Shown here: one piece after another, positions 1 through 61,060 of the stretch | Layout of the letters: each line of letters starts with the position of its first letter | Numbering within the stretch: position 1 is the stretch's first letter | Origin: Oligoflexia bacterium | Lineage (GTDB): Bacteria; Bdellovibrionota; UBA1018; CAIMNF01 | Length of the DNA: 61,060 bases | Assembly: GCA_903845155.1 (NCBI GenBank) | Contig: CAIMWN010000232.1 | Location: 1-61,060 of the forward strand | Direction: 5' to 3' | Notes under the pieces: generated by a model | The model's database searches: none | What the model was told of the DNA's origin: nothing | The model's input: the letters and a program-made list of their open reading frames with translations, nothing else | Position numbers and translations under genes: made by a program

Positions 1-8
1 ACGCAGAT

Positions 9-37
9 CTCAACATAAAGATGGGGACGACCTTTTT
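9..37. repeat. 29-bp dispersed repeat, copy 1
   Basis: These 29 bases recur with one mismatch at 35005-35033, between the YafK-like gene and lpxC. The shared core is a 14-base block starting CTCAACATAAAG, one variable base, then GGGACGACCTTTTT. This copy overlaps the stop codon of the ABC ATPase gene. The core forms a short imperfect hairpin (AAAG..CG / CG..CTTT), better paired in copy 2. The function is unknown; a terminator fragment or an untranslated RNA end is possible. Confidence 0.6.
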
Positions 38-842
38 AATACAGGATCTTATTCTTCCCGCTTTCAGGGCTTTTTACAATTTGAACGACGAGCTCGGGGT
101 AAAGCTCTAGGATATGTTGGTGCGTTAAAACGTCGGCCACTGGCCCCATACACAACATTTTCGATTTTTTCATCAAGAGGATCAAATCGGAACTTTCTGA
201 TAGGAAATTAAGATCATGGGAAGAAATGAGAAAGGTCATGCCCCGTGAAGCCCATTTCTTCATCATTCTTGAGACCAACATTAGCTTGTCGAGATCGAGT
301 TTTGAAAATGATTCATCCAGCACCATCACTTGGGGTGCTTGAATTAAACAACGAGCAAACATTACGAGTTGTTTCTCGCCGTCGCTCAGGGTGCTAAATG
401 AGCGCGGAAGAAACTCAACCAAGCTCATGAGTTCAATTACTTCACTGATTTGAGCGCGATCTTTACTTGAAACTACCGGCCATAATTCCGAAGAATGTAC
501 CGTCGCGCCCATTTCAAGCAATTCTCTCACGGTCAAATCAAAGGGGGAATGGAAGTCACTACCCAAATACAAAATGTGCTTAATCCGATCCCGTGCACTT
601 AAATTTTCATGGATCATCTGATTACCGATCCAAAACTCGCCCGCAATTTTCTTGTCGAGATTGAGCGCAGATATGCTTCTCAGCAGAGACGTTTTCCCCG
701 ATCCGTTCGGGCCGTAGATTCCCACCACACATGCAAATGGAATCTCAAAGGAGGTTTCAGCAAGAAGGACAAGGTCTTCTTCCGTTTGAACAGAAAATTT
801 TCTCAGAGAAAGGTCGCCCGTGCTCTTCATTGGCAAGGTCAT
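36..842 (-). CDS. ABC transporter ATP-binding protein, BtuD/FecE-type
   Basis: This is the nucleotide-binding subunit that would power a vitamin B12, heme or iron-siderophore importer at the inner membrane. The 268-residue protein has a Walker A motif GPNGSGKTSL near residue 43, an ABC signature LSDGEKQ near 153, a Walker B VMVLDES just after it, and the switch histidine in SSHDLNFL. The ATG at 842 overlaps the permease stop codon (ATGA) and is preceded by a strong AGGAGG seven bases upstream, so the start is well supported. It is the last gene of the operon with the permease and binding protein. The family is certain; the substrate (cobalamin versus siderophore) is not decidable from sequence alone. 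Confidence 0.9.
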   Translation of the reverse strand: MTLPMKSTGDLSLRKFSVQTEEDLVLLAETSFEIPFACVVGIYGPNGSGKTSLLRSISALNLDKKIAGEFWIGNQMIHENLSARDRIKHILYLGSDFHSPFDLTVRELLEMGATVHSSELWPVVSSKDRAQISEVIELMSLVEFLPRSFSTLSDGEKQLVMFARCLIQAPQVMVLDESFSKLDLDKLMLVSRMMKKWASRGMTFLISSHDLNFLSESSDLILLMKKSKMLCMGPVADVLTHQHILELYPELVVQIVKSPESGKNKILY

Positions 843-1792
843 GAGAGAGCTCCTCCTTTTTTCTGCTTCATAAAGATAAAGATGAATAACGGAGCTCCCA
901 CGAGAGCAGTTACTGCACCGACTGGCAATTCGTGTGGTTCACTGATTGACCGAGCCAAAGCGTCACTCAAGGTCAAGACAGCTGCTCCACCCATGAGTGA
1001 CAAAGGGATCAAATGAAAATGCTTCGAGGTTCTGAGAACACGTCTGGCCAGATGAGGCACGATCAAACCGATAAAACCGATCATTCCCGCTGCACTTACA
1101 CAAAACCCAACCAAGATCGATACAAACAATATAGCTATCTTTTGAGTTTGCTCATAAGAAACCCCAAACGATTCGACAAGATTTTCGCCAAAAATAAATG
1201 CATCTAATTTTTTTGAGAATACCCAAAAATAAGCGCTCACGACTAAAGTTAAAATGAGAAGTGCGATGGCAGCTTTTAACTCCACTCTTGAAAGATCCCC
1301 CAATAACCAAAAGGTTATAGACTGAACGCCGAGGGGATCCGCTAGTGCCATCCAAACAGCGAGTAGGCTTGCACAAGTGAGGCTCAACATCACTCCAAGC
1401 AAAATCATAGAATCGTTCTGGCGAGAGCTTCTCATGACGAGTTTCAGGAGAAGCATCAAAATTAAAAATGAACCAATGACAGCGCCACCGTTTAAACCAA
1501 AAAAACTTAGCTTAAGACCAACAGTAGTCGATATCGCGGCCCCTAGAGCCGCACCCGATGCAATCCCTAACGTATAGGGCTCTGCAAGTGGATTTGATAA
1601 AACCGTTTGCATGACTACACCAGAAACCGCAAGGGCCCCTCCCACTGCAAGTGCAGCAATCAATCTTGGAAACCGAAGCTCTTTTAGGATCAAAGAAGCA
1701 TTCGAGAAATCTAATCTTAAAAAAAGCGACAGCAGAACTGCCACGAGCAAGAAAACAGCCGAATAAATATAGATTCGTTTAATAGATATCAT
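839..1792 (-). CDS. FecCD/BtuC-type ABC transporter permease
   Basis: The 317-residue polytopic protein is the channel subunit of a BtuCD/FhuBD-class importer. It shows the family landmarks: an N-terminal LRFPRLIAALAVGGALA stretch after the first membrane helix, GVVMQTVLSNPLAEP (the conserved QxxxxNPLAxP motif), and GFIGLIVPHLARR near residue 240, which couples to the ATPase. About nine to ten hydrophobic segments are visible. It overlaps the binding-protein gene upstream and the ATPase gene downstream by 4 bp each (ATGA), which indicates translational coupling. No TonB-dependent receptor is in the window, so the outer-membrane partner must be encoded elsewhere. Confidence 0.92.
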   Translation of the reverse strand: MISIKRIYIYSAVFLLVAVLLSLFLRLDFSNASLILKELRFPRLIAALAVGGALAVSGVVMQTVLSNPLAEPYTLGIASGAALGAAISTTVGLKLSFFGLNGGAVIGSFLILMLLLKLVMRSSRQNDSMILLGVMLSLTCASLLAVWMALADPLGVQSITFWLLGDLSRVELKAAIALLILTLVVSAYFWVFSKKLDAFIFGENLVESFGVSYEQTQKIAILFVSILVGFCVSAAGMIGFIGLIVPHLARRVLRTSKHFHLIPLSLMGGAAVLTLSDALARSISEPHELPVGAVTALVGAPLFIFIFMKQKKGGALS

Positions 1793-2643
1793 ATGATTTG
1801 TTGTAATGCCTTCAAGAGCCTCAGCGTACAGCGAGCGAAGTCATCCCCAGAGATCATTTTAATTGCTCCGTTCTGTACAGCTTGAAGCTCCTTATAGTTT
1901 TCCCACTTTTGTTTTGATTTCTTAAACTCATCTTCTTTCTGAACTAAATCAAGGATGAAAATATAATCTGGATTTTCCTTCAATACTGATTCCCGTGAAA
2001 TTTTTGGATAGGCTTGCTTCAAATCCTTATAGATATTTTGATAGCCAATTTTCTCAAAAGCGTCGTTGAGAAAACCATCGCCCCCCACAGCGATAATGGG
2101 GTTATCCTGTACCTGAATGAACGCTCTTTTGTTTTGAATTTTAGCCATGCTCATCTTGGTGTCGATGATTCTAATTCCATTTTTCCATTTCTCGATAGCC
2201 ACTTTAGCCTTTTCAGGCTGATGGAGCGCATCCCCCAGTAGCTTAATCCACGGTTCCATCTCGTTAAATTTTTCTTTGGGTAAAATCACGATATTCAATT
2301 TCAGTTTTTTTAATTTTTCAATTTGCTCCACCCGATTGTATTCGCTGGATGCGATCACGAGCGTGGGTTTTAACCTCAGTACTTTTTCTTCTTGAATTTG
2401 TGGATAAGGGCCCACGGTTGGTACCCTTTCAAGGTACTGCGGGTAATTGGAGTACTCACTCACCCCTACCATTTCCTTTTCAGCTTCTTCTTTTCCAAGG
2501 ATTTCACTTACCCACTCCGCAACCACGGGGGACAGAGTCACTATTTTTGTTTGTGTTTGTGCCTGAACATGACTCCAGAGGAGCAATGAACAAAAAAGAA
2601 AAATGCCATAACCCGACCTACAAAATATCTGCTTTAAACTCAT
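1789..2643 (-). CDS. periplasmic binding protein, BtuF-like
   Basis: This is the periplasmic substrate-binding subunit of the importer. The 284 residues begin with a signal peptide (hydrophobic core GIFLFCSLLLW, cleavage expected after HVQAQ). The mature part opens with KIVTLSPVVAEWV and later has VGVSEYSNYP and VPTVGPYPQ, the pattern of the helical-backbone metal-receptor family (BtuF, FhuD, FecB). No lipobox cysteine is seen, so it is probably soluble. The start used here lies 26 bp inside the end of lgt, and its Shine-Dalgarno is weak; a slightly later start is possible but would shorten the signal peptide. Cobalamin is the likeliest ligand by resemblance, but iron chelates are not excluded. 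Confidence 0.82.
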   Translation of the reverse strand: MSLKQIFCRSGYGIFLFCSLLLWSHVQAQTQTKIVTLSPVVAEWVSEILGKEEAEKEMVGVSEYSNYPQYLERVPTVGPYPQIQEEKVLRLKPTLVIASSEYNRVEQIEKLKKLKLNIVILPKEKFNEMEPWIKLLGDALHQPEKAKVAIEKWKNGIRIIDTKMSMAKIQNKRAFIQVQDNPIIAVGGDGFLNDAFEKIGYQNIYKDLKQAYPKISRESVLKENPDYIFILDLVQKEDEFKKSKQKWENYKELQAVQNGAIKMISGDDFARCTLRLLKALQQII

Positions 2644-3418
2644 TCTTTTTTATTCGTCTCTGGTTCAAAACCCAAAATGCGCCAAGAAAAGTGAGAATGG
2701 AAATAAATTGGCTCGTCGAGAGCACCCCTTCAATTATAAATCCTCGAATGGAGTCACCCCGATAGATTTCAATGATGCTCCTAATTATTGGATAGAGCAT
2801 AAAATAAGTGAGGCCCACTTGACCGTCAAAACGCTTGTGCTTAAAAATATACATCATTCCAAAAAAAAGGATGAACAGCGATAGCGCCTCATAGGCTTGA
2901 GTGGGGTGAAGCGGGATTCCTCTAAATTCAGCATCCACCAGTTCCGAGTGAAGCGTCACTCCCCAGGGCATGTCGGTGGGCCTACCATAACAACAACCGG
3001 CGCCCAAGCAACCCAAGCGACCGAACGCGTGAGCAAGCACTACTGGGGGAGTCAGAACGTCGCTCATCATCCATGCGGATATTTTATGCTTTTTGAGCCA
3101 AAAGAGAGCGTAAGCCGTAGCAGCTAAAAGCCCACCAAAAAAGACCAGTCCACCTTCCCATACTTTGAACATTTCGACAGGATTCTCTAAGAAGTAATCA
3201 AGGCGCGTGATGATAAATAGGATGCGGGCTCCCACAAATCCCACCATCAAGAGCCAAAAGCCCAAGTCTGAGGCAAGGTCAGGATCTATATTTCTTTTAG
3301 TGGCGAGATTTCGGACGAGCGCAATGGCGGATAAAAAACCCACCGCGATAAAAAATCCGTAAGTATGAAGGGGGATTTTAATGAAACCTAAGTTCAATTC
3401 AAGCAATATTGGGTGCAT
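2618..3418 (-). CDS. lgt: prolipoprotein diacylglyceryl transferase
   Basis: Lgt transfers diacylglycerol from phosphatidylglycerol to the lipobox cysteine of prolipoproteins, the first step of lipoprotein maturation at the inner membrane. The 266-residue protein has about seven membrane segments. It opens with HPILLELNLG and the conserved HTYGFFIAVGF, and carries the signature region HAFGRLGCLGAGCCYGRP (about residues 130-147), the Cys-rich version found in delta-type proteobacteria, then HPTQAYEAL. It overlaps lspA upstream by about 20 bp, so two consecutive steps of lipoprotein processing are co-translated. Length and motifs are normal for the family. Confidence 0.95.
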   Translation of the reverse strand: MHPILLELNLGFIKIPLHTYGFFIAVGFLSAIALVRNLATKRNIDPDLASDLGFWLLMVGFVGARILFIITRLDYFLENPVEMFKVWEGGLVFFGGLLAATAYALFWLKKHKISAWMMSDVLTPPVVLAHAFGRLGCLGAGCCYGRPTDMPWGVTLHSELVDAEFRGIPLHPTQAYEALSLFILFFGMMYIFKHKRFDGQVGLTYFMLYPIIRSIIEIYRGDSIRGFIIEGVLSTSQFISILTFLGAFWVLNQRRIKKNEFKADIL

Positions 3419-3899
3419 TCGCTTCGTCTCTCTTGCTTATAGTAGACAACAAGAGAATACCAACGCCAACACAAATTGCAAAATCAGCCACATTAAATGC
3501 AGGAAAGTAATAAACGCTTTTGTAATGAAAATCGAGAAAATCGACTACATATCCAAGGCGCACCCGATCAATCAAATTTCCAATCGCTCCACCCGAAACC
3601 AAACCGAGTGCCATGGATCGCCATTTAGCGTTTTTGGGAAGGTCGCGGTACAAAAACCCCAAAACCACCATTGCTATAATCGGAACAATTAAAAAGAAGG
3701 GCACGCGAAAACTGGGGTTGGCGCTGGCCATAAAGCCAAAGGCCGCACCGGTATTTCTGACATAAGTAAGACTAAAAAAATCACGAATCATGAGAAGAGA
3801 TTCACCGTAATCAAAATGATTTAAAACAACTAGCTTTGCCCACTGGTCGCCCACAATCACTGCGACGATAGTCAGAAAGAAAAAGAGAGCCTTTACCAC
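3399..3899 (-). CDS. lspA: signal peptidase II
   Basis: LspA cleaves the signal peptide of diacylglyceryl-modified prolipoproteins. The protein has four membrane helices. It contains GDQWAKLVV near the N-terminus, NTGAAFGF, and the two catalytic aspartate motifs GGAIGNLIDR and FNVADFAI. I take the GTG at 3899 as start because it places the first helix and the DQ motif at the usual distance (about 19 residues); a TTG at 3911 would add four residues. Either way the start lies inside or at the end of the upstream HTH gene. The next gene is lgt, giving a lipoprotein-maturation pair. Confidence 0.93.
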   Translation of the reverse strand: MVKALFFFLTIVAVIVGDQWAKLVVLNHFDYGESLLMIRDFFSLTYVRNTGAAFGFMASANPSFRVPFFLIVPIIAMVVLGFLYRDLPKNAKWRSMALGLVSGGAIGNLIDRVRLGYVVDFLDFHYKSVYYFPAFNVADFAICVGVGILLLSTISKRDEANAPNIA

Positions 3900-4480
3900 G
3901 AAGAACCCCAAAGGGTAATTCCCAGGTCAATTTGTTTTGAGAGATCCTTATTCTTACTTTCAGAACTGGTGAACTCGTCTGGCGTGAAAACCATCGGTTC
4001 AAGTTTTTTTCCTAATGGATGACGTGAAGTAATTTTCTTAATTTCTTCCGGTGTCTCCGACACCACTAAAAGGTTATAATTGCTGTCAGAACGGGACTTC
4101 CCGCTTGCACGGCTTCCAAAAAGAATACCCTTTGAAGACATCGGCTCAATCATTTGCTTCAAGCCTTCTAAATCAGAAATGGCGCAAAAGGTTTTCATGA
4201 GTTGAATTGCTGGGTGATCATTCTGTAAACACACTTCACGATTATTATTTAAGAAGATGACCAAGCCTAACTCTTGAAGTGATTTTAATATCTTGGTGAT
4301 TCCATCTACTCCACCCAATCCGCGCACACCTTTTAGTTTCGAAGAAAGAACTCGTGGCGTAAACGCCGTCGTGGGTTCTGTCATAAGAAAACGCAGGAGC
4401 TTTTGCTCTGGGGTAACAAAGAAAATCGTATCTAAAGTAATCTGAGGTTTGTTCGAACGTGCCATAGAACTGACGAGCAT
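3893..4480 (-). CDS. winged-helix / nucleotidyltransferase-like protein
   Basis: The 195-residue protein combines an N-terminal winged-helix-like region (about residues 20-95, with TPEQKLLRFLM and LQELGLVIF) and a C-terminal minimal nucleotidyltransferase-like region starting GILFGSRASGKS near residue 118. In active members of this superfamily the motif is GSxAxG followed by SDxD; here it reads SDSN, so the second metal-binding aspartate is replaced by asparagine. The protein may therefore be a regulator that keeps only the fold. It is the first gene of the lspA-lgt-importer operon and overlaps lspA slightly. Alternative ATG at 4465. Its target and role are unknown. Confidence 0.65.
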   Translation of the reverse strand: MLVSSMARSNKPQITLDTIFFVTPEQKLLRFLMTEPTTAFTPRVLSSKLKGVRGLGGVDGITKILKSLQELGLVIFLNNNREVCLQNDHPAIQLMKTFCAISDLEGLKQMIEPMSSKGILFGSRASGKSRSDSNYNLLVVSETPEEIKKITSRHPLGKKLEPMVFTPDEFTSSESKNKDLSKQIDLGITLWGSSW

Positions 4481-4724
4481 ACACTAAAATCGCTAGAATT
4501 TCCAGCTCTTGCCTCGTTGACAAGCCAAGTCTAAGGGGCTCATCTCGTATATAGTTGATTTTATGAGCAAATGATCACTTTTTTTAGTAAAAGGTCTTTT
4601 TCCCACCGGTGCAAACTGGCACTATATTTTTAAATCACAACTATGTAATCACCGTGTCATACCCAAAACAGCATCATTTCAAATGTTTAGATGTCAAAAA
4701 GTGATCGTTTTTTTTAACAAAATC
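4481..4724. other. divergent intergenic region with an 11-bp inverted repeat
   Basis: This AT-rich region separates the minus-strand lspA operon from the plus-strand DksA-like gene. It holds an inverted repeat of GATCACTTTTT (4573-4583) and AAAAAGTGATC (4696-4706), about 110 bp apart, upstream of the sigma-54 promoter. Such a pair could be enhancer-type activator sites, but this is inference. I see no small ORF or RNA gene here, and no cobalamin riboswitch consensus in front of the minus-strand operon. Confidence 0.4.
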
Positions 4725-4741
4725 TTGGCACAACTCTCGCA
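4725..4741 (+). promoter_or_regulatory. sigma-54 type promoter of the DksA-like gene
   Basis: TTGGCACAACTCTCGCA matches the sigma-54 consensus TGGCAC-R-N4-TTGCW at all positions but one (TCGC for TTGC), with correct GG-to-GC spacing. Transcription would start near 4752, leaving a leader of about 98 nt before the ATG at 4850. Confidence 0.7.
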
Positions 4742-4849
4742 ATACCTATGACTGTGAGGCAACCAAGATGGATGCGGCACAAAACACGGATGAATTTTTG
4801 GACTTAAGGATTGAGTCAAAACGATGAAAGTAAAAAGGAGTAACAAGTC

Positions 4850-5260
4850 ATGAAGCAAGAACAACTAAAAAAATTCCAAGCACTTTTCGAAGTCCAAAAA
4901 AAGGGCTTACTTTACTCCAATCAATTTATTAACGAAAATTTTTCAATGAACAGTGATGAGATGTCTGATGAACTTGATTTATCAAGCGTAGAGCTTGAAC
5001 AAAGCATGCGCGTACGCCTTCGTAACCGCGAAGCGCTTCTGATCAAGAAGATCGATCAATCACTCGAAAGAATTCAAGCGGGAACGTTCGGTGTCTGCGA
5101 CAGTTGTGAAGAAGACATCGACCTTACCCGCCTTGAAGTACGCCCAACTGCAACCCTGTGTCTTTCATGTAAAGAACACGAGGAAATGCAGGAAACCCGC
5201 TCTGCGGATGGGCGTGAATCAAAAAGCATGGGTTCTAAAATCAATCTTAGAATCGCATGA
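4850..5260 (+). CDS. DksA/TraR-family zinc-finger protein
   Basis: The protein resembles DksA, which binds the secondary channel of RNA polymerase and tunes initiation together with ppGpp. The 136 residues form an N-terminal coiled-coil part and a four-cysteine zinc finger CDSC...CLSC (about residues 83-107) separated by EEDIDLTRLEVRPTATL. The coiled-coil tip has DELDLS, close to the DxxDxA of active DksA. A good Shine-Dalgarno (AAGGAG) lies nine bases before the ATG. A clear paralogue is at 11352-11735. The sigma-54 promoter upstream suggests conditional expression. A structured untranslated region follows immediately. Confidence 0.88.
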   Translation: MKQEQLKKFQALFEVQKKGLLYSNQFINENFSMNSDEMSDELDLSSVELEQSMRVRLRNREALLIKKIDQSLERIQAGTFGVCDSCEEDIDLTRLEVRPTATLCLSCKEHEEMQETRSADGRESKSMGSKINLRIA

Positions 5261-5278
5261 CCCTCCAATCGTGATGAC

Positions 5279-5545
5279 GGTGTAAATCACTTACACCTGA
5301 ACTAACGCTCAGGATGAGCAAAGTTTTTAAGATTACGGACGAACTAGTCAACCAGTCAGCCACAGCAGTCGATCATTAACTGCAAACATCAATGTCCGAA
5401 ACAATGTCTCTGAAGTTCCTGTGCCAGGAAGGCACAGAGTTAAATAAATTCGCTCAGGACGAGTGAATAGCTGTACTCAAATGGATTTGAGTTGCCTTGG
5501 TTTCGAATACTTATGGATGAGCGTTCGAGATCAAGGCTCCCTTAT
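5279..5545 (+). ncRNA. candidate CsrA/RsmA-sequestering RNA
   Basis: This non-coding stretch folds into successive hairpins, five of which present GGA in the apical loop. They are: 5307-5319 (GCTC, loop AGGAT, GAGC); 5419-5437 (CTGTGCC, loop AGGAA, GGCACAG); 5448-5468 (8 pairs with one GU, loop AGGAC); 5475-5492 (ACTCAAA, loop TGGA, TTTGAGT); and 5494-5537 (outer stem GCCTTG/CAAGGC, middle stem TCGAA/TTCGA, tip CTTA-TGGA-TGAG). A sixth motif, ACGGA at 5335-5339, may pair at long range with 5394-5398. A first hairpin without GGA is at 5279-5297. This is the layout of CsrB/RsmZ-type RNAs, which bind CsrA through GGA in hairpin loops. Whether it is a separate transcript or the 3' UTR of the DksA-like mRNA is unknown; the poly-U tail is weak. 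Confidence 0.6.
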
Positions 5546-5559
5546 TTAATCAAAATTTA

Positions 5560-6699
5560 TTAATTAAAAAACTTCGTCAGCAACTCACTCTTTTGCAGTT
5601 GTTCATCGAGTTTTTTTGCTTCCCTAAAAAAACTCGTCGGGAGTCCCAGGGTTCTAAAGTATTGCACCAAGAAACTTCTCGATTTTTGTTTGTTGGTAAA
5701 TGCCCCCGAGCGATCTTGGGCATCTAACATCGCATCAAAAAACTGAGCGCCGTCCTTTACCTTGCCCAAATGATAGACAAAATATGCAAGAGCATAATTA
5801 GTAGATTGTTTAATTTCAACCACGTGTTTTAAAGGCAATACTGTCTGTTCAAACACTAAATACTTTTTAGAATCGTCATTAATGTCTTGAAATGGTTTTA
5901 ATCGATCAGGAATAACCACATCAGGGACCATTGCAATCTTACCCCTAAAGATCACTTGATAAATAGAAAGCCAGCGAAGGAGACGTCTCAACTTGTGTTC
6001 GCCATTTGCCAAGTCATGCATGTCTAAATTTGCATCAGTAATTTCCTTTAAATGCGCCTCTATTCGCTTTTTAATATAAGTCGCATCGTCTTCTTGGGTA
6101 GGAATTTCAAACTTTTCAATATCTTTAATGAGTTGTGATAACAGTGGCGCGTCTGCCTGAGTGGCATCGAACCAACCATTGTCCGTAATTAAACGCTGAA
6201 GGTCGATTTGTTTTTTAAGTAGATCTTGCTCTAAAATCGCAATGGCTCGCCTCTTATAATGGCGAAGCTTTTTAGCTTTCTTAATAAAGTCCATTGAGTC
6301 TCTCACTGATCCCACTAGCACTTCAGCTGTCTTGAATTTATCCCGATAGGATTTCAATAGCCGGACTGTCCTTGGATGATCTGCTACCCAGGGTGCTTCT
6401 TGATAAAACTCGTAAATCCCCGCAGACTTAAATAGCGCTTGCCGGACTCCTTCACCTTCGGTCCAGGCTAACATCATGTCGTGGACATTCGCCGCCGATT
6501 TAGAAATCTCCTCAAGCGGAACCAAGGGCACAATGAATCGTTCCTTATAAATGGCTTTACGGTTTCGCTCTTCGCTGTATTTTTGAATTGCAAGATTGCA
6601 AGCTCCATTGGCCTGAACTTGTTGAGCATAAAGAGGAGCAACAAGAGAACAAATTCCAAGCCACACGATGAAGGCGTATCGTAAAACGGTAAAACTCAT
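5560..6699 (-). CDS. secreted helical protein of unknown function
   Basis: The 379-residue protein starts with a signal peptide (hydrophobic AFIVWLGICSLVAPLYA, cleavage near AQQ). The mature part is rich in charged and aromatic residues and looks mostly helical. Around residues 225-250 it has HDLANGEHKLRRLLRWL, which weakly recalls the His/Arg-rich helices of CHAD domains, but I do not assign it to that family. There are no clear enzyme motifs. It stands alone, convergent with the DksA-like gene and its structured downstream region, and is separated by 134 bp from the beta-helix genes. Function unknown; probably periplasmic or exported. Confidence 0.6.
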   Translation of the reverse strand: MSFTVLRYAFIVWLGICSLVAPLYAQQVQANGACNLAIQKYSEERNRKAIYKERFIVPLVPLEEISKSAANVHDMMLAWTEGEGVRQALFKSAGIYEFYQEAPWVADHPRTVRLLKSYRDKFKTAEVLVGSVRDSMDFIKKAKKLRHYKRRAIAILEQDLLKKQIDLQRLITDNGWFDATQADAPLLSQLIKDIEKFEIPTQEDDATYIKKRIEAHLKEITDANLDMHDLANGEHKLRRLLRWLSIYQVIFRGKIAMVPDVVIPDRLKPFQDINDDSKKYLVFEQTVLPLKHVVEIKQSTNYALAYFVYHLGKVKDGAQFFDAMLDAQDRSGAFTNKQKSRSFLVQYFRTLGLPTSFFREAKKLDEQLQKSELLTKFFN

Positions 6700-6833
6700 G
6701 GGCGCAGCTTAACACGCATTATTTATTAATTAAATAAGATATAAGTAACAATGATCATGGATTGAACTCATTTCGTTGTTCGCATGGCCAATAATAAACG
6801 AGAATAATTTCGCTCTTCTTCTGGTCAATTGCA

Positions 6834-8567
6834 CTATTGCTTCAACAAAGTAGAGTGAGAGAGCAAAACTTCGGTATGAAGACCACCCAAAGAAAGAAAA
6901 TCAATAGAGTTCCCTTTTAGCGATGAAATAGTATTTACCCCATCCACACCTGTACGCCCGTCATTCGAGATTCCAAAAGTGATTGCACCGCAGGCGCCGT
7001 AAACGCCATTTGAAAAGATTTGAACCAAAAAATTATTTTCAACTATTGCATTGGTCACTTCAGGCAATATCGCGCCTGATGCTTCATTTGCACGTTGCCC
7101 CAGAATGCCGGGCCCAGTAGAACCGAATATCTTATTATCTATAATTTGCGGTGAATCCACTCCTGCAAAATAAATCCCACGCGCAAAACCATTAGAGATC
7201 ATATTTCCTTCAATCCTGGTGCCCGGAGAACGCTCAAGTTGCTTCATAAAAACCTGTCCGGTCTCCATGAGCCCATTTTTTCGTAGGCGCTGCATGTCGC
7301 CATCCGAAATAAATGAAATGTAGGAATCACTTTCACGTCCAGGATTCACGGCAATCACTTTTGCTTCACCATAATTTTTTAGACTGTTACTATCCTCAAA
7401 CGCAAATACCTGATTAAGAGAAACTCCATTCTTCGAAGTGATCACCATGGAATTTTTTGAGCTATCCACACTCGTTACCTTTCCATAAAGCCCGGTGGAA
7501 AACGATATTCCATCATCACCAGTCATCTCAACTGAGGAATGAGTAACCGAGTTACCCTCGCCCCCATTAGTGAGGTTGATTCCATCTGCATTGCTTGAGA
7601 TGAGTTGAGCGAGCGCTGCGAAACGCTGATCATTCGGCTTAATCCGTATATTGTCGAAAGTGCAGCCCTTTTGCCATAATACTCCCAGACCAATTGCTGG
7701 CGATGAGAAAATATTAATGGCGTGCGCCGCGTTTCCCTCACCATATGGGGCAGGCGGACGGTTTACAAACGAAAGAGCATTAGCACCATTTCTTCTTTCT
7801 GAAAGACTGAGCAGGTCACCTGTTTTAATCGAACGCGCCGAAGGGTCTGCGTCTAAAAAGAGAAGATGGAGAACTCCATGCGCATCTACCATGGACTGAC
7901 TCGGACTCAGACGTGCAGTGATGCTCGTGAACCCCCCCGTACTTGGGTTTTTTCTTAAAATAAAAACTCTTAATACAGAATTGGCGTCTGTTTTGAGATC
8001 TCGAACGGGGCGCCCGTAAACGGTTCCCAAGATTAGATCTAGCTGCAGTTTTCCATTGGATGCCATAGTGACGTGGGAGGCATCAATCCGCGCACTGGTG
8101 TAGGGAAGATCTAAATCGTAATCAATTGAAAAATCACTTAACGTAACATGAGAAGAGTTGTTGATGATCCAGCCTGCTGCCGTCCGATCGGAAAAATGGA
8201 GCTGAGAGCCGCTTCCTTCAATTGAAACTTGAGTTACACCATTCATAAACAGGTGTGCTGGAATATGAGTGACTACTCCATTTAAGTCTTTTCCATGATC
8301 TGAATCGAAATAATAATTGCCTTTAGGGAAAAGAACCACTGGGATGTGGTGCTTACTCGCATAACTGACCGCCGCTGAAATCGCAAATCCAGCAAAACTT
8401 GCCTCTGCAGGCGCTCCCCTTACGTTTTTCTTATAAATTCCAAGACGAGCCAAATCGGTCGAAATATTAAGGCTGGCGGAACTTGCTTGTGTTAACGGGG
8501 TAATCGCATTCAACAATAAAACAGAAAAGAGAAAATATTTTATTTTCAAAATTGTCATATTACTCAA
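6834..8567 (-). CDS. exported right-handed beta-helix protein, GH28-like motifs
   Basis: The 577-residue protein has a signal peptide (KIKYFLFSVLLLNAITPL, cleavage near TQA) and the repetitive N/D/G-rich pattern of a right-handed parallel beta-helix. Near residue 326 it has NADGIN and near residue 348 TGDDGISF, which parallel the NTDG and GDD catalytic-aspartate motifs of GH28 polygalacturonases. A later block RGIYFAGVDSPQIIDN is shared with the next gene upstream. The two are paralogues, 48 bp apart and in the same direction. A polysaccharide-cleaving or -binding role is plausible; the substrate is unknown. An alternative start is the ATG three codons in. Confidence 0.7.
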   Translation of the reverse strand: MSNMTILKIKYFLFSVLLLNAITPLTQASSASLNISTDLARLGIYKKNVRGAPAEASFAGFAISAAVSYASKHHIPVVLFPKGNYYFDSDHGKDLNGVVTHIPAHLFMNGVTQVSIEGSGSQLHFSDRTAAGWIINNSSHVTLSDFSIDYDLDLPYTSARIDASHVTMASNGKLQLDLILGTVYGRPVRDLKTDANSVLRVFILRKNPSTGGFTSITARLSPSQSMVDAHGVLHLLFLDADPSARSIKTGDLLSLSERRNGANALSFVNRPPAPYGEGNAAHAINIFSSPAIGLGVLWQKGCTFDNIRIKPNDQRFAALAQLISSNADGINLTNGGEGNSVTHSSVEMTGDDGISFSTGLYGKVTSVDSSKNSMVITSKNGVSLNQVFAFEDSNSLKNYGEAKVIAVNPGRESDSYISFISDGDMQRLRKNGLMETGQVFMKQLERSPGTRIEGNMISNGFARGIYFAGVDSPQIIDNKIFGSTGPGILGQRANEASGAILPEVTNAIVENNFLVQIFSNGVYGACGAITFGISNDGRTGVDGVNTISSLKGNSIDFLSLGGLHTEVLLSHSTLLKQ

Positions 8568-8615
8568 TCATATACAAAATTGGGTAGACCCACATCATTT
8601 CTTTAAGAATGCGTA

Positions 8616-11162
8616 TCATTTCAATAAATAGTCTAATACGTTGTTTTCTTGAGCACACAAAGGGGCCAACGAACCACCCACAGAAGCGGTAGCTAGATTC
8701 AGAACATCACAATAGTTATCATGAACATTTGTAGTCTCGGCAGGTTGGGCGCTGGTCCACCTGCCACCATCTCGGAATCCATAGTTTGAACGACTTTCTG
8801 AAATCACACTTATCGAGTTGGCATCATCTATCGGTAAACTTAATAAATAACCCTGCTTATAATCAATGTTATTACCAGAAATGAGAGAAATGCTGTTCGG
8901 GGACGACTGAGCAGTGGAAGCTCCTGCATTGACATTGTCGATTTGAATCGCCCCAACTTTCTCTCCGTTTTGGCCGTAGTTTCCGATACTAAAAATATTC
9001 GAAAGGACATTATTCGTAATGCTCACCGAAGTGACGTTCGGTAAAATCCAGGATCCGGGCCGAAACTCTTTTTGACCTAAAATACCGGGCCCTACAGTAC
9101 GGGTAATTAAATTTGAGTCGATCACGGGAGAATAAACCCCAGCGAAAAAAATACCCCTCGAAAAGCCATCGAAGACGGAATTTTTTTGGATGAGCACATT
9201 CGGCATTCGATCCAGTTTACCCTTAATTACATACATCCTGTTCGTTTGGTTGACGGCATCGGACACCGCCGCTGGAGCCTTTATCGAATTATAAAAATTA
9301 ACCGCCTGAGAGATTACGTCAAACTGAACGGTCAACTGAACCACGCCAGGACACTCACCTGGAGCAGAGGAAGGTGTGGGTGTCGCGCTTATCGTAGCAG
9401 CCCCCATTTCCCCCAAGCCAGAAGAAAAGCCAATCCTTTGAAAGCCAATCCCTTGATTGAGGGCTATTCCCGGCGCAATCGTCGGAAGATTTAGCGGATA
9501 CTCGGAGTTCGTCAAAAATACGAAACTAACACTTGAGCCAGATTGCTTTGGTAAGGAAGCACCACTAATCGGGATAGCGCATGACGGGTTTTCAGCATTA
9601 TAGAAATTGGTCAGGACTTCTCCGATATTGCTTGTCGCAAACGAAATCCCATCATCACCCGCGTTCGCCACTAATGAGTTTTTTACGGTATATGAATACA
9701 AACCTGAAGTTACAAGCTCGCCCTCCCCCGCATTGATTCCATCTGCATTTGCAGAAATCAGTGCAGGCCAACGGGCATACTGTTTATAATTATCCATATA
9801 ATGGTAAACCCCGCTAGGAGGAGCGACCACCAAGTGGTCGACCACAAAACCCTTTTGCGATGTAGCCTGAAACCCTGGGCCTGGAGAAGAAAGAATAAAA
9901 ATATTTTTGGCTTGATTTTGATCACCCGTCGTTAGGCCATAAGGCCTTATGTTTTCAAATTTCAAAGCGGCAACGCCATCATGGCGCTCAGTAACCACAA
10001 TAAAATCACCATTTGCAATCTCGGTTGCGAAGCGATTGGGTAAGGTTGACTGTAGTGGCTTCACTGAAACATTGTACATAAAGGTCATTGTTTTTTTAAC
10101 ATTTACGGAAGTAGACGAAGCTGTGGCCGGAAGTGAAGCATCTACGGGCGTAAAAGAATCCCTATCTGCTTCTAAATTAGGACTTAATCCCGTCGCAATA
10201 ATTTGAGGCAACCCGGGGGTTGCGCTTGGACTTGGATTAACAGGAATTCTCACAACATGCGCAAGAATTTCGGAATCGGCATCATTATCGGCATTTTTGG
10301 TTGAAAAATTAGAAAGAGTCTCGGGGTGATAGGGCAAAACAAGATTCGTTGCAACGGAGACTTGATAGGTGCTAAATGCAACACCATTGGCAATACCAGA
10401 AGAAATAAACGTCCTGCTCGGTTTTTGGGTGACTTGATACACGCGGTAAGGAAGGGAATCGTCGCTCCCAAAATAGTCTAAAAGCATGTTTTGAATGGTG
10501 ACGTGACTCGCCTCTTTAAAATAAAATCCATGAATGCTTCGACTGAGAAACCGAAACATCGTGTTTCCACCATCGATAAGCAGATTTTTGCTTGAAAGCA
10601 AAATCACATGTGCAGACACTCCTTGCTGAGACGCGCCCGCCGGAACCATCACATTTCCACTCGAGGCGAATTTGATGACTTTTTGCCCAGATGGTTTCCA
10701 ATAATTATAGGATAAAGTTAAAATTTGATCCACTTGACTCAGGAGAGATCCCAAGTCGGCGAACATATTATTACAAGCCGAGCCGGACTGCGCAGTGATT
10801 AAACTCTGATAGTCGAATATTTGTCCTGATCCTACTTTTTGAGCACAAACATTAAAAAGGGAATCAGATCCTTTATAATACTGAAATCTAGGATAAGGGG
10901 TCGAAGCGCAACTCATGCTTTGAATTGCTTCTAGACAACTCCCAGCTGTTGTTATTTTCGATAAATCGTAAACCACATCATTGCCCACCACTGTCGCACA
11001 ACTTTGCTGAGCGAGAGTGAGTTTACTATAATCATTCACTAAAGGATTTAACTGACATGCCACGGTTGGGGTTGGACTTAACGGCTGTGCAAACACACTT
11101 GATGAAAAAACTGATAAATAGAAGTATAAAAATTTAATGAATGAAATACAAAATATTTTCAC
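8616..11162 (-). CDS. large exported right-handed beta-helix protein, paralogue of the next gene
   Basis: The 848-residue protein has a signal peptide (FIKFLYFYLSVFSSSVFAQ) and a Cys-containing N-terminal domain of about 140 residues that its shorter paralogue lacks. It then has a parallel beta-helix with the same landmarks: NADGIN near residue 471, AGDDGISF near 502, RGIFFAGVYSP near 680 and GPGILGQK soon after. Ser/Thr/Pro-rich linkers (for example ATPTPSSAPG) interrupt the helix. The GTG start is supported by GGAGGG a few bases upstream and by a good promoter at 11215-11243. The aspartates resemble those of GH28 enzymes, so a secreted polysaccharide-active enzyme is the best guess. Confidence 0.7.
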   Translation of the reverse strand: MKIFCISFIKFLYFYLSVFSSSVFAQPLSPTPTVACQLNPLVNDYSKLTLAQQSCATVVGNDVVYDLSKITTAGSCLEAIQSMSCASTPYPRFQYYKGSDSLFNVCAQKVGSGQIFDYQSLITAQSGSACNNMFADLGSLLSQVDQILTLSYNYWKPSGQKVIKFASSGNVMVPAGASQQGVSAHVILLSSKNLLIDGGNTMFRFLSRSIHGFYFKEASHVTIQNMLLDYFGSDDSLPYRVYQVTQKPSRTFISSGIANGVAFSTYQVSVATNLVLPYHPETLSNFSTKNADNDADSEILAHVVRIPVNPSPSATPGLPQIIATGLSPNLEADRDSFTPVDASLPATASSTSVNVKKTMTFMYNVSVKPLQSTLPNRFATEIANGDFIVVTERHDGVAALKFENIRPYGLTTGDQNQAKNIFILSSPGPGFQATSQKGFVVDHLVVAPPSGVYHYMDNYKQYARWPALISANADGINAGEGELVTSGLYSYTVKNSLVANAGDDGISFATSNIGEVLTNFYNAENPSCAIPISGASLPKQSGSSVSFVFLTNSEYPLNLPTIAPGIALNQGIGFQRIGFSSGLGEMGAATISATPTPSSAPGECPGVVQLTVQFDVISQAVNFYNSIKAPAAVSDAVNQTNRMYVIKGKLDRMPNVLIQKNSVFDGFSRGIFFAGVYSPVIDSNLITRTVGPGILGQKEFRPGSWILPNVTSVSITNNVLSNIFSIGNYGQNGEKVGAIQIDNVNAGASTAQSSPNSISLISGNNIDYKQGYLLSLPIDDANSISVISESRSNYGFRDGGRWTSAQPAETTNVHDNYCDVLNLATASVGGSLAPLCAQENNVLDYLLK

Positions 11163-11214
11163 GCTACCCTCCCCGCCTTTATCAGTAAGATGTTCAAACC
11201 CATCCGCTTAAACC

Positions 11215-11243
11215 ATTGTAACTGATCAACGCGCAGCACTCAA
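11215..11243 (-). promoter_or_regulatory. sigma-70 type promoter of the beta-helix genes
   Basis: Read on the minus strand, TTGAGT (11243-11238) and TACAAT (11220-11215) are separated by exactly 17 bases, about 50 bp before the GTG of the 848-residue gene. Upstream of it lies a hairpin TGTGTC-AAGGCA-GACACA that could be the terminator or an operator of the preceding gene. Confidence 0.55.
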
Positions 11244-11351
11244 TGTGTCTGCCTTGACACATATTAAGACGCACGGGTGCGCGAAAGAAATTCTAAATAG
11301 TCTTACTATAGCGCGAGTTTGCCACTCTAGGGTGAGGCTGTTGAATCGTTC

Positions 11352-11735
11352 TTAATGAACGAATTCGAAACGGTGCCCGAGAATGCTGGTAGCACTCATT
11401 TTTTCTTCCTCTTCTTTGCAAGCAATGCAAAGAGTGGTGGTAGGGCGGGCTTGAAGGCGGCGGAGCTCAATTGGTTCTTCACAGCTTTGGCATGCACCGT
11501 ATGAGCCTTCATCGATTCTTTTGAGGGCTTCAGTGATTTTTCTAAGAGTAAACGTCTCGCGGTTCTTAAGCTGCATTCTCATGCTTTGTTCGATGTCAGC
11601 ATTTGCCTGGTCGACTTCGTCTTTGTCTTCAGGCCTTACCATCAGGTTTTCATCCACGATAGTTACATTCATTAAAATTTGATCACGCTGTTCCGTGAAT
11701 ATCTTTTTAAACCGAACTAGGTCCGTTTTTCTCAT
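11352..11735 (-). CDS. DksA/TraR-family zinc-finger protein, second copy
   Basis: The 127-residue protein is a paralogue of the one at 4850-5260, alike from the coiled coil (IEQSMRMQLKNRE) through the zinc finger CQSC...CIAC (about residues 79-103). Its coiled-coil tip reads DEVDQA, an exact DxxDxA as in active DksA, whereas the other copy has serine in place of the alanine. It follows the mglA-like gene by 30 bp in the same direction and is probably co-transcribed with dnaX-recR-mglA. It is shorter than E. coli DksA (151 residues). It probably binds RNA polymerase; regulation of stable RNA is inferred from the family only. Confidence 0.86.
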   Translation of the reverse strand: MRKTDLVRFKKIFTEQRDQILMNVTIVDENLMVRPEDKDEVDQANADIEQSMRMQLKNRETFTLRKITEALKRIDEGSYGACQSCEEPIELRRLQARPTTTLCIACKEEEEKMSATSILGHRFEFVH

Positions 11736-11765
11736 TCAGTAATTTCCCCAATACTCTGTTGTTAA

Positions 11766-12359
11766 TCAATTTCCCCTCAATCCTCTTAAAGCATCTATCA
11801 CCATTTGGCTAATACATTCTAATGTCTCCATCACACCTTCGCCCCTGTTGGCCACTGCTTCAAAGTGAGGATACTTTTTTGGATTGAAACTCATTTCCAA
11901 TTCTTGAACACTTGCGGCGTTAGAAATGTCGCGCTTATTATATTGAAAAACTAGCGGAATTCTCGCTAGATCGTAACCTTGTCTCTCTAGCGCTTTTTGA
12001 AAATGATCAAACGCTTCAAGGTTGGCTTCCATTCTTTCGGGGGCAGAATCGACAACAAATACTACTCCATCAACACCCTTCAAAATAAAATCACGCGACG
12101 CTTCGTAAAACGTCTGTCCAGGGATGGTATAGAGATGAAATCTAGTTTTATACCCACGCACCTCGCCAATGGAGAGAGGTAAAAAATCAAAAAACAGGGT
12201 TCGCTCATTCTCAGTACTGAGTGAAACGAGCTTTCCGGCTCTGTCATTTTGGGTGTTCTCGTAGATATATTGAACGTTCGTGGTCTTTCCAGAGAGCCCG
12301 GTACCCACATATACTATTTTACAATTAACTTCTTTGGAGACGGCGTTGACAAAACTCAT
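11766..12359 (-). CDS. mglA: MglA-type small Ras-like GTPase
   Basis: MglA GTPases set cell polarity and control gliding or twitching in myxobacteria, and a homologue influences prey invasion in Bdellovibrio. The 197-residue protein has the P-loop GTGLSGKT near residue 18, the switch-II region TIPGQTFYEASR near residue 80 with the family's PGQ, and the guanine-specificity motif QYNKRD near 139. The C-terminal helix ends with LECISQMVIDALRG. No lipidation site is visible. It sits 2 bp after recR and 30 bp before the second dksA-like gene. Its GAP partner MglB is not in the window. Confidence 0.92.
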   Translation of the reverse strand: MSFVNAVSKEVNCKIVYVGTGLSGKTTNVQYIYENTQNDRAGKLVSLSTENERTLFFDFLPLSIGEVRGYKTRFHLYTIPGQTFYEASRDFILKGVDGVVFVVDSAPERMEANLEAFDHFQKALERQGYDLARIPLVFQYNKRDISNAASVQELEMSFNPKKYPHFEAVANRGEGVMETLECISQMVIDALRGLRGN

Positions 12360-12361
12360 AA

Positions 12362-12955
12362 TTAGCGTTGCATCTCTACCCTGTTTTCAAGGGCTTTTCC
12401 TAATGTTTGTCTATCTGTGAACTCAATGGTTCCGCCAAACGGAATTCCATAAGCCACTTGTGAGGTTTTAATTCCAGTTGGTTTTAAAAGTCTGGATAAA
12501 TAAAGAGAAGTGGCCTCACCCTCAACGGATGGATTAATGGCAAAAATAACTTCCTTTACATCCTTTTCGCGCATGCGAACAAAAAGTTCTTTCATTTTTA
12601 GATCTTCGGGGCCAATTCCATCAAGTGGCGACAAAATGCCGTGAAGGACATGATACACGCCGCGATATGACCCAGTTCTTTCAATCGGAGTAACATCGCT
12701 AGGACGCTCAACGACGCAGATGATGCTCGTGTCTCTTTTGGCATCGGAACAGATCTCGCATTTTTCATTTTCTGAAAAATTAAAACACTCGTCACAATAA
12801 CGAAGTTTTTGCTTCGCATCCCTCAACGCCTGCGCAAGGCTATCGGCGTAACTTTCGTCTTGATTTAAAATAAAGTAAGCAAGGCGGGTTGCAGATTTTT
12901 CCCCAATCCCAGGAAGCTTCGATAGTTCAAAAATAAGTTTTGATAAGGGATTCAT
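12362..12955 (-). CDS. recR: recombination protein RecR
   Basis: RecR works with RecO and RecF to load RecA onto gapped DNA. The 197-residue protein shows the helix-hairpin-helix region (LPGIGEKSATRLA, about residues 14-26), a four-cysteine zinc finger CDECFNFSENEKCEIC (about 55-70) and a TOPRIM domain with VVERPSDV and INPSVEGEATSLYL. Length and order are standard. Its ATG overlaps the dnaX stop region by 4 bp (12952-12955). In most bacteria a ybaB/ebfC gene lies between dnaX and recR; here it is missing and the two genes are directly coupled. Confidence 0.96.
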   Translation of the reverse strand: MNPLSKLIFELSKLPGIGEKSATRLAYFILNQDESYADSLAQALRDAKQKLRYCDECFNFSENEKCEICSDAKRDTSIICVVERPSDVTPIERTGSYRGVYHVLHGILSPLDGIGPEDLKMKELFVRMREKDVKEVIFAINPSVEGEATSLYLSRLLKPTGIKTSQVAYGIPFGGTIEFTDRQTLGKALENRVEMQR

Positions 12956-14802
12956 GAATCTCTTTCTACAATTTCAATATGAGTGAGTTCGGCACCGAAA
13001 AGTGATCTAGCTTCTTGAACCACTTCATTATTGAGGATGTTTTGCATTTTCCTATTTTTAATTTCGTCCTGAAGCCTCACTGTCTTCTCTGCCATGCTTT
13101 CGCCTGTGTGCGTGGAGAAATACGCTTCGGGAGAGGTTTTAAAGCCAAAGTAATTTTCCGCAGCCAGAGTCAACTGATCTCTAAAAACTTTCTGCATGAG
13201 CTGATCGGCTTTTACTTTATCGCGCTCTCTGAAGCCGAGCTTAAAAACGGAGTCGTTCTCATCGGGCAGCTTCCATTCCACCACTGATTCGAGCGTGACG
13301 GCTAAAACTGGTTTTTGCACAAAACACAACTCAATGAAACCTTCCCACGTTTTAGGCCCCGCGGTTTTGGGTAAAGAGATTTTTTCAAAGGTGCTGGCTT
13401 GCGCAGGCGCTGAGTTTGTATTGGTCATCGGATGATCGAAAAGTGATGATGACGGTGTAGATTGCGGTGGTTTTACTACTTCCACCACTGCGGGAGCATC
13501 TTTCTGAACTAGATTATTTGTAACTTGGTGCTGCTTTTCAGCCACTAAAACCTGCGGTGTCACGATCGGTACATTCGGTATTGTGTTTGAACCTACGTTT
13601 ACTTTTGGGGCTACTTTAACGGGCGCGCTTGGGACTTGCCTGGGTAACCTTTCGTCGGCTTCTTCATTGATCGAATCTGCGTTCGTATCTAGTTTTACGA
13701 TCGTCTCTGCAAGCGCAGTTTTAATCACGAGCAAATCAAAAATTAATTTTGGCTGGGCCGCGCGCGAGAGAAGATCGAGCCCGTGGTGGAAAACCTGAAA
13801 AATCAGTTCATTCTCTTCAAGGGGTCTTGAGTTTTTTAGACTCTCAATTTGCTTTAACTCATCATCATTAAAATGAGTTTCAGGCTTCTCCACCCCCACT
13901 TGCATCAAAATGAGCGCGTGAAGCATTTCAATCAGAACCTTAAGGAGCACGCGAAGATCTACGCCTTGCGTAAATGCAGTCTGAACCACATGGAGTGCCG
14001 CCTTGGCATCGCGTTCAATAATATTTTTAAGCAAAGCAAAAACGAGCTCAGTTCCGATGAGCCCAATGCTTTCTCGAACTGCCTGTGCTGTAACCTTCAT
14101 CCCCGAAAACGAAATGACCTGATCGAGAATTGAAAGCGCATCCCGCATCGAGCCTTCTGCTGATCGCGCGATGAGATTCAAGGCCGATTCCTCTGCGGTA
14201 ATCTTTTCTGCAGCTAAAATGCCTTTCATGCATTCGGTAATTTGAGCAATATTCACGCGTTTAAAATCAAAGCGTTGGCAACGACCTAAAATCGTTTCAG
14301 GAATCTTATGGGATTCAGTGGTCGCAAAAATAAAGACCACGTGTTCCGGCGGTTCTTCCAAAGTTTTTAAAAGCGCATTAAAGGCAGCGCTCGAAAGCAT
14401 GTGAACTTCATCAATTATATAAATTTTATACAAACCACTTGAGGGTAGAAATTTTGCGTTCTCGCGAATCTCTCTCACGGAGTCGACACCATTATTGGAT
14501 GCTCCATCAATTTCAAGGACATTGACACTATTCCCGAGTGCAATTTCTTTACAATCTGAACACTGATCGCATGAATAAATAATGCCATCTCGTTCTACCG
14601 CGTTCTCACAACGAAGGGCCTTGGAAAAAATTCTCGCAATGGATGTTTTGCCAATCCCACGTGACCCTGAAAAAACGTATGCCTGATGGGTCCTCTTCAG
14701 TTTAATGGCATTAACTAGGGTGCGCACGACGGACTGCTGCCCAACAATGTCGGAAAACTGCTTGGGACGATATTTACGCGCTAGTACTAAGTATGAACTC
14801 AC
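12952..14802 (-). CDS. dnaX: DNA polymerase III subunit gamma/tau
   Basis: DnaX is the AAA+ clamp-loader subunit that organises the replicative polymerase. The 616 residues start with ARKYRPKQFSDIVGQ, then Walker A GSRGIGKTSIA (about residue 45), a four-cysteine zinc module (CENA...CDQCSDCKEI) and Walker B IYIIDEVHML, followed by the sensor-1 region VFIFATTESHKIP. A Pro/Val/Thr-rich linker (about residues 385-475) separates the ATPase part from the tau-type C-terminal domain (WEGFIELCFVQKPVLA). I found no slippery A-AAA-AAG sequence of the kind used to make a short gamma form. The start is GTG. It lies 15 bp after the metalloprotease gene. Confidence 0.96.
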   Translation of the reverse strand: MSSYLVLARKYRPKQFSDIVGQQSVVRTLVNAIKLKRTHQAYVFSGSRGIGKTSIARIFSKALRCENAVERDGIIYSCDQCSDCKEIALGNSVNVLEIDGASNNGVDSVREIRENAKFLPSSGLYKIYIIDEVHMLSSAAFNALLKTLEEPPEHVVFIFATTESHKIPETILGRCQRFDFKRVNIAQITECMKGILAAEKITAEESALNLIARSAEGSMRDALSILDQVISFSGMKVTAQAVRESIGLIGTELVFALLKNIIERDAKAALHVVQTAFTQGVDLRVLLKVLIEMLHALILMQVGVEKPETHFNDDELKQIESLKNSRPLEENELIFQVFHHGLDLLSRAAQPKLIFDLLVIKTALAETIVKLDTNADSINEEADERLPRQVPSAPVKVAPKVNVGSNTIPNVPIVTPQVLVAEKQHQVTNNLVQKDAPAVVEVVKPPQSTPSSSLFDHPMTNTNSAPAQASTFEKISLPKTAGPKTWEGFIELCFVQKPVLAVTLESVVEWKLPDENDSVFKLGFRERDKVKADQLMQKVFRDQLTLAAENYFGFKTSPEAYFSTHTGESMAEKTVRLQDEIKNRKMQNILNNEVVQEARSLFGAELTHIEIVERDS

Positions 14803-14817
14803 GATTAAATTGGTAGC

Positions 14818-15930
14818 CTATTCAGCGGGAAAATTCAATTTCCAAATCAATTCCAGCTTCCCAGAATCCCAACCCTTTTGAATGAGACGTTGTTTCATAG
14901 ACTTGATGGATGACGCATGCATACCAAGGGTGTCTTTAAGTAGGTGTAAAAAAGTTTCTTCCATCGTCTCGCCATCGTCATGCAGGTCCACGATGTCCCA
15001 AAGGAAGCTCATCACTCTCCATTCACTTTGCGATTTTCCACAAACATCGGTAGGGACATTTTCAATCTGAATCGGCGCGCGCCTCGGAACCATGTACTCA
15101 AAGCGTGCATCTGGGTCTCTCAAGTTGAGATGAACCCACGCCGAAAAAAACGAAGCCCATCCTTCGGATAGTCCCAAAGCATCTGAGTAGCACTCATCAA
15201 TTTTGTGTGAGCCCCCGCCAAAAACGCCGATGTTTGCTTGATCATAAATCGCATGCCCCATTTCATGCGTCACCACATCCCATTGGTACCCTAATGTGAG
15301 ATGTACTGTATCTGATGAATAATAATCGCCGTTAGCCGGCCAAATGAAGGTAATCTGGCGTTTCCAAAACGCGAGACTCGCCTCTTTCAGAAGTTTTTTC
15401 TCAGCCTTAACCGCCGTTTGCCAAACTGCGACCGCCTGCCCGGCCGGTGTGGTCTCCTCAAAAATAAACTTCTGTGCAACTCCACACTTTCCGCTCACAT
15501 GAATTTCATAGGGAGCGTTTCCAACTGAAACCTGATAGCGAACTGATTGAAGAGTAATGCTCACTGAATAATTCCCTGACTCACATTTTGCATCCCGAAT
15601 CACACCCGCCTCATCAGAGCGATAAGCGTTGTAACTGGTAGAACCCGGAAGTTGTGCTTTAAAACTCAGTCCCTCAACCGGAACCTCATGACCTTTGACG
15701 AGTCTTACAAATTGAATCGCAAGGCCTTGAACTTGAACACCCTCCAAAACTCGGTCTGGCTTCAATAAGTTCCCAGAATGAAAATGTTGATTCATGATTT
15801 CTTTTGCCTGAGCTGCGTTTATTCCCGAAATTTCGCTGTCATCGACTCTTAAAAATTGCGCATACGTTGAAGAAATAAACGGGATCGAAAAAACAAGAAG
15901 GGCAATGATTTTGGACGCTTGAGTTTGCAT
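14818..15930 (-). CDS. secreted gluzincin-type zinc metalloprotease
   Basis: The 370-residue protein has a signal peptide (IIALLVFSIPFISSTYAQ). After an N-terminal part of about 200 residues, which includes a small beta-rich region, comes the zinc site HEMGH near residue 221. About 30 residues later comes LSEGWASFFSAW, whose glutamate is the likely third zinc ligand, so it is a gluzincin by motif. I cannot name the MEROPS family. It follows the subtilase gene by 42 bp in the same orientation, so two exported proteases of different mechanism are probably co-expressed. dnaX follows after 15 bp. In a predator this pair could act on prey proteins, which is inference. Confidence 0.78.
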   Translation of the reverse strand: MQTQASKIIALLVFSIPFISSTYAQFLRVDDSEISGINAAQAKEIMNQHFHSGNLLKPDRVLEGVQVQGLAIQFVRLVKGHEVPVEGLSFKAQLPGSTSYNAYRSDEAGVIRDAKCESGNYSVSITLQSVRYQVSVGNAPYEIHVSGKCGVAQKFIFEETTPAGQAVAVWQTAVKAEKKLLKEASLAFWKRQITFIWPANGDYYSSDTVHLTLGYQWDVVTHEMGHAIYDQANIGVFGGGSHKIDECYSDALGLSEGWASFFSAWVHLNLRDPDARFEYMVPRRAPIQIENVPTDVCGKSQSEWRVMSFLWDIVDLHDDGETMEETFLHLLKDTLGMHASSIKSMKQRLIQKGWDSGKLELIWKLNFPAE

Positions 15931-15972
15931 GGTTCCATCCTATGATGCGGTCATTGCACACTCAAATGAATT

Positions 15973-17217
15973 CTAGTGACTTTTCATTTCTGAAATCACT
16001 TTTTTGGCAGCATCCACTGCATTGATGCGCCCACCTGAAACTATTTTTCCCTGCAATGAAGGGAGTTTGGTCACGGTTCCGAGTATAACTCTCTTTAAAT
16101 CTTGGGCTGTCAGTTTTGGATTGAGGCTGAGCAAAAGCGCCGCTACTCCCGACACATGAGCTGCTGCCATCGAGGTACCCGAAAGGGACCCAAATTGATG
16201 ATTCATCATGGTGCTTACGATGTTGTTTCCGGGGGCGGCAATATCTACATGGATCACACCGTAGTTTGAACTACGCACCAATTCGTCTTTTTCATCGGTA
16301 TTGGCGACCGCAATTACATTTGGCAAGCGAAGATTTGCCGGGTGCTGGGGACTTTTATCATTATCGGTTCCACGATTTCCGCTGGCCGCCACAAAAAGAA
16401 CTCCCTTGGATTCTGCGTATTTTACGGCATCTTCTAAGGCTTTTGAGTACCCAATGCCACCCCAGCTTGCGTTGATGATTTTTGCGCCCATATTACTGGC
16501 GTAATAAATAGCCTCAATCGCGTCTGCTCCCCATCCGGAACCCTTTTTCATCCATTTGATGGGGAGAATTTGCACATGCGCTGAAATCCCTGCAATGCCA
16601 AATTTGTTATTCTGAACAGCGCCGATGATTCCAGCAACATGAGATCCATGATTAAAATCGTCACTAGGATCGTTATTTTTGGCCTCAAAATCCCAACCAT
16701 GAACATCATCGATCAAACCATTATGATCATCATCGACGCCATTATTTGGAATTTCGCGGGTGTTCGTAAAAATCTTGTCTGCAAATTCGGGATGACTCGC
16801 TTCTATGCCGGTATCAATGACTGCGACCAATACATTCTTTGCGTTCGCAGGAACGAGCGCCCAAGCGTCGGTAACGTGAGATTTCTGAAGTGACCACTGA
16901 TTTCCAAAATAGGGATCATTCGTGGTGATTGAATCTAAATTGTTTTCAATTTGATCAACCTGATAAAGGTGATCTTCTTCAACCCATTCTACATTTGGAT
17001 TATGATGAAGCATTTCAATGGTTTTTAACTTATTTCCCGAACTGACGGAAACTCGGTACCAGGAAGAGTTTTTAGAAAGTACCTTGGTATTTTCAAATTG
17101 AGTTTGTAGAGGAGTACGCGATTTTACAAGCAGCTGCCCCCTGCCACGTTCCTCGGAATTTACTGTGTGGGGCAAAACAAACGCCAAAAATGCTAGAATG
17201 AACGATTTTTTAATCAC
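15973..17217 (-). CDS. secreted subtilisin-like serine protease (S8)
   Basis: The 414-residue protein has a signal peptide (SFILAFLAFVLPHTVNS), an I9-type propeptide (about residues 25-95, with NPNVEWVEEDHLYQ) and a complete S8 catalytic domain. The triad is visible as Asp in VAVIDTGIEASHPEF (about residue 133), His in NHGSHVAGIIGA (about 190) and Ser in LSGTSMAAAHVSG (about 345). A calcium-site-like stretch GVDDDHNGLIDD precedes the His motif. The protein ends soon after the catalytic domain with no sorting domain. The start is GTG. The gene is preceded by 276 bp containing a perfect 26-bp inverted repeat and is followed by the metalloprotease. Confidence 0.93.
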   Translation of the reverse strand: MIKKSFILAFLAFVLPHTVNSEERGRGQLLVKSRTPLQTQFENTKVLSKNSSWYRVSVSSGNKLKTIEMLHHNPNVEWVEEDHLYQVDQIENNLDSITTNDPYFGNQWSLQKSHVTDAWALVPANAKNVLVAVIDTGIEASHPEFADKIFTNTREIPNNGVDDDHNGLIDDVHGWDFEAKNNDPSDDFNHGSHVAGIIGAVQNNKFGIAGISAHVQILPIKWMKKGSGWGADAIEAIYYASNMGAKIINASWGGIGYSKALEDAVKYAESKGVLFVAASGNRGTDNDKSPQHPANLRLPNVIAVANTDEKDELVRSSNYGVIHVDIAAPGNNIVSTMMNHQFGSLSGTSMAAAHVSGVAALLLSLNPKLTAQDLKRVILGTVTKLPSLQGKIVSGGRINAVDAAKKVISEMKSH

Positions 17218-17394
17218 TTTGTGAGGCTAATCCCTTATCGGCCCACACTCAATATTTTTTTGAACTAGAAGTTAAAACGAGGCAACACCCAAAGCCACAG
17301 GATGGAACCGAGAATGATGCTGCCCTTAATTTTAAAACAGTGAGCGCGCTTTTATAGAATTACTAAAACTAGGTCCGTCACTGGAATCAATATT

Positions 17395-17449
17395 AAAAGG
17401 CCTGTATAAAAGTGATATCAACCTGATATCACTTTTATACAGGCCTTTT
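17395..17449. terminator. 26-bp perfect inverted repeat, probable bidirectional terminator
   Basis: Arms 17395-17420 and 17424-17449 are exact reverse complements of 26 bases with a 3-base loop. They begin AAAAGGCC and end GGCCTTTT, so either strand yields a hairpin with a U-rich end. It lies downstream of mltG (minus strand) and upstream of the subtilase. The stem is far longer than a usual intrinsic terminator. The rest of 17218-17493 shows no gene. Confidence 0.7.
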
Positions 17450-17493
17450 TATCTATTCGATCCCGCCAATAGCAAATCAGCCGGCGCGCGCGA

Positions 17494-18579
17494 TTACTGA
17501 GCGGTGGCGTGCGTCGCTGCTTTAACTTTGTTTTTATTTAAATCTCGCCAACTTTTACCTTCACGCGCTTTCGGATCGAGTTGGGTTTTCTTAACCCAAC
17601 CATTATGCTCTTCATAGGTTCTTGAAAACACATGGGTGCCATCATTCTTCGAAACGAAATAAAGATATTCCACTTCATTCGGATAAAGTGCCGCCTTCAA
17701 TGAATCTGGATGTGGATTTGAAATCGGGCCCACAGGAAGCGATGGAATCGTGTAGGTATTATAATCACTCTTCGCTAAGAGGTCGCTTTTATGAATGTTT
17801 CCGGTATACCGTTCCCACATTCCATAGATCGTAGTGGGATCGCTTTGCAGACGCATTTTCTTCCTGAGTCGATTGTGAAAAACCGCGCTGATAATTGGCC
17901 TCTCAAATGCGGCCCCTGTTTCCTTTTCAATCATCGACGCAAGTGTCACCACCTGAAGTCGACTCATTCCAAGTTCGCGAGCACGAAGATCAACCTCCGG
18001 CGTCCATGAACGCAGGAATGCATCAGTCATGCGTTTTACTACGCTCGCCATCTGATCGTGCTTGTCATAAAAATAAGTATTGGGAAAAAGATATCCCTCT
18101 AAAGAACGAAGCCCCTCGTTCCCCAAACCAAGCGCAATTATAAAATCCCTGTTTTTAAGCAATTTTAACGCAACATCTTTTTTCGCCAAACCTGCTTCTT
18201 GAAAACTCGCGGCTACTTGATAAATATTGTCGCCCTCGCGAACCAAAATAGAATGTTGAATTCCAATTCCACTTTTAAAGATTTTAAAGATTTGATCCGG
18301 GCTCATCGATGGGCTCAATTCATAGTCGGCAGCTTTAATACCGGTCCAACCTTGCATGATTTTACCAATCCAATAAACCATTCTCGCATTGCTAATTATG
18401 CCCGCTTTTTCGAGGTTTGTGGCAATTTCTAAAGGCTTCATTCCCCGAAGAAGATCAAATTCCACTTTTTTCATTGTGGCTTGAGGATCCATCGCAGTCT
18501 TATTGAACTGATACAGATAAAAAGAAGCACCGAGGACTGCGATGATGGCGACCAAAGTGATCGTTTTAATCAATTTCAT
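17494..18579 (-). CDS. mltG: endolytic murein transglycosylase MltG
   Basis: MltG cleaves nascent peptidoglycan strands at the inner membrane and so sets glycan length. The 361-residue protein has one N-terminal membrane anchor (TLVAIIAVLGASFYLYQF), a LysM-like region (HSILVREGDNIYQVAASF, about residues 105-125), and the YceG catalytic core with ASMIEKETG (catalytic Glu near residue 220), SDPTTIYG, LPVGPISNPHPDSLKAAL and YLYFVSKNDGTHVFS. All family landmarks are present. The start is ATG. It diverges from rho, and its transcript would end at the long inverted repeat at 17395-17449. Confidence 0.95.
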   Translation of the reverse strand: MKLIKTITLVAIIAVLGASFYLYQFNKTAMDPQATMKKVEFDLLRGMKPLEIATNLEKAGIISNARMVYWIGKIMQGWTGIKAADYELSPSMSPDQIFKIFKSGIGIQHSILVREGDNIYQVAASFQEAGLAKKDVALKLLKNRDFIIALGLGNEGLRSLEGYLFPNTYFYDKHDQMASVVKRMTDAFLRSWTPEVDLRARELGMSRLQVVTLASMIEKETGAAFERPIISAVFHNRLRKKMRLQSDPTTIYGMWERYTGNIHKSDLLAKSDYNTYTIPSLPVGPISNPHPDSLKAALYPNEVEYLYFVSKNDGTHVFSRTYEEHNGWVKKTQLDPKAREGKSWRDLNKNKVKAATHATAQ

Positions 18580-18745
18580 GGTAGTGATAGGATATCATTT
18601 AAATTTTTCTGGACGAGCCTAAAAAGCTTTGTTAGCATGTGCGTATCTAAGATTTTCAAAAAACCTTCAAAAATTTGACGTTATAAATTCAATCAATACA
18701 TTCAAAAATTCAAAATTATTAATTTTAAAGTAATAGCGTGAAAGT

Positions 18746-18762
18746 AAAAGGAGACCACCATT
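18746..18762 (+). promoter_or_regulatory. ribosome binding site fixing an AUU start for rho
   Basis: AAAAGGAG at 18746-18753 is followed by six bases and then ATT at 18760, in frame with rho. The frame is open from a stop at 18745, and no ATG, GTG or TTG occurs until GTG 18883, which has only a weak upstream AAGAAG. Confidence 0.65.
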
Positions 18763-20286
18763 AGTACTCAAAATAAAAAACCAAATCAGAAGCCTCAATC
18801 TGCCGGACCGCGCCGTCCTCCTGCCGCAGGTCGTGCGGCTCACCGAGTAATTGCACCAGGAAGTCGCGCACCACAAGAAGATGTGGGTGTAGATGAAGAA
18901 GTTGAAGTGCTTGCGAAAACAACACCTGAAGCTCAAACCTCCGAAGCAGTAGCTGCTCCTTCCGCCAGCGGCGAAATCATCGCAGCTCCCGCGGCCAGCA
19001 ATGCAGAAGCCGGCGCCGAGTCAGTTCCAGTTAAATCCATGCACTTAAAAGAGCTCAAAGATAAAAAAATTCACGAGCTTGTTGAGTTGGCACATTCACT
19101 CAGAGTTGAAAACGCAGGCAATCTCCGCAAGCAAGATCTCATTTTTACTGTCCTTCAACGCAAGGCCGAAAAAAATGAACACATTTATGCTGACGGCGTT
19201 TTAGAGTGTTTGCCTGATGGTTTCGGCTTCTTGCGCGCACCAGAATATAATTATCTTCCAGGCCCGGATGACGTTTATGTATCCCCTTCTCAAATTAGAC
19301 GATTCGGTCTTCGTACCGGCGACACTGTGAGTGGGTCTGTTCGCGCACCTAAAGAGGGTGAACGTTATTTTGCACTTCTCAAGGTTGAACAAGTAAATTT
19401 TCTCGCTGCAGATCTGAACTCTGAGCGCGTTCTTTTTGATAATCTGACTCCGCTCTATCCTACTGAGCGTTTAAATTTAGAATATCAACCCACTAATTAT
19501 AGCACTCGGATTATTGATCTCATGGTTCCACTCGGAAAAGGACAACGCTGTTTGATTGTTGCTCCTCCCCGCGCCGGCAAAACCCATCTGATGCAAGATG
19601 TGGCCAATGCGATCACCACTAATCATCCTGATGTTAAGCTCATCGTTCTATTAATTGATGAACGTCCGGAAGAAGTGACCGACATGCAACGCTCAGTTAA
19701 GGGCGAAGTCATTAGTTCAACTTTCGACGAACAAGCATCACGCCACGTTCAAGTCGCCGAAATGGTGATCGAGAAAGCAAAACGTCTCGTAGAAAACAAA
19801 TACGATGTCGTGATTCTTCTCGATTCTATCACTCGTCTTGCTCGCGCATACAATGCGGTTGTTCCTCCATCCGGTAAAATTCTTTCGGGTGGTGTAGATT
19901 CAAATGCACTTCACAAACCAAAACGTTTCTTCGGCGCGGCTCGCAACATTGAAGAAGGCGGATCTCTCACTATTATCGCCACTTCACTCGTCGATACTGG
20001 CTCAAGAATGGATGAAGTAATTTTCGAGGAATTCAAAGGTACCGGTAACTCTGAAATTGTTCTTGATCGTAAACTCATGGAAAAACGTATTTTCCCATGC
20101 CTAGACATCAACAAATCAGCAACCCGTAAAGAAGAACTCCTCCTTCCAAAAGAAGTCATCAACCGAATTTGGATTTTGAGAAAAGTTCTTCACCCCATGA
20201 ATACCGTCGACGCGATGGAATTCCTCCTCAGCAAAGTGGCGAGCACGAAGACTAATGAAGAGTTCATTAAGTCAATGAGCAGCTGA
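18760..20286 (+). CDS. rho: transcription termination factor Rho
   Basis: Rho is the hexameric RNA helicase that ends transcription of untranslated RNA. It has the N-terminal RNA-binding domain ([18 protein letters not shown] and [36 protein letters not shown]), Walker [13 protein letters not shown], Walker [14 protein letters not shown], the Q-loop region [14 protein letters not shown] and the R-loop region [11 protein letters not shown]. From the GTG at 18883 it would be 467 residues. From the in-frame ATT at 18760 with a strong ribosome site it gains 41 residues, a basic, Pro/Ala/Gln-rich tail. The N-terminal 95 or so residues are low-complexity. A weak promoter (TTGACG at 18675) lies upstream. 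prfA follows after 4 bp. Confidence 0.93.
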
Positions 20287-20290
20287 TATA

Positions 20291-21376
20291 ATGTTCGATA
20301 AGTTAGAATCTGTAGAAGCTCGCTTTTATGAAATCGAAAACAAATTAGGTGATCCTGCGCTCGCAGATAATCCTAATGAGTTTCGCCGCTTATCGAAAGA
20401 ACATTCTTCTCTTCAAGACATTGTTAAAGAGTATCAAAAATACAAACAAGTCAAAAAAGACATTCTTTCAAATAAGGAACTTTTGGGCGAAGGCGATCCT
20501 GACTTCACAGCAATGGCCAAAGAAGAACTGAAAGCACTCGAGCCAGAGTTAGAAGTCATTACCAAAAAACTACAGGTTTTACTTCTTCCTCAAGATCCGA
20601 TGGATGAAAAAAATATCCTTCTTGAAATCCGCGCAGGTGCGGGCGGTGATGAAGCGGCACTTTTTGCGGCTGAACTCTATCGTCTTTATCAAAAGTTCGC
20701 TGAACGACAAGGTTGGAAAGTAGAAATGCTTTCTGTGAGCCAAGCGGAAAAGGGCGGATATAAAGAGATCATTGCAATGGTGGAGGGCGCAAAAGTTTAC
20801 AGTCGCCTGAAATACGAGGCGGGCGTTCATCGCGTGCAACGAGTTCCAGAGACTGAAACCCAAGGACGCGTTCATACTTCAACTGTGACCGTTGCCGTTC
20901 TTCCTGAAGCAGAAGAAGTAGACATTGTGATTAATCCTGCCGACCTGAGAACAGAAGTGTTTCGTTCGGGTGGGGCGGGTGGACAATCCGTAAACACTAC
21001 CGATTCTGCAGTGCGGATCACCCACATTCCAACGGGTGTGGTGGTGAGCTGCCAAGATGAGCGATCACAATTAAAAAACAAAGCAAAAGCGATGAAGATT
21101 TTGAGTACGCGTATCTTAGAAGCAGAACAAGCGCGTGTTTCAAAAGAACATTCAGACACCCGTCGTGAGATGGTGGGCACCGGTGATCGCAGTGAACGCA
21201 TTCGTACTTATAATTTTCCACAAGGCCGCCTCACCGATCACCGCATTGGGTTCACTCTTTATCAACTACCGGATGTAATGGAAGGGCACGTAGATCAACT
21301 TCTCGATGCACTTCAAACACACTATCAGGCAGAAGCATTAAAGAAGCACGGCATCGCCGGCCAACCCAGTCCGTAA
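20291..21376 (+). CDS. prfA: peptide chain release factor 1
   Basis: RF1 recognises UAA and UAG and triggers release of the finished protein. The 361-residue protein has the release loop GGAGGQSVN (about residue 230) that contacts the peptidyl-transferase centre. The anticodon-like tripeptide is in RVPETETQGRVHTS (PET, fitting the PxT of RF1 rather than the SPF of RF2). The C-terminal RTYNFPQGRLTDHRIG is standard. It starts 4 bp after rho, and prmC, which methylates the glutamine of its GGQ loop, follows 8 bp after it. A rho-prfA-prmC-murA operon is likely. Confidence 0.96.
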   Translation: MFDKLESVEARFYEIENKLGDPALADNPNEFRRLSKEHSSLQDIVKEYQKYKQVKKDILSNKELLGEGDPDFTAMAKEELKALEPELEVITKKLQVLLLPQDPMDEKNILLEIRAGAGGDEAALFAAELYRLYQKFAERQGWKVEMLSVSQAEKGGYKEIIAMVEGAKVYSRLKYEAGVHRVQRVPETETQGRVHTSTVTVAVLPEAEEVDIVINPADLRTEVFRSGGAGGQSVNTTDSAVRITHIPTGVVVSCQDERSQLKNKAKAMKILSTRILEAEQARVSKEHSDTRREMVGTGDRSERIRTYNFPQGRLTDHRIGFTLYQLPDVMEGHVDQLLDALQTHYQAEALKKHGIAGQPSP

Positions 21377-21384
21377 GCATCGCC

Positions 21385-22308
21385 ATGCAAGCTTTAAAAA
21401 AAATCATCTTACAGACGCTTCAAACGGCCGCTCATGCAAAATCTCCTGAAGCCGAAACTGATCTCATTTTGTTTTACCTTCTCAAAAACGAAGGATTAGA
21501 GCTTGATAAGCTATCAGACCTCACTACTCAGGAACCAGCAATCACCGCGCTTCTTGCGAGCGATGCGAAAGATCGAATTCAGGCTGAAGCACTGCAAATT
21601 GCGACCACCCGTGCACAGGGCACTCCTCTGCAACAAGTTCTGGGTGTTCAATATTTTTATGATCATGAATATAAAGTTAGCAACGCTGTTCTGATCCCGC
21701 GACCAGAAACTGAAATTCTGATTCATATCGCCATTCAATACCTCCAAGATAAGTTTGGTTCGGAAGATTTTACTTTTGCGGAACTGGGTTTAGGATCCGG
21801 AATTCTCTCCACAGAAATTCTTGCTCATCTTGATAACGGAGAAGGCTTTGCCAGCGAGTGGAGCGAGGCGGCAATCCTCATTGCAAAAGAGAACTTATCC
21901 AACATCATCGGGCCCGATTGGGAAGGCCACTTAGAAATCATCAAGCCCACGAGTCGGCATGAAGGCTTTGAGATATTTTTAGCACAGGCGCCTTTTGATT
22001 TAATCATTTCAAATCCGCCCTATGTCGCACGAACGGATCAAATTGAAGACGAGGTTTTAAAGCATGAGCCGGATGAAGCCCTTTTTCCTGAATTGAATCA
22101 TGGTGCCGAGAATCCTAACTTTTTTTACGAAAGTTTTTTAATTCACCATCATCAATTACTAAAACCAGATGGTCTTGCTCTTTTTGAGATTCCACATGAA
22201 CGAGCGGAAGAACTTTTGGCTCTTTTCCATCACGCGGGCTTGAAGGATTCTGTATTGGTGGACGACCTTACCGGCCGACCCCGCGTACTCATTGCGCCCA
22301 TGGGGTAA
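21385..22308 (+). CDS. prmC: release factor glutamine methyltransferase
   Basis: PrmC methylates the glutamine of the GGQ motif in release factors. The 307-residue protein has an N-terminal helical domain, the bridging GTPLQQVLGVQYFYDHEY, VLIPRPETEIL, the SAM-binding AELGLGSGILS (about residue 133) and the active-site NPPYVAR near residue 210. Its place directly after prfA agrees with the function. The SAM motif is ELGLGSG rather than DLGTGSG, a mild variant. The start codon is ATG with little Shine-Dalgarno, so translation may be coupled to prfA. Confidence 0.94.
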   Translation: MQALKKIILQTLQTAAHAKSPEAETDLILFYLLKNEGLELDKLSDLTTQEPAITALLASDAKDRIQAEALQIATTRAQGTPLQQVLGVQYFYDHEYKVSNAVLIPRPETEILIHIAIQYLQDKFGSEDFTFAELGLGSGILSTEILAHLDNGEGFASEWSEAAILIAKENLSNIIGPDWEGHLEIIKPTSRHEGFEIFLAQAPFDLIISNPPYVARTDQIEDEVLKHEPDEALFPELNHGAENPNFFYESFLIHHHQLLKPDGLALFEIPHERAEELLALFHHAGLKDSVLVDDLTGRPRVLIAPMG

Positions 22309-22410
22309 GCAACCTGCCAGCATGAGGCCTGGTGGACCAGAATCCAACAGCCGGAATAAGTCACTATTCATCCCTCTTGCCATCTCCGCTCATTCGCGCA
22401 AAAATAAGTT

Positions 22411-23676
22411 ATGGATTTATTGAAAGTTACAGGCGGTACACCTCTTCATGGCAGCGTACAAATTAGCGGAGCGAAGAATGCCGCGCTTCCTATTTTATTT
22501 GCGACCATTCTCTCAAAAAAGAAATCAATCATCAGGAATGCGCCACTTCTCGCCGACATTAATACCACTCAAAAGGTATTAGATGCGCTTGGATTAAAAA
22601 CTCTTTTTACCTTAGAGAATCATCAAATCGAAGTGGATGGCAGCACACTCACCTCGATTGAAGCACCTTACGACCTTGTCCGCACAATGCGCGCATCGGT
22701 ATTAGTATTGGGTCCTCTCCTCGCCAGGACTGGCGAAGCAAAAGTAAGTTTGCCCGGCGGCTGCGCAATTGGTGCCAGACCTGTGGATTTCCATTTATCT
22801 GCATTAGAGAAATTGGGAGCCTCTTTCAAAATCGAAGGTGGCTATATTTATGGAATTGCAAAAAATGGCCTAAAAGGAGCGATTATTTCACTCCCATTCC
22901 CGAGTGTGGGCGCTACCGAAAACATTGTGATGGCCGCTGCCCTGGCCGAGGGTAGTTCTGAAATTCAAAACGTGGCCTGCGAGCCCGAGATTGTGGATTT
23001 GGTTCGCGCACTCCGGACCATGGGCGCAAAAATATCTGGTGAGGGTACTCCTATTATCAAAGTTACGGGTGTACCCGAACTTCAAGGCATGAATCATTCC
23101 ATCGCACCCGACCGCGTGGAAGCCGCAACTTTTTTATGTGGAGCACTATTAACCAAGGGTAAGGTAACAGCACTGGGCATTGATCAATCTTATATGAAAT
23201 ACCCACTCGATGTGCTGGAGCGCATTGGCGGTAAAATTACCCGCACCGAAAATTCTATTACTGCAGAATATGTGGGCGAACTAAATTCTGTACATTTTAC
23301 GACTGAGCCGTTTCCCGGCTTTCCTACCGATATGCAGGCGCAATTCATGACCCTGCTTACGAGCGCCAAAGGCACCTCTACGATTACAGAAACCATTTTT
23401 GAAAACCGTTTTATGCATGTGCCTGAATTGAATCGTTTGGGCGCCAAGATTTCAATAAAGGGCAATCAAGCTCTTGTGGACGGCCCCACTGCATTGTCGG
23501 GCGCGATTGTCATGGCTACCGACCTCCGCGCCAGTGCCTCACTCGTCATCGCAGGCTTGGCGGCGAAAGGTGAAACCACCATCAGGCGCATTTACCACTT
23601 AGACAGAGGATACGAACAACTAGAACAGAAATTTGCGCTTTTGGGCGGAAATGTAGTTCGGGAATTCGAGAAATAA
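22411..23676 (+). CDS. murA: UDP-N-acetylglucosamine 1-carboxyvinyltransferase
   Basis: MurA adds enolpyruvate to UDP-GlcNAc, the first committed step of peptidoglycan synthesis. The 421-residue protein has ISGAKNAALPILFA (substrate lysine), RTMRASVLVLGPLLAR, the fosfomycin-sensitive catalytic cysteine in PGGCAIGARPVD (about residue 115), and FPTDMQAQFM plus VPELNRLGA farther on. All expected motifs and the usual length are present. A 102-bp gap with no recognisable gene separates it from prmC; the O-methyltransferase follows after 5 bp. Confidence 0.97.
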   Translation: MDLLKVTGGTPLHGSVQISGAKNAALPILFATILSKKKSIIRNAPLLADINTTQKVLDALGLKTLFTLENHQIEVDGSTLTSIEAPYDLVRTMRASVLVLGPLLARTGEAKVSLPGGCAIGARPVDFHLSALEKLGASFKIEGGYIYGIAKNGLKGAIISLPFPSVGATENIVMAAALAEGSSEIQNVACEPEIVDLVRALRTMGAKISGEGTPIIKVTGVPELQGMNHSIAPDRVEAATFLCGALLTKGKVTALGIDQSYMKYPLDVLERIGGKITRTENSITAEYVGELNSVHFTTEPFPGFPTDMQAQFMTLLTSAKGTSTITETIFENRFMHVPELNRLGAKISIKGNQALVDGPTALSGAIVMATDLRASASLVIAGLAAKGETTIRRIYHLDRGYEQLEQKFALLGGNVVREFEK

Positions 23677-23681
23677 AAAAG

Positions 23682-24341
23682 ATGGAAATCACACCCGCCT
23701 CCATTCATGACTACTGTGTTCTTCATTCTTCTCAGCCTTCACCCACGCAAGTAGAGTTGGTTGAAGCCACAAAAAGATTCGCACCCCATGTCGCTCACAT
23801 GCAGGTAGGTAACATGGAAGGTAAATTTTTAACTCTCATCGCTAGCTTGATGGGGGCCAATCATGTGCTCGAATTTGGAACTTTTACCGGTTATAGCGCC
23901 CTTTCGCTTGCTGAGGGAGTATCTGAAAATGGCAAAGTCGTCACGCTTGACCGCGACCCAAAAGCAGTTGCCATTGCAAAAGCACACTGGGGGAAATGTG
24001 CAGAAGGTAAGAAAATTGAATCACTTTTGGGTGACGCCAAAGAAAGCATCAAGCTTCTTGAAGCAGAAATTGCGGCGGGGAAACGACCGCATTTTGATTT
24101 AGCATTTATCGATGCAGATAAAGCCGCTTACCCCCTTTACTGGGAAGCGTGCTTTCGTTTACTGAGAAAAGGCGGCGCGATTTTGGTAGATAATGTATTA
24201 TGGTCGGGTGGGGTGCTTCACCCAGAAGACGCTTCCGATCATGCAATTCATAATTTTAATCAGTTAGTATTAAGGGATGCTCGCGTTCAAAAAGTGATGC
24301 TACCAATACGAGATGGAATTTGCTTGGCGCGAATAATTTAA
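23682..24341 (+). CDS. SAM-dependent O-methyltransferase (caffeoyl-CoA OMT family)
   Basis: The 219-residue protein belongs to the O-methyltransferase family 3 / caffeoyl-CoA OMT class, whose bacterial members methylate small hydroxylated aromatics or tRNA bases. It has the SAM-binding VLEFGTFTGYSALSLA (about residue 62), VVTLDRDPKAVAIAK, the metal-binding LAFIDADKAAY near residue 142, and ILVDNVLWSGGV. TrmR-type tRNA methyltransferases share this fold, so the natural substrate is open. It starts 5 bp after murA and meets the pilin-like gene convergently with only 14 bp between stops. Confidence 0.88.
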   Translation: MEITPASIHDYCVLHSSQPSPTQVELVEATKRFAPHVAHMQVGNMEGKFLTLIASLMGANHVLEFGTFTGYSALSLAEGVSENGKVVTLDRDPKAVAIAKAHWGKCAEGKKIESLLGDAKESIKLLEAEIAAGKRPHFDLAFIDADKAAYPLYWEACFRLLRKGGAILVDNVLWSGGVLHPEDASDHAIHNFNQLVLRDARVQKVMLPIRDGICLARII

Positions 24342-24355
24342 TTTTAAGTCTAGAA

Positions 24356-24577
24356 TTATGGAGTGGGAGCGGCTAATACCGTCTTCTCGTAATCGGCCTG
24401 TTGTTGAGTAGTATAGTAATTTCTTTGAACCTTTGCGCTTGCATCATATCTCACTGCTTGAACCACAATCGAGCTCAATCCTAAAACGACGATCATGCCA
24501 ATCACGGCAGCGATCATCACCTCAACAAGAGTAAAACCTGCCTCACCCTGTACTTTCAGAATATTTTTAATTTTCAT
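24356..24577 (-). CDS. very short type IV pilin-like protein
   Basis: This 73-residue protein has a class III prepilin signal: a short charged leader, then G|FTLVEVMIAAVIGMIVV with the conserved glutamate at +5 and a 20-residue hydrophobic helix. The mature part after the helix has only about 35 residues, ending LAAPTP, with no room for a usual globular pilin head. It could be a minor pseudopilin, a decayed pilin or a small helical filament subunit. It follows the 75-residue pilin-like gene by 3 bp in the same direction and is convergent with the O-methyltransferase gene. Confidence 0.7.
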   Translation of the reverse strand: MKIKNILKVQGEAGFTLVEVMIAAVIGMIVVLGLSSIVVQAVRYDASAKVQRNYYTTQQQADYEKTVLAAPTP

Positions 24578-24580
24578 AAC

Positions 24581-24808
24581 TTAAGGTCCTGGAGTTGGTA
24601 GTGGTCGATGACTTAAATCATAACTCAGTCTATTTCTATCATTGATAATTTCAGTCTTGCTTTCAAAACCGACCAGCGTTTTTTTAAACATCACATTCGA
24701 GCTAAAAAAGTAAAATCCCATACCAGTAACCATCAAGCTAATCATCAAAACCACAAGAATGAGCGTCCCGCCCTGTTCGTCTTGCCAGATTTTCATTTGC
24801 CTGTTCAT
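24581..24808 (-). CDS. short PilX/GspK-like prepilin-type protein
   Basis: This 75-residue protein opens with a hydrophilic leader and DEQGGTLILVVLMISLMVTG, resembling the N-termini of PilX- or GspK-type minor pilins, in which the +5 glutamate is replaced. It also ends in a proline-rich tail (RPLPTPGP). The paired gene 3 bp downstream is a classic but equally short pilin-like protein. It diverges from the secreted Cys-rich protein gene at 24978. Together they might form a small pilus-tip or secretion accessory pair; this is inference. An alternative start is the ATG four codons in. Confidence 0.55.
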   Translation of the reverse strand: MNRQMKIWQDEQGGTLILVVLMISLMVTGMGFYFFSSNVMFKKTLVGFESKTEIINDRNRLSYDLSHRPLPTPGP

Positions 24809-24875
24809 TCATCTATTTTAAGGGGCTTTGATCAATAGGTAAAGAGCTTAGTGAAACGCACTATTTCGCCCGCCA

Positions 24876-24894
24876 AGTCAATTAAATGACTTTA
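24876..24894. repeat. 19-bp palindromic element, copy 1
   Basis: AGTCAATTAAATGACTTTA is identical to 26395-26413. Its core AGTCA-N6-TGACT is an inverted repeat. Copy 1 lies about 85 bp before the 469-residue gene, copy 2 about 80 bp before the 623-residue gene; the two genes are related. A shared operator is the simplest reading. Confidence 0.6.
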
Positions 24895-24941
24895 TTACTA
24901 TAGAGTAATTGGGGTGTATTTAAACTTACTTTAATTAAAAA

Positions 24942-24970
24942 TTCACGCTGTTTCGAAATTTCGGTAATAT
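24942..24970 (+). promoter_or_regulatory. putative promoter of the 469-residue secreted protein
   Basis: TTCACG (24942-24947) and TAATAT (24965-24970) are 17 bases apart. The expected start of transcription, about 24977, falls at the ATG (24978), and no Shine-Dalgarno is present, so the mRNA may be leaderless. Confidence 0.4.
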
Positions 24971-24977
24971 TTTATAA

Positions 24978-26387
24978 ATGGATTTAAAATTATTGAAGTG
25001 CCTTACTCACATTAGTTCCACAATACTTTTCGTTTTAATGAGTCCTTTGGTTTTTGCACAAACGACGGTTGTGACCAAGTCCATTTCCACATTATTTCCC
25101 TCCACCAGCAATCCGATTTTCAGTAGCATTGATGTTTCAGTCTCTACACCCCGAACACTTGCAGATAATTATTTTATAAAACTTTCAAATTGCATTAATT
25201 CGACCAACAAAGCAATGGGGTGTGTTCCCTCAACATCTGCCTTTTTTTATCAGTTTTCTACCGATCCAAAAGATACTTTTGGTTGGGTTAATAACTGTAC
25301 GATCGTAAAAAATAACCAAAGAACCTATAAATCGCCCATTACCATTAATTCCGCTGCAAATACAATTTCTTGTTCTCCGGGACCAAATGAAATCATTGAG
25401 TCTCATGTAGCTGTTTGCTATCAAAAAGCGTCGGGAGCCTATTGCAGTTTGGCCACGGCATGTTTCGAGGGCGCAAACATGCCCGGACAATGTACAAAGG
25501 ATTTTCCCGCACAGGAACTGTTTCTGGTACAACCGGGCGGATTAATCGCTGCCAATCCTAACTCCACTCCGCCCTGTGGAATCACCAGTTCTGATACTAC
25601 CGATCCTGACTTTAACTTCACCACTTGTTCCTGCGGAGCTAAGGCGGGAGTTCCATTTATACCTGAAGTTTCTGGCACCGATTTTCCCACATCGATGCCC
25701 GTCTCAGTTTCGGCACCCTTCATCACTTCGATTCAATTTGAAATGCATAAAAACAATCGCTGGAATTCCGCTGGGAAGAGGCTCCTTTCGGAGATTCTTA
25801 ATTTAGTGATTCCAAGCGCAAACGCAGTGTGTGCCCCCGTTACGGGCGGACCCGGCTGTACCCCCGGAGTGCGGCCAAATTTGGAATGTTGTTGTGCCGA
25901 TTGGAGTTTTCTACAATACAACAGTATGAGCGACTGCAGATGCACCGCTGGTGATACGGCTTATTGTACACCGCCATCTACACCCATACCCCCTGGCCCA
26001 GGTCTACCTCCTCCTGTGCCCGTGATCAATTCAACTGCAGGTCAAATTTATTGTGTCCCGGATTGCGCCAGCATTTCGCCCAATCTTTTCCTTAATGTTG
26101 CCTCCGGAACTTGCGCATGCAAGGGAGGGGGTTCTTGGAATAACATTACCTTGGCGTGTATGCCCAACCCCTTCCTATGCACGTGCTTAGCGGGTTCCAA
26201 TTTAAATGGTGCTGTATATACTGCCCCATCCACCATGCCAAACGCCGGTCAGTGCACTTCCTTTTCTGTGAGTGGCACTGGTCCCGGAGTAGTCGCAAAC
26301 AATTGTCCAACTGATCTTTCCGGAATCGCATGCGAAACTTTCCATGCTGGATTAGTTCATAACTGGAGCTGCATCCCCGCACCCTGA
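24978..26387 (+). CDS. secreted Cys-rich protein, family member A
   Basis: The 469-residue protein has a signal peptide (ISSTILFVLMSPLVFAQ) and then VVTKSISTLFP, a motif shared by the three secreted proteins in this cluster. The first 200 mature residues match those of the protein at 30446 well (SPITIN, VACYQ/VAVCYQ, CSLATACFEG, C.KD.PA). The C-terminal half is Cys- and Pro-rich with several CC and CxC pairs (LECCCADW, DCRCTAGD, ACKGGG), suggesting small disulfide-bonded modules. I do not recognise a named family. It is probably an exported surface or extracellular protein. The adjacent pilin-like genes are divergent. Confidence 0.65.
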   Translation: MDLKLLKCLTHISSTILFVLMSPLVFAQTTVVTKSISTLFPSTSNPIFSSIDVSVSTPRTLADNYFIKLSNCINSTNKAMGCVPSTSAFFYQFSTDPKDTFGWVNNCTIVKNNQRTYKSPITINSAANTISCSPGPNEIIESHVAVCYQKASGAYCSLATACFEGANMPGQCTKDFPAQELFLVQPGGLIAANPNSTPPCGITSSDTTDPDFNFTTCSCGAKAGVPFIPEVSGTDFPTSMPVSVSAPFITSIQFEMHKNNRWNSAGKRLLSEILNLVIPSANAVCAPVTGGPGCTPGVRPNLECCCADWSFLQYNSMSDCRCTAGDTAYCTPPSTPIPPGPGLPPPVPVINSTAGQIYCVPDCASISPNLFLNVASGTCACKGGGSWNNITLACMPNPFLCTCLAGSNLNGAVYTAPSTMPNAGQCTSFSVSGTGPGVVANNCPTDLSGIACETFHAGLVHNWSCIPAP

Positions 26388-26394
26388 TAAACCG

Positions 26395-26413
26395 AGTCAA
26401 TTAAATGACTTTA
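26395..26413. repeat. 19-bp palindromic element, copy 2
   Basis: Identical to 24876-24894. It starts 8 bp after the stop of the preceding gene and about 80 bp before the next related gene, so it could also act as a weak hairpin at the end of the first transcript. Confidence 0.6.
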
Positions 26414-26482
26414 GTGTGCAATCAAAAACACTTAAAAAAGGGCTCAATTGTGACACATCTGTTTTATTTTTTTAAAGTCGCA

Positions 26483-26488
26483 TATACT
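26483..26488 (+). promoter_or_regulatory. putative -10 element, possible leaderless start
   Basis: TATACT lies seven bases before the GTG at 26495. No convincing -35 is present 17 bases upstream. If used, transcription would begin at or next to the GTG. Confidence 0.3.
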
Positions 26489-26494
26489 AATTAA

Positions 26495-28366
26495 GTGCGG
26501 GGGTACACTTTGATTAATTTTAATAAAACCAGATTTTCAATCTGGACTAAAAATTGGGCATGCGCGTTTACGGTTTCACTTGCTGTTGGTATTTTTACCT
26601 GCGCAGTCGCAGAGGCGGGTGGTTCAACACTAACTCCAGGTACAGTATCTGGAACACCCCTTTCAGGAGGCACGCTGACTTCCAGCAGCCTCTCTAACAA
26701 TACGATTTCTAATGTCACTAGTTCTACCGGCGCCATTGCTGAAACTAAAACTGCAAGTTTAAGTACACTTTTCCCTAACGTTCCGGCTGCCACTCTCACC
26801 TTACTTACTAATTCCACCCAAAGCAGCGACCTTGGCTCGACTTCTCTTTTTACTCCTACTTATAATGGTATAGTAGGCCAAAATAGCCCCTGCTTAGGCT
26901 TCAACGGTGGGGCCGGTTGCACGGGTGTTTACTCTGGTGTGGTGAATAACGCCACCTCGCCACTCTCTCATCAGATGATGAATAAGATGACCATCATTTC
27001 TCCGAGTGGTCCTTATACCTATGCGCCCATCACTGTTGCCGGAGGAAATGTTTCCTACGATAAATCATTGGTAAAAACGAATCAAATCGGAATTGTGGAT
27101 GTTGCATACTTTGTGGCTTCGCCCACTCAACCACTTCAGCGTTGCGATTCTCAAATCATCGTTTGTGGCGCAGGCGTTAATAATTGCCCAACCACAAATC
27201 CTCCTAGTTGCGCCAACGTGGGCAATGCGACCAATAGCAATACAACACCGACACCAACACCAGTTGGAGCAACACCGACACCAACACCAGTTGGAGCAAC
27301 ACCGACACCAACACCAGTTGGAGCAACACCGAATCCACCCAGTCCAACACCGACTGCAACTCCGGCCACGCCCACTCCAACTGCAACCGCAACCCCAGCA
27401 TCGAGTGCAACACCGACACCAACACCAGGCGCAGGCGTTTGTACCATCGCACTTACAAATGTTTCATCAATTAATCCAACAACTAACACGAGTGCAGACG
27501 GCTCAATCACTGCAACCGCCACGACTGCTAATGGCTCAGGTTCAGTAATTATGTTCTTGAGTTATGATGGAGTCCTCGCTCAACCACTTCTCGGTGGCAC
27601 ATATGGCTCACCCGCGATGGGCGCCGTGGTACCAATCAAGGGCAATTCTGGTAGCGGATACGAATGGAAGGGTAATAATGGCCAAAGTAAAACCTTTAGC
27701 GCCCTTCAAATTTCCGATGTTACGATTATCGCAGTAGATTCTGCTAACACCACTTGCTATACCTCTAAGTTTATCAGACTAACTCCTCAGTGGAGCACTA
27801 GAACAGTTGCCTCCGGTACCTTAGGCTACCAATTCTTTTGGACCGCAGGGGAAGGCCTAGGCGACCCAACTAAATTAAATACCTCGATGGGCCCATTAAC
27901 CATTCCAACATTTAGCGCCGACACTCCGGGTTTTTACAACTTCACACTACTCAATAATGGCCAGGATATCTCGTCGTCATTTCCGACGCTCGCTTTCTAT
28001 TGCTCAGGCTCTCCCACTGTTGTCTGTGCTCAATTAGCGTCAAATTATCTTCCTACAACTCAGGCTTGTTTAAGTTATTCGCCATTTCCCAATGGTGCAA
28101 CACCGCAAACGCCACTTACCGATCCGGCAATTAATAATGTAACCGGAATGGTAAATTGGGCAATCATCCAACCCACCTTACTAGGAGTCGACTCGGGCGC
28201 CTCGTACTTATCTGGATCAGACCAGAGAAACATGGCGACAGGTTCCGCTAATTTTGCGGGTTCCATTTTCACCAATGTAATCTATCCAGGCGGCGTTGGT
28301 CCCACTTACAAGCCAGCGTGTGCTACGAATACTTGCAGTCCAGGAACAGCTCCGTTTTGTCCATGA
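26495..28366 (+). CDS. secreted Thr/Pro-repeat protein, family member B
   Basis: The 623-residue protein has a signal-peptide-like segment (CAFTVSLAVGIFTCAVAEA) and the cluster motif KTASLSTLFP near residue 87. The N-terminal part resembles members A and C only loosely. Residues 250-310 form a Thr/Pro/Ala-rich linker, partly encoded by an 81-bp perfect tandem repeat. A C-terminal beta-rich domain of about 300 residues follows, with few recognisable motifs; two or more Ig-like or beta-sandwich units are possible. GTG 26495 is taken as start, but TTG 26510, after GGGGG, is an alternative. Function unknown, probably extracellular. Confidence 0.6.
   Translation: MRGYTLINFNKTRFSIWTKNWACAFTVSLAVGIFTCAVAEAGGSTLTPGTVSGTPLSGGTLTSSSLSNNTISNVTSSTGAIAETKTASLSTLFPNVPAATLTLLTNSTQSSDLGSTSLFTPTYNGIVGQNSPCLGFNGGAGCTGVYSGVVNNATSPLSHQMMNKMTIISPSGPYTYAPITVAGGNVSYDKSLVKTNQIGIVDVAYFVASPTQPLQRCDSQIIVCGAGVNNCPTTNPPSCANVGNATNSNTTPTPTPVGATPTPTPVGATPTPTPVGATPNPPSPTPTATPATPTPTATATPASSATPTPTPGAGVCTIALTNVSSINPTTNTSADGSITATATTANGSGSVIMFLSYDGVLAQPLLGGTYGSPAMGAVVPIKGNSGSGYEWKGNNGQSKTFSALQISDVTIIAVDSANTTCYTSKFIRLTPQWSTRTVASGTLGYQFFWTAGEGLGDPTKLNTSMGPLTIPTFSADTPGFYNFTLLNNGQDISSSFPTLAFYCSGSPTVVCAQLASNYLPTTQACLSYSPFPNGATPQTPLTDPAINNVTGMVNWAIIQPTLLGVDSGASYLSGSDQRNMATGSANFAGSIFTNVIYPGGVGPTYKPACATNTCSPGTAPFCP
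27245..27325. repeat. three perfect 27-bp tandem repeats
   Basis: Three identical in-frame 27-bp units each encode a nine-residue TPTPTPVGA-type block inside the linker of secreted protein B. Identity at the DNA level points to recent expansion and possible copy-number variation between strains. Confidence 0.9.
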
Positions 28367-30495
28367 AACAATTGCTGCTGGTCGAGCGGTTCTGGAATTG
28401 TATTTTCTTGCTCAGTTTTCTCGGGCTTAGTTGTTTTATTTGCTTTCATTTAAATCCGATTCAAATAGATATCGGCGGACATATTGCCAGCGCCAAAGCC
28501 GTCGCTGACGGCCTTTTCCATTCCTTCAATGACCGTTTTTTTTTAGGTAACATTCAAAATTTATTTTACCCGCCACTTGAAGATTTTCTCATTACCGGAT
28601 TCAGCATCCCTTTTCGCTTGTTATTCAGTTCCGATCCTTATCGCGCGGCTCTTCTGGGATACCAATGCTATTTGCTGGTTCTTTTTGCTGCCTCACTCTA
28701 TTCAGTGAATAGGGTAGGCAAACTCATTTATCCAGAGCTACTATCGCGATCCTACTTTTATCTTCTCTTTTTTTGTTTTTTTTGGGCCGACAAGGTCTAC
28801 TCACTTCGCTATCAGGGTTACGCCGCAATAGATGTTTTAAGCATCGGTCTTTCCTCTCAACTCTTAAGCCTGATTCCATTGGTTTGGCTCATTCGCGAAA
28901 CCCTGAGCAAGCGCAGGCCCGGTCTAACTTGTGGATTGCTTCTGATCATTATTTATTCACACCTCATTACCGCAATCGTCGCCGGTCTTCTTGTCGGCAT
29001 AAACATATTGCTATCGCATAAGAAAAAAGAATGGATTGTGCCACTTACGCTCACTGCCGCAGGAAGTGCTGCTTTCTCCTTACCGTTTTTATTCTATCAT
29101 TCGTATTTAGTAGATAGCTTGGTATTTACTGAGCAACAAAATGTTTTTTTAATACTCGCTGGTTCAGTTTTTTTCTTCATTCCACCCAAAAGCCGATCCC
29201 TTCTCTTGGTGAGTATGATCATTTTTGCGAGCTTATTGTACGCTCGCCATGCATACACCATTAATCTTGCGCTTCCCCATCTTCATTATTACCGTTTTGA
29301 AAGTGCGGGAATTCTCTTCCTTATTTTTATTTTGCCTTCACTTCTGAGCAGACCAAACCCCGACTCATCCTCAAGGTTTTCAGCCCACCTTCTTTGGATA
29401 AAACGGATGCTGTCCATTGCAGTTCTTTGCTTTTTTTACATCGAGTTTCACCCCTGCAGAAATATTTCAAAATGGAATTATTCTAAACCTTCACCTGTTG
29501 GGGTGAGTGAAGGGTGGGCCGCTCCGCCTGTCGGCTTAGGCCGCGCATTTACAGTGAGTGACATGAGAGCCTACGATTTCGGACTTGAGAGTATACTTAG
29601 CCTGAGTAACCCAAACTACAAGTCTGTGAAGGGCCTATACTGGGAAAGTTCAAACGGCAACCTATTAATAAACTCCTACCTCGCTAATTTAGTTGATCTT
29701 AACGTCATGCTCGCTTCAAACCTTTATTTCAACTCACCCTGCTCAGTAGAAAAGTGTTTTCTGGATGATTTTATTAACGACTATTCCATTACTTCTCTCA
29801 TCATCAATCCGGCGATACCGTGGCCGAAACGCACTCAGTGGACTACCACTTGCTGGAAAGAGATGATCAAAGAAGGTGGGACTAGCCGTTACGCATTTAA
29901 AAACACCGGAAAAATTATTGCCGAAAGCGAAGATTATCGTGCCTTTGTTTTGATGCCTAAATCATTAGAAGCAAAAAAAGCACAGCAGGTTGCCGAAGTT
30001 ATTTCAATGGATAGTGTTCGGCCAATTACGGTTGAGAACAAAAATACACCCTTTGCACCCGTGATGGATGACCGCTTTAAAAGCTGTTTGACACATTATG
30101 CTTCTAAGACGCGATTTTTGGATCAATCTGAATTCACGCGATTTAAAAATTTATCGTCGGAATACTTTTCTGTGGCAAGTGAAGCGTCTCCGAACACTAG
30201 TGATCTCGAAAAGCTTGAAGAGGGAAAATACGTAATCACACTACCCACCATCTCACCCACCTGGCTCGCCATAAAGTTGGCATCACTACCAGGCTGGCAT
30301 TGGTACGATGAAAAAAATAAAGAATGGCCGTTATTTGAAGGTTTTCCTTCGCTCATCGCGGTGGGTTCGGGTAAAATGACATTGGAATACCGCAGACCAC
30401 TTGTGTTTTGGATTGGGTATTTATTTTCATTGGGGGCGCTTATTTATGTATTACTATTTTATCTCGGTCGGAATCGCTTTTCTAACGTCGACTAG
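28363..30495 (+). CDS. polytopic membrane protein with large C-terminal domain
   Basis: The 710-residue protein begins with about ten to twelve hydrophobic segments (to about residue 370), followed by a soluble domain of about 300 residues and a final membrane helix (PLVFWIGYLFSLGALIYVLLF). The arrangement recalls GT-C type glycosyltransferases and related YfhO/6-TM glycan proteins, and an early loop has IDIGGHIASAKAVADG; I cannot assign the family. The ATG at 28363 overlaps the stop of the preceding gene (ATGA), so it is translationally coupled to secreted protein B. It may glycosylate or anchor the secreted proteins around it; this is inference. An upstream GTG at 28318 is less likely. Confidence 0.6.
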   Translation: MKQLLLVERFWNCIFLLSFLGLSCFICFHLNPIQIDIGGHIASAKAVADGLFHSFNDRFFLGNIQNLFYPPLEDFLITGFSIPFRLLFSSDPYRAALLGYQCYLLVLFAASLYSVNRVGKLIYPELLSRSYFYLLFFCFFWADKVYSLRYQGYAAIDVLSIGLSSQLLSLIPLVWLIRETLSKRRPGLTCGLLLIIIYSHLITAIVAGLLVGINILLSHKKKEWIVPLTLTAAGSAAFSLPFLFYHSYLVDSLVFTEQQNVFLILAGSVFFFIPPKSRSLLLVSMIIFASLLYARHAYTINLALPHLHYYRFESAGILFLIFILPSLLSRPNPDSSSRFSAHLLWIKRMLSIAVLCFFYIEFHPCRNISKWNYSKPSPVGVSEGWAAPPVGLGRAFTVSDMRAYDFGLESILSLSNPNYKSVKGLYWESSNGNLLINSYLANLVDLNVMLASNLYFNSPCSVEKCFLDDFINDYSITSLIINPAIPWPKRTQWTTTCWKEMIKEGGTSRYAFKNTGKIIAESEDYRAFVLMPKSLEAKKAQQVAEVISMDSVRPITVENKNTPFAPVMDDRFKSCLTHYASKTRFLDQSEFTRFKNLSSEYFSVASEASPNTSDLEKLEEGKYVITLPTISPTWLAIKLASLPGWHWYDEKNKEWPLFEGFPSLIAVGSGKMTLEYRRPLVFWIGYLFSLGALIYVLLFYLGRNRFSNVD

Positions 30496-31240
30496 TATCA
30501 ACGCGAATGCCCAAACAGTAATGTCGAAAAGTTTGGACACACTTTTTCCGGGCCTAGTTAATTATGAAGCGACGGCTCTCCAAGTCCTGCCCATTACAGA
30601 CACCAATTCTGTATACCCAGGACTGCTCAGGTGTCGAGACGACATTTCCTATTGTGACCCAAATGGCGGCGCCACATTTCATCAAATTACGCCAATGCCC
30701 ACCAATGGCATTGCGTCCGACACTTTTGATTTTGTTAATCGTTGTGTATTAGTAAAAATGAATCAAAAAATTATTCAGGCGCCCATCACCATTAATATAG
30801 CGGGCGTCGGAAATAATACATTTTCTTGCGCTATCACTAGTCCAAATGACGTGGTTGAAGCTCAATTGGTTGCATGCTACCAAAGGGCCGATGGCGCACA
30901 CTGCGCACTCGCTACAGCATGTTTTGAAGGCACAAATGCACTCGGCCGTTGTCCGAAAGACTATCCAGCAGCGCCATCATCGACTCACTTAGACTTCCTT
31001 GTTCCGGGCCCAACTGCGCCTTCTGGAACTATCGCTACACCTCAAACCGCAACGCCAACATGTGGACCCATGCCTGCTTTTTGCAGTCAGTCTTGTAATT
31101 TGTGCTTGAGAACATCAACTCCTCCATCTTCAAATTTTGGAATGGCTGACTCACAAGGAGAAAGCGCAGATGGGTGTTATTATATGTACCGGGTGTCAAA
31201 GCCATACGGATTGCACTCCTCTTACACTTGCTCTATTTAA
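30446..31240 (+). CDS. secreted protein, family member C
   Basis: The 264-residue protein has a signal peptide (ISVGIAFLTSTSINANAQ) and then TVMSKSLDTLFPG. It is clearly related to the N-terminal half of member A: APITINIAG, CYQRADGAHCALATACFEG and CPKDYPA align block by block, with conserved cysteines. It lacks the long Cys-rich C-terminus of A. The ATG at 30446 lies 50 bp inside the end of the membrane-protein gene; a GTG at 30401 would add a stretch unlike a signal peptide. Function unknown. Three such proteins and a membrane protein in a row suggest one surface structure or export system. Confidence 0.65.
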   Translation: MYYYFISVGIAFLTSTSINANAQTVMSKSLDTLFPGLVNYEATALQVLPITDTNSVYPGLLRCRDDISYCDPNGGATFHQITPMPTNGIASDTFDFVNRCVLVKMNQKIIQAPITINIAGVGNNTFSCAITSPNDVVEAQLVACYQRADGAHCALATACFEGTNALGRCPKDYPAAPSSTHLDFLVPGPTAPSGTIATPQTATPTCGPMPAFCSQSCNLCLRTSTPPSSNFGMADSQGESADGCYYMYRVSKPYGLHSSYTCSI

Positions 31241-31281
31241 TTTATAAATATTGCGTCAATGAACCGCCAAGAAATTAGCTT

Positions 31282-31297
31282 ATTGATGCCCATCAAT
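31282..31297. promoter_or_regulatory. perfect 16-bp palindrome before the lipoprotein gene
   Basis: ATTGATGCCCATCAAT is an exact palindrome with arms ATTGATG and CATCAAT, about 130 bp before the lipoprotein start. It is a candidate operator; the rest of 31241-31425 shows no gene. Confidence 0.4.
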
Positions 31298-31425
31298 GAC
31301 CACTTAAATTCCGCACGTGTGACACAGTCCTCACCACTATTTTGATATGCTTGAGCTTCTTTCGGATTTATTCTAATTAAATATCGTTGTTTTGTCTTAA
31401 ATCAAAATCGTCTTCGGAGGCCTTC

Positions 31426-32190
31426 ATGTTTCAATTATTAAAGTCTATTTCATGTCTTCTCTTCATCACACTTTCGATGAGTGCTTGCGGCGGAAAAACG
31501 GGTTCGCAATTTATCAACAGCGTTGCACTGAGTGTTTCTCAGCAAGGAGCGGATTCTTATTTAAATTTGGTTACGTCGGTGAATCTCGGAAATGCAACGG
31601 TAGCGGGCGTAAGTACCACACTTACTGATCCGGTCACTCTCGCGCCGATTGGAACATTTACTCTCTCTCAACTCGCAGTGGGGCAAAGTCAAATTGCACT
31701 CTCGGTGAACACGAACGTAATTCCTCACGCGGACGCAAACCTAGGCCAACTCCTTCCAAACGGCAATCCACTTCCGTTCTCACTTGCTGCAACAGCGGGT
31801 GCGGTTCTTAGTTTTCCTCTTCTTCAAAATTCGAGAGTGTACGTGGGCGGCTCAACTGCCGGTACTCTCATTGCGGGTGTAGCACTAACCATCGATGGCT
31901 TCGATCAGGTGATTAGCAATACAGGCGTCGCTGCAAATGTGTTTTTTCTCGATGCAGTGAATGCAAACCTTTCAGGCATCGGTGGAATTTACTCAAGCCC
32001 TGCTGCGGCCATGAGCGGAATCGCTGTATTCGGAAAATACGTTCCTAGTGCCGTCCAAATGGCTCAAGAGCAAAATGATGAGGTAGCAAAAGCAAAAGAT
32101 GTTGCAGATCTTAATCACATCGACAACGCCACCAAACAACGTTTAATGGATTACTTTTACGGCGACGAAAAAGAAATCACCGTTTATTAG
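31426..32190 (+). CDS. putative lipoprotein of unknown function
   Basis: The 254-residue protein has a lipoprotein signal peptide (SISCLLFITLSMSACGG, lipobox SMSAC). The mature protein is rich in Ala, Val, Leu and Ser, repetitive and beta-like (SVALSVSQQGADSY, ATVAGVSTTLTDP), and ends in a charged helical tail. The ATG at 31426 is preceded by GGAGG at six bases, a strong start; an in-frame TTG 39 bp upstream is unlikely. It overlaps the converging pseudouridine synthase gene by 14 bp. Lgt and LspA to process it are encoded at 2618-3899. No family recognised. Confidence 0.7.
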   Translation: MFQLLKSISCLLFITLSMSACGGKTGSQFINSVALSVSQQGADSYLNLVTSVNLGNATVAGVSTTLTDPVTLAPIGTFTLSQLAVGQSQIALSVNTNVIPHADANLGQLLPNGNPLPFSLAATAGAVLSFPLLQNSRVYVGGSTAGTLIAGVALTIDGFDQVISNTGVAANVFFLDAVNANLSGIGGIYSSPAAAMSGIAVFGKYVPSAVQMAQEQNDEVAKAKDVADLNHIDNATKQRLMDYFYGDEKEITVY

Positions 32191-32908
32191 ATTTTAAGTT
32201 TTCCCTAAAGCTGAGCGGACAAAATCCTGCCAGATCAAATACCTGATGCCAATAGGAATTCCACCTGGTGTGAAAGTAGAGTCGCTCGTCAGTAATGGGG
32301 TGATTAAATTCGAGCGAATAAGCCTTCAAATAGAGGTGTTTTTCTTGAGTAAGAGATCGCCACAATTTATTGTTTTTTCCGTCTCCATGAACCGTATCTC
32401 CCACAATGGGGTGTGCGATTCGTCTCAAGTGGCGGCGGATTTGATGAAGTCGACCAGTCTCTAGTGTGACCCCAAGTAAGGAGTACCGAGAGGTTGGGTG
32501 AATGCCGATAGAGTGGGGGAGTTCAAACTTTAACAAATTCTCAAAGTGAGTGATGGCAGTTACCTCGCTCCCTCCATCAAGGCCTTTGGTAAGCGGCGTA
32601 TCTATGGTCCCACACTCAGCTAACCACCCTCTCGCCAACGCGACATAAAATTTTCTTACATTATTTGATTTAAACTGGTCCTGAAGTTTAGATGCAATAT
32701 CCCCAGAAAAGGCCATCACAAGCACTCCACTCGTTGACCGATCAAGCCTATGCACTGGATAAACCCATTTTCCCATTTGATCGCGAAGATCTTTTACTAC
32801 ATTATTTTCTGAATCAAGTGTTCTGCCCATTTGCGGATGTACACTAATTCCGGATGGTTTTTCTATCACTACCAATGAATCATCTTGAAAGAGTATTCTG
32901 AATTGCAT
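32177..32908 (-). CDS. RluA-family pseudouridine synthase (TruC-like)
   Basis: The enzyme converts uridine to pseudouridine in tRNA or rRNA. The 243 residues include IEKPSGISVHPQ near the N-terminus, the catalytic-aspartate motif HRLDRSTSGVLV (about residue 55) and RLHQIRRHLRRIAHPIVGD (about 165-185). There is no S4 domain, and the short form with this ending resembles TruC (tRNA position 65), though RluA-type specificity cannot be excluded. It overlaps the lipoprotein gene tail to tail by 14 bp and follows the YafK-like gene by 1 bp, so the two minus-strand genes are probably co-transcribed. Confidence 0.88.
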   Translation of the reverse strand: MQFRILFQDDSLVVIEKPSGISVHPQMGRTLDSENNVVKDLRDQMGKWVYPVHRLDRSTSGVLVMAFSGDIASKLQDQFKSNNVRKFYVALARGWLAECGTIDTPLTKGLDGGSEVTAITHFENLLKFELPHSIGIHPTSRYSLLGVTLETGRLHQIRRHLRRIAHPIVGDTVHGDGKNNKLWRSLTQEKHLYLKAYSLEFNHPITDERLYFHTRWNSYWHQVFDLAGFCPLSFRENLKSNKR

Positions 32909-32909
32909 T

Positions 32910-34889
32910 CTAATTTGTACTTAAAATATCATCGATGGTTTTAGTTCCGCTCGCCTTTTTTGCTTCATCGGCATCATAGGTCGACTTTAGTTTGGTCCAA
33001 AAGCCCTTGTATTTTTTAAAGTCTTCGATGGATGATAAGCTACCGATACTGGCATCAGTAAGTGACGAGGGAAAAATATCAATCGAGGCTTTGGTGCCAG
33101 TGGATTCATTATTTTGAACATACGCCGCAAGAAACGCTGCATCCGTATTACTCAAAGACAAACATCCATTAGAACCGCCGGTGCCGTGAGCTTCAATGGA
33201 ACCACCCTTGGGACCAGTCTTGTCACTCGCTGGCAAGTCGCTGAGTAAACTATTTCGATCACTCCAATTCCCATAGTCCACGGTAGTAGATATAAAATAC
33301 TTACTCGCTTTGTTTACTCCATTCAAATCAAACGTACCCTCTGGGAGCATCATGTCTTCCTGCTTCAATTTTGGCCCTGGCTTTGTTTGAATCATCATTT
33401 TGCTCACTTCTTTAAAGGGATAGAGCTTACCATTTGCCTGAATATAATAAGTGAGTTTAGATTCGGTCGATAGACCGCTGAGCATTTCTTTATAAGTTTC
33501 CCCATCGCCATCACAATTGACTCGGGCTGGAAATTCAGTTTTCCAACAGTCAATTTCGGCTTGAGTTTCTTTTGCAATTCTCTTTAAATCATCACTGGGT
33601 GGATAGAGAGGGTCATTGATGAATCTGATTGTTTCTTCGAGCTTCGCTATTTTATTGGCCACTGCTGCATTCAGTTGTTTTTTTGCGTCTGCCTCGGTAT
33701 CGCTATTTTTTAATAACTCAGCCTTCAGTGGCGGATAAATATAGGGCTTTTTGGTGCAATCAATAGGGAAGTCAAGGGCATTTGCTTTTTTAAAGATCTC
33801 AAGGTCTACGCAGACTTTCTGTTCCGATAGAGCAAGTACTTTATTCTTTGTCGTTTGTGGTGGATTAAAGGGATTCGAAGGAATGACATTTGCCTGATCT
33901 TTGTCTGCAGGAATGAGTGCTGCAATCTGTTGTGCGAGATTTGCAGATTGTTTTTTATAATCATCAAGACTTGTACTTGCTTCAATCGTTTTCGCGTAAT
34001 CAGATACCGCAGTACTTATGTTTTTATCTACGCTCGCAGCTGTTGGTATAACACAGTCTGTTTTTGCCGATTGAGTCGCATGAGTGACGTTTGCCTTAGC
34101 GGTGATGGTGTCGTTGGCACCAGTGCCTGCAACTGCTTTCGTGTCCGGTTTTGAATTGGTTTGCGGAACAGTGTTAACATCACCTCTTGTGCTCTTACTC
34201 GGGACATCATCAGCCTTACTCGCAACTTTTTTACTTTGCGCTCCTGGGTGATCGTACTTTTCTAGCTCATTTAATTTATTCAAAAATTTCTCGCACATCG
34301 CGGTGCCCGCTTGCTTACTCTTTGAATCTTTCGAACAAACTTTCTTGGCAAGCCTAATTGTTTCTTTAAGGAGGTCGTGATTGAAATCTGCTTTCGTTAA
34401 GAATGCATAACGCACATTAATATCCGCGCTGTTCTTATTAAAGAGTGCCTCACATTGACTAAAAACGGTTTGCTTCTGTTGTTTGTTTCCACTCTCAGCG
34501 CAAAATGTTTTATCAGTTCCGGCATTATTAGATGGAATGGTCCCAAACAAACTTGGGTTACATGCCACGTGACCAGTCCCGCACGCGCGTTCAACTTTAC
34601 TAAATTCTGGGGATCCAAGCGGCGGACCACAACGCCCATCCTCAAGCTGGCTTGGCCATCCGGCATAAAAACAATTCGGCTCTTCGCCTGCGTAAACCAC
34701 GCCGACTAAATTGAAAAATGATTTTGCATAGCCCTCATCAACAGAGACTGCTCTAATCACTTCCTTTGCCGCTTCGATCACATTGATCAATGCGCTTCTC
34801 TCTTCTTTCTTCCGCGCAGGAGCAGCCCGAGCCACATTCACCTGCAGCAAAAACAAGGACAGCAATAGGGTAATGAGCGACGCCTTCAT
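32910..34889 (-). CDS. large exported YafK-like L,D-transpeptidase-fold protein
   Basis: The 659-residue protein has a signal peptide (ASLITLLLSLFLLQVNVARA) and a long N-terminal region with Cys pairs and Lys/Thr/Ala-rich linkers. A C-terminal domain of about 170 residues has LPEGTFDLNG, SIEAHGTGGSNGCLSL and SNTDA. The spacing HG-x3-S-x-GC fits the YafK/DpaA branch of YkuD-type enzymes, which act on peptidoglycan cross-links or on Braun-lipoprotein attachment. The His and Cys are present. The role of the 450-residue N-terminal part is unknown. In a predator it could modify prey or self wall, which is inference. The upstream region to lpxC is 325 bp. Confidence 0.75.
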   Translation of the reverse strand: MKASLITLLLSLFLLQVNVARAAPARKKEERSALINVIEAAKEVIRAVSVDEGYAKSFFNLVGVVYAGEEPNCFYAGWPSQLEDGRCGPPLGSPEFSKVERACGTGHVACNPSLFGTIPSNNAGTDKTFCAESGNKQQKQTVFSQCEALFNKNSADINVRYAFLTKADFNHDLLKETIRLAKKVCSKDSKSKQAGTAMCEKFLNKLNELEKYDHPGAQSKKVASKADDVPSKSTRGDVNTVPQTNSKPDTKAVAGTGANDTITAKANVTHATQSAKTDCVIPTAASVDKNISTAVSDYAKTIEASTSLDDYKKQSANLAQQIAALIPADKDQANVIPSNPFNPPQTTKNKVLALSEQKVCVDLEIFKKANALDFPIDCTKKPYIYPPLKAELLKNSDTEADAKKQLNAAVANKIAKLEETIRFINDPLYPPSDDLKRIAKETQAEIDCWKTEFPARVNCDGDGETYKEMLSGLSTESKLTYYIQANGKLYPFKEVSKMMIQTKPGPKLKQEDMMLPEGTFDLNGVNKASKYFISTTVDYGNWSDRNSLLSDLPASDKTGPKGGSIEAHGTGGSNGCLSLSNTDAAFLAAYVQNNESTGTKASIDIFPSSLTDASIGSLSSIEDFKKYKGFWTKLKSTYDADEAKKASGTKTIDDILSTN

Positions 34890-35004
34890 ATTGAACTTAT
34901 CGGCATGTCATCCCATTCCCAAAAGGTCTCCGACAACTTATTGAAGGACTCAAATAGGACTCAATATAAACTAAAGACCAAAAAAAGGGGACCTTAACGC
35001 GCCC

Positions 35005-35033
35005 CTCAACATAAAGATCGGGACGACCTTTTT
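35005..35033. repeat. 29-bp dispersed repeat, copy 2
   Basis: One mismatch from 9-37. Here the core gives, on the minus strand, AAAGGTCG-TCC-CGATCTTT, an 8-bp stem with one GU pair. It is followed directly by another hairpin (35034-35051). Confidence 0.6.
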
Positions 35034-35051
35034 TGTGCACAAAAGTGCACA
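35034..35051. other. perfect hairpin in the lpxC upstream region
   Basis: TGTGCAC-AAAA-GTGCACA forms a 7-bp stem with a four-base loop, about 125 bp before the sigma-54 promoter of lpxC. It may be an operator or an RNA structure. The remainder of 34890-35175 is AT-rich, with no gene seen. Confidence 0.5.
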
Positions 35052-35175
35052 CATTCACTGTGTACGGTCAGCCACACAATAGATTCTTTTAACAATTGTC
35101 ACTAAAACGACACTCAATAGTTTCTTAACCTTTTGTTATTACAAGATTTATTTATATTTTGCGTTTTCTTAACTC

Positions 35176-35191
35176 TGGCACAAGCGTTGCT
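35176..35191 (+). promoter_or_regulatory. sigma-54 promoter of lpxC
   Basis: TGGCACAAGCGTTGCT matches the sigma-54 consensus TGGCAC-R-N4-TTGCW at every defined position. Transcription would start near 35202, leaving a 13-nt leader with GAGGAA before the ATG at 35215. A TATACT at 35194-35199 has no matching -35. Confidence 0.8.
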
Positions 35192-35214
35192 TATATACTC
35201 TATGAGGAATAAGA

Positions 35215-36171
35215 ATGAGATCCGGAAACCTAAACAATCACAGCTTTCACCAACTAACAATTCGCAGAGAAGTGCGAATTGAAGGTGTTGGTCTTCATTC
35301 TGGAAAGCCAGCTTCGATCCTCATTAAGCCCGCGCTTCCTAACACAGGGATCTTATTTGTGAGACGCGACTTGGAAAGTCCGGTTGCCATTCCAGCTTCG
35401 TTTGAGTTTGTAACTCAAACCAAACTTGCAACTACCCTCGGTCGCAACCATGTGCAGATTGCAACGGTTGAACATCTTCTTTCTGCATTTAAGCTTTTAG
35501 GTATTGATAACGCTCTCGTAGAAGTATTTGGGCCGGAAGTTCCTATCATGGATGGCTCTGCTGCTGCGTTTTGCGAAATGATTTCAGGTGCGGGCGTTTT
35601 TGAACAAGAGGCTCCTAAAAAAGTGGCCATTCTCAAAAAGCGCATTGAAGTTCGCAAAGGCGATAAGATTGCACTCATTGAACCATCACAAAGACTTCAT
35701 ATTCGTGCACGCATTGAATGGGATCATCCCAGCATTGGTACGCAAGAATTCTCATACACGCTTGGGCAAAGTGATTTCCGTGAAATTGCAATGGCCCGTA
35801 CTTTTGGATTCATGAAAGATGTAGAAGCTCTTAAGAAGATGGGCTTAATCCAAGGCGGATCACTCGATAACGCAATCGTGCTCGATGAAGCTCGCGTGGT
35901 AAACAAGGGCGGCCTTCGCTATGCGGACGAATTCGTCAGACATAAGGTTTTAGATGCGATTGGTGATCTTGCACTCGCGCCAATGGCTTTGCTTGGCGAT
36001 ATTTTATTAGTAAAAGCCGGACACGAGCTACATTCTGAACTCATCCATGCGATTTTCTCTAATCCAGAAAACTACGAAGTAAAAACACTGGCCGAGATTT
36101 CTGAAACCTATGAAGCGAAACCCACCTTGTCGCAAATTTGGGCGACCGCAAGTCTCCAAGGTTCCTACTAG
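35215..36171 (+). CDS. lpxC: UDP-3-O-acyl-N-acetylglucosamine deacetylase
   Basis: LpxC is the zinc deacetylase that commits to lipid A synthesis. The 318-residue protein has VGLHSGKPASILIKPA, the zinc-ligand motif ATVEHLLSAFKLLGIDNA (about residue 80), GPEVPIMDGSAAAF, and the second zinc site HKVLDAIGDLALA (about 238-250) with the catalytic histidine in AGHELHSELIHAIF. The family is certain and length is normal. The ATG has GAGGAA upstream. The gene stands alone, convergent with ruvB, and is preceded by a textbook sigma-54 promoter, which is unusual for an essential gene. Confidence 0.96.
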   Translation: MRSGNLNNHSFHQLTIRREVRIEGVGLHSGKPASILIKPALPNTGILFVRRDLESPVAIPASFEFVTQTKLATTLGRNHVQIATVEHLLSAFKLLGIDNALVEVFGPEVPIMDGSAAAFCEMISGAGVFEQEAPKKVAILKKRIEVRKGDKIALIEPSQRLHIRARIEWDHPSIGTQEFSYTLGQSDFREIAMARTFGFMKDVEALKKMGLIQGGSLDNAIVLDEARVVNKGGLRYADEFVRHKVLDAIGDLALAPMALLGDILLVKAGHELHSELIHAIFSNPENYEVKTLAEISETYEAKPTLSQIWATASLQGSY

Positions 36172-36243
36172 GATTCGCACTAGTTTCATCACTTTTCATT
36201 CAGATATAACCCAATAAAAAAAACTTTGAAATGAACGCCGTTT

Positions 36244-37302
36244 CTAAAGAAGCGTCTTCAGCGGAAATCCAAGATGAGTATAAGCCAAATTCGCGGCAAC
36301 TCGACCACGCGGTGTTCTCTGTAAGAAGCCTTCCTGCACCAAAAATGGTTCATACACTTCTTCAATCGTATCGCGCTCTTCTGAAAGAACACTAGAAAGC
36401 GTCTCAATGCCAACTGGACCACCATCAAACTTCTCAATCATGGTGGTGAGCAGTTTTCGATCCATGGAATCTAAGCCACGCGAATCAATTTCAAATAAAT
36501 TCAGGGCTTCATTCGCGGTCATTGAGTCGATACTGAATCCGGAAATAGATTTAAATTTTACTTGAGCGTAATCGCGAACGCGCCTGATGAGTCGGTTTGC
36601 AATTCGAGGCGTGCCCCGTGCGCGCTTTGCAATCTCAAGAGCACCATCGGGGTCAATCTCAACATTTAAAAGTTTTGCAGACCGAGTAACAATCTTAGTG
36701 AGTTCACTTGCATTATAAAAATCAAGCCGCATCTCTACACCAAAACGGCCACGAAGTGGGCTAGAAAGAAGGCCGGTACGAGTGGTTGCTCCTACCAACG
36801 TGAAGCGCGGCAAATCAATTCTCAAGGTTCGGGCACTCGGCCCTTGGCCAATGATCAGATCAAGCTTGAAGTCTTCCATGGCGCCGTAAAGAACTTCTTC
36901 AATCGCCATATGAAGACGATGAATCTCATCAATAAAAAGAACGTCCCCTGGTTGAAGATTAGTGAGAACAGCAGCGAGGTCTCCCTTTTTCTCAACGGTC
37001 GGCCCGGTCACAATATGAATTTGGGTTCCCATCTCGCGCGCGATAATCTGAGCAAGGGTGGTTTTTCCCAGGCCCGGAGGTCCCGCAAGCAATACGTGAT
37101 CAAGCGCATCTCCGCGCTGGCGTGCGGCCTTCATAAAAAGTGAAATTTTTTCTCTTACTGAATCCTGCCCAATGTATTCATCCAGGTGCTGGGGGCGGAG
37201 CGTTTGCTCCACCTGAAACTCGCCACCGGAAGCGGCTTCTGCACCCTCTGTGCTTTCGTTAATATTTTGAGAAACGAGTCGATTCTGTTCCATCTCTGAC
37301 AT
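36244..37302 (-). CDS. ruvB: Holliday junction branch migration ATPase RuvB
   Basis: RuvB is the hexameric AAA+ motor that drives branch migration of Holliday junctions with RuvA. The 352-residue protein has [12 protein letters not shown], Walker [16 protein letters not shown] (about residue 70), Walker [10 protein letters not shown], the sensor [18 protein letters not shown] and the C-terminal winged helix ending RTPRGRVAA. It is the last gene of the SPT-ruvC-ruvA-ruvB set, 15 bp after ruvA. A basic-poor, Glu/Gln-rich N-terminal stretch of about 30 residues precedes the core. Confidence 0.97.
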
Positions 37303-37317
37303 CGATACCCCCTTGAA

Positions 37318-38004
37318 TTAAAACGAAACCTGAAGTGATTGCTTGATTACATCTTCTACTTGCAAGCTCCCGATTTTTCCGTCTTTGCTTGTGGCTAAAT
37401 GTTTTTTCAATGCAGCTTCAATCATTTGTTTCGCTTGAATTTCTTTATAACCAAGCCCTTGAAGCGCGAGAAACGCTTCAATGAAAAGTTTACTTGATCG
37501 ATCGATGGACTGTGATCCATCTGGAGAGACGGTGACACCTGTCTTGTTCTTCATGTTTTGTTTGCCAAAGAGACCAAGTTCCATTTTTTTCTGAAGCGTG
37601 TCCCTCAGTTCCAAAATCATTCTCTCTGCTGTTTTCTTACCGACTCCCGAAATGTTATTCAGCGAGGCCTTGTCGTCGGTTAATATCATTTGAATCAACG
37701 ACGCTTCATCAGCATGGGAAAGCAGTGAAAGCGCCAGTTTCGGACCAACCCCGGAGACGCTGAGCACGGTAGTAAAAAAATTCTTTTCACTTGGACTCAA
37801 GAACCCAAATAAATCGAGCGCGTCTTCGCGAACATGGGTGTAAAGATAAATTTCTGCCTTTTGACCGGGAATATAAATTTCATAACGAGGATGATCCGGG
37901 GTTTTAATCTGATAACCAACTTGGCCCTGGGCTTCACTTCCCACCACCAGAATCATTTCACCATTTTGACGATCTTTTACGGTTCCCGATAAATACGCTA
38001 GCAT
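37318..38004 (-). CDS. ruvA: Holliday junction DNA helicase subunit RuvA
   Basis: RuvA binds the four-way junction and loads RuvB. From the ATG at 38004 the protein is 228 residues and begins LAYLSGTVKDRQ, the usual RuvA start; a TTG 24 bp upstream is less likely. The OB-fold domain is followed by two helix-hairpin-helix motifs (VSGVGPKLALSLLS and ISGVGKKTAERMILELRD) and the flexible linker leading to the RuvB-binding domain (FLALQGLGYKEIQAKQM). Its gap to ruvC is 75 bp and to ruvB 15 bp. Confidence 0.95.
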   Translation of the reverse strand: MLAYLSGTVKDRQNGEMILVVGSEAQGQVGYQIKTPDHPRYEIYIPGQKAEIYLYTHVREDALDLFGFLSPSEKNFFTTVLSVSGVGPKLALSLLSHADEASLIQMILTDDKASLNNISGVGKKTAERMILELRDTLQKKMELGLFGKQNMKNKTGVTVSPDGSQSIDRSSKLFIEAFLALQGLGYKEIQAKQMIEAALKKHLATSKDGKIGSLQVEDVIKQSLQVSF

Positions 38005-38079
38005 GAATTCATCATTACGCGATTCCAACGGAGAGTAAAGTGAGTTTTGTCTAAAAAATTGGCTTTAACAGAGTGGTAA

Positions 38080-38688
38080 TTAGCGCTTGAGCGGGGCGGT
38101 TTTTGAGGCTTTTGCCCGAGCTACTTTTTCACCAATACTTTCGCCTAAACTCTTTAATGATCCGCCAGATTTTCCTTTTTTTGTAGGCAAAGAATGGGCT
38201 TTGGTTCCAAGAGCATGAGCGAGTGCTAGCGCCAATGCGTCGGAAGCATCGGCAGTTTCAAAATCTTGAACACCTAAAATCATCTGAAGCATTTTTGAAA
38301 CTTGTTCTTTATCAGAACGACCATGGCCCGTGATCATGCTTTTCACTTCAGTGACGCTGTATTCATAAAGTTCGCGGTCAGGGAGCGCGCCGGATAGAAG
38401 AACGACGCCTCTTGCTTGGCCCAACTTAAGCGCCGATACCGCATTCTTTGCAAAGAACACCTTTTCGACTGCCATGGAATGGGGCTTGTGTCTTTGAATT
38501 ACTTCATTGAGCTTGATGAAGATTTCCTTCAGCCGCGAAGGAGTCGTCTCATCCACTGGAATGTTATTATATTCTTTATGAAAAAGATGAATCGTCCCGT
38601 GTTCAAGAACTTTTACTTGGTTACCTTGCTTCTCGATGCAAGCAAAACCTAAAAGCCTTGAGCCCGGATCAATTCCTAATATTTTCAT
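38080..38688 (-). CDS. ruvC: crossover junction endodeoxyribonuclease RuvC
   Basis: RuvC resolves Holliday junctions by paired nicks. The 202-residue protein has ILGIDPGSRLLGFA (catalytic Asp 7), VEKVFFAKNAVSALKLGQARG (catalytic Glu about 74), and DASDALALALAHA (the two catalytic aspartates near 148). A Lys/Ser-rich C-terminal extension of about 30 residues (TKKGKSGGSLKS) makes it longer than the usual 165-175. Its ATG overlaps the stop of the upstream SPT-like gene (TAATG), so the two are translationally coupled. Confidence 0.95.
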   Translation of the reverse strand: MKILGIDPGSRLLGFACIEKQGNQVKVLEHGTIHLFHKEYNNIPVDETTPSRLKEIFIKLNEVIQRHKPHSMAVEKVFFAKNAVSALKLGQARGVVLLSGALPDRELYEYSVTEVKSMITGHGRSDKEQVSKMLQMILGVQDFETADASDALALALAHALGTKAHSLPTKKGKSGGSLKSLGESIGEKVARAKASKTAPLKR

Positions 38689-39953
38689 TATGCGATAGAA
38701 TGGGCGCCAAAGTTTTCAAGAGCAAGTTTATTCAAACGCTCAGTCACTTCAGTGTTACCAAGAACACCGAACGTTTTACCTACTTTTTCAAGGTGTTCAA
38801 GCGCGTAGTCGAGATCGTCTTGGGTATGAGTTGCCATGTAGCTTGTGCGTATGAGTGCACAACCCTCTGGAACTGCGGGACGAACCACTGGAGTAACAAA
38901 TACACCTTCTTCACAAAGCTTTTGTGACATCGCAAACGCCGCGCCATCGTCCCCGATTAAGAGAGGAATGATTGGCGTTTGACTGTTCAGGGTGTTGAAG
39001 CCCAAAGATTTTAATCCTTTGCTCATATAAAGAGTATTCTTGCGCAATTGCTCAATATGATGAGGCTCTGTCTCCATAATATCTAAGCTCTTAAGAGCAG
39101 TCGCGGTAGAGGCCGGACTCATTGCTGCGCTGAAAATAAATGGGCGGGCTTTATGCTTAATGTAATGAACCACATCTGCAGAACCTGCAATGAATCCACC
39201 AATAGAGGCAAATGATTTTGAAAAAGTTCCCATCACGAGATCAACGTCTTGATGCATACCAAAATGTTGGCCCGTGCCTTGTCCGAGGTTTCCTAAAACA
39301 CCCAAAGAGTGCGCATCGTCGACATACATTTTACAGTTATATTTTTTAGCGAGAGCCGAGATCTGAGGTAGTTTTAAAATATCGCCCGACATCGAGAACA
39401 CGCCGTCAGCAACGATAATGGCACCATCATACTTCTCGCGAGAGTTTTTTAGAACTCTCTCAAGATCTTCAACGTCGTTGTGTTTGAAACGAATAGTATC
39501 TCCCAAGGCAACCTGAGTACCTTCGACGATCGAAGCATGATTTTCACGATCACTATAAATTACGTCACTGCGACCAACGAGGGCGCCCAAAGTGCCTTGG
39601 TTTACGAAAAAGCCAGTTGAAAAACAAAGTGCGGCTTCTTTGCCAACAAATTTTGCAAGTCTGGCTTCTAGCTCCTCGTGAATGTCGAGGTTACCGTTCA
39701 AAAAGCGAGATCCGGTACAGCCGGTACCGTATTTATCGACTGCAGTTTTTGCAGCTTCCATCACGCGACGGTCATGGGTAAGTCCGAGATAGTTATTCGA
39801 GCCAATCATCACTTGGCGCTTGCCATGAGTGACCACATTATTTCCGGTCGAGGCCGTGATGGGACGAAAATAAGGATAGAGGCCCATCGCTTGAAGTTTT
39901 TTGGCGTCCTCGAATCGGTAGGCTTTTGCAAATAAATCACCGTTTGTGCTCAT
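38688..39953 (-). CDS. alpha-oxoamine synthase, serine palmitoyltransferase-like
   Basis: These PLP enzymes condense an amino acid with an acyl-CoA. The 421-residue protein has the PLP lysine in GTFSKSFASIGGFIAG (about residue 245), DDAHSLGVLG before it, and the N-terminal GSNNYLGL and KYGTGCTGSRFLNGNLDIH. The FSKSF form and the GSRFLNG segment fit serine palmitoyltransferases of sphingolipid-making bacteria better than BioF (FGKA) or Kbl (LGKA). If right, it makes 3-ketodihydrosphingosine for sphingolipids. TAAGGGAG precedes the ATG, and a good promoter lies at 39977-40006. It is the first gene of the ruvCAB operon. Kbl or BioF activity cannot be excluded. Confidence 0.78.
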   Translation of the reverse strand: MSTNGDLFAKAYRFEDAKKLQAMGLYPYFRPITASTGNNVVTHGKRQVMIGSNNYLGLTHDRRVMEAAKTAVDKYGTGCTGSRFLNGNLDIHEELEARLAKFVGKEAALCFSTGFFVNQGTLGALVGRSDVIYSDRENHASIVEGTQVALGDTIRFKHNDVEDLERVLKNSREKYDGAIIVADGVFSMSGDILKLPQISALAKKYNCKMYVDDAHSLGVLGNLGQGTGQHFGMHQDVDLVMGTFSKSFASIGGFIAGSADVVHYIKHKARPFIFSAAMSPASTATALKSLDIMETEPHHIEQLRKNTLYMSKGLKSLGFNTLNSQTPIIPLLIGDDGAAFAMSQKLCEEGVFVTPVVRPAVPEGCALIRTSYMATHTQDDLDYALEHLEKVGKTFGVLGNTEVTERLNKLALENFGAHSIA

Positions 39954-39976
39954 AAAAATCTCCCTTAATTCAATAG

Positions 39977-40006
39977 GTTATAACGCATAACCCCTAGTTT
40001 TTGCAA
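39977..40006 (-). promoter_or_regulatory. promoter of the SPT-ruvCAB operon with inverted repeat
   Basis: On the minus strand TTGCAA (40006-40001) and TATAAC (39982-39977) are 18 bases apart. The -10 lies in an inverted repeat GGTTAT-AACGC-ATAACC (39976-39992), a possible operator. Confidence 0.5.
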
Positions 40007-40021
40007 GATAAAATTGAAGCA

Positions 40022-40049
40022 TTGCATTAACATACCAATTTGGTATACT
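40022..40049 (+). promoter_or_regulatory. promoter with operator-like palindrome
   Basis: TTGCAT (40022) and TATACT (40044-40049) are 16 bases apart. The 15-bp perfect palindrome ATACCAA-T-TTGGTAT (40032-40046) covers the spacer and runs into the -10, a position typical of repressor binding. Confidence 0.55.
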
Positions 40050-40079
40050 ACTAGAAAGAGAAAGGGAGAGGCTAAGCTA

Positions 40080-40469
40080 TTGATTAATAACGTGAACCGA
40101 CCACCGAAACTGATTCTTTTGCAGGCCTCCAAGCAAGCCGAAAACGATCCTGGCTCTAGTCAGGGGAGCGGCATGGCTTACGACGGCCCCCCCCAAAAGG
40201 ATCAGAAGAAAGAGGCGGAGCCTGAGTTAAAACCCCAAGCGAATACCACTTCGTCTGCACCTTCCGCAGATGAGTCGACGCCTTCCTTGAGAGTAGTTAC
40301 TTCTGTTGAACAAACTGGGATGACTTCGGTTGTGATGGATCTTCTAGAAAAGCGGAAGCAATACGACACTTCCCACTCCACCCCAGGACTCAGCACCCGG
40401 CTTGCGTCTATGTACAGCGCCGACTCTTCTCCCGCAAAAGGTGTCCTCCTCAATCGAAAAGCAGAGTAG
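40080..40469 (+). CDS. small hydrophilic protein of unknown function
   Basis: From the TTG at 40080, eight bases after GGGAGAGG, the protein is about 130 residues; a TTG at 40014 would lie upstream of the promoter and is unlikely. It is hydrophilic and low-complexity (Ser, Pro, Gln, Glu, Lys), without signal peptide, membrane helix or known domain. The C-terminal third, with VVMDLLEKRKQYD and LSTRLASMYSADSSP, is less disordered. The clear Shine-Dalgarno and a promoter with a palindrome support its being a real, regulated gene. It precedes the threonine aldolase by 42 bp. Function unknown. Confidence 0.5.
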   Translation: MINNVNRPPKLILLQASKQAENDPGSSQGSGMAYDGPPQKDQKKEAEPELKPQANTTSSAPSADESTPSLRVVTSVEQTGMTSVVMDLLEKRKQYDTSHSTPGLSTRLASMYSADSSPAKGVLLNRKAE

Positions 40470-40511
40470 CTTAGAAACATTATTCCTCACCAACCGAAAT
40501 ACAAAACTTCT

Positions 40512-41549
40512 ATGAAGCAAAAAATAAATTTCGCGAGCGACAACCATGCCGGAATTCACGTACAAGTGCTCGACCACATCATCAAAGCAAATGTCGGCTC
40601 TGTACCAGCCTACGGCACAGACTCCATCACCGAACTCGCGATCAGCAAAATGAAAGAGCACTTTGGTGGCAACGCTGAGATCTTCTTCGTAGGAAATGGA
40701 ACTGCCGCTAACGTGCTCGGGCTCAAATCCGCAGTCCGCTCTTACGAAGCCATTCTTTGTTCAAATCTCGCGCATATCCACACATCAGAATGTGGCGCTC
40801 CAGAAGCTTTGATTGGTTGCAAACTCATAGCAGCGCCCTCTACTCACGGGAAGATTGATCCTTCAACTCTCGAAATTTATTTTGAAAGGAAAAAAAATAC
40901 CAACTCCGCACCCATAAGAGTGATTTCGGTCTCACAATCTACTGAATACGGAACAGTCTATTCACTTCAAGAATTAAAGCAGCTTGCCGCTTTCGCACAG
41001 AGCAAAAATTGTTATTTCCATGTGGATGGAGCAAGGTTCTCAAACGCTGTGGCCGCCATTGGATGTACGTTGGGCGAGATGAGCAATGATATCGGGATAG
41101 ACATCCTTTCTTTTGGTGGAACCAAAAATGGCCTTATGAGCGCTGAAGCCATTGTCATTTTTAACCCACAACTAAAAGAGAATTTTCCTTTTATTAGAAA
41201 ACAAGGGCTTCATCTCACGTCCAAAATGCGTTTTGTTTCGGCACAGTTTTTAGCTTATTTTGAGGGTGAACTTTGGAGAAAGAACGCAAGTCACTCAAAT
41301 CAAATGGCGCTTCACCTTAAAGACTCCCTCTTAAAATTCATTCCCCACATTCATGTCACCCAGGCCGTTCAATCAAACGCGGTCTTTGCAAGGATTCCAG
41401 AATCCATCATTGAAAAACTCCTAGACGAATTTCACTTTCATGTTTGGAATAAAAGCCTAAACGAGGTGCGTCTCATGTGCTCCGTAGACACAACCCTGGA
41501 TGAGATCAAGCTATTCTCCAGTTCAATATCAATGCATCTGGAAAAATAA
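40512..41549 (+). CDS. ltaE: low-specificity L-threonine aldolase
   Basis: The PLP enzyme splits threonine or allo-threonine into glycine and acetaldehyde. The 345-residue protein has NFASDNHAGIHVQVL, FFVGNGTAANVLGLKS, HIHTSECGAPE, FHVDGARFSNAVA (PLP-binding Asp/Arg region) and SFGGTKNGLMSAEAIV with the Schiff-base lysine near residue 203. The family is clear; stereospecificity is not predictable. It ends 2 bp before the convergent TPR gene. It may supply glycine, and it stands close to another PLP enzyme of amino-acid metabolism across a divergent promoter region. Confidence 0.9.
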   Translation: MKQKINFASDNHAGIHVQVLDHIIKANVGSVPAYGTDSITELAISKMKEHFGGNAEIFFVGNGTAANVLGLKSAVRSYEAILCSNLAHIHTSECGAPEALIGCKLIAAPSTHGKIDPSTLEIYFERKKNTNSAPIRVISVSQSTEYGTVYSLQELKQLAAFAQSKNCYFHVDGARFSNAVAAIGCTLGEMSNDIGIDILSFGGTKNGLMSAEAIVIFNPQLKENFPFIRKQGLHLTSKMRFVSAQFLAYFEGELWRKNASHSNQMALHLKDSLLKFIPHIHVTQAVQSNAVFARIPESIIEKLLDEFHFHVWNKSLNEVRLMCSVDTTLDEIKLFSSSISMHLEK

Positions 41550-41551
41550 AA

Positions 41552-44347
41552 TCACTTATATTGTTCGAATTGACTTCTGTCAGAGGCGTCTGGCGCCAGA
41601 TCCAGATAATTTCGAAATGCTTGAGCTGCCTTTTGTGAATCCCCGCTATCGCGGTATGCAAAACCCAATTTTTTATAAATATCAGGATTACCCCTATCGA
41701 GAGAGAGGGCTGCTTGATAAAGTGCAATTGCCGACGGAAATTGCCTCTTCAGATAATTCACATAACCCGCACCAATTTTTGCCTGTGCATTTTGGGGATC
41801 AAGTTCCATCGCTTTGACGAAACTCTTCATTGCTTCGTCGGGGTTATTTGCCTTTGCATAAATATTTCCCATTTCCACATGTGCTTTCACCAGTCTCGGA
41901 TTCAGCTTCAACTCATCCTCTAGTTCATGAAGGGCGTCTTTGGTTCGCCCTATTTTGGAATACAACTGCGATCTTCGATAATGAAGCTCCGGATAACGAG
42001 GAGAGACATCAAATACGCGGTCGAGTTCCTCGGTTGCGTGCTCGAAATCTGAATCTTTTAGGAAAATCTCAAACCGCTGTAAGTATCCAAATGGATCTGA
42101 ATTTTTCCGATCCGAATAAGCCTTTAGGGCGTCTAAAGCCTTCTTTTTGGCATCTTTTTTTGAAATCATTTGCCTTAAAAACACCAAGCCTTCAATTCGG
42201 TAACTCTCTGGATAATCGGGGTCAAGTTCAATAGCTTGACCCGTAAATTGCAAGGCCCGGTCATCATCATGAGCTAAGTAGTAGATTTCACCAATGGCGG
42301 TGAGTAGATCAGCTCTCGCCTTAGGCAATCGCGAAAGTTCATCTTGAATCCTTCCGACCGCGGCATCTACATTGTCTGTTTTGAGTAAGCATTTTGCAGC
42401 TCCCACAATTGCAGCAAAATTTGAGGGGTCTAACCGCTGCGCAAGCGAGTAAAAGAATTGAGCATCCTTGCACTGATCGAGCTCTCTTAAGGTATTTGCA
42501 TAAGAGGAGTACACTTCCGTATCGATTGAATCTCTGGCCATTGCCTTTTTGTAGAACGTAATCGCTTGTGAGTAATTTAACTGATAAAGCGCTAGGTCCC
42601 CGGCCAAACGATCAATAGAACTTTTAAGCTTTGGATGATTTCTGTAACGGGCTAAATATTTCTGCGCCTCTTCCCAATCATGATTTTTAATGAGCGCATC
42701 GATGAGCTTAATTGCTATCTCTCCGGCCTTTGGATTGATTGCTAGCGCCGTTCTAAAATTCCCAATTGCCTTTTGATATTCACCCGTTTGAAAAAACAAA
42801 TCTCCCATCTTTTCAAGCGGGACTTCAGACTTAGAAAAGGTGTCTTTCGCTTGAATAAGCACCGTAATTGCCTCGTGAATTTTGCCTGCACGCATGTCGC
42901 GATCACCCTCAAGAACGAGTGCATACATCTGGGCTAAGTTTTTATAGTGCGGATTCTTCGTCGCTTGAGAAAGCAGGGTGTAGTATTCCAACCGCAAGTC
43001 TTCGTTCTTGGGATCGATGCGAATAGCTTGTTCCAGTGATTTGATTGCTTCATCCGGTTGTTGATAAAGAAGTGCCAATTTTGAGCGATAAATCAGGGCC
43101 GAAACATACTCTTTAGGGCTTTGGTAAGATGGATTATTTGTTAAGAATTGAACATTGGCGAGCATACTCTTCAGTGTTCCGTTCTTTTCGGCAACCCTAA
43201 TTTCGCCTAAAATTGATTTTGCATGTTTCGGATTTAAATTAAGAGCCCGTTTGTACTCCGCAACTGCCTCATCGTATTCATTGTTTTCCTCATGAAGAAG
43301 CCCACGAAGGTAATATAGCTTGGGAATCGGCAAGGCCGTGGCCGGAATTTGGTTCAGGTATTTCATCGCATTGCTATATTCATGTTTTTGCTCGTAGAGC
43401 CAACCTACATAAAAATAAAGGATGGGATCAAACTTACCTGAGACTTTAGAATATTCTACTAACCGCTGAATGGCGGCATCGTATCTGCGTGATGCCGCTA
43501 AAAACTCAACTTCCGCCATGAGTGTTTCCACCAGATCTAAATCCTTAAGTCTGGACAACTCGATCAGCTTATTGATCACAGAGAATGTATTCTCATCCTT
43601 GTTGGATGAATCAATCAGATTTAAGTAGCTCGAAGCAAGCATTGCAAGTGCTTTTACGTTTTGTGGATCAAGTCTGAGCGAAAGTTGAAAAAAATCAGCT
43701 GCACGGCGATATCCCTGAACTGTATCCTCCATGTATGGCTTCATTCCTTCACCATAAATTTGAACACTTCTCTCAGGGTCAACCTTACCTGCGCCGCCCC
43801 CCGGAAGCTGTGGTCTTACTGGAACCATCACGACTTCAGGTCTACTTTTTGAGTCATCCTCATCGTCCATGATTTCATAGACCACAACAAATAACATCAT
43901 CATGACTAAAAATGATTTCTTAGGAACACTTAAACCTTTTTTCCCTTTGGGGGCAGGTCCATCTTTAGTCAGGAGTTCTTTCGGTCTTTCGAAGATGAGC
44001 GTTTCCTGCCGCTTAAAAGAATCATCTACTAAATCCTCTACCTCTTCAGGAAAGGATTCCTTCTCTTTAATTACAACTTCCGATTGAGTCTCAAAGAGTC
44101 GGGTCTTTTCATCCGATGGATCACTCGGTCTTTGATTATGTTCGAAAAGTATAGTCTTATCGTTTTCCTGAAAAAGCGCCTCGAACTCTTGGTACTCTTT
44201 TGCAGAAATAGCGACTAGATTTGGGTAAATAGAAATCTGGTCATCTTCGCAAACTTCGCCTTTAAGAATAAGCTGTTTCACTTCATCTTGGTCGATGGGT
44301 GAGCCTATATTTCCATTCTTAAATCGGATTACATATTGTTTAGACAT
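41552..44347 (-). CDS. TPR-repeat membrane protein at the end of the nuo operon
   Basis: The 931-residue protein has an N-terminal GYF_2-like domain (QYVIRFKNGNIG...IDQDEVKQLILKGE), an acidic stretch, one membrane helix near residue 150 (FLVMMMLFVVVYEIM), and then about 750 residues of tetratricopeptide repeats. Several repeats are canonical (YYLRGLLHEENNEYDEAVAEYKRAL, AKIGAGYVNYLKRQF and others). The N-terminus would be cytoplasmic and the TPR array periplasmic. It starts 3 bp after nuoN and is probably transcribed with complex I. TPR arrays mediate protein contacts; a role in assembly or in linking respiration to envelope machinery is a guess. Confidence 0.8.
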   Translation of the reverse strand: MSKQYVIRFKNGNIGSPIDQDEVKQLILKGEVCEDDQISIYPNLVAISAKEYQEFEALFQENDKTILFEHNQRPSDPSDEKTRLFETQSEVVIKEKESFPEEVEDLVDDSFKRQETLIFERPKELLTKDGPAPKGKKGLSVPKKSFLVMMMLFVVVYEIMDDEDDSKSRPEVVMVPVRPQLPGGGAGKVDPERSVQIYGEGMKPYMEDTVQGYRRAADFFQLSLRLDPQNVKALAMLASSYLNLIDSSNKDENTFSVINKLIELSRLKDLDLVETLMAEVEFLAASRRYDAAIQRLVEYSKVSGKFDPILYFYVGWLYEQKHEYSNAMKYLNQIPATALPIPKLYYLRGLLHEENNEYDEAVAEYKRALNLNPKHAKSILGEIRVAEKNGTLKSMLANVQFLTNNPSYQSPKEYVSALIYRSKLALLYQQPDEAIKSLEQAIRIDPKNEDLRLEYYTLLSQATKNPHYKNLAQMYALVLEGDRDMRAGKIHEAITVLIQAKDTFSKSEVPLEKMGDLFFQTGEYQKAIGNFRTALAINPKAGEIAIKLIDALIKNHDWEEAQKYLARYRNHPKLKSSIDRLAGDLALYQLNYSQAITFYKKAMARDSIDTEVYSSYANTLRELDQCKDAQFFYSLAQRLDPSNFAAIVGAAKCLLKTDNVDAAVGRIQDELSRLPKARADLLTAIGEIYYLAHDDDRALQFTGQAIELDPDYPESYRIEGLVFLRQMISKKDAKKKALDALKAYSDRKNSDPFGYLQRFEIFLKDSDFEHATEELDRVFDVSPRYPELHYRRSQLYSKIGRTKDALHELEDELKLNPRLVKAHVEMGNIYAKANNPDEAMKSFVKAMELDPQNAQAKIGAGYVNYLKRQFPSAIALYQAALSLDRGNPDIYKKLGFAYRDSGDSQKAAQAFRNYLDLAPDASDRSQFEQYK

Positions 44348-44350
44348 GTC

Positions 44351-45805
44351 TTAGTGTTGAAGCGGAATTCCTTTCAATAAATGAATGAGTGCGTTTGGCA
44401 TCACTCCGAGGGCAAATACAATTGCAGCAGATACCGCCACTACGGAGTGGCTCGCAACACTACCCTTCCATTCTGCAGCTGAGGGATCAGCATCGCGCAT
44501 TACCATCAAGGCAATGGGACGAAGGTATGCATACGCGCTCACTACTGCACAAAGAGCAGCGATCACTACATAGAAGACTTCTCCGGTATTTACAGAGGAA
44601 ATGAAGACAAAATATTTCGTAAAGAAACCGATCGTAAATGGCATTCCGGCCATAGAGAATAGAAACAAACTCCACATCACTACGTTAAATGGCTGCTTTT
44701 TCATTAACCCGGTCAAATCGATTAGCTCAACTCCTGCATCCAGTTTTGGTTCCGATTGACTAACGAGAACAAACAACCCGCAGGTCATCAGAGAATAGCC
44801 AAAAAGATAAATCCACACGGAGTAAATTAAATCTGGCTGATTCATTGATCCTAATAATCCGAGTAAGACATAACCCGTGTGAGAAATAGATGAGTAGGCG
44901 AGCATTCGTTTTAAATTGGTTTGAGTAATCACAATCGCACTACCAATAATTAGACTGAGCACGGCTGCCACCCTAATGAGTTGCTTCAACGTTTCAAAAT
45001 AGGGAGCGAGTTCAGGACTTTTGAAATCTGCAATGTGCAAAATTCTAGCTAGCACCACGAAAGAGGCAGTAGACATCACGGTTGCCATGATTCCTGTCAC
45101 TGATGTTGGTGACCCCTCATAGACATCGGGCTTCCAAAAATGAAAAGGGACTGCGGCAACTTTGAAGAGAAATGAGATAAGGATAAGGATGTGGCCCATA
45201 TAAAACAAAGTAAGATCACCTTGGGCCTTTTGAGACCAAGTATAAATTTCAGAAAGGTGGGTAGTTCCCGTTGCCCCGAAGATAAAAGAAGCCCCTAAAA
45301 GAAACACGGCTCCCACCACTCCGCCCAAAATAAAGTACTTAATAGCGGCTTCGTTCGATCTTGAATCATTGCGCCTAAATCCAGCCAGTGTGTATGCAGG
45401 TAGAGACATCACTTCAAGCGCAATAAAGGTAACCAGCAAATCCTTAGAACAAATGAGCACAGACGCACCTAAAATCAATATCAAGAGCAAATGATAGTAA
45501 TCGGAGAGGTGAATCTCTTCTTTAGTAAGGTAACGAGAGGTGCCAATGATAAAGAAAATTCCGAGACCGCATAGCAAAGACAAAGCGGTGGTTGTAAGAG
45601 CAGATATTTCAAACACTCCGTTGAACAGTGATTGTGGTGTTTCCACATTCACACTCATGGAAAGAAAAAGAGTAACCACCAAGGTCAATAATGCAAAAAT
45701 CTGAGCGGGTCTCTTCGTGTCTATTCTCACTACACTTACTAACATCGTAATGAGAATTCCCATCGAAAATGCAATCCATGGATAAGCGGGTTCAAGTTCA
45801 CTCAT
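44351..45805 (-). CDS. nuoN: NADH-quinone oxidoreductase subunit N
   Basis: NuoN is one of three antiporter-like proton-pumping subunits of complex I. The 484-residue protein has about 14 helices, the key glutamate in FIALEVMSLPAYTLAG (about residue 133), the lysine region FKVAAVPFHFWKPDVYEG (about 217-234) and LKRMLAYSSISHTGYVLLG. Canonical residues are intact. It follows nuoM by 2 bp and precedes the TPR gene. Confidence 0.95.
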   Translation of the reverse strand: MSELEPAYPWIAFSMGILITMLVSVVRIDTKRPAQIFALLTLVVTLFLSMSVNVETPQSLFNGVFEISALTTTALSLLCGLGIFFIIGTSRYLTKEEIHLSDYYHLLLILILGASVLICSKDLLVTFIALEVMSLPAYTLAGFRRNDSRSNEAAIKYFILGGVVGAVFLLGASFIFGATGTTHLSEIYTWSQKAQGDLTLFYMGHILILISFLFKVAAVPFHFWKPDVYEGSPTSVTGIMATVMSTASFVVLARILHIADFKSPELAPYFETLKQLIRVAAVLSLIIGSAIVITQTNLKRMLAYSSISHTGYVLLGLLGSMNQPDLIYSVWIYLFGYSLMTCGLFVLVSQSEPKLDAGVELIDLTGLMKKQPFNVVMWSLFLFSMAGMPFTIGFFTKYFVFISSVNTGEVFYVVIAALCAVVSAYAYLRPIALMVMRDADPSAAEWKGSVASHSVVAVSAAIVFALGVMPNALIHLLKGIPLQH

Positions 45806-45807
45806 AT

Positions 45808-47262
45808 TTAATTTCCCTTTAAAAATATTTCTGGCTGAAATCCGAAGTAAATCAGCATTAGTACCAAGACTGATAAAACAACTAGGTCGTACCCGGCCAG
45901 ATCCTTTGCTCCGGTATTAGAATTGATGGTGACGGTGGTGTTTTTACCAAAACCCAGTTGTTGATAGAATTTAAGCATATAGACAGCCCCTAGAATGACG
46001 CCAACCCCAGAGATGATCGTACACAGCGCACTTGCTGCATATGAATGAATCAAAACTAAAAACTCACCGGCAAAGTTGAGTGTGCCAGGCAAAGACATCG
46101 ACGCTAGGACGGCGATAAAAAAAACCGTAAATAACGTTGGATAAAGTTTTGCGAATCCGTGACTGGTTTCAAGACCAAGATCAGTTTGTCGTTCTTGAAT
46201 TAAATGCAAAATATAAAATAGCATGGCACTTACCAGCGTGTGCCCAACGCTAAGAAGTATTGCGGAAGCGTTACCGCCAGGATTGAACGTAAAGACGCCC
46301 ATCATTACAAAACCGAGGTGACTCACTGAGGAATAAGCAAGTAAGCTTTTCGAATCATTAGATCGAATCGCGAGAAATGCGGCGTAAACCACTGAAATTG
46401 CAGCGAGGGTAAGCAGAATACCTTGATATCCTTGGCTGGATTCAACAAAGATGGGGCTCACAAAACGAATGAATCCAAAAACACCGAGCTTAGAAAGGAT
46501 CGCAGACATCCAAATCGTGGCGGGCATCGGGGCCAGAGTATAGACATCTTTGAGCCAACCATGAAATGGAAAGAGAGGAACTTTAATTGCAAAGGCTAGA
46601 AAAAAGCCAATAAAACACCATTTCAGATTTGGTGAGTTTTTACCCGCCGTTGCCTGGATCAGATCGAATAAGTTACTCGAATAAATACCGGATTGTTCAT
46701 GATAAAGATTCACCAGATAAAATATCGACACGAGCATCAGGACAGAGCCCAGAAAGCTCATTAAGAAAAATCGAAAAACTGCGGTAGCTTTTGCCTGTTC
46801 GCCCCAAATACCCACCATAAAAATCATAGGAATAAAGACAGCTTCATAAGCGAGATAGAACACGATTAAGTCGGCACTTAAAAAAGCAGTATTTAAAGCG
46901 GAGACGAGAAAGAAACCAAGTGAAGTAAAAAGTCTCGGATTCTTTCGGTACCAAACACCTTTTAGACTAAATGCCAGGATCGCTACGATGGCATTTAATG
47001 CTACAAACCAGCCAGAAACTGAATCTAATCTAAAATTGAGCGAAACTCCAATTTCAGGAAGCCAAGCAAGTTTATGTTCAATTACTGCCGCCGAAGTGCT
47101 AGCAAAAAGTACGGGCGCCGCCTGATAAAGTGTGAGCGCCAAAATACAAAGGCTTGAAAAAACTGCGTAAAGGCGCTGAATGCCCTTGGGTATAAACCAA
47201 GCAAGCATAGAGGCCACCAAGGGAACAGTGAGAAGTACGGTGAGTGAATTATAGTTTACCAT
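45808..47262 (-). CDS. nuoM: NADH-quinone oxidoreductase subunit M
   Basis: NuoM is the second antiporter-like subunit. From the ATG at 47262 it is 484 residues; a TTG 9 bp upstream is the longer alternative. The proton-path glutamate is in FYLAYEAVFIPMIFMVG (about residue 135), the lysine in FAIKVPLFPFHGWLKD (about 225), and SLLAYSSVSHLGFVMMG follows. The start lies 14 bp inside the end of nuoL. All motifs normal. Confidence 0.95.
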   Translation of the reverse strand: MVNYNSLTVLLTVPLVASMLAWFIPKGIQRLYAVFSSLCILALTLYQAAPVLFASTSAAVIEHKLAWLPEIGVSLNFRLDSVSGWFVALNAIVAILAFSLKGVWYRKNPRLFTSLGFFLVSALNTAFLSADLIVFYLAYEAVFIPMIFMVGIWGEQAKATAVFRFFLMSFLGSVLMLVSIFYLVNLYHEQSGIYSSNLFDLIQATAGKNSPNLKWCFIGFFLAFAIKVPLFPFHGWLKDVYTLAPMPATIWMSAILSKLGVFGFIRFVSPIFVESSQGYQGILLTLAAISVVYAAFLAIRSNDSKSLLAYSSVSHLGFVMMGVFTFNPGGNASAILLSVGHTLVSAMLFYILHLIQERQTDLGLETSHGFAKLYPTLFTVFFIAVLASMSLPGTLNFAGEFLVLIHSYAASALCTIISGVGVILGAVYMLKFYQQLGFGKNTTVTINSNTGAKDLAGYDLVVLSVLVLMLIYFGFQPEIFLKGN

Positions 47263-49087
47263 ATTGTCCAACCCCCAAAAAAACCCAAGCCATTATGGCT
47301 ACAATCGCAATTAAAATCATCATCAGATAAGCCTGAGTTGAACCAACCTGTACCACTCGAAATAAATTTCCAGACAAACCCACTACGGCCGTGCTCCAGC
47401 GCAGTGTTCGCTGAACAATCATTTCTTCAACATAAGTAGTGAACCACTTTGAAAGTGTTCCGGTCCCTTTGGCAAAAACGCTCAAATATGCCAAATCAAC
47501 ACCCATTCCACTCATTAAAAATTGATTTGTTTTTTCTTCGCCTTCAAAATTCTTGTATTTTTGATAGGCAATTCCCGCCCCCAAACCAGCAAGAATTACA
47601 CTTGCAGCCATGACCATCATCTCTTGGCCACTATGCTCGTGGTGCTCTCCAAACCATCCTCCAACCAAAGATAAGACTCCAAGTACCATCAGTGGTATGG
47701 CCATCGTCATAGGAGCTTCGTGAATATGCTTTTGTTTTGCCGGATCAACACGCGATTTACCAAAGAACACCAAAACTAAAAGTCTCGTCATGTAGAAAGC
47801 GGTAAGAAAAGCACTTGCCGCGGCGATGATAAATAGCATTACGTTTCCGTGAGGCGAGCTGAGAGATTGCCACAGAATCTCGTCCTTAGAAAAAAAGCCA
47901 CTAAAAGGCGGCAGCCCTAAGATTGCAGCCCATCCTGCGATAAAGGTGATGGACGTAATCGGAAGCTTCGCTCTCAGTGCACCCATTTTGAAAATATTCT
48001 GTTCTTCATGCAGGGCGTGGATCACGCTTCCCGCACCCAAGAACAAGAGTGCCTTAAAAAATGCGTGAGTCATCACGTGGAACACACCACTCTCAAATGA
48101 ACCCACACCGCAGGCCAAAAACATAAATCCAAGCTGTGAAATAGTGGAATAAGCGAGGATCTTTTTAATATCGGTTTGCGCACAAGCCATGAGGGCAGCA
48201 ACAAATGCGGTGGTAACGCCAACCATTCCAATCACTGTTAACACAGTATTGGACGCTTCAATGATGGGAGAGAGTCTGGTTAATAAATAAATACCGCTCG
48301 TCACCATCGTTGCAGCATGAATGAGTGCAGAGACTGGTGTTGGACCAGCCATGGCATCAGGAAGCCAGGTGAAGAGAGGAATTTGTGCCGATTTTCCGGT
48401 GCAGGCAAAGAAAATCAGGAGACCAAATACGGTCGTAACATGAGGAGTGAGTGTTGCCTTTTGAAGGTCTATTAAATCAAGCGAGCCCACAAATTTATAG
48501 GCGATGAACATGGCGATTAAAAAACCAAGATCACCAATCCGATTCATGATGAAGGCCTTTTGCCCTGCCAACACCTTATCCTTATCTTGATACCAATATC
48601 CGATCAGCAAATAACTGGCGAGCCCAACGCCTTCCCAACCCAAAAAAACATGAGGAAGATTTGATCCCAACACCAGATTCAACATCATAAAACAAAATAA
48701 ATTCAGAAATGAGAAGTATTTAGCAGGCGTTTCATCTTCACTCATATAGCCAATGGAATAGAGATGAATCAATGAGCCTACGCCAGTAATAATCAAGACG
48801 AAGAGCGAACTCAACGAATCAAGTCTGAGCGCGAAACTGACGTTTAAACCACCTAGCTTCATCCATTGGAAGAGGGTTTGTTCGAAGAGTCTTCCATCTG
48901 CTGGAAGTTGCGAAAGCATATAATAGTAAGTACAAGCGACTAAAAATGCCGCAAACATGACTCCGGTCGCAATCACACCTGAGATCATGGCGGAAGATTT
49001 TTGTTCTGATCTTGCCATTTTGAGGTGATAAAAGCCGTTAAATAGAAATCCAATCAATGGTAAAAAAATGAGAAGTGATAATGACAC
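47249..49087 (-). CDS. nuoL: NADH-quinone oxidoreductase subunit L
   Basis: NuoL is the distal proton-pumping subunit with a lateral helix along the membrane arm. The 612-residue protein has VFLGWEGVGLASYLLIGYW (Glu near residue 150), GKSAQIPLFTWLPDAMAGP (Lys near 235), KILAYSTISQLGFM and GLPPFSGFFSKDEI. The C-terminal region (about 500-612) contains the amphipathic helix and a final anchor. The start is GTG with AGGGA upstream. It begins 1 bp after nuoK. Confidence 0.96.
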   Translation of the reverse strand: MSLSLLIFLPLIGFLFNGFYHLKMARSEQKSSAMISGVIATGVMFAAFLVACTYYYMLSQLPADGRLFEQTLFQWMKLGGLNVSFALRLDSLSSLFVLIITGVGSLIHLYSIGYMSEDETPAKYFSFLNLFCFMMLNLVLGSNLPHVFLGWEGVGLASYLLIGYWYQDKDKVLAGQKAFIMNRIGDLGFLIAMFIAYKFVGSLDLIDLQKATLTPHVTTVFGLLIFFACTGKSAQIPLFTWLPDAMAGPTPVSALIHAATMVTSGIYLLTRLSPIIEASNTVLTVIGMVGVTTAFVAALMACAQTDIKKILAYSTISQLGFMFLACGVGSFESGVFHVMTHAFFKALLFLGAGSVIHALHEEQNIFKMGALRAKLPITSITFIAGWAAILGLPPFSGFFSKDEILWQSLSSPHGNVMLFIIAAASAFLTAFYMTRLLVLVFFGKSRVDPAKQKHIHEAPMTMAIPLMVLGVLSLVGGWFGEHHEHSGQEMMVMAASVILAGLGAGIAYQKYKNFEGEEKTNQFLMSGMGVDLAYLSVFAKGTGTLSKWFTTYVEEMIVQRTLRWSTAVVGLSGNLFRVVQVGSTQAYLMMILIAIVAIMAWVFLGVGQYGKL

Positions 49088-49088
49088 C

Positions 49089-49403
49089 TTAGTCCCTCAA
49101 CATCTGGATTTGATCGGAATCCACCGTTTTTAAAGTTCGAAACATAGCAATGATCAGGCCTAGGCCGACTGCAGACTCTGCCGCAGCAACGGTCATTACA
49201 AATAATACAGTGATGTCGCCCTGAAGGGTTTGATGCATTCGCGAAAATGCAACAAAACTTAAGTTTACGGCGTTAAGCATCAGCTCCACACACATCAACA
49301 TCACTAAGAGATTTTTTCTAAGAATTACGCCCAGCAATCCTATCGCAAATACAATCATTGCGACCACCAGTAGCATCCACGGTTCAACCATTACTTCTGT
49401 CAT
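49089..49403 (-). CDS. nuoK: NADH-quinone oxidoreductase subunit K
   Basis: NuoK (104 residues, three helices) carries two buried glutamates essential for proton transfer, seen here in CVELMLNAVNLSF (about residue 39) and VAAAESAVGLGLII (about 75). Its ATG overlaps the nuoJ stop by 4 bp (ATGA). Confidence 0.96.
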   Translation of the reverse strand: MTEVMVEPWMLLVVAMIVFAIGLLGVILRKNLLVMLMCVELMLNAVNLSFVAFSRMHQTLQGDITVLFVMTVAAAESAVGLGLIIAMFRTLKTVDSDQIQMLRD

Positions 49404-49939
49404 ACACTGCTCCCCTTGAGTGACTTCCGTTTAGCAAGTGCTACGGTCGCGACAATGGCACCCAACAACAAAAACGAAGCAAGTTCGAAATGAAAACTGT
49501 AATCGGTAAAGAGCGCTTCAGAAATAACCTTAAAGTTTCCACCGAGCTCGTTAATTTTATCTTCAGTAAGATTACCCGTCGCCTGTATTTCTTTAGCCCT
49601 GAGAACCGTCTTGAGCAAAATTCCAAGTAATCCAATTACGCCAAACGTAGTAATTGCCTTAAATAGGCCCCCGCTTTCCTTCAAATCCAAAACGGGTGTG
49701 TCCGCATTGAGAAGCATAATTACAAATACAAACAAAACCATAATTGCGCCCGTGTAGACCATGATTTGTAGCGCAGCAACCAAGTGGGCGCCCATCACGG
49801 CGTAAAGGCCGGCGAATGAAAAGAAAACAAGAATGAGTGAAAACGCAGATGAAACCGGATTCTTTTTCAGGATCACGAAAATGGAACTGATGATTGCAAT
49901 AGTTGAGAAGGCCGAAAAAGCCACCATAGACCAGCTCAT
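49400..49939 (-). CDS. nuoJ: NADH-quinone oxidoreductase subunit J
   Basis: NuoJ (179 residues) has five helices, including the third with the conserved ALQIMVYTGAIMVLFVFVIM that shows the pi-bulge helix signature. A loop of about 45 residues precedes the last helix, FELASFLLLGAIVATVALAK. The ATG overlaps the nuoI stop (ATGA). Confidence 0.95.
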   Translation of the reverse strand: MSWSMVAFSAFSTIAIISSIFVILKKNPVSSAFSLILVFFSFAGLYAVMGAHLVAALQIMVYTGAIMVLFVFVIMLLNADTPVLDLKESGGLFKAITTFGVIGLLGILLKTVLRAKEIQATGNLTEDKINELGGNFKVISEALFTDYSFHFELASFLLLGAIVATVALAKRKSLKGSSV

Positions 49940-50382
49940 TTCTTATTCCCCCTCTGCTCGAGCAGGAAGTCCTTAGTATAGACCTCTCTGTGCTCTTGGC
50001 TCATTTCATAAATATTACTGAGTTTGATTGCGTCTTTTGGACAAGCTTCCTCGCACATACCGCAAAAACAACAGCGAAGAATATCAATTTCGAATTTAAT
50101 CGGATATTTTTCTTTGTCTTCACGCTCGCCGGCAACGATGTGAATGCATTCAGCAGGGCAAACCGTTGGGCAAAGCATACAAGCGGTGCAATTTTCAACC
50201 TCGTTTACGGTCTTAATATAATGTTGGCCGCGATATCTTGGCGAGTAATCTCTGCGTTGTTCCGGAAACTGGAGGGTAACCTTCTCGTGAAATAAAAAGT
50301 TTCTCAACGTGATCCAAAGACCGCGCACGATTTCTATCAAGTAGAACCGATTCAAAATGCCTGGTTTTCGTTGAGCAAGCAT
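49936..50382 (-). CDS. nuoI: NADH-quinone oxidoreductase subunit I
   Basis: NuoI carries clusters N6a and N6b on the way from the peripheral arm to quinone. The 148-residue protein has two CxxCxxCxxxCP motifs, CTACMLCPTVCP (about residue 62) and CCFCGMCEEACP (about 101). The N-terminal amphipathic region is present. It abuts nuoH with no gap. Confidence 0.96.
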   Translation of the reverse strand: MLAQRKPGILNRFYLIEIVRGLWITLRNFLFHEKVTLQFPEQRRDYSPRYRGQHYIKTVNEVENCTACMLCPTVCPAECIHIVAGEREDKEKYPIKFEIDILRCCFCGMCEEACPKDAIKLSNIYEMSQEHREVYTKDFLLEQRGNKK

Positions 50383-51468
50383 CTAGAGTACTCCTTTATA
50401 AATCAGAATTCCGGTAACGAAGAGATTTACGAGACCGAGAGGGAAAAGAACTTTCCAACCTAAATTCATCAGTTGATCAAATCTAAATCTTGGAAGCGTC
50501 CACCGAACCCATACAAAAAACCACATGAAAAAAGCCACCTTAATCACAAACGACACCCCTTGAAAGAGCACCGTAACGAGAAGGACATCCACTTGAGTGA
50601 TATTGGCAACTTGTTGCACCACCCAGGCAAGTCCTGGAAGCAGCTGCCATCCGCCGAAAAACAAGGTGGCGATCAAGGCAGACGCAACCGACATATTAAT
50701 GAATTCACCCATCATGAATAGAGCAAATTTCATGGAACCATACTCAAGGTGATATCCAGCAATCAACTCCGATTCACCTTCAGGCAAATCGAATGGCAAA
50801 CGATTGGTTTCAGCGAATACAGAAATGAGAAAGAGGAGAAAGCCAACTGGTTGTATAAAAATACCCCACTTTGGAACGTTAAGGCCGGCAACGGTAAAGA
50901 GTGTTTCGCCTTGTGCGGCGGCAATGTCGCCCAATCTCACACTTTGAAAAATCATCATCAAGCCCACAATTGACAAGCCAAGCGTCAACTCATAGCTAAT
51001 CATTTGTGCGGAACTTCTTAAACTACCTAAAAGCGAATACTTATTATTGGACGCCCATCCCGCCATTATAATTCCATAGACACCAAGTGAAGCAATCGCG
51101 AAACAGTAGAGTACGCCCACATCTAAATTAGCCACTTGAAAATTAAAATGATTTCCATCCATGCTGAGTGAGCCAGCGAAGGGGATGACCGCAAAAGTCA
51201 TGAATGCCGGGATCACCACTAGCCATGGTGCGATCGTATAGTAGAACTTATTTACGTGAGTGGGAGTGCTGTCTTCTTTAAAAATAAATTTAAGCACGTC
51301 GCAGGCTGCTTGAAACATTCCAAACGGCCCCATCCTGTTTGGCCCAAGTCTGTTTTGAATCAACGCCGATCCTCGTCGTTCGACAAAAAGCATGATAGGC
51401 ACCACTGCAAGCAATCCTGTTAATACAATTGCAACTTTGATCAGCATGAATGAAATTTCAGGGGTCAT
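50383..51468 (-). CDS. nuoH: NADH-quinone oxidoreductase subunit H
   Basis: NuoH forms the quinone-binding chamber with NuoB and NuoD. The 361-residue, eight-helix protein has VERRGSALIQNRLGPNR (about residue 30), ETNRLPFDLPEGESELIAGY (about 222), and FVWVRWTLPRFRFDQLM near the end. The ATG overlaps the nuoG stop by 4 bp. Length and motifs are normal. Confidence 0.96.
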   Translation of the reverse strand: MTPEISFMLIKVAIVLTGLLAVVPIMLFVERRGSALIQNRLGPNRMGPFGMFQAACDVLKFIFKEDSTPTHVNKFYYTIAPWLVVIPAFMTFAVIPFAGSLSMDGNHFNFQVANLDVGVLYCFAIASLGVYGIIMAGWASNNKYSLLGSLRSSAQMISYELTLGLSIVGLMMIFQSVRLGDIAAAQGETLFTVAGLNVPKWGIFIQPVGFLLFLISVFAETNRLPFDLPEGESELIAGYHLEYGSMKFALFMMGEFINMSVASALIATLFFGGWQLLPGLAWVVQQVANITQVDVLLVTVLFQGVSFVIKVAFFMWFFVWVRWTLPRFRFDQLMNLGWKVLFPLGLVNLFVTGILIYKGVL

Positions 51469-52889
51469 GGATTCGCTCCCACTCTTGCCTTTTTATTAGT
51501 AAGCAACATGAGGACTTCAGATAGGGATTTACATTTACCTCTAGGAAGAACTGCTCGTTTTAGTTTTTGCTCTATCCCCTGGTGATTGACTATGGTTCCA
51601 TCTTTCTCACTAAATGCGAGCCCCGGCAGAATCATGTCAAACTGCGATGCATCTCCTTCGAGATAAACACCAACAGCAATCACACGTTTAGCATTAATTT
51701 TAGGTAATTTTGCTCGACCGGCGCTCATCACTACTACCGTATCTGCTTTAATAGTATCATTCATCAAAGGGGCGATCCCTAACTTCTCCGCACCATTTAA
51801 ATTTGAAGTTTTACTTTTCATTCTTAATATCTGATCAAGCGCTCCGTCTTGTTGGGTACTCGTCAGCCCTGGTGTTCCAAAATGCTGTATTGTTGCCCCC
51901 GGATGTTGAAGTGCAATGTATTCCTTAATGTGAGTAAGCTCTTCTTGCGTTAAGTCACTTCCCACTAAAAAGGTTGGCTTTTGACCGTCGATTTCTTCCT
52001 TTATTCCAAGGATTCCATCTTCCCATGAAATGGTCTTCCAACCACCTTCGGCTTTCACTTTCGGTTCAATAATTCGAGTTGGATCTTGAGTGTGCTGATA
52101 ATTAAATCTTCCCTCGTCGCACATCCAATAGCGATTCACGTCTAAATTTTCTAAGGGAACACAACGATAGATTACATCTCCTTCGTGCTGAATTTCCATA
52201 TTACAGCCTTTTGAGCAGCCCTCGCAAACGGTGGTCGTTTTTTTCAACATCCATGCGCGTTTTTTAAAGCGGAAATCTTTTAAAGTGAGTGATCCGGTTG
52301 GACAGATATCTGAATAGTTGCCAGCATATTCTGTCTGAAGTGTTTTGCCATCAATGGTCGTGATATCGATATCATTTCCACGTTTAATTGCGACCATTTC
52401 ATGAATTCCTGCAATCTCGTCGCCAAAGCGAATACAGCGTGTGCAGTGAATACAACGGTTCATGTTTTTTTGAATTACGGGCCCCATGTTTACGTCAACA
52501 TAGGTTCTTCGTTCTTCTGATCCACGCATATAGGCGCTTCCATAGCCATAAGAATTATCTTGAAGATCACATTCGCCCGCCTTGTCACAAATGGGACAAT
52601 CAAGCGGATGATTTAAAAGCAAAAACTCCATGGTGCCTGCGCGACCTTTTTTAACGTTTTCACTATTTGTTTTCACAACCATGCCTTCAGTCGCCATGGT
52701 GGAACAAGCTGTTTGGAGTTTCGGCATTTTCTCAACTTCGACGTAACACATTCTACATTGAGCAACCACACTCAGTCCTGGATGGTAACAAAACACGGGA
52801 ATTTCAACACCCGCGCGCTTTGCTACTTTAACTAAATTTTCACCGGCAGTGAATTCGACTTCTTTTCCGTCGATCATGCATTTAGGCAT
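51465..52889 (-). CDS. nuoG: NADH-quinone oxidoreductase subunit G, short form
   Basis: NuoG holds several iron-sulfur clusters of the NADH arm. The 474-residue protein has the [2Fe-2S] ligands in CYHPGLSVVAQCRMC plus a later Cys, the His/Cys motif HPLDCPICDKAGECDLQDNS, CIHCTRCIRF, and the fourth cluster motif CEGCSKGC...CDEGRF. After residue 260 only about 210 residues of degenerate molybdopterin-like domain remain, so it is much shorter than E. coli NuoG (about 900) or the usual 680-690. All cluster ligands appear intact. It overlaps nuoF by 8 bp and nuoH by 4 bp. Confidence 0.93.
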   Translation of the reverse strand: MPKCMIDGKEVEFTAGENLVKVAKRAGVEIPVFCYHPGLSVVAQCRMCYVEVEKMPKLQTACSTMATEGMVVKTNSENVKKGRAGTMEFLLLNHPLDCPICDKAGECDLQDNSYGYGSAYMRGSEERRTYVDVNMGPVIQKNMNRCIHCTRCIRFGDEIAGIHEMVAIKRGNDIDITTIDGKTLQTEYAGNYSDICPTGSLTLKDFRFKKRAWMLKKTTTVCEGCSKGCNMEIQHEGDVIYRCVPLENLDVNRYWMCDEGRFNYQHTQDPTRIIEPKVKAEGGWKTISWEDGILGIKEEIDGQKPTFLVGSDLTQEELTHIKEYIALQHPGATIQHFGTPGLTSTQQDGALDQILRMKSKTSNLNGAEKLGIAPLMNDTIKADTVVVMSAGRAKLPKINAKRVIAVGVYLEGDASQFDMILPGLAFSEKDGTIVNHQGIEQKLKRAVLPRGKCKSLSEVLMLLTNKKARVGANP

Positions 52890-54168
52890 AACGTTTCTGT
52901 CCTTTTATATATGCTTCAAATTCAGGTCTGAATTTTTTTACAAAACTGATCACTGGCCCAGCGGCCGCATCACCAAGCGCACACAGCGTCTTACCGCCAA
53001 TGTTTTGCGCCACATCTACCAATAAATCCAAATCAGTTGGTTTTGCTTCTCCATGAATAATTTTATGCAAAATGGATTCCATCCAATGACAACCCTCGCG
53101 GCACGGTGTGCACTGTCCACAAGATTCGTGTGCATAAAATTTGGTAATTCTTAAAAGCAATTTTACCAAATCAGTGTCTTCGTGAATCACCATGATTGCA
53201 GCTGAACCCATCATGGTGCCTACCTTCATCAAAGGTTCCACGTCATAAACAACGTCTATTTCATCGGCGGTTAAAATTGGAGCAGATGATCCGCCGGGAA
53301 TGACGGCTTTCAGTTTTTTATCATTGAGAATTCCTCCGCCAAGATCGTAGATAATTTGTCTTAGGGTTAGGCTTCCCGCGGGTGCTTCATAAACACCTGG
53401 TTTTTTAACATGACCAGAAAGCGAGAGGAGGCGAGTGCCGCCTGATTTATCAATTTTACCAAGTTTCGCAAATGCGTCGCCGCCCATGCGAATGATGTGA
53501 GGAACATTCGCTAAGGACTCAACATTGTTGACGGCGGTTGGACATGAAAACGCGCCGGAAATGGCTGGAAATGGCGGCTTAACCCTTGGTTCTCCACGCT
53601 TTCCTTCCAAGGAATTTAGGAGACCTGTTTCTTCACCGCAAATATAAGCGCCCGCACCACGATGAACGGTAACGTCGAGACTATAAGCGGTGCCGAAAAT
53701 ATTCTTACCCAAGTAACCTTTTTCATAAGCCTCCTCGATGGCGGCATTTAAGAGCTTCGCTTCATTCGCATATTCTCCGCGAATATAAATATATGCGTGT
53801 TTACATCCAATAGCGTAAGACCCAATGACTAATCCCTCAATCAACACATGCGGAATATATCGCATGATTTGTCTGTCTTTGCAGGTTCCAGGCTCAGACT
53901 CATCGGCATTGCATACAAGATATTTCGGTTTTTCTGAATTCTTAGGAATGAAACTCCATTTCATTCCCATAGGAAATCCAGCGCCGCCACGTCCTCTGAT
54001 GTTTGCTTTCTTCACTTCATCAATTACTTGGTCCGGTGTCATTTCGGTCAAAACTCTTTTTGCTGCCTGATAACCATTCATGCTTTCAAGGTAATAAGAT
54101 AGGTTCCTATTAGCATCTTTCCAAAAATGCTGAACAAACAAGGTGTCACTAGCGACTGGTGTGCTCAT
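52882..54168 (-). CDS. nuoF: NADH-quinone oxidoreductase subunit F
   Basis: NuoF binds NADH and FMN and holds cluster N3. The 428-residue protein has GRGGAGFPMGMKW (NADH-binding, about residue 62), NADESEPGTCKDR, the FMN loop HRGAGAYICGEETGLLNSLEG, and the cluster ligands ESCGQCTPCREGC with TLCALGD. The first base of the nuoF start codon is shared with the nuoE stop (TAATG). Normal length. Confidence 0.97.
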   Translation of the reverse strand: MSTPVASDTLFVQHFWKDANRNLSYYLESMNGYQAAKRVLTEMTPDQVIDEVKKANIRGRGGAGFPMGMKWSFIPKNSEKPKYLVCNADESEPGTCKDRQIMRYIPHVLIEGLVIGSYAIGCKHAYIYIRGEYANEAKLLNAAIEEAYEKGYLGKNIFGTAYSLDVTVHRGAGAYICGEETGLLNSLEGKRGEPRVKPPFPAISGAFSCPTAVNNVESLANVPHIIRMGGDAFAKLGKIDKSGGTRLLSLSGHVKKPGVYEAPAGSLTLRQIIYDLGGGILNDKKLKAVIPGGSSAPILTADEIDVVYDVEPLMKVGTMMGSAAIMVIHEDTDLVKLLLRITKFYAHESCGQCTPCREGCHWMESILHKIIHGEAKPTDLDLLVDVAQNIGGKTLCALGDAAAGPVISFVKKFRPEFEAYIKGQKRYA

Positions 54169-54653
54169 TATTTAACTCCTTGTTTAATTTTTTCGATATA
54201 ATCATTCAACGAGTTTACGTCGAGGCTCTCGACATAATCATCATTCGCCATCATCGCAGGAGCCGTAGTACACGCGCCCAAGCATTCTTCTTCTGAAAGG
54301 GTAAAGAGCCCGTCAGCGGTGGTCTCACCGCACTTAATCCCCAGTTTTTTTTCCGCAAAACCCATCAATTCATCGGAACCCCTTAGGCAGCACGCAACAT
54401 TAGTACAGATACGCAGGTGGTTTTTGCCTACTGGCTTTAAGTTGTACATAGTATAAAAGCTTGCCACTTCACGAATCTGAGCCGGATGAACACCGATATA
54501 TTCGCCAATCTCTTCCATCACTTCAGCCGGCAACCACCCGCACTCTTCTTGCGCTTGATGAAGAGCAGGTAAGATGAGCGCCTTTTTACTTGGGTAGCGA
54601 GGCTCGAGTTTCTTCATTACAGTATAAAATTTTTCAGAAAGATTTTTTGCCAT
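54168..54653 (-). CDS. nuoE: NADH-quinone oxidoreductase subunit E
   Basis: NuoE carries the off-path [2Fe-2S] cluster N1a. The 161-residue thioredoxin-like protein has the ligands in ICTNVACCLRG (about residue 85) and EECLGACTTAPAMM (about 126). It lies 1 bp after nuoD. Standard family member. Confidence 0.96.
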   Translation of the reverse strand: MAKNLSEKFYTVMKKLEPRYPSKKALILPALHQAQEECGWLPAEVMEEIGEYIGVHPAQIREVASFYTMYNLKPVGKNHLRICTNVACCLRGSDELMGFAEKKLGIKCGETTADGLFTLSEEECLGACTTAPAMMANDDYVESLDVNSLNDYIEKIKQGVK

Positions 54654-54654
54654 A

Positions 54655-55935
54655 TTAACGATCTAATTCTCCCGCAATTACATTGATACTTCCTAGTGCC
54701 GCCACTAAGTCGGCAATGAACTCTCCCTGAATCATTGGATCGAGTCCTTGATAATGCCAAAATGAAGGGCTCCGAATTCTCATACGATGTGCTGAAGAAT
54801 CACCCTTACTGATGATATAAAAACCCAGCTCTCCATTCGCAGCCTCGAAAGACGTATACGCCTCTCCTGGCGGAACCTTAAATCCAGTCATAAAAAATTT
54901 GAAATGGTGAATCAGGCCTTCCATGGTGTTGTAAACCACGTCTTTGTCTGGAATCCGGGTACGTTTGTCATCCGCCCAAACGGGGCCCTTCTTGATGCGA
55001 TCAGCACATTGAGTGATCATTTTTAGAGATTGTTTCATTTCTTCCATGCGAACAAAGTAGCGATCAAACACATCACCCACTTGTGCAACGGGAATATCGA
55101 AATCTATTTTATCGTAGAACATACAAGGTTGGTCGCGGCGCAAATCAATATCGATTCCGGCAGCTCTCGCATTTGGACCCGTAAAACTATATTTCAAGCA
55201 CTGTTCTTTATTGAATATGGCCACGTCTTTGGTTCTTTTAAGCCAGATTCGATTTTCGGTGAGAAGTTGATCCATTTCTTCAATGACCGCTTCCGTTTCC
55301 TTGACCCATTCTTTTACTTCTTTCTCCCAACCGTCAGGAGCGTCGGCCATCAAGCCCCCAATTCTGGTATAGGAAGTAGTGAGTCTGGCTCCACAAAGTT
55401 TCTCGATCAAAGTATAGGCTTTTTCTCTTTGGTGATACCCGTAAAGAAAATAAGAAAATGCACCCAAATCTACTGCATTAATGCCGACGCAAATCAGATG
55501 ATCGATGACTCGCGCAATTTCTGCGCACATCATTCTGATCCAAATTGCTCGTTCCGGCACCTCAATCCCCATCATTCGCTCAACGGCCATGGCATAGGTC
55601 ACATTATTGATGAGTGAAGAACAGTAATTGAGGCGATCAGTGTAAACCACGTATTGATGATAGGTTCTGTTTTCACCGAGTTTTTCTTTGCCTCGATGAG
55701 TATATCCAAACTCACAGTACGACTTTTCAATAATCTCACCATTCAACTTTGCCATGCATCGAAACGCTCCGTGCATCGCAGGATGAGTGGGGCCAATGTT
55801 CACGAATACTTTCGAATCCTCAAAAATGTCATCGCTATCTTGTTTAACTGAAATGTTGTACTGCCCCGGAAGACCGAATCGGGCAATATCGAGTGGAACA
55901 TCATTAATAAACTTTTTATTTTCTGAATCACTCAT
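54655..55935 (-). CDS. nuoD: NADH-quinone oxidoreductase subunit D
   Basis: NuoD, related to the large subunit of NiFe hydrogenases, lines the quinone pocket. From the ATG at 55935, which overlaps the nuoC stop (ATGA), the protein is 427 residues; an upstream in-frame start would add an unlikely 30 residues. It has NIGPTHPAMHGAFR (about residue 44), GYTHRGKEKLGENRTYHQ (quinone-site His), and ends with GSINVIAGELDR. Normal. Confidence 0.96.
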   Translation of the reverse strand: MSDSENKKFINDVPLDIARFGLPGQYNISVKQDSDDIFEDSKVFVNIGPTHPAMHGAFRCMAKLNGEIIEKSYCEFGYTHRGKEKLGENRTYHQYVVYTDRLNYCSSLINNVTYAMAVERMMGIEVPERAIWIRMMCAEIARVIDHLICVGINAVDLGAFSYFLYGYHQREKAYTLIEKLCGARLTTSYTRIGGLMADAPDGWEKEVKEWVKETEAVIEEMDQLLTENRIWLKRTKDVAIFNKEQCLKYSFTGPNARAAGIDIDLRRDQPCMFYDKIDFDIPVAQVGDVFDRYFVRMEEMKQSLKMITQCADRIKKGPVWADDKRTRIPDKDVVYNTMEGLIHHFKFFMTGFKVPPGEAYTSFEAANGELGFYIISKGDSSAHRMRIRSPSFWHYQGLDPMIQGEFIADLVAALGSINVIAGELDR

Positions 55936-56492
55936 TTTAATAGCTCCGGATCTAAGGGTTCTGGTGTGATGAAAACCTGATACCCTCTCAGTGGATAATC
56001 TTTTCTTAACGGGTGGCCTTCCCAACGAATATCCATCAGAATTCTTCTGAGGTCAGGATGCCCCTCAAACTGAATTCCGAACATATCGAAGATTTCTCGC
56101 TCTGCCCAATTGGCCCCTGGCCAAATAGGGATTAAAGTAGCAATCGTTTCATTTTCATTGAGCTTAACTTTCACTCGAATACGCGCTTTATTTTCTGGAT
56201 TCATTAAGTGAACGATTAAATGAAAACGGGGAGCAGTCTCTTCGTCGCTTGCTGTATAATCAGTAAGAAAACTATAACCATGTTTTTCTTTAAGAACGGT
56301 TAGGAGATTATGAAATCCATTTTTACTTACGAATATAATGGGTAGATCAGTTTTATCTGTGCCCGGCTTCAAGATTGCTTCAATTTTCTCGCCAAAATCG
56401 GCCTTGAGTTCTTCAGTTTGTTGATCCCAAAGTGCGCCGAATTTCTCCAAGAAATAGCCGTAAATGGTAGGAACAGGCGTATTAACGTCCAT
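55932..56492 (-). CDS. nuoC: NADH-quinone oxidoreductase subunit C
   Basis: NuoC (30-kDa subunit) helps build the quinone-proximal arm. I take the ATG at 56492 as start, six bases after GAGAGG, giving 186 residues; a GTG at 56519 is the longer option. The signature WAEREIFDMFGIQFEGHPDLRRIL (about residues 130-152) and GHPLRKDYPLRGYQ are clear. It overlaps nuoB by 11 bp and nuoD by 4 bp. Confidence 0.94.
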   Translation of the reverse strand: MDVNTPVPTIYGYFLEKFGALWDQQTEELKADFGEKIEAILKPGTDKTDLPIIFVSKNGFHNLLTVLKEKHGYSFLTDYTASDEETAPRFHLIVHLMNPENKARIRVKVKLNENETIATLIPIWPGANWAEREIFDMFGIQFEGHPDLRRILMDIRWEGHPLRKDYPLRGYQVFITPEPLDPELLK

Positions 56493-56991
56493 GAGAAACC
56501 TCTCGAATTTGGCGCTCACGTTTTAGCGAATGTGTGTCTCCGCGAGAGATCATCTCCTCCAAACGAAGAAGTGCATTGATCAATCCCTCAGGTCCCGGTG
56601 GACAGCCTGGCACATAAACATCAACGGGAATGACAGTATCAATCCCTTGAGTCACGCTGTACACGTTAAAGATACCGCCAGAAGATGCGCAAGCGCCCAT
56701 GGAAATTACCCATTTTGGATCAGCCATATGATCGTAAATGTTTCGTAGTACCGGGGCCATTTTTAGATTTACAATTCCTGCGCAAATAAGCAAGTCACTC
56801 TGCCTTGGCGAAAACCTTACTACCTCTGCTCCAAATCTCGCCATGTCATAACCAGCAGCCAGAGTCGACATTAGCTCGATTCCACAGCAGCTCGTTCCAA
56901 AGGGAAGTGGAAAGAGTGAGTTCTTCCTGGCCCAATTCACCATTGTGTCTAACTTCGTAGTAAAAAAATCAGCTGAACCGTCTTTTGCCAT
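56482..56991 (-). CDS. nuoB: NADH-quinone oxidoreductase subunit B
   Basis: NuoB holds cluster N2, the last electron carrier before quinone. The 169-residue protein has the ligands in GTSCCGIELMS (about residue 35), SMGACASSGGIF (about 98) and VPGCPPGPEGL (about 130). Length and spacing are typical. It starts 40 bp after nuoA. Confidence 0.97.
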   Translation of the reverse strand: MAKDGSADFFTTKLDTMVNWARKNSLFPLPFGTSCCGIELMSTLAAGYDMARFGAEVVRFSPRQSDLLICAGIVNLKMAPVLRNIYDHMADPKWVISMGACASSGGIFNVYSVTQGIDTVIPVDVYVPGCPPGPEGLINALLRLEEMISRGDTHSLKRERQIREVSHGR

Positions 56992-57031
56992 ACTTTCCTT
57001 ATTACCGTATCGTAATTAAATTGATTAACTG

Positions 57032-57394
57032 CTATTGCCAGTCGAGCGCACCTTTTCTGATTACATAGATATAACCCACCAACAAAACCACAGTGAATGA
57101 GATCATTTCGAGAAGGATAAAATTACCGGTAGATATAAATTTCTTATAGACCACTGCCCAAGGGTAGAAAAACACAGTCTCAACATCAAAAAGAAGAAAG
57201 AGAATCGCAACCATATAAAATCGAACTGATACGCGTTTGTTTTTTCCCGCGTCGAAGCCGGGAATTCCACACTCAAATGGAGTGTCCTTGGTTTTATTGG
57301 GGTTCTTTGGTCCTAGAAGTGTAGTAATCAACAAGACCGCTCCACCAATACACACACCCGCTGCCATCATGACCAGCACTGGAAGGTATTCCAT
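57032..57394 (-). CDS. nuoA: NADH-quinone oxidoreductase subunit A
   Basis: NuoA (120 residues, three helices) lies next to the quinone chamber. It has TPFECGIPGFDAG (the flexible loop that senses the active/deactive state) and LLFDVETVFFYPWA with conserved acidic residues. The ATG at 57394 is 33 bp after the NuoN-like gene, so nuoA appears to be an internal gene of a longer operon, not the first. Confidence 0.96.
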   Translation of the reverse strand: MEYLPVLVMMAAGVCIGGAVLLITTLLGPKNPNKTKDTPFECGIPGFDAGKNKRVSVRFYMVAILFLLFDVETVFFYPWAVVYKKFISTGNFILLEMISFTVVLLVGYIYVIRKGALDWQ

Positions 57395-57427
57395 TCTTTA
57401 TCCTTTCTTTAGTATTGCTCTAATAAG

Positions 57428-58786
57428 TTACCATAAATATGGAATCGGGCGATCATTTAATAATGAAATCAACACCGGCTTGAGGGCCGTCAATGCAATG
57501 ACACCAGTAAAATACACTAGCAGAAGTGTGATTTCACCTACTGAGGTTTTTCGATAAGTCGCAATTCCATTTTTTACTAAAATGACTCGACCAAGCATCT
57601 GGAGACTGGCAAAACTAAGTAAAAACCATCCTGTCCCAAACCCAAAAGCAATCACAATTAAACCATTGTCCATCAAGTGATGAAAAAGTTGAAAGTATTG
57701 TTCCCCTAAAATGAGCGGCGGCATGCCTAAAATAGCGACCATTCCGAACAAGATATTAAATTTATTACTAAACTTTGTTTCTAAGAATGACTGGCCAACA
57801 AAAGTAAAAGTAAAAAGAAACGATAAAGCCAAAAGATAGAAAAGCGGTAGCGATTGTTCTGCGCCGAGTAAAACCGAAAACAAACCTAACCCTGCTGACG
57901 CATAAAGCACTGATGATAACCAAATGAAATGTTGATTGGTTCGAACAGCATTGATGGAGTGTTTCAGTGTGAAAGCTACTATGATTGCCCCAATCATGTT
58001 CTGTTCATACACCTTTAGAAAAAGACCTGATTCATTCATCAACGGAATTCCAAGCCTAAACAGAAACACACCTACGCTGACGAATACAAATAGAGCATGG
58101 AGAGAAACCCCAAAGGCGGAGTCACCACTCAAATTAAAGCCAAACAACATCAAACCACTTACCAAACAAACTAGAAAACCCGCACATAGAATTGGCAACC
58201 CTTGTGCGTTTTTAGACCATTCAATAAAATCAGAGAAATAAATTGAATTAGAAGTAAAGACCGCGATGAAAAATAATAATGAAAAGCCCACCATCAAAAG
58301 TAGAAGAGACAGTGAACCCTGGCTAAATGAGTTAATCCAACTACTGCTCTTCTTGGTTTCAATTAAAATGAAGCGCGTCAGGGCTTGGTAAATCCCAAAC
58401 CAACTCAAAACAAATAGCACAAGGCTTTGAGCACTAAAAATTCCAATAATAAATAGCCCAGCAAACAACACAAAGAGCATCGCTTTTTGTTTACTATAAA
58501 AGCTCATTTCCTTATGAAAATGAATATAAAGGCCCGACATAGAAACAACCAGCATTGAAAACAACTTTCCGAATGTTGAGAGCGCGTCTGACGACAGCAA
58601 TTTGTACGGCGACTCAAAATGACTTAGATCTGATCTGATGCCAAAATAAGCGAGCGTCGAAAAAGTGAGGAGTGAGAAAGCCGGACACAATGAAAGATGG
58701 GTAGTGGGTCGAAAACAAAGCAACCCTATTGAAAGAAAAATTTGAATTAAAATGATGATCTCGGGCAGCCAGTTTAAAAATGTCAT
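57428..58786 (-). CDS. degenerate NuoN-like membrane protein
   Basis: The 452-residue protein has about 12-14 hydrophobic helices and ends close to nuoA. It follows the helix plan of NuoN loosely. The positions that should carry the pump residues are changed: LVLFVLSWFGIYQALTRF has Trp where NuoN has the fifth-helix Glu, and the region matching FKVAAVPFHFWKP has GFNLSGDSAFG instead, without the lysine. It therefore looks like a complex I antiporter-type subunit that has lost proton chemistry. Its ATG overlaps the previous gene by 4 bp. Homology is inferred by pattern and position only. Confidence 0.55.
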   Translation of the reverse strand: MTFLNWLPEIIILIQIFLSIGLLCFRPTTHLSLCPAFSLLTFSTLAYFGIRSDLSHFESPYKLLSSDALSTFGKLFSMLVVSMSGLYIHFHKEMSFYSKQKAMLFVLFAGLFIIGIFSAQSLVLFVLSWFGIYQALTRFILIETKKSSSWINSFSQGSLSLLLLMVGFSLLFFIAVFTSNSIYFSDFIEWSKNAQGLPILCAGFLVCLVSGLMLFGFNLSGDSAFGVSLHALFVFVSVGVFLFRLGIPLMNESGLFLKVYEQNMIGAIIVAFTLKHSINAVRTNQHFIWLSSVLYASAGLGLFSVLLGAEQSLPLFYLLALSFLFTFTFVGQSFLETKFSNKFNILFGMVAILGMPPLILGEQYFQLFHHLMDNGLIVIAFGFGTGWFLLSFASLQMLGRVILVKNGIATYRKTSVGEITLLLVYFTGVIALTALKPVLISLLNDRPIPYLW

Positions 58787-59784
58787 TTGATTCCCGTCGT
58801 CTCAAGCCAATAAAATCCAACAGCGCAAAGCAGTTGAACTGCCACTACCAGTTCAAACTTCATCTTTGTTCCCCTCTCGTTTGGAACGAAAGGGCGATAC
58901 TCTCGTTCGTCATTGAGCATTAAAGCAATCATTTGAAATGAGTAAGCGGCCATAACTACTACAATCCATGCAAGTTGTAGCTGTACAATACTTCGAATCG
59001 AGTAATAGTAAGTTGAAAATCCAAGAAATCCCGGCAAACCAATCATCATTACGCGATACAGGGTTTTGAATGGCTTACTATTCTGTTTGCCGAGCATCAC
59101 TAATTTTGGTGCCGTCATGGAAAACGCAAACAAAGAGGCGAGGGCAATTTGTGTGATCGCATTACTTTCTGGCACTAAAAGAAACAATCCCAGCCCAAGC
59201 CATGACTGGGTGAGAAAGATGAGGAGTGATTTTGTTTTATAATAGGCAAAAGCAAAGACAGCACAAAACAAAAGCGTTCCAAGTCCCATTGAAGTGAGCA
59301 GCACATCCCATGTTTGCGCAAAATCAATTTTTACATCGCCTTTAATTTTAAATAATAGATTCAAGGTGATCAAACCCGGAAGAACGACAGAGTACAAATA
59401 GGCTTTAGAGCTCATCGACAAATAGTGCCGCTTAAATAAGATTGATAAAAAAGCATTGGGCAAAGTTAGTAAAAGACCAATTAATATCAAAAGGGGAGCA
59501 CCCTCCCAACCCAGCAGTGCCTGCCCCATGAGTGCAGTAAAACAGCCAAAAAGTCGCAAGCAGTAATATTTTTTACAAATCCCATGTTCGCTCTTTTTGC
59601 TATCGAGGGTTGCCACCACAAACGAAATAACCGTGAGCATTGTTAAAACAAGCAGGCTTGCCGTGACCGACTTTGAGAAAAGGGCAAGTCCTCCCAGCAA
59701 GAGCGGAATCAATCCCGCCGTACTTCCGGTAACTGCCCAAGATGCAAAAACAATTGCAGTAATATAACTAAATTCGAGGTTCAA
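58783..59784 (-). CDS. NuoL-like reduced antiporter membrane protein
   Basis: The 333-residue protein has about nine membrane helices. QALLGWEGAPLLILIGLLL (about residues 87-105) recalls the fifth-helix LGWEGVGLASYLLIG of NuoL and keeps the glutamate. MIGLPGFLGFSTYY near residue 250 recalls GLPPFSGFFSKD. The central lysine helices of NuoL seem to be absent, in line with its being half as long. It overlaps both neighbours by 4 bp. I infer an accessory or vestigial complex I membrane subunit. Confidence 0.5.
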   Translation of the reverse strand: MNLEFSYITAIVFASWAVTGSTAGLIPLLLGGLALFSKSVTASLLVLTMLTVISFVVATLDSKKSEHGICKKYYCLRLFGCFTALMGQALLGWEGAPLLILIGLLLTLPNAFLSILFKRHYLSMSSKAYLYSVVLPGLITLNLLFKIKGDVKIDFAQTWDVLLTSMGLGTLLFCAVFAFAYYKTKSLLIFLTQSWLGLGLFLLVPESNAITQIALASLFAFSMTAPKLVMLGKQNSKPFKTLYRVMMIGLPGFLGFSTYYYSIRSIVQLQLAWIVVVMAAYSFQMIALMLNDEREYRPFVPNERGTKMKFELVVAVQLLCAVGFYWLETTGIK

Positions 59785-60602
59785 TTGAGCCCCCCCCTGA
59801 GAATAAGAACAATGCTAACCCAAGCTACAACCAGCGCAAGAACGCCTACAAACACAGAATTAAAACGCAACCTAAACTCATTGGGAATACTAAACTCAGT
59901 CTTAATGGTTACGGGAACACCCTCTTTAATAAACGATGAAAGTGGCTCAAGCACGCTTAAAATCCTCGCCTGCACTCGTTCATAAATCTGCGTCATATTT
60001 GGTGATTTCACCTTGATCCAAATGAAAAGAACAAGAGCCACAATGATCATTCCTACCGCCGACCACAACAGAACATCCACTGCGACCCACTCTTGAACAT
60101 AAGAATAAAAGGGAATGAAAATAAAACCCAGGACAGGAACTTCAATAATCTTCAATACCAGTTCGCGCTTAGCGGATTTAAAAATGAGAAGAGCTTCAGA
60201 AACGATAAGAAAGAATGCAAAAGCGCCAATCACAAATTCAATTTGGATTTGCTTTCCAAAAAGATCATAAACAATGAGTAATGCGGGTAAGATGGGGAGT
60301 TTCGCTGTGCCAAAATTGACTGAAAAGATGATCGCTCCCATGGTCATCATAAACTCACGATAAGGATCGGGAAGCGCGGCGCCTAAAATCAAAAACAAGA
60401 CCGCAAGTGAGTCTTTTGCAAGCCCCGCTCGGTGTTTTGAATAGTAGCATCTGTACAGGAGCGAAAGCCCCGCAACGGCAACCACAGCTACATTTCCTGT
60501 AACTAAACTGCCCAATGCCGCGATGGCAAACGGAAGGATTTGCTTCTCTCTTACCACTGAAAGGATAGACGCAACGAGAACAACAATCGCAATCTCACTC
60601 AT
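59781..60602 (-). CDS. polytopic membrane protein of the nuo upstream block
   Basis: The 273-residue protein has about six helices in the first 200 residues, then an amphipathic stretch (VQARILSVLEPLSSFIKEGV) and a last anchor (FVGVLALVVAWVSIVLIL). No complex I subunit is recognised with confidence; the position between NuoK-like and NuoL-like genes suggests an antiporter-type or accessory subunit. Both its ends overlap neighbouring genes by 4 bp, so it is translated with them. Confidence 0.45.
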   Translation of the reverse strand: MSEIAIVVLVASILSVVREKQILPFAIAALGSLVTGNVAVVAVAGLSLLYRCYYSKHRAGLAKDSLAVLFLILGAALPDPYREFMMTMGAIIFSVNFGTAKLPILPALLIVYDLFGKQIQIEFVIGAFAFFLIVSEALLIFKSAKRELVLKIIEVPVLGFIFIPFYSYVQEWVAVDVLLWSAVGMIIVALVLFIWIKVKSPNMTQIYERVQARILSVLEPLSSFIKEGVPVTIKTEFSIPNEFRLRFNSVFVGVLALVVAWVSIVLILRGGLN

Positions 60603-60829
60603 TCCTGCGCCTCATTCCTAATCACAGACAAACAAACCAAAACCACAACGAGATTAATAAAAACAAAGCCAGAGAAGATCAAATCATTTTGAAACTTTCC
60701 TATAAACACCAACAAAATAGACAATGAAGCTCTCACTACTGCACGGGCGGCAGAGGCGGCCGACTGAGAACAAAACAACTCATAAATAGAGTAAGCAAAA
60801 GCAACGAGTGCGAACACAGATAAAATCAT
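60599..60829 (-). CDS. NuoK-like small membrane protein
   Basis: From the ATG at 60829 the protein is 76 residues with three hydrophobic helices. RASLSILLVFIGKF followed by FSGFVFINLVVVLVCL follows the layout of NuoK helices 2-3, but neither of the two functional glutamates of NuoK is present. The ATG overlaps the stop of the upstream gene (ATGA). A longer in-frame start at 60874 would lie inside that gene and is unlikely. Confidence 0.5.
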   Translation of the reverse strand: MILSVFALVAFAYSIYELFCSQSAASAARAVVRASLSILLVFIGKFQNDLIFSGFVFINLVVVLVCLSVIRNEAQE

Positions 60830-61060
60830 CGTCTTCTCCTCTCTATGATCATTGAAACCATCAGAAGTGCACACAATATAGAAACACCGATAAATAACGG
60901 AAATACGTCATCATTCCAAAGGTATTCTACCGTTGTCGAAACTTCTGCTGGCGGGGCTAACGGGAAAACACTGCAAAAGATGGCACCTAAAAACAAAGCC
61001 ACGATCATTGCTTTCGCTCTTTGTTTTATTTGAAGCGGTTGAGCGTCCTTATTTTGAAGC
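60826..61060 (-). CDS. partial NuoJ-like membrane protein, 5' end outside window
   Basis: The reading frame is open from the right edge of the window to a stop at 60826; an internal ATG is at 61008. The visible part has two helices, and its end, VEYLWNDDVFPLFIGVSIL and then LLMVSMIIERR, parallels the end of NuoJ (LFTDYSFHFELASFLLLG... then LAKRK). It overlaps the NuoK-like gene by 4 bp. Whether the gene starts at 61008 or outside the window cannot be decided here. Confidence 0.45.
   Translation of the reverse strand, partial: LQNKDAQPLQIKQRAKAMIVALFLGAIFCSVFPLAPPAEVSTTVEYLWNDDVFPLFIGVSILCALLMVSMIIERRRR

Follow-up and report, generated by a model that had tools for sequence, protein, structure and literature searches.

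The window analysed here, a stretch of DNA of 61,060 nt, carries on its plus strand a dksA/traR-like gene (Table 1) whose product matches Pfam PF01258 (2.5e-12) and PF21157 (1.7e-9) and shares 65–70% identity with its 10 congeneric orthologues, all from uncultured Bdellovibrionales/Oligoflexia-type MAGs. The initial annotation had described this gene as sigma-54 driven and the DNA behind it as non-coding, and the sequence agrees with both descriptions. The motif TGGCAC-N5-TCGC(A/T) is found upstream of the gene in 10 of the 11 congeneric genomes, with TGGCAT-N5-TCGCT in the eleventh, and rpoN is encoded in the window's genome; positions 5261–5560 lie between the stop codon of the dksA-like gene at 5260 and the end of a convergent gene at 5560. 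The hairpin at the predicted transcript start has a stem that varies among species and a loop that reads AGGAT in nine of the 11 genomes and AAGAT in the window and in one relative (L007).

Table 1. Features of the dksA-like locus, in window coordinates
Feature	Position	Strand	Basis or remark
Sigma-54 (-24/-12) promoter, TGGCACAACTCTCGCA	4726-4741	+	match conserved among congeners
Leader hairpin at predicted transcript start	4752-4782	+	leader alignment and folds
Leader GGA hairpin, GACTTAAGGATTGAGTC	4801-4817	+	hairpin scan
dksA/traR-like gene	4850-5260	+	136 aa, C4 zinc finger
Hairpin GGTGTAAATCACTTACACC, GGA-free	5279-5297	+	window-specific, missing from relatives in the alignment
GGA hairpin 1, GCTC-AGGAT-GAGC	5307-5319	+	fold and hairpin scan
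GGA hairpin H2, CTGTGCC-AGGAA-GGCACAG	5419-5437	+	compensatory change in 6/7 pairs, 8 species
GGA hairpin H3, ATTCGCTC-AGGAC-GAGTGAAT	5448-5468	+	compensatory change in 5/7 pairs
GGA hairpin H4, ACTCAAA-TGGA-TTTGAGT	5475-5492	+	of 6 pairs, 2 compensatory and 3 invariant
GGA hairpin CTTA-TGGA-TGAG	5510-5521	+	tip of longer terminal hairpin 5494-5537
Long terminal hairpin (H5), TGGA tip	5494-5537	+	counterpart of the relatives' terminator-like hairpin

All five GGA-loop hairpins proposed for the non-coding region were recovered on the plus strand. By a strict count (GGA inside a loop of 3–6 nt and at least five contiguous pairs), positions 5261–5560 contain four such hairpins versus 0.08 expected, and none of 2000 dinucleotide shuffles reached four. 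By a looser count of four pairs, the same interval contains five and is the top 300-nt stretch of the 61-kb window with both strands scanned. A sixth GGA (ACGGA, about 5335) falls outside any good hairpin, and the number of GGA triplets by itself is unremarkable, as the initial annotation had also held. The fold of 5261–5560 has an energy of −86.4 kcal/mol (z = −3.9), which none of 200 shuffles equalled in stability. The window's terminal hairpin lacks a T-run behind it.

A DNA search for the region in 57 relatives returned only itself. Such a search is blind to the relatives because conservation is limited to the loops and the pairing, so anchoring on the orthologous gene was needed. With this anchor, a GGA hairpin array was found directly behind the dksA-like gene in all 10 congeneric genomes. 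Over the 11 genomes there are 51 GGA hairpins in sense versus 5 in antisense, and GGA is the commonest of the 64 hairpin-loop triplets in the 11 3′-UTRs (45 versus 7 for its complement, TCC). The spacing of the hairpins is narrow in eight species, with 29–32 nt from H2 to H3 and 24–26 nt from H3 to H4.

When the four corresponding hairpins (H2–H5) of the eight species were compared, anchored on GGA, 16 of 26 pairs showed compensatory changes and 90% of cells were paired; none of 500 shuffles matched this, and slid controls gave at most six compensated pairs. Because these hairpins had been picked for having GGA, the whole 3′ regions were also aligned unguided with MAFFT, and on these alignments RNAalifold predicted hairpins where GGA is conserved. 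Of 50 pairs, 16 were compensated (22 of 51 with the window included), which offsets the selection bias of the H2–H5 count only in part. Loop conservation among relatives had been named as a check on the original proposal, and we find that the stems have diverged yet stay paired through compensatory changes, with the GGA loops retained. Extended motifs around the GGA are likewise strand-specific: CAGGANG occurs 21 times in sense and never in antisense (0.8 expected), and WCANGGANGW seven times in sense and never in antisense (0.2 expected). In sequence they agree with CsrA/RsmE-type sites. For comparison, SELEX gave the consensus RUACARGGAUGU, whose GGA sits mostly in the loop of a hairpin (PMC7652899), and CANGGANG hexaloops are sites of high affinity (PMC4894983).

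The presumed ligand is encoded in the same genome, another point on which the initial annotation could be checked: csrA is present in one copy with its RNA-binding residues intact, and 55 of the 57 genomes searched have it. In two genomes, both about 82% complete (G041 and G043), dksA-like genes are present and csrA was not found. R44 is kept in all 30 aligned CsrAs, and all 30 have a C-terminal extension with N55, a residue linked to FliW binding (PMC13407953). The fliW gene adjoins csrA, and FliW is likewise found in 55 of the 57 genomes; it is a protein antagonist for which an anti-correlation with CsrB-type RNAs is on record (PMC4894983).

The leader, the open reading frame and the array most likely form one transcript, in which the array is the 3′-UTR of the dksA-like mRNA. 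This reading of the layout is based on the short distance of 17 nt between the stop codon and the first 3′ hairpin in three relatives (L009, L012 and L013), on the lack of any sigma-70-like site near the end of the open reading frame that is common to the congeners, and on the lack of a GacA box. The GacA box is the palindrome TGTAAG-N6-CTTACA; the best match to a GacA/UvrY box across all 11 loci was 8–9 of 12 positions, with no palindrome found. Two candidates were rejected: an independent sigma-70 promoter ahead of the array, for which the loci have no site in common, and the hairpin GGTGTAAATCACTTACACC, which resembles the GacA palindrome but has the wrong spacing and is not in the relatives. 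The promoter, the leader hairpins and the short gap behind the stop codon are features that would suit a putative protein-coding, CsrA-antagonizing transcript. The candidate Csr/Rsm-type RNA of the initial annotation is supported by the arrays of the relatives, the covariation and the presence of csrA, but the RNA is most likely a 3′-UTR rather than the product of a free-standing gene.

Other sigma-54-like sites in the same genome have no GGA arrays downstream, except for the leader hairpins of a dksA paralogue. In that genome, the dksA-like paralogue L096 (51%; G000:C5:12969-13367) comes with a separate sigma-54 site, TGGCACGAACTTCGCA, and with the leader GGA hairpins AGCTAATGGATGGCT and TCCACGGATTGGA, but is without a 3′ array. 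A second DksA-like gene in the window (11352–11735, minus strand) is convergent to the first, with about 5.8 kb encoding large secreted-looking proteins between the two. Five relatives (L004, L005, L007, L008 and L011) have a related convergent DksA-like gene behind the array, within about 0.3–0.8 kb of the first.

Beyond the genus, the array varies, and several genomes lack it or have it in weak form. In other families of the class, 70 loci gave 106 sense versus 52 antisense GGA hairpins behind DksA-like genes (Wilcoxon p 3.5e-4, kinship among loci ignored), and three or more hairpins were present at 17 of 72 loci in sense and at 5 in antisense. The richest array outside the genus, with seven GGA hairpins versus none in antisense, follows two dksA-like genes in tandem (L130, G026:C26, minus strand, 3021–3238). 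Twenty DksA-like loci that represent other lineages of the phylum showed neither an array nor such a promoter. A covariance model built on the 3′ part (R1) recovers the array in ten genomes of the genus at about 10^-9 or better, including the window's own, in which it finds this array alone; beyond the genus it gives weak matches only. Those weak matches that were inspected have a single or few GGA hairpins and were rejected as arrays. At an unrelated locus (L233, G039:C72), a lone GGA-loop hairpin, AAGCCTCTGCTCTCAAGGATGAGAGTGGGGGCTT, resembles the terminal hairpin of the array.

The Rfam CsrB model, suggested at the outset as a check, does not recognize the array: a scan of the window gave nothing at the gathering threshold, and low-threshold scans gave sub-threshold matches only. 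In one relative, a full-length but sub-threshold CsrB match (L010:1995-2237, plus strand; 18.3 bits versus 71, E 0.48) falls exactly on the array. A search of a library of open-access papers for CsrA in Bdellovibrio or Bdellovibrionota found no report of such an array.

Taken together, the sequence evidence is best explained by a multi-site CsrA sponge that the array forms within the 3′-UTR of a sigma-54-transcribed dksA-like mRNA, a reading to which we assign a probability of about 0.8. Against this reading stand the variability of the array beyond the genus, the lack of a T-run behind the window's terminal hairpin, and the two genomes with dksA-like genes in which csrA was not found. From the hairpins, the motifs and the layout we infer CsrA binding, co-transcription, and titration with its consequences. 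Firing of a sigma-54 activator would produce one transcript, which would encode the DksA-like regulator and display five to nine GGA hairpins in its leader, in the array behind the stop codon and in the terminal hairpin. These hairpins would hold several CsrA dimers and so free other mRNAs from CsrA, and the leader sites would probably also let CsrA control or stabilize the dksA-like mRNA. FliW, encoded beside csrA, would then be a second, flagellum-linked antagonist. We also lean, with less assurance, towards the wider view that a dual-function mRNA under sigma-54 control, combining a DksA-family regulator with UTRs that remove CsrA, is conserved in this class of Bdellovibrionota.

It is possible, though unlikely, that the array is instead a stand-alone CsrB/RsmZ-like sRNA, transcribed from a separate promoter that lies within the dksA-like open reading frame or shortly behind it; that gene would then be no more than a neighbour. 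The GGA architecture would be alike, and RsmW of Pseudomonas aeruginosa offers a precedent as a 3′-UTR-type RsmA-sequestering sRNA (PMC7821165); however, the 17-nt gap behind the stop codon in three relatives, the presence of a similar hairpin in the leader of the dksA-like mRNA, and the failure to find a common sigma-70-like site or a GacA-box palindrome in the congeners all argue against a stand-alone sRNA. Marginally less probable still is that the sites regulate the dksA-like mRNA only in cis, with CsrA repressing or stabilizing it and no titration in trans. In E. coli, CsrA represses dksA (PMC7652899); the dksA-like leader here has GGA hairpins, and the 3′ hairpins could block exonucleases. 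The main role of the GGA hairpins could be autoregulation or mRNA protection. Nevertheless, four to six sites that lie past the stop codon, well removed from the ribosome-binding site, and keep their spacing are in excess of what control in cis would need.

We consider it improbable that the hairpins bind some other GGA-recognizing factor or are decay or termination elements with incidental GGA loops. Isolated GGA-loop hairpins do exist elsewhere, as at L233, but the extended CsrA-type motif (CANGGANG/CAGGANG) is found in sense only and has been retained while the stems were replaced. A chance cluster, for which the unremarkable number of GGA triplets might speak, has a negligible probability given the shuffles, none of which in 2000 was as rich, and the covariation, and it is refuted by the arrays of the 10 relatives. 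The preferred reading, a CsrA sponge in the 3′-UTR of the dksA-like mRNA, would mean that multi-site titration of CsrA by RNA exists outside the Gammaproteobacteria, alongside FliW, and, on the wider view of a conserved dual-function mRNA, that stringent-type transcription control is hard-wired to Csr control in FliW-using bacteria. In E. coli, CsrB/C increase in response to ppGpp and DksA, and CsrA represses dksA (PMC7652899); since these two arms would be fused here in one transcript, their link would become directly testable. The gene-anchored hairpin signature provides a way to seek sponges that sequence searches overlook.

CsrA is widespread, but Gammaproteobacteria are the main group in which RNA antagonists of it are known (PMC4894983); no CsrB-family RNA has been characterized in Geobacter (PMC13407953). 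Like CsrB/CsrC and RsmX/Y/Z, the array has several GGA-loop hairpins on one non-coding stretch of RNA and is predicted to sequester CsrA dimers. Unlike them, it probably lies on a dksA-like mRNA with a sigma-54 promoter and no GacA box found, belongs to another phylum in which FliW is present, and scores below the Rfam thresholds. RsmW of P. aeruginosa (PA4570), listed as a 3′-UTR-type sRNA (PMC7821165), is, as proposed for the array, an RsmA/CsrA-sequestering RNA that derives from the 3′ part of an mRNA, a likeness drawn from its description, whereas here the host gene encodes a DksA-family regulator, the leader has sites too, and the linkage extends across several genera of the class. Among mRNA antagonists, the 5′ leader of Salmonella fimAICDHF, as cited in PMC4894983, is an mRNA UTR that antagonizes CsrA, but it belongs to a structural operon in a genome with CsrB/C. 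In Campylobacter jejuni, the flaA mRNA and FliW together titrate CsrA (PMC4894983), a case of an mRNA antagonist in a FliW-containing bacterium such as we propose for the dksA-like transcript. The two sites of flaA lie in its leader and probably accommodate one dimer, whereas the transcript predicted here has five or more, mostly within the 3′-UTR of a gene for a regulator.

Follow-up and report, generated by a model that had tools for sequence, protein, structure and literature searches.

Complex I-like genes ahead of nuoA

The window analysed here, 61,060 nt long, is an entire contig from an Oligoflexia bacterium of the Bdellovibrionota and ends at position 61060. Its minus strand carries five co-directional open reading frames (O1 to O5) ahead of nuoA, chained by four 4-nt overlaps. 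A preliminary description of the locus had reported five ATGA-coupled genes; the five genes and four overlaps stand, but only three of the overlaps are ATGA, that of O3 and O4 being TTGA because O4 starts with TTG. They belong to a second operon resembling that of complex I, here called aux and marked by primes, of which they are J' (cut), K', L', M' and N' (Table 1).

Table 1. Genes of the window discussed in the text
Feature	Positions	Strand	Remark
O1 = J' (NuoJ-like), 3' part, 77 codons	60826..61060 (ORF 60826-61059, open at contig end)	-	matches congener J'
O2 = K' (NuoK-like), 76 aa from ATG	60599..60829	-	matches congener K'; both NuoK-position glutamates absent
O3 = L', 273 aa	59781..60602	-	position only
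O4 = M', 333 aa, TTG start	58783..59784	-	resembles only the C-terminal half of full-size M'
O5 = N', 452 aa	57428..58786	-	NuoN fold across whole length; key Glu/Lys absent
Canonical nuoA, opening the canonical nuo operon	57032..57394	-	33 nt past the N' stop
Canonical nuoB-C-D-E-F-G-H-I-J-K-L-M-N	44351..56991	-	tested catalytic/pump residues all present except NuoN TM8 Lys
TPR protein after nuoN	41552..44347	-	same place after nuoN in L020 and L023

The canonical N, M, D, H, K and L of the window match solved complex I subunits. Searches of Pfam and NCBIfam with O1 to O5 gave no credible match. Against the N' profile, O5 scored 95.9% in hhalign over 437 columns, and its predicted model (pLDDT 82) had as top Foldseek matches complex I or Mrp antiporter-like subunits only, mostly subunit N/ND2 (best TM 0.79), with a VIA Z of 34.8 and MBS subunit H (6u8y) among the fold matches. 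O4 scored 93.9% against the second half of the M' profile only, and its copy in the relative L016 reached Proton_antipo_M with E 7.6e-4, under Pfam's cut-off. Full-size L' and M' are about 640 and 505 aa long. O3 showed no detectable similarity to the L' and M' profiles (0.5% each), its predicted model was poor (pLDDT 67) and the fold search with it gave no match, so that it is assigned to L' by position only.

The earlier proposals that the first gene is the end of NuoJ, that the second is a NuoK without its glutamates and that the fifth is NuoN-like without the TM5 Glu and TM7 Lys are borne out by these results, the profile and fold checks having placed O5 with NuoN and not in an unrelated family. 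The LGWEG motif, which had been taken as a NuoL signature in O4, was rejected as evidence, given that L016 reads ASLGDHP there and O4 fits the C-terminal half of M'. The suggested order was nuoJ-K-L-N; the actual order is J-K-L-M-N.

A second operon upstream of nuo across the order

The block is the 3' half of a larger operon that continues into B', D', H' and I'. A search of 58 genomes with O5 (E 0.001) found matches in the window's genome and in nine of 11 congeners (10/58) and in no others, and NuoB-, NuoD-, NuoH- and NuoI-like genes lie upstream of the block in every congener with enough contig. A divergent mfd precedes these four genes in both loci listed in full. In L016, B' matches PF01058 (1e-17), D' matches PF00346 (5e-18) and I' is a Fer4 dicluster protein. 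The window's genome has the same B', D', H' and I' genes on contig C120, the end of which has exactly 20 nt in common with the end of the window, with a continuous J' frame. The window thus carries only the 3' part of J', followed by K' to N', and the 5' part lies on C120 (L058:4823-4972). The preliminary description, which missed the four upstream genes because the contig ends, had considered a second, altered membrane arm; the membrane arm is there, but as part of a whole complex that includes B', D' and I' too, in which B' and I' have retained their Fe-S ligands.

Other families of the order have A'-B'-C'-D'-H'-I'-J'-K'-L'-M'-N' near full length at the same location, without EFG. The aux operon is usually a full 11-gene set upstream of nuoA across an order of uncultured Bdellovibrionota, and its recurrence at one place in the relatives is contrary to the random occurrence that would have told against the earlier reading. 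Profile annotation recovered all eleven genes at complete length in 18 of 48 loci, the remaining ones being mostly contig-cut, members of the reduced family or loci with genes missed by the profiles. The distance from the end of N' to nuoA was 6-264 nt in 29 of the 31 loci scored, with L153rc (the own nuoA of genome G177) and one miscalled start (-115) not counted, and 19-50 nt in 8/8 reduced loci. When 191 genomes of the phylum were probed with I' (1e-30), 46 matched: 43 in the order, two of the three genomes outside it but in its class, and G177. A scan of named genomes gave 44 aux loci, all in MAGs, most of them under the titles Bdellovibrionales, Oligoflexia or Bacteriovoracaceae, past which there was a sharp drop to seemingly ordinary NuoI genes.

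The family of the window is reduced: C' is lost and L' and M' are about halved, with A' lost as well in the window's genus, while the sister genus G012 has no C'. In an unrooted tree of 69 NuoD rows, with some long branches, canonical NuoD stands apart (100/100), and the reduced family is a single group (99/99) nested in aux next to L089 (98/85). The phylum has other second NuoBCDI sets, which were considered as the source of aux and rejected, since they are a different module. G177 has a stand-alone 11-subunit operon in which the M and N residues discussed below are kept and the second NuoK Glu is absent, so that losing this Glu does not by itself imply a non-functional complex. A candidate series of ordered steps runs from G177 (residues present) through G014 (partly lost) and most of the order (lost) to the family of the window (lost, with shortened subunits).

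Two species of the genus, G004 and G007, lack the aux operon and keep canonical nuoA-N. In G004 mfd directly adjoins nuoA, and closely similar sequence is found there in G007. The operon, though useful, can thus be dispensed with.

Residues lost, residues kept and selection

Residues were named by motifs in the canonical proteins of the window; their E. coli or mammalian numbering is presumed, except for the positions given in PMC10212512. There the antiporter axis consists of GluTM5, LysTM7, Lys/HisTM8 and Lys/GluTM12, and quinone is described as receiving its protons from a His-Asp pair in NuoD (PMC10212512). The counts below refer to complete full-size copies, partial ORFs being excluded and G055, G057 and G177 tallied apart.

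Most of these residues are gone from the aux proteins. Both NuoK glutamates are absent from K' (0/31 and 0/31, with Gln in 26 and 22; 0/4 in reduced copies). M' has neither the TM5 Glu (0/31) nor the TM7 Lys (0/31, Arg in 31), and the TM8 Lys and TM12 Glu are each found once (1/31, the former with Pro in 27). In N' the TM5 Glu is kept in 1/29 and the TM7 Lys in 0/29, and in L', where the alignments are weak, the TM5 Glu, TM7 Lys and TM12 Lys are kept in 0/28, 1/28 and 0/28. None of the TM5/TM7/TM8/TM12 axis residues occurs in the four reduced copies aligned, from three loci and the window, whose alignments with the canonical proteins are weak. The J' Tyr (0/34) and the A' Asp and Glu (0/26) are also missing. 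In D', the second His and the Asp (0/30 each), whose positions match the quinone-protonating pair by motif, are lost together with the quinone Tyr (1/30), and reduced copies have none of the three (0/10 each). G014 is intermediate, with TRKE in M' and ERLR in N'.

The loss is incomplete at some sites: the N' TM12 Lys is kept in 21/29 (Arg in 6), the first His of D' in 21/30, and in H' the first Glu is Glu or Asp in 29/33 and the Asp is present in 18/33. The motifs WPFHGW in M' and PDVLEGAPTP in N' still align, with the key residue altered. In the canonical control, the window and 13 further loci, the residues are present in 14/14 for H, J, K, L and M and in 12/12 for D, for which only the 12 rows covering them were used. 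Canonical N has the TM5 Glu, TM7 Lys and TM12 Lys in 14/14, the TM8 Lys being an exception in the family of the window. Over 26 key sites, G014 and the partly kept sites included, mean retention in aux is 0.104, against 0.341 at 701 other canonical-invariant sites, and a mean as low arose in three of 20,000 permutations. The loss is thus aimed rather than the outcome of general drift.

The cysteines have fared differently. The four N2 cysteines of full-size B' are present in 28/29, 29/29, 29/29 and 29/29, and all eight I' cysteines in 14/14 rows, so that the [4Fe-4S] ligands of all three Q-module centres, two in I' and N2 in B', are retained. In the former quinone region, D' has acquired near-invariant residues (W61 30/30, R137 30/30, H133 28/30; L072 numbering). 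These point to a re-patterned site and argue for changed chemistry over decay.

The reading frames of the aux genes are intact. In most pairs dS is saturated, and saturated pairs were ignored. The unsaturated full-size pair L082/L078 gave dN/dS of 0.017 for H', 0.109 for I', 0.025 for J', 0 for K', 0.088 for L', 0.043 for M' and 0.038 for N'. For the reduced family, comparison of three close congeners gave computable dN/dS values of 0.025-0.117 across B' to N', at high dS, and of 0.006-0.041 for the canonical genes. In the pair L081/L080 it was 0.112-0.271 for the aux genes other than auxI, whose value of 0.69 was discounted as the product of a wrongly extended ORF. Substitution patterns thus indicate purifying selection on the aux genes and, together with the intact frames, argue against simple decay.

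Possible role of the second complex

Complexes of eleven subunits have been described elsewhere. That of Desulfitobacterium is one example; such enzymes are taken to reduce menaquinone and to act as energy-coupling engines, and ferredoxin is proposed as the donor for one of them (PMC11238625). Full-size aux operons have the same gene set and order (A-B-C-D-H-I-J-K-L-M-N) and likewise no NADH module, but they lack the quinone-protonating pair and the pump residues, and they adjoin a canonical 14-gene nuo operon. With the canonical 14-subunit enzyme of the same operon, aux has B, D, H, I, J, K, M and N homologous; it has no E, F or G, whereas the canonical enzyme keeps the tested residues. Set against an energy-coupling complex I in general, aux has the antiporter-like fold (O5; O4 by profile only) and the [4Fe-4S] ligands of B and I, but not the antiporter axis, the NuoK glutamates or the NuoD His-Asp/Tyr. 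Ehr complexes, MBS and the group 4 [NiFe] hydrogenases are related to complex I but have a repurposed active site. Aux may be such a relative as well, but D' ends in EIDR/EVDR as NuoD does and the membrane gene order is that of complex I. The invariant (reduced-family) and near-invariant (full-size) columns of D' include no Cys at all, and hence none of the NiFe cysteine pairs of the group 4 hydrogenases. The Mrp antiporter is a MrpA-G gene set without Fe-S subunits, in contrast to the Q-module subunits B', D' and I' of aux. Bacteria reportedly have more than one type of complex I, acting as functional isozymes; compared by description only, nothing there indicates a tandem or residue-stripped copy.

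At the sequence level, the residues kept and lost amount to an electron path with neither a classical quinone site nor a proton path. We think it rather probable that aux is a complex I paralogue with its electron wire kept and its quinone-protonating and pumping residues removed from every membrane subunit, maintained throughout an order of Bdellovibrionota and produced alongside the working complex I. It would then be a first case of a complex I that does not pump and has a new electron acceptor, or else a partner built into the canonical system. The narrower reading, a non-pumping, repurposed 11-subunit complex I that has been miniaturised in the family of the window, seems to us evenly balanced. 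A soluble low-potential carrier, ferredoxin or flavodoxin, would then be the donor, and electrons would pass from I' to B'. The acceptor would sit in a re-patterned B'/D'/H' cavity, which may no longer be a classical quinone site. Electron transfer would occur without proton pumping, and the membrane arm would persist as a non-conducting anchor and scaffold. Among Paracoccus variants of one antiporter-like subunit, activity ranges from normal to virtually none and coupling is never lost (PMC9802314), so that an ordinary quinone reductase merely lacking its pump would be surprising.

The chief rival is that aux has little redox chemistry of its own and joins the canonical complex I as the other half of a heterodimer, as a regulator or as an assembly scaffold, the last of which the preliminary description had also raised. 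This is possible, though on the doubtful side: aux and the nuoA directly after it seem to form a single operon, a structural role would agree with the joint loss of the residues for quinone and for protons, and subunits might be shared in a genus that has neither A' nor C'; yet the Fe-S cysteines are nearly always kept, the new D' invariants suggest chemistry, and two species have canonical nuo and no aux. The presence of EFG in the same apparent operon would also allow aux to borrow the canonical NuoEFG and serve as an alternative non-pumping NADH dehydrogenase, which is improbable given the absence of C' from the reduced family.

That the block is a decaying duplication kept by operon structure, as had been suggested, fits the lost key residues, the halved L' and M', the long branches and the absence in G004 and G007. 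We nevertheless regard a relic as very unlikely: the frames are intact, dN/dS lies between 0 and 0.117 in L082/L078 and in the genus pairs, the losses are selective for pump sites with the cysteines spared, and two species do without the block. An ordinary second proton-pumping isozyme with misaligned or relocated residues is equally hard to credit. The N' TM12 Lys, the M' TM7 Arg and some H' acids would speak for it, but the motifs adjacent to the altered residues align, the changes extend to all of L', M', N', K', J' and D', and the canonical control is complete.

How complex I ties redox chemistry to proton pumping is still argued. A whole paralogous complex that is stripped of such residues, under selection, and with its Fe-S ligands kept would be a natural experiment on the non-pumping roles of the membrane arm. 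Searches of open-licence literature turned up no description, for Bdellovibrionota, of a second complex I that stands in tandem or has been stripped of these residues.

Some observations run counter to a non-pumping reading. The change of Lys to Arg in TM7 of M' preserves the charge, and the N' TM12 Lys, the first His of D' and some acidic residues of H' remain. In addition, two of the 12 species of the genus manage without the aux operon.

Partial retention of functional residues in the auxiliary operon of G014

Judged by its sequence, the auxiliary operon of a relative's genome (G014, locus L154) is an intermediate form in which residues are partly kept. Some pump residues are retained, namely the TM8 Lys and TM12 Glu of M' and the TM5 Glu of N', as is the quinone Tyr of D'.

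Canonical nuoN and the gene that follows it

In the window's family (the window, G012, G008, G003, G002 and G010), Ser or Thr replaces the TM8 lysine of canonical NuoN, and Lys is present at this site in nine loci from other families. This change may be linked to the reduction of the auxiliary operon. The TPR protein after nuoN was also found at that position in two relatives with a contig long enough to include it.

Other NuoB-C-D-I sets and the contig junction

NuoB-C-D-I genes also occur in many other Bdellovibrionota. The L187 set retains the canonical quinone residues. After it comes a membrane plus Fe-S protein of 635 aa, which a 671-aa frame in L188 resembles; a membrane arm is absent after the L187 set. 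The assembly break between the window (C232) and C120, a contig of the same genome, falls within J', and the contigs overlap by 20 nt.

Coordinates of the features discussed
Feature	Location	Remark
Intermediate auxiliary operon	L154 (G014), 5474-15606	
Canonical nuoN	window 44351-45805	site of TM8 lysine change
Large TPR protein, 931 aa	window 41552-44347	after nuoN
NuoB-C-D-I set	L187:5966-10430	also in L188, L191, L196
C120/C232 overlap, 20 nt	window 61041-61060	= L058:4954-4973
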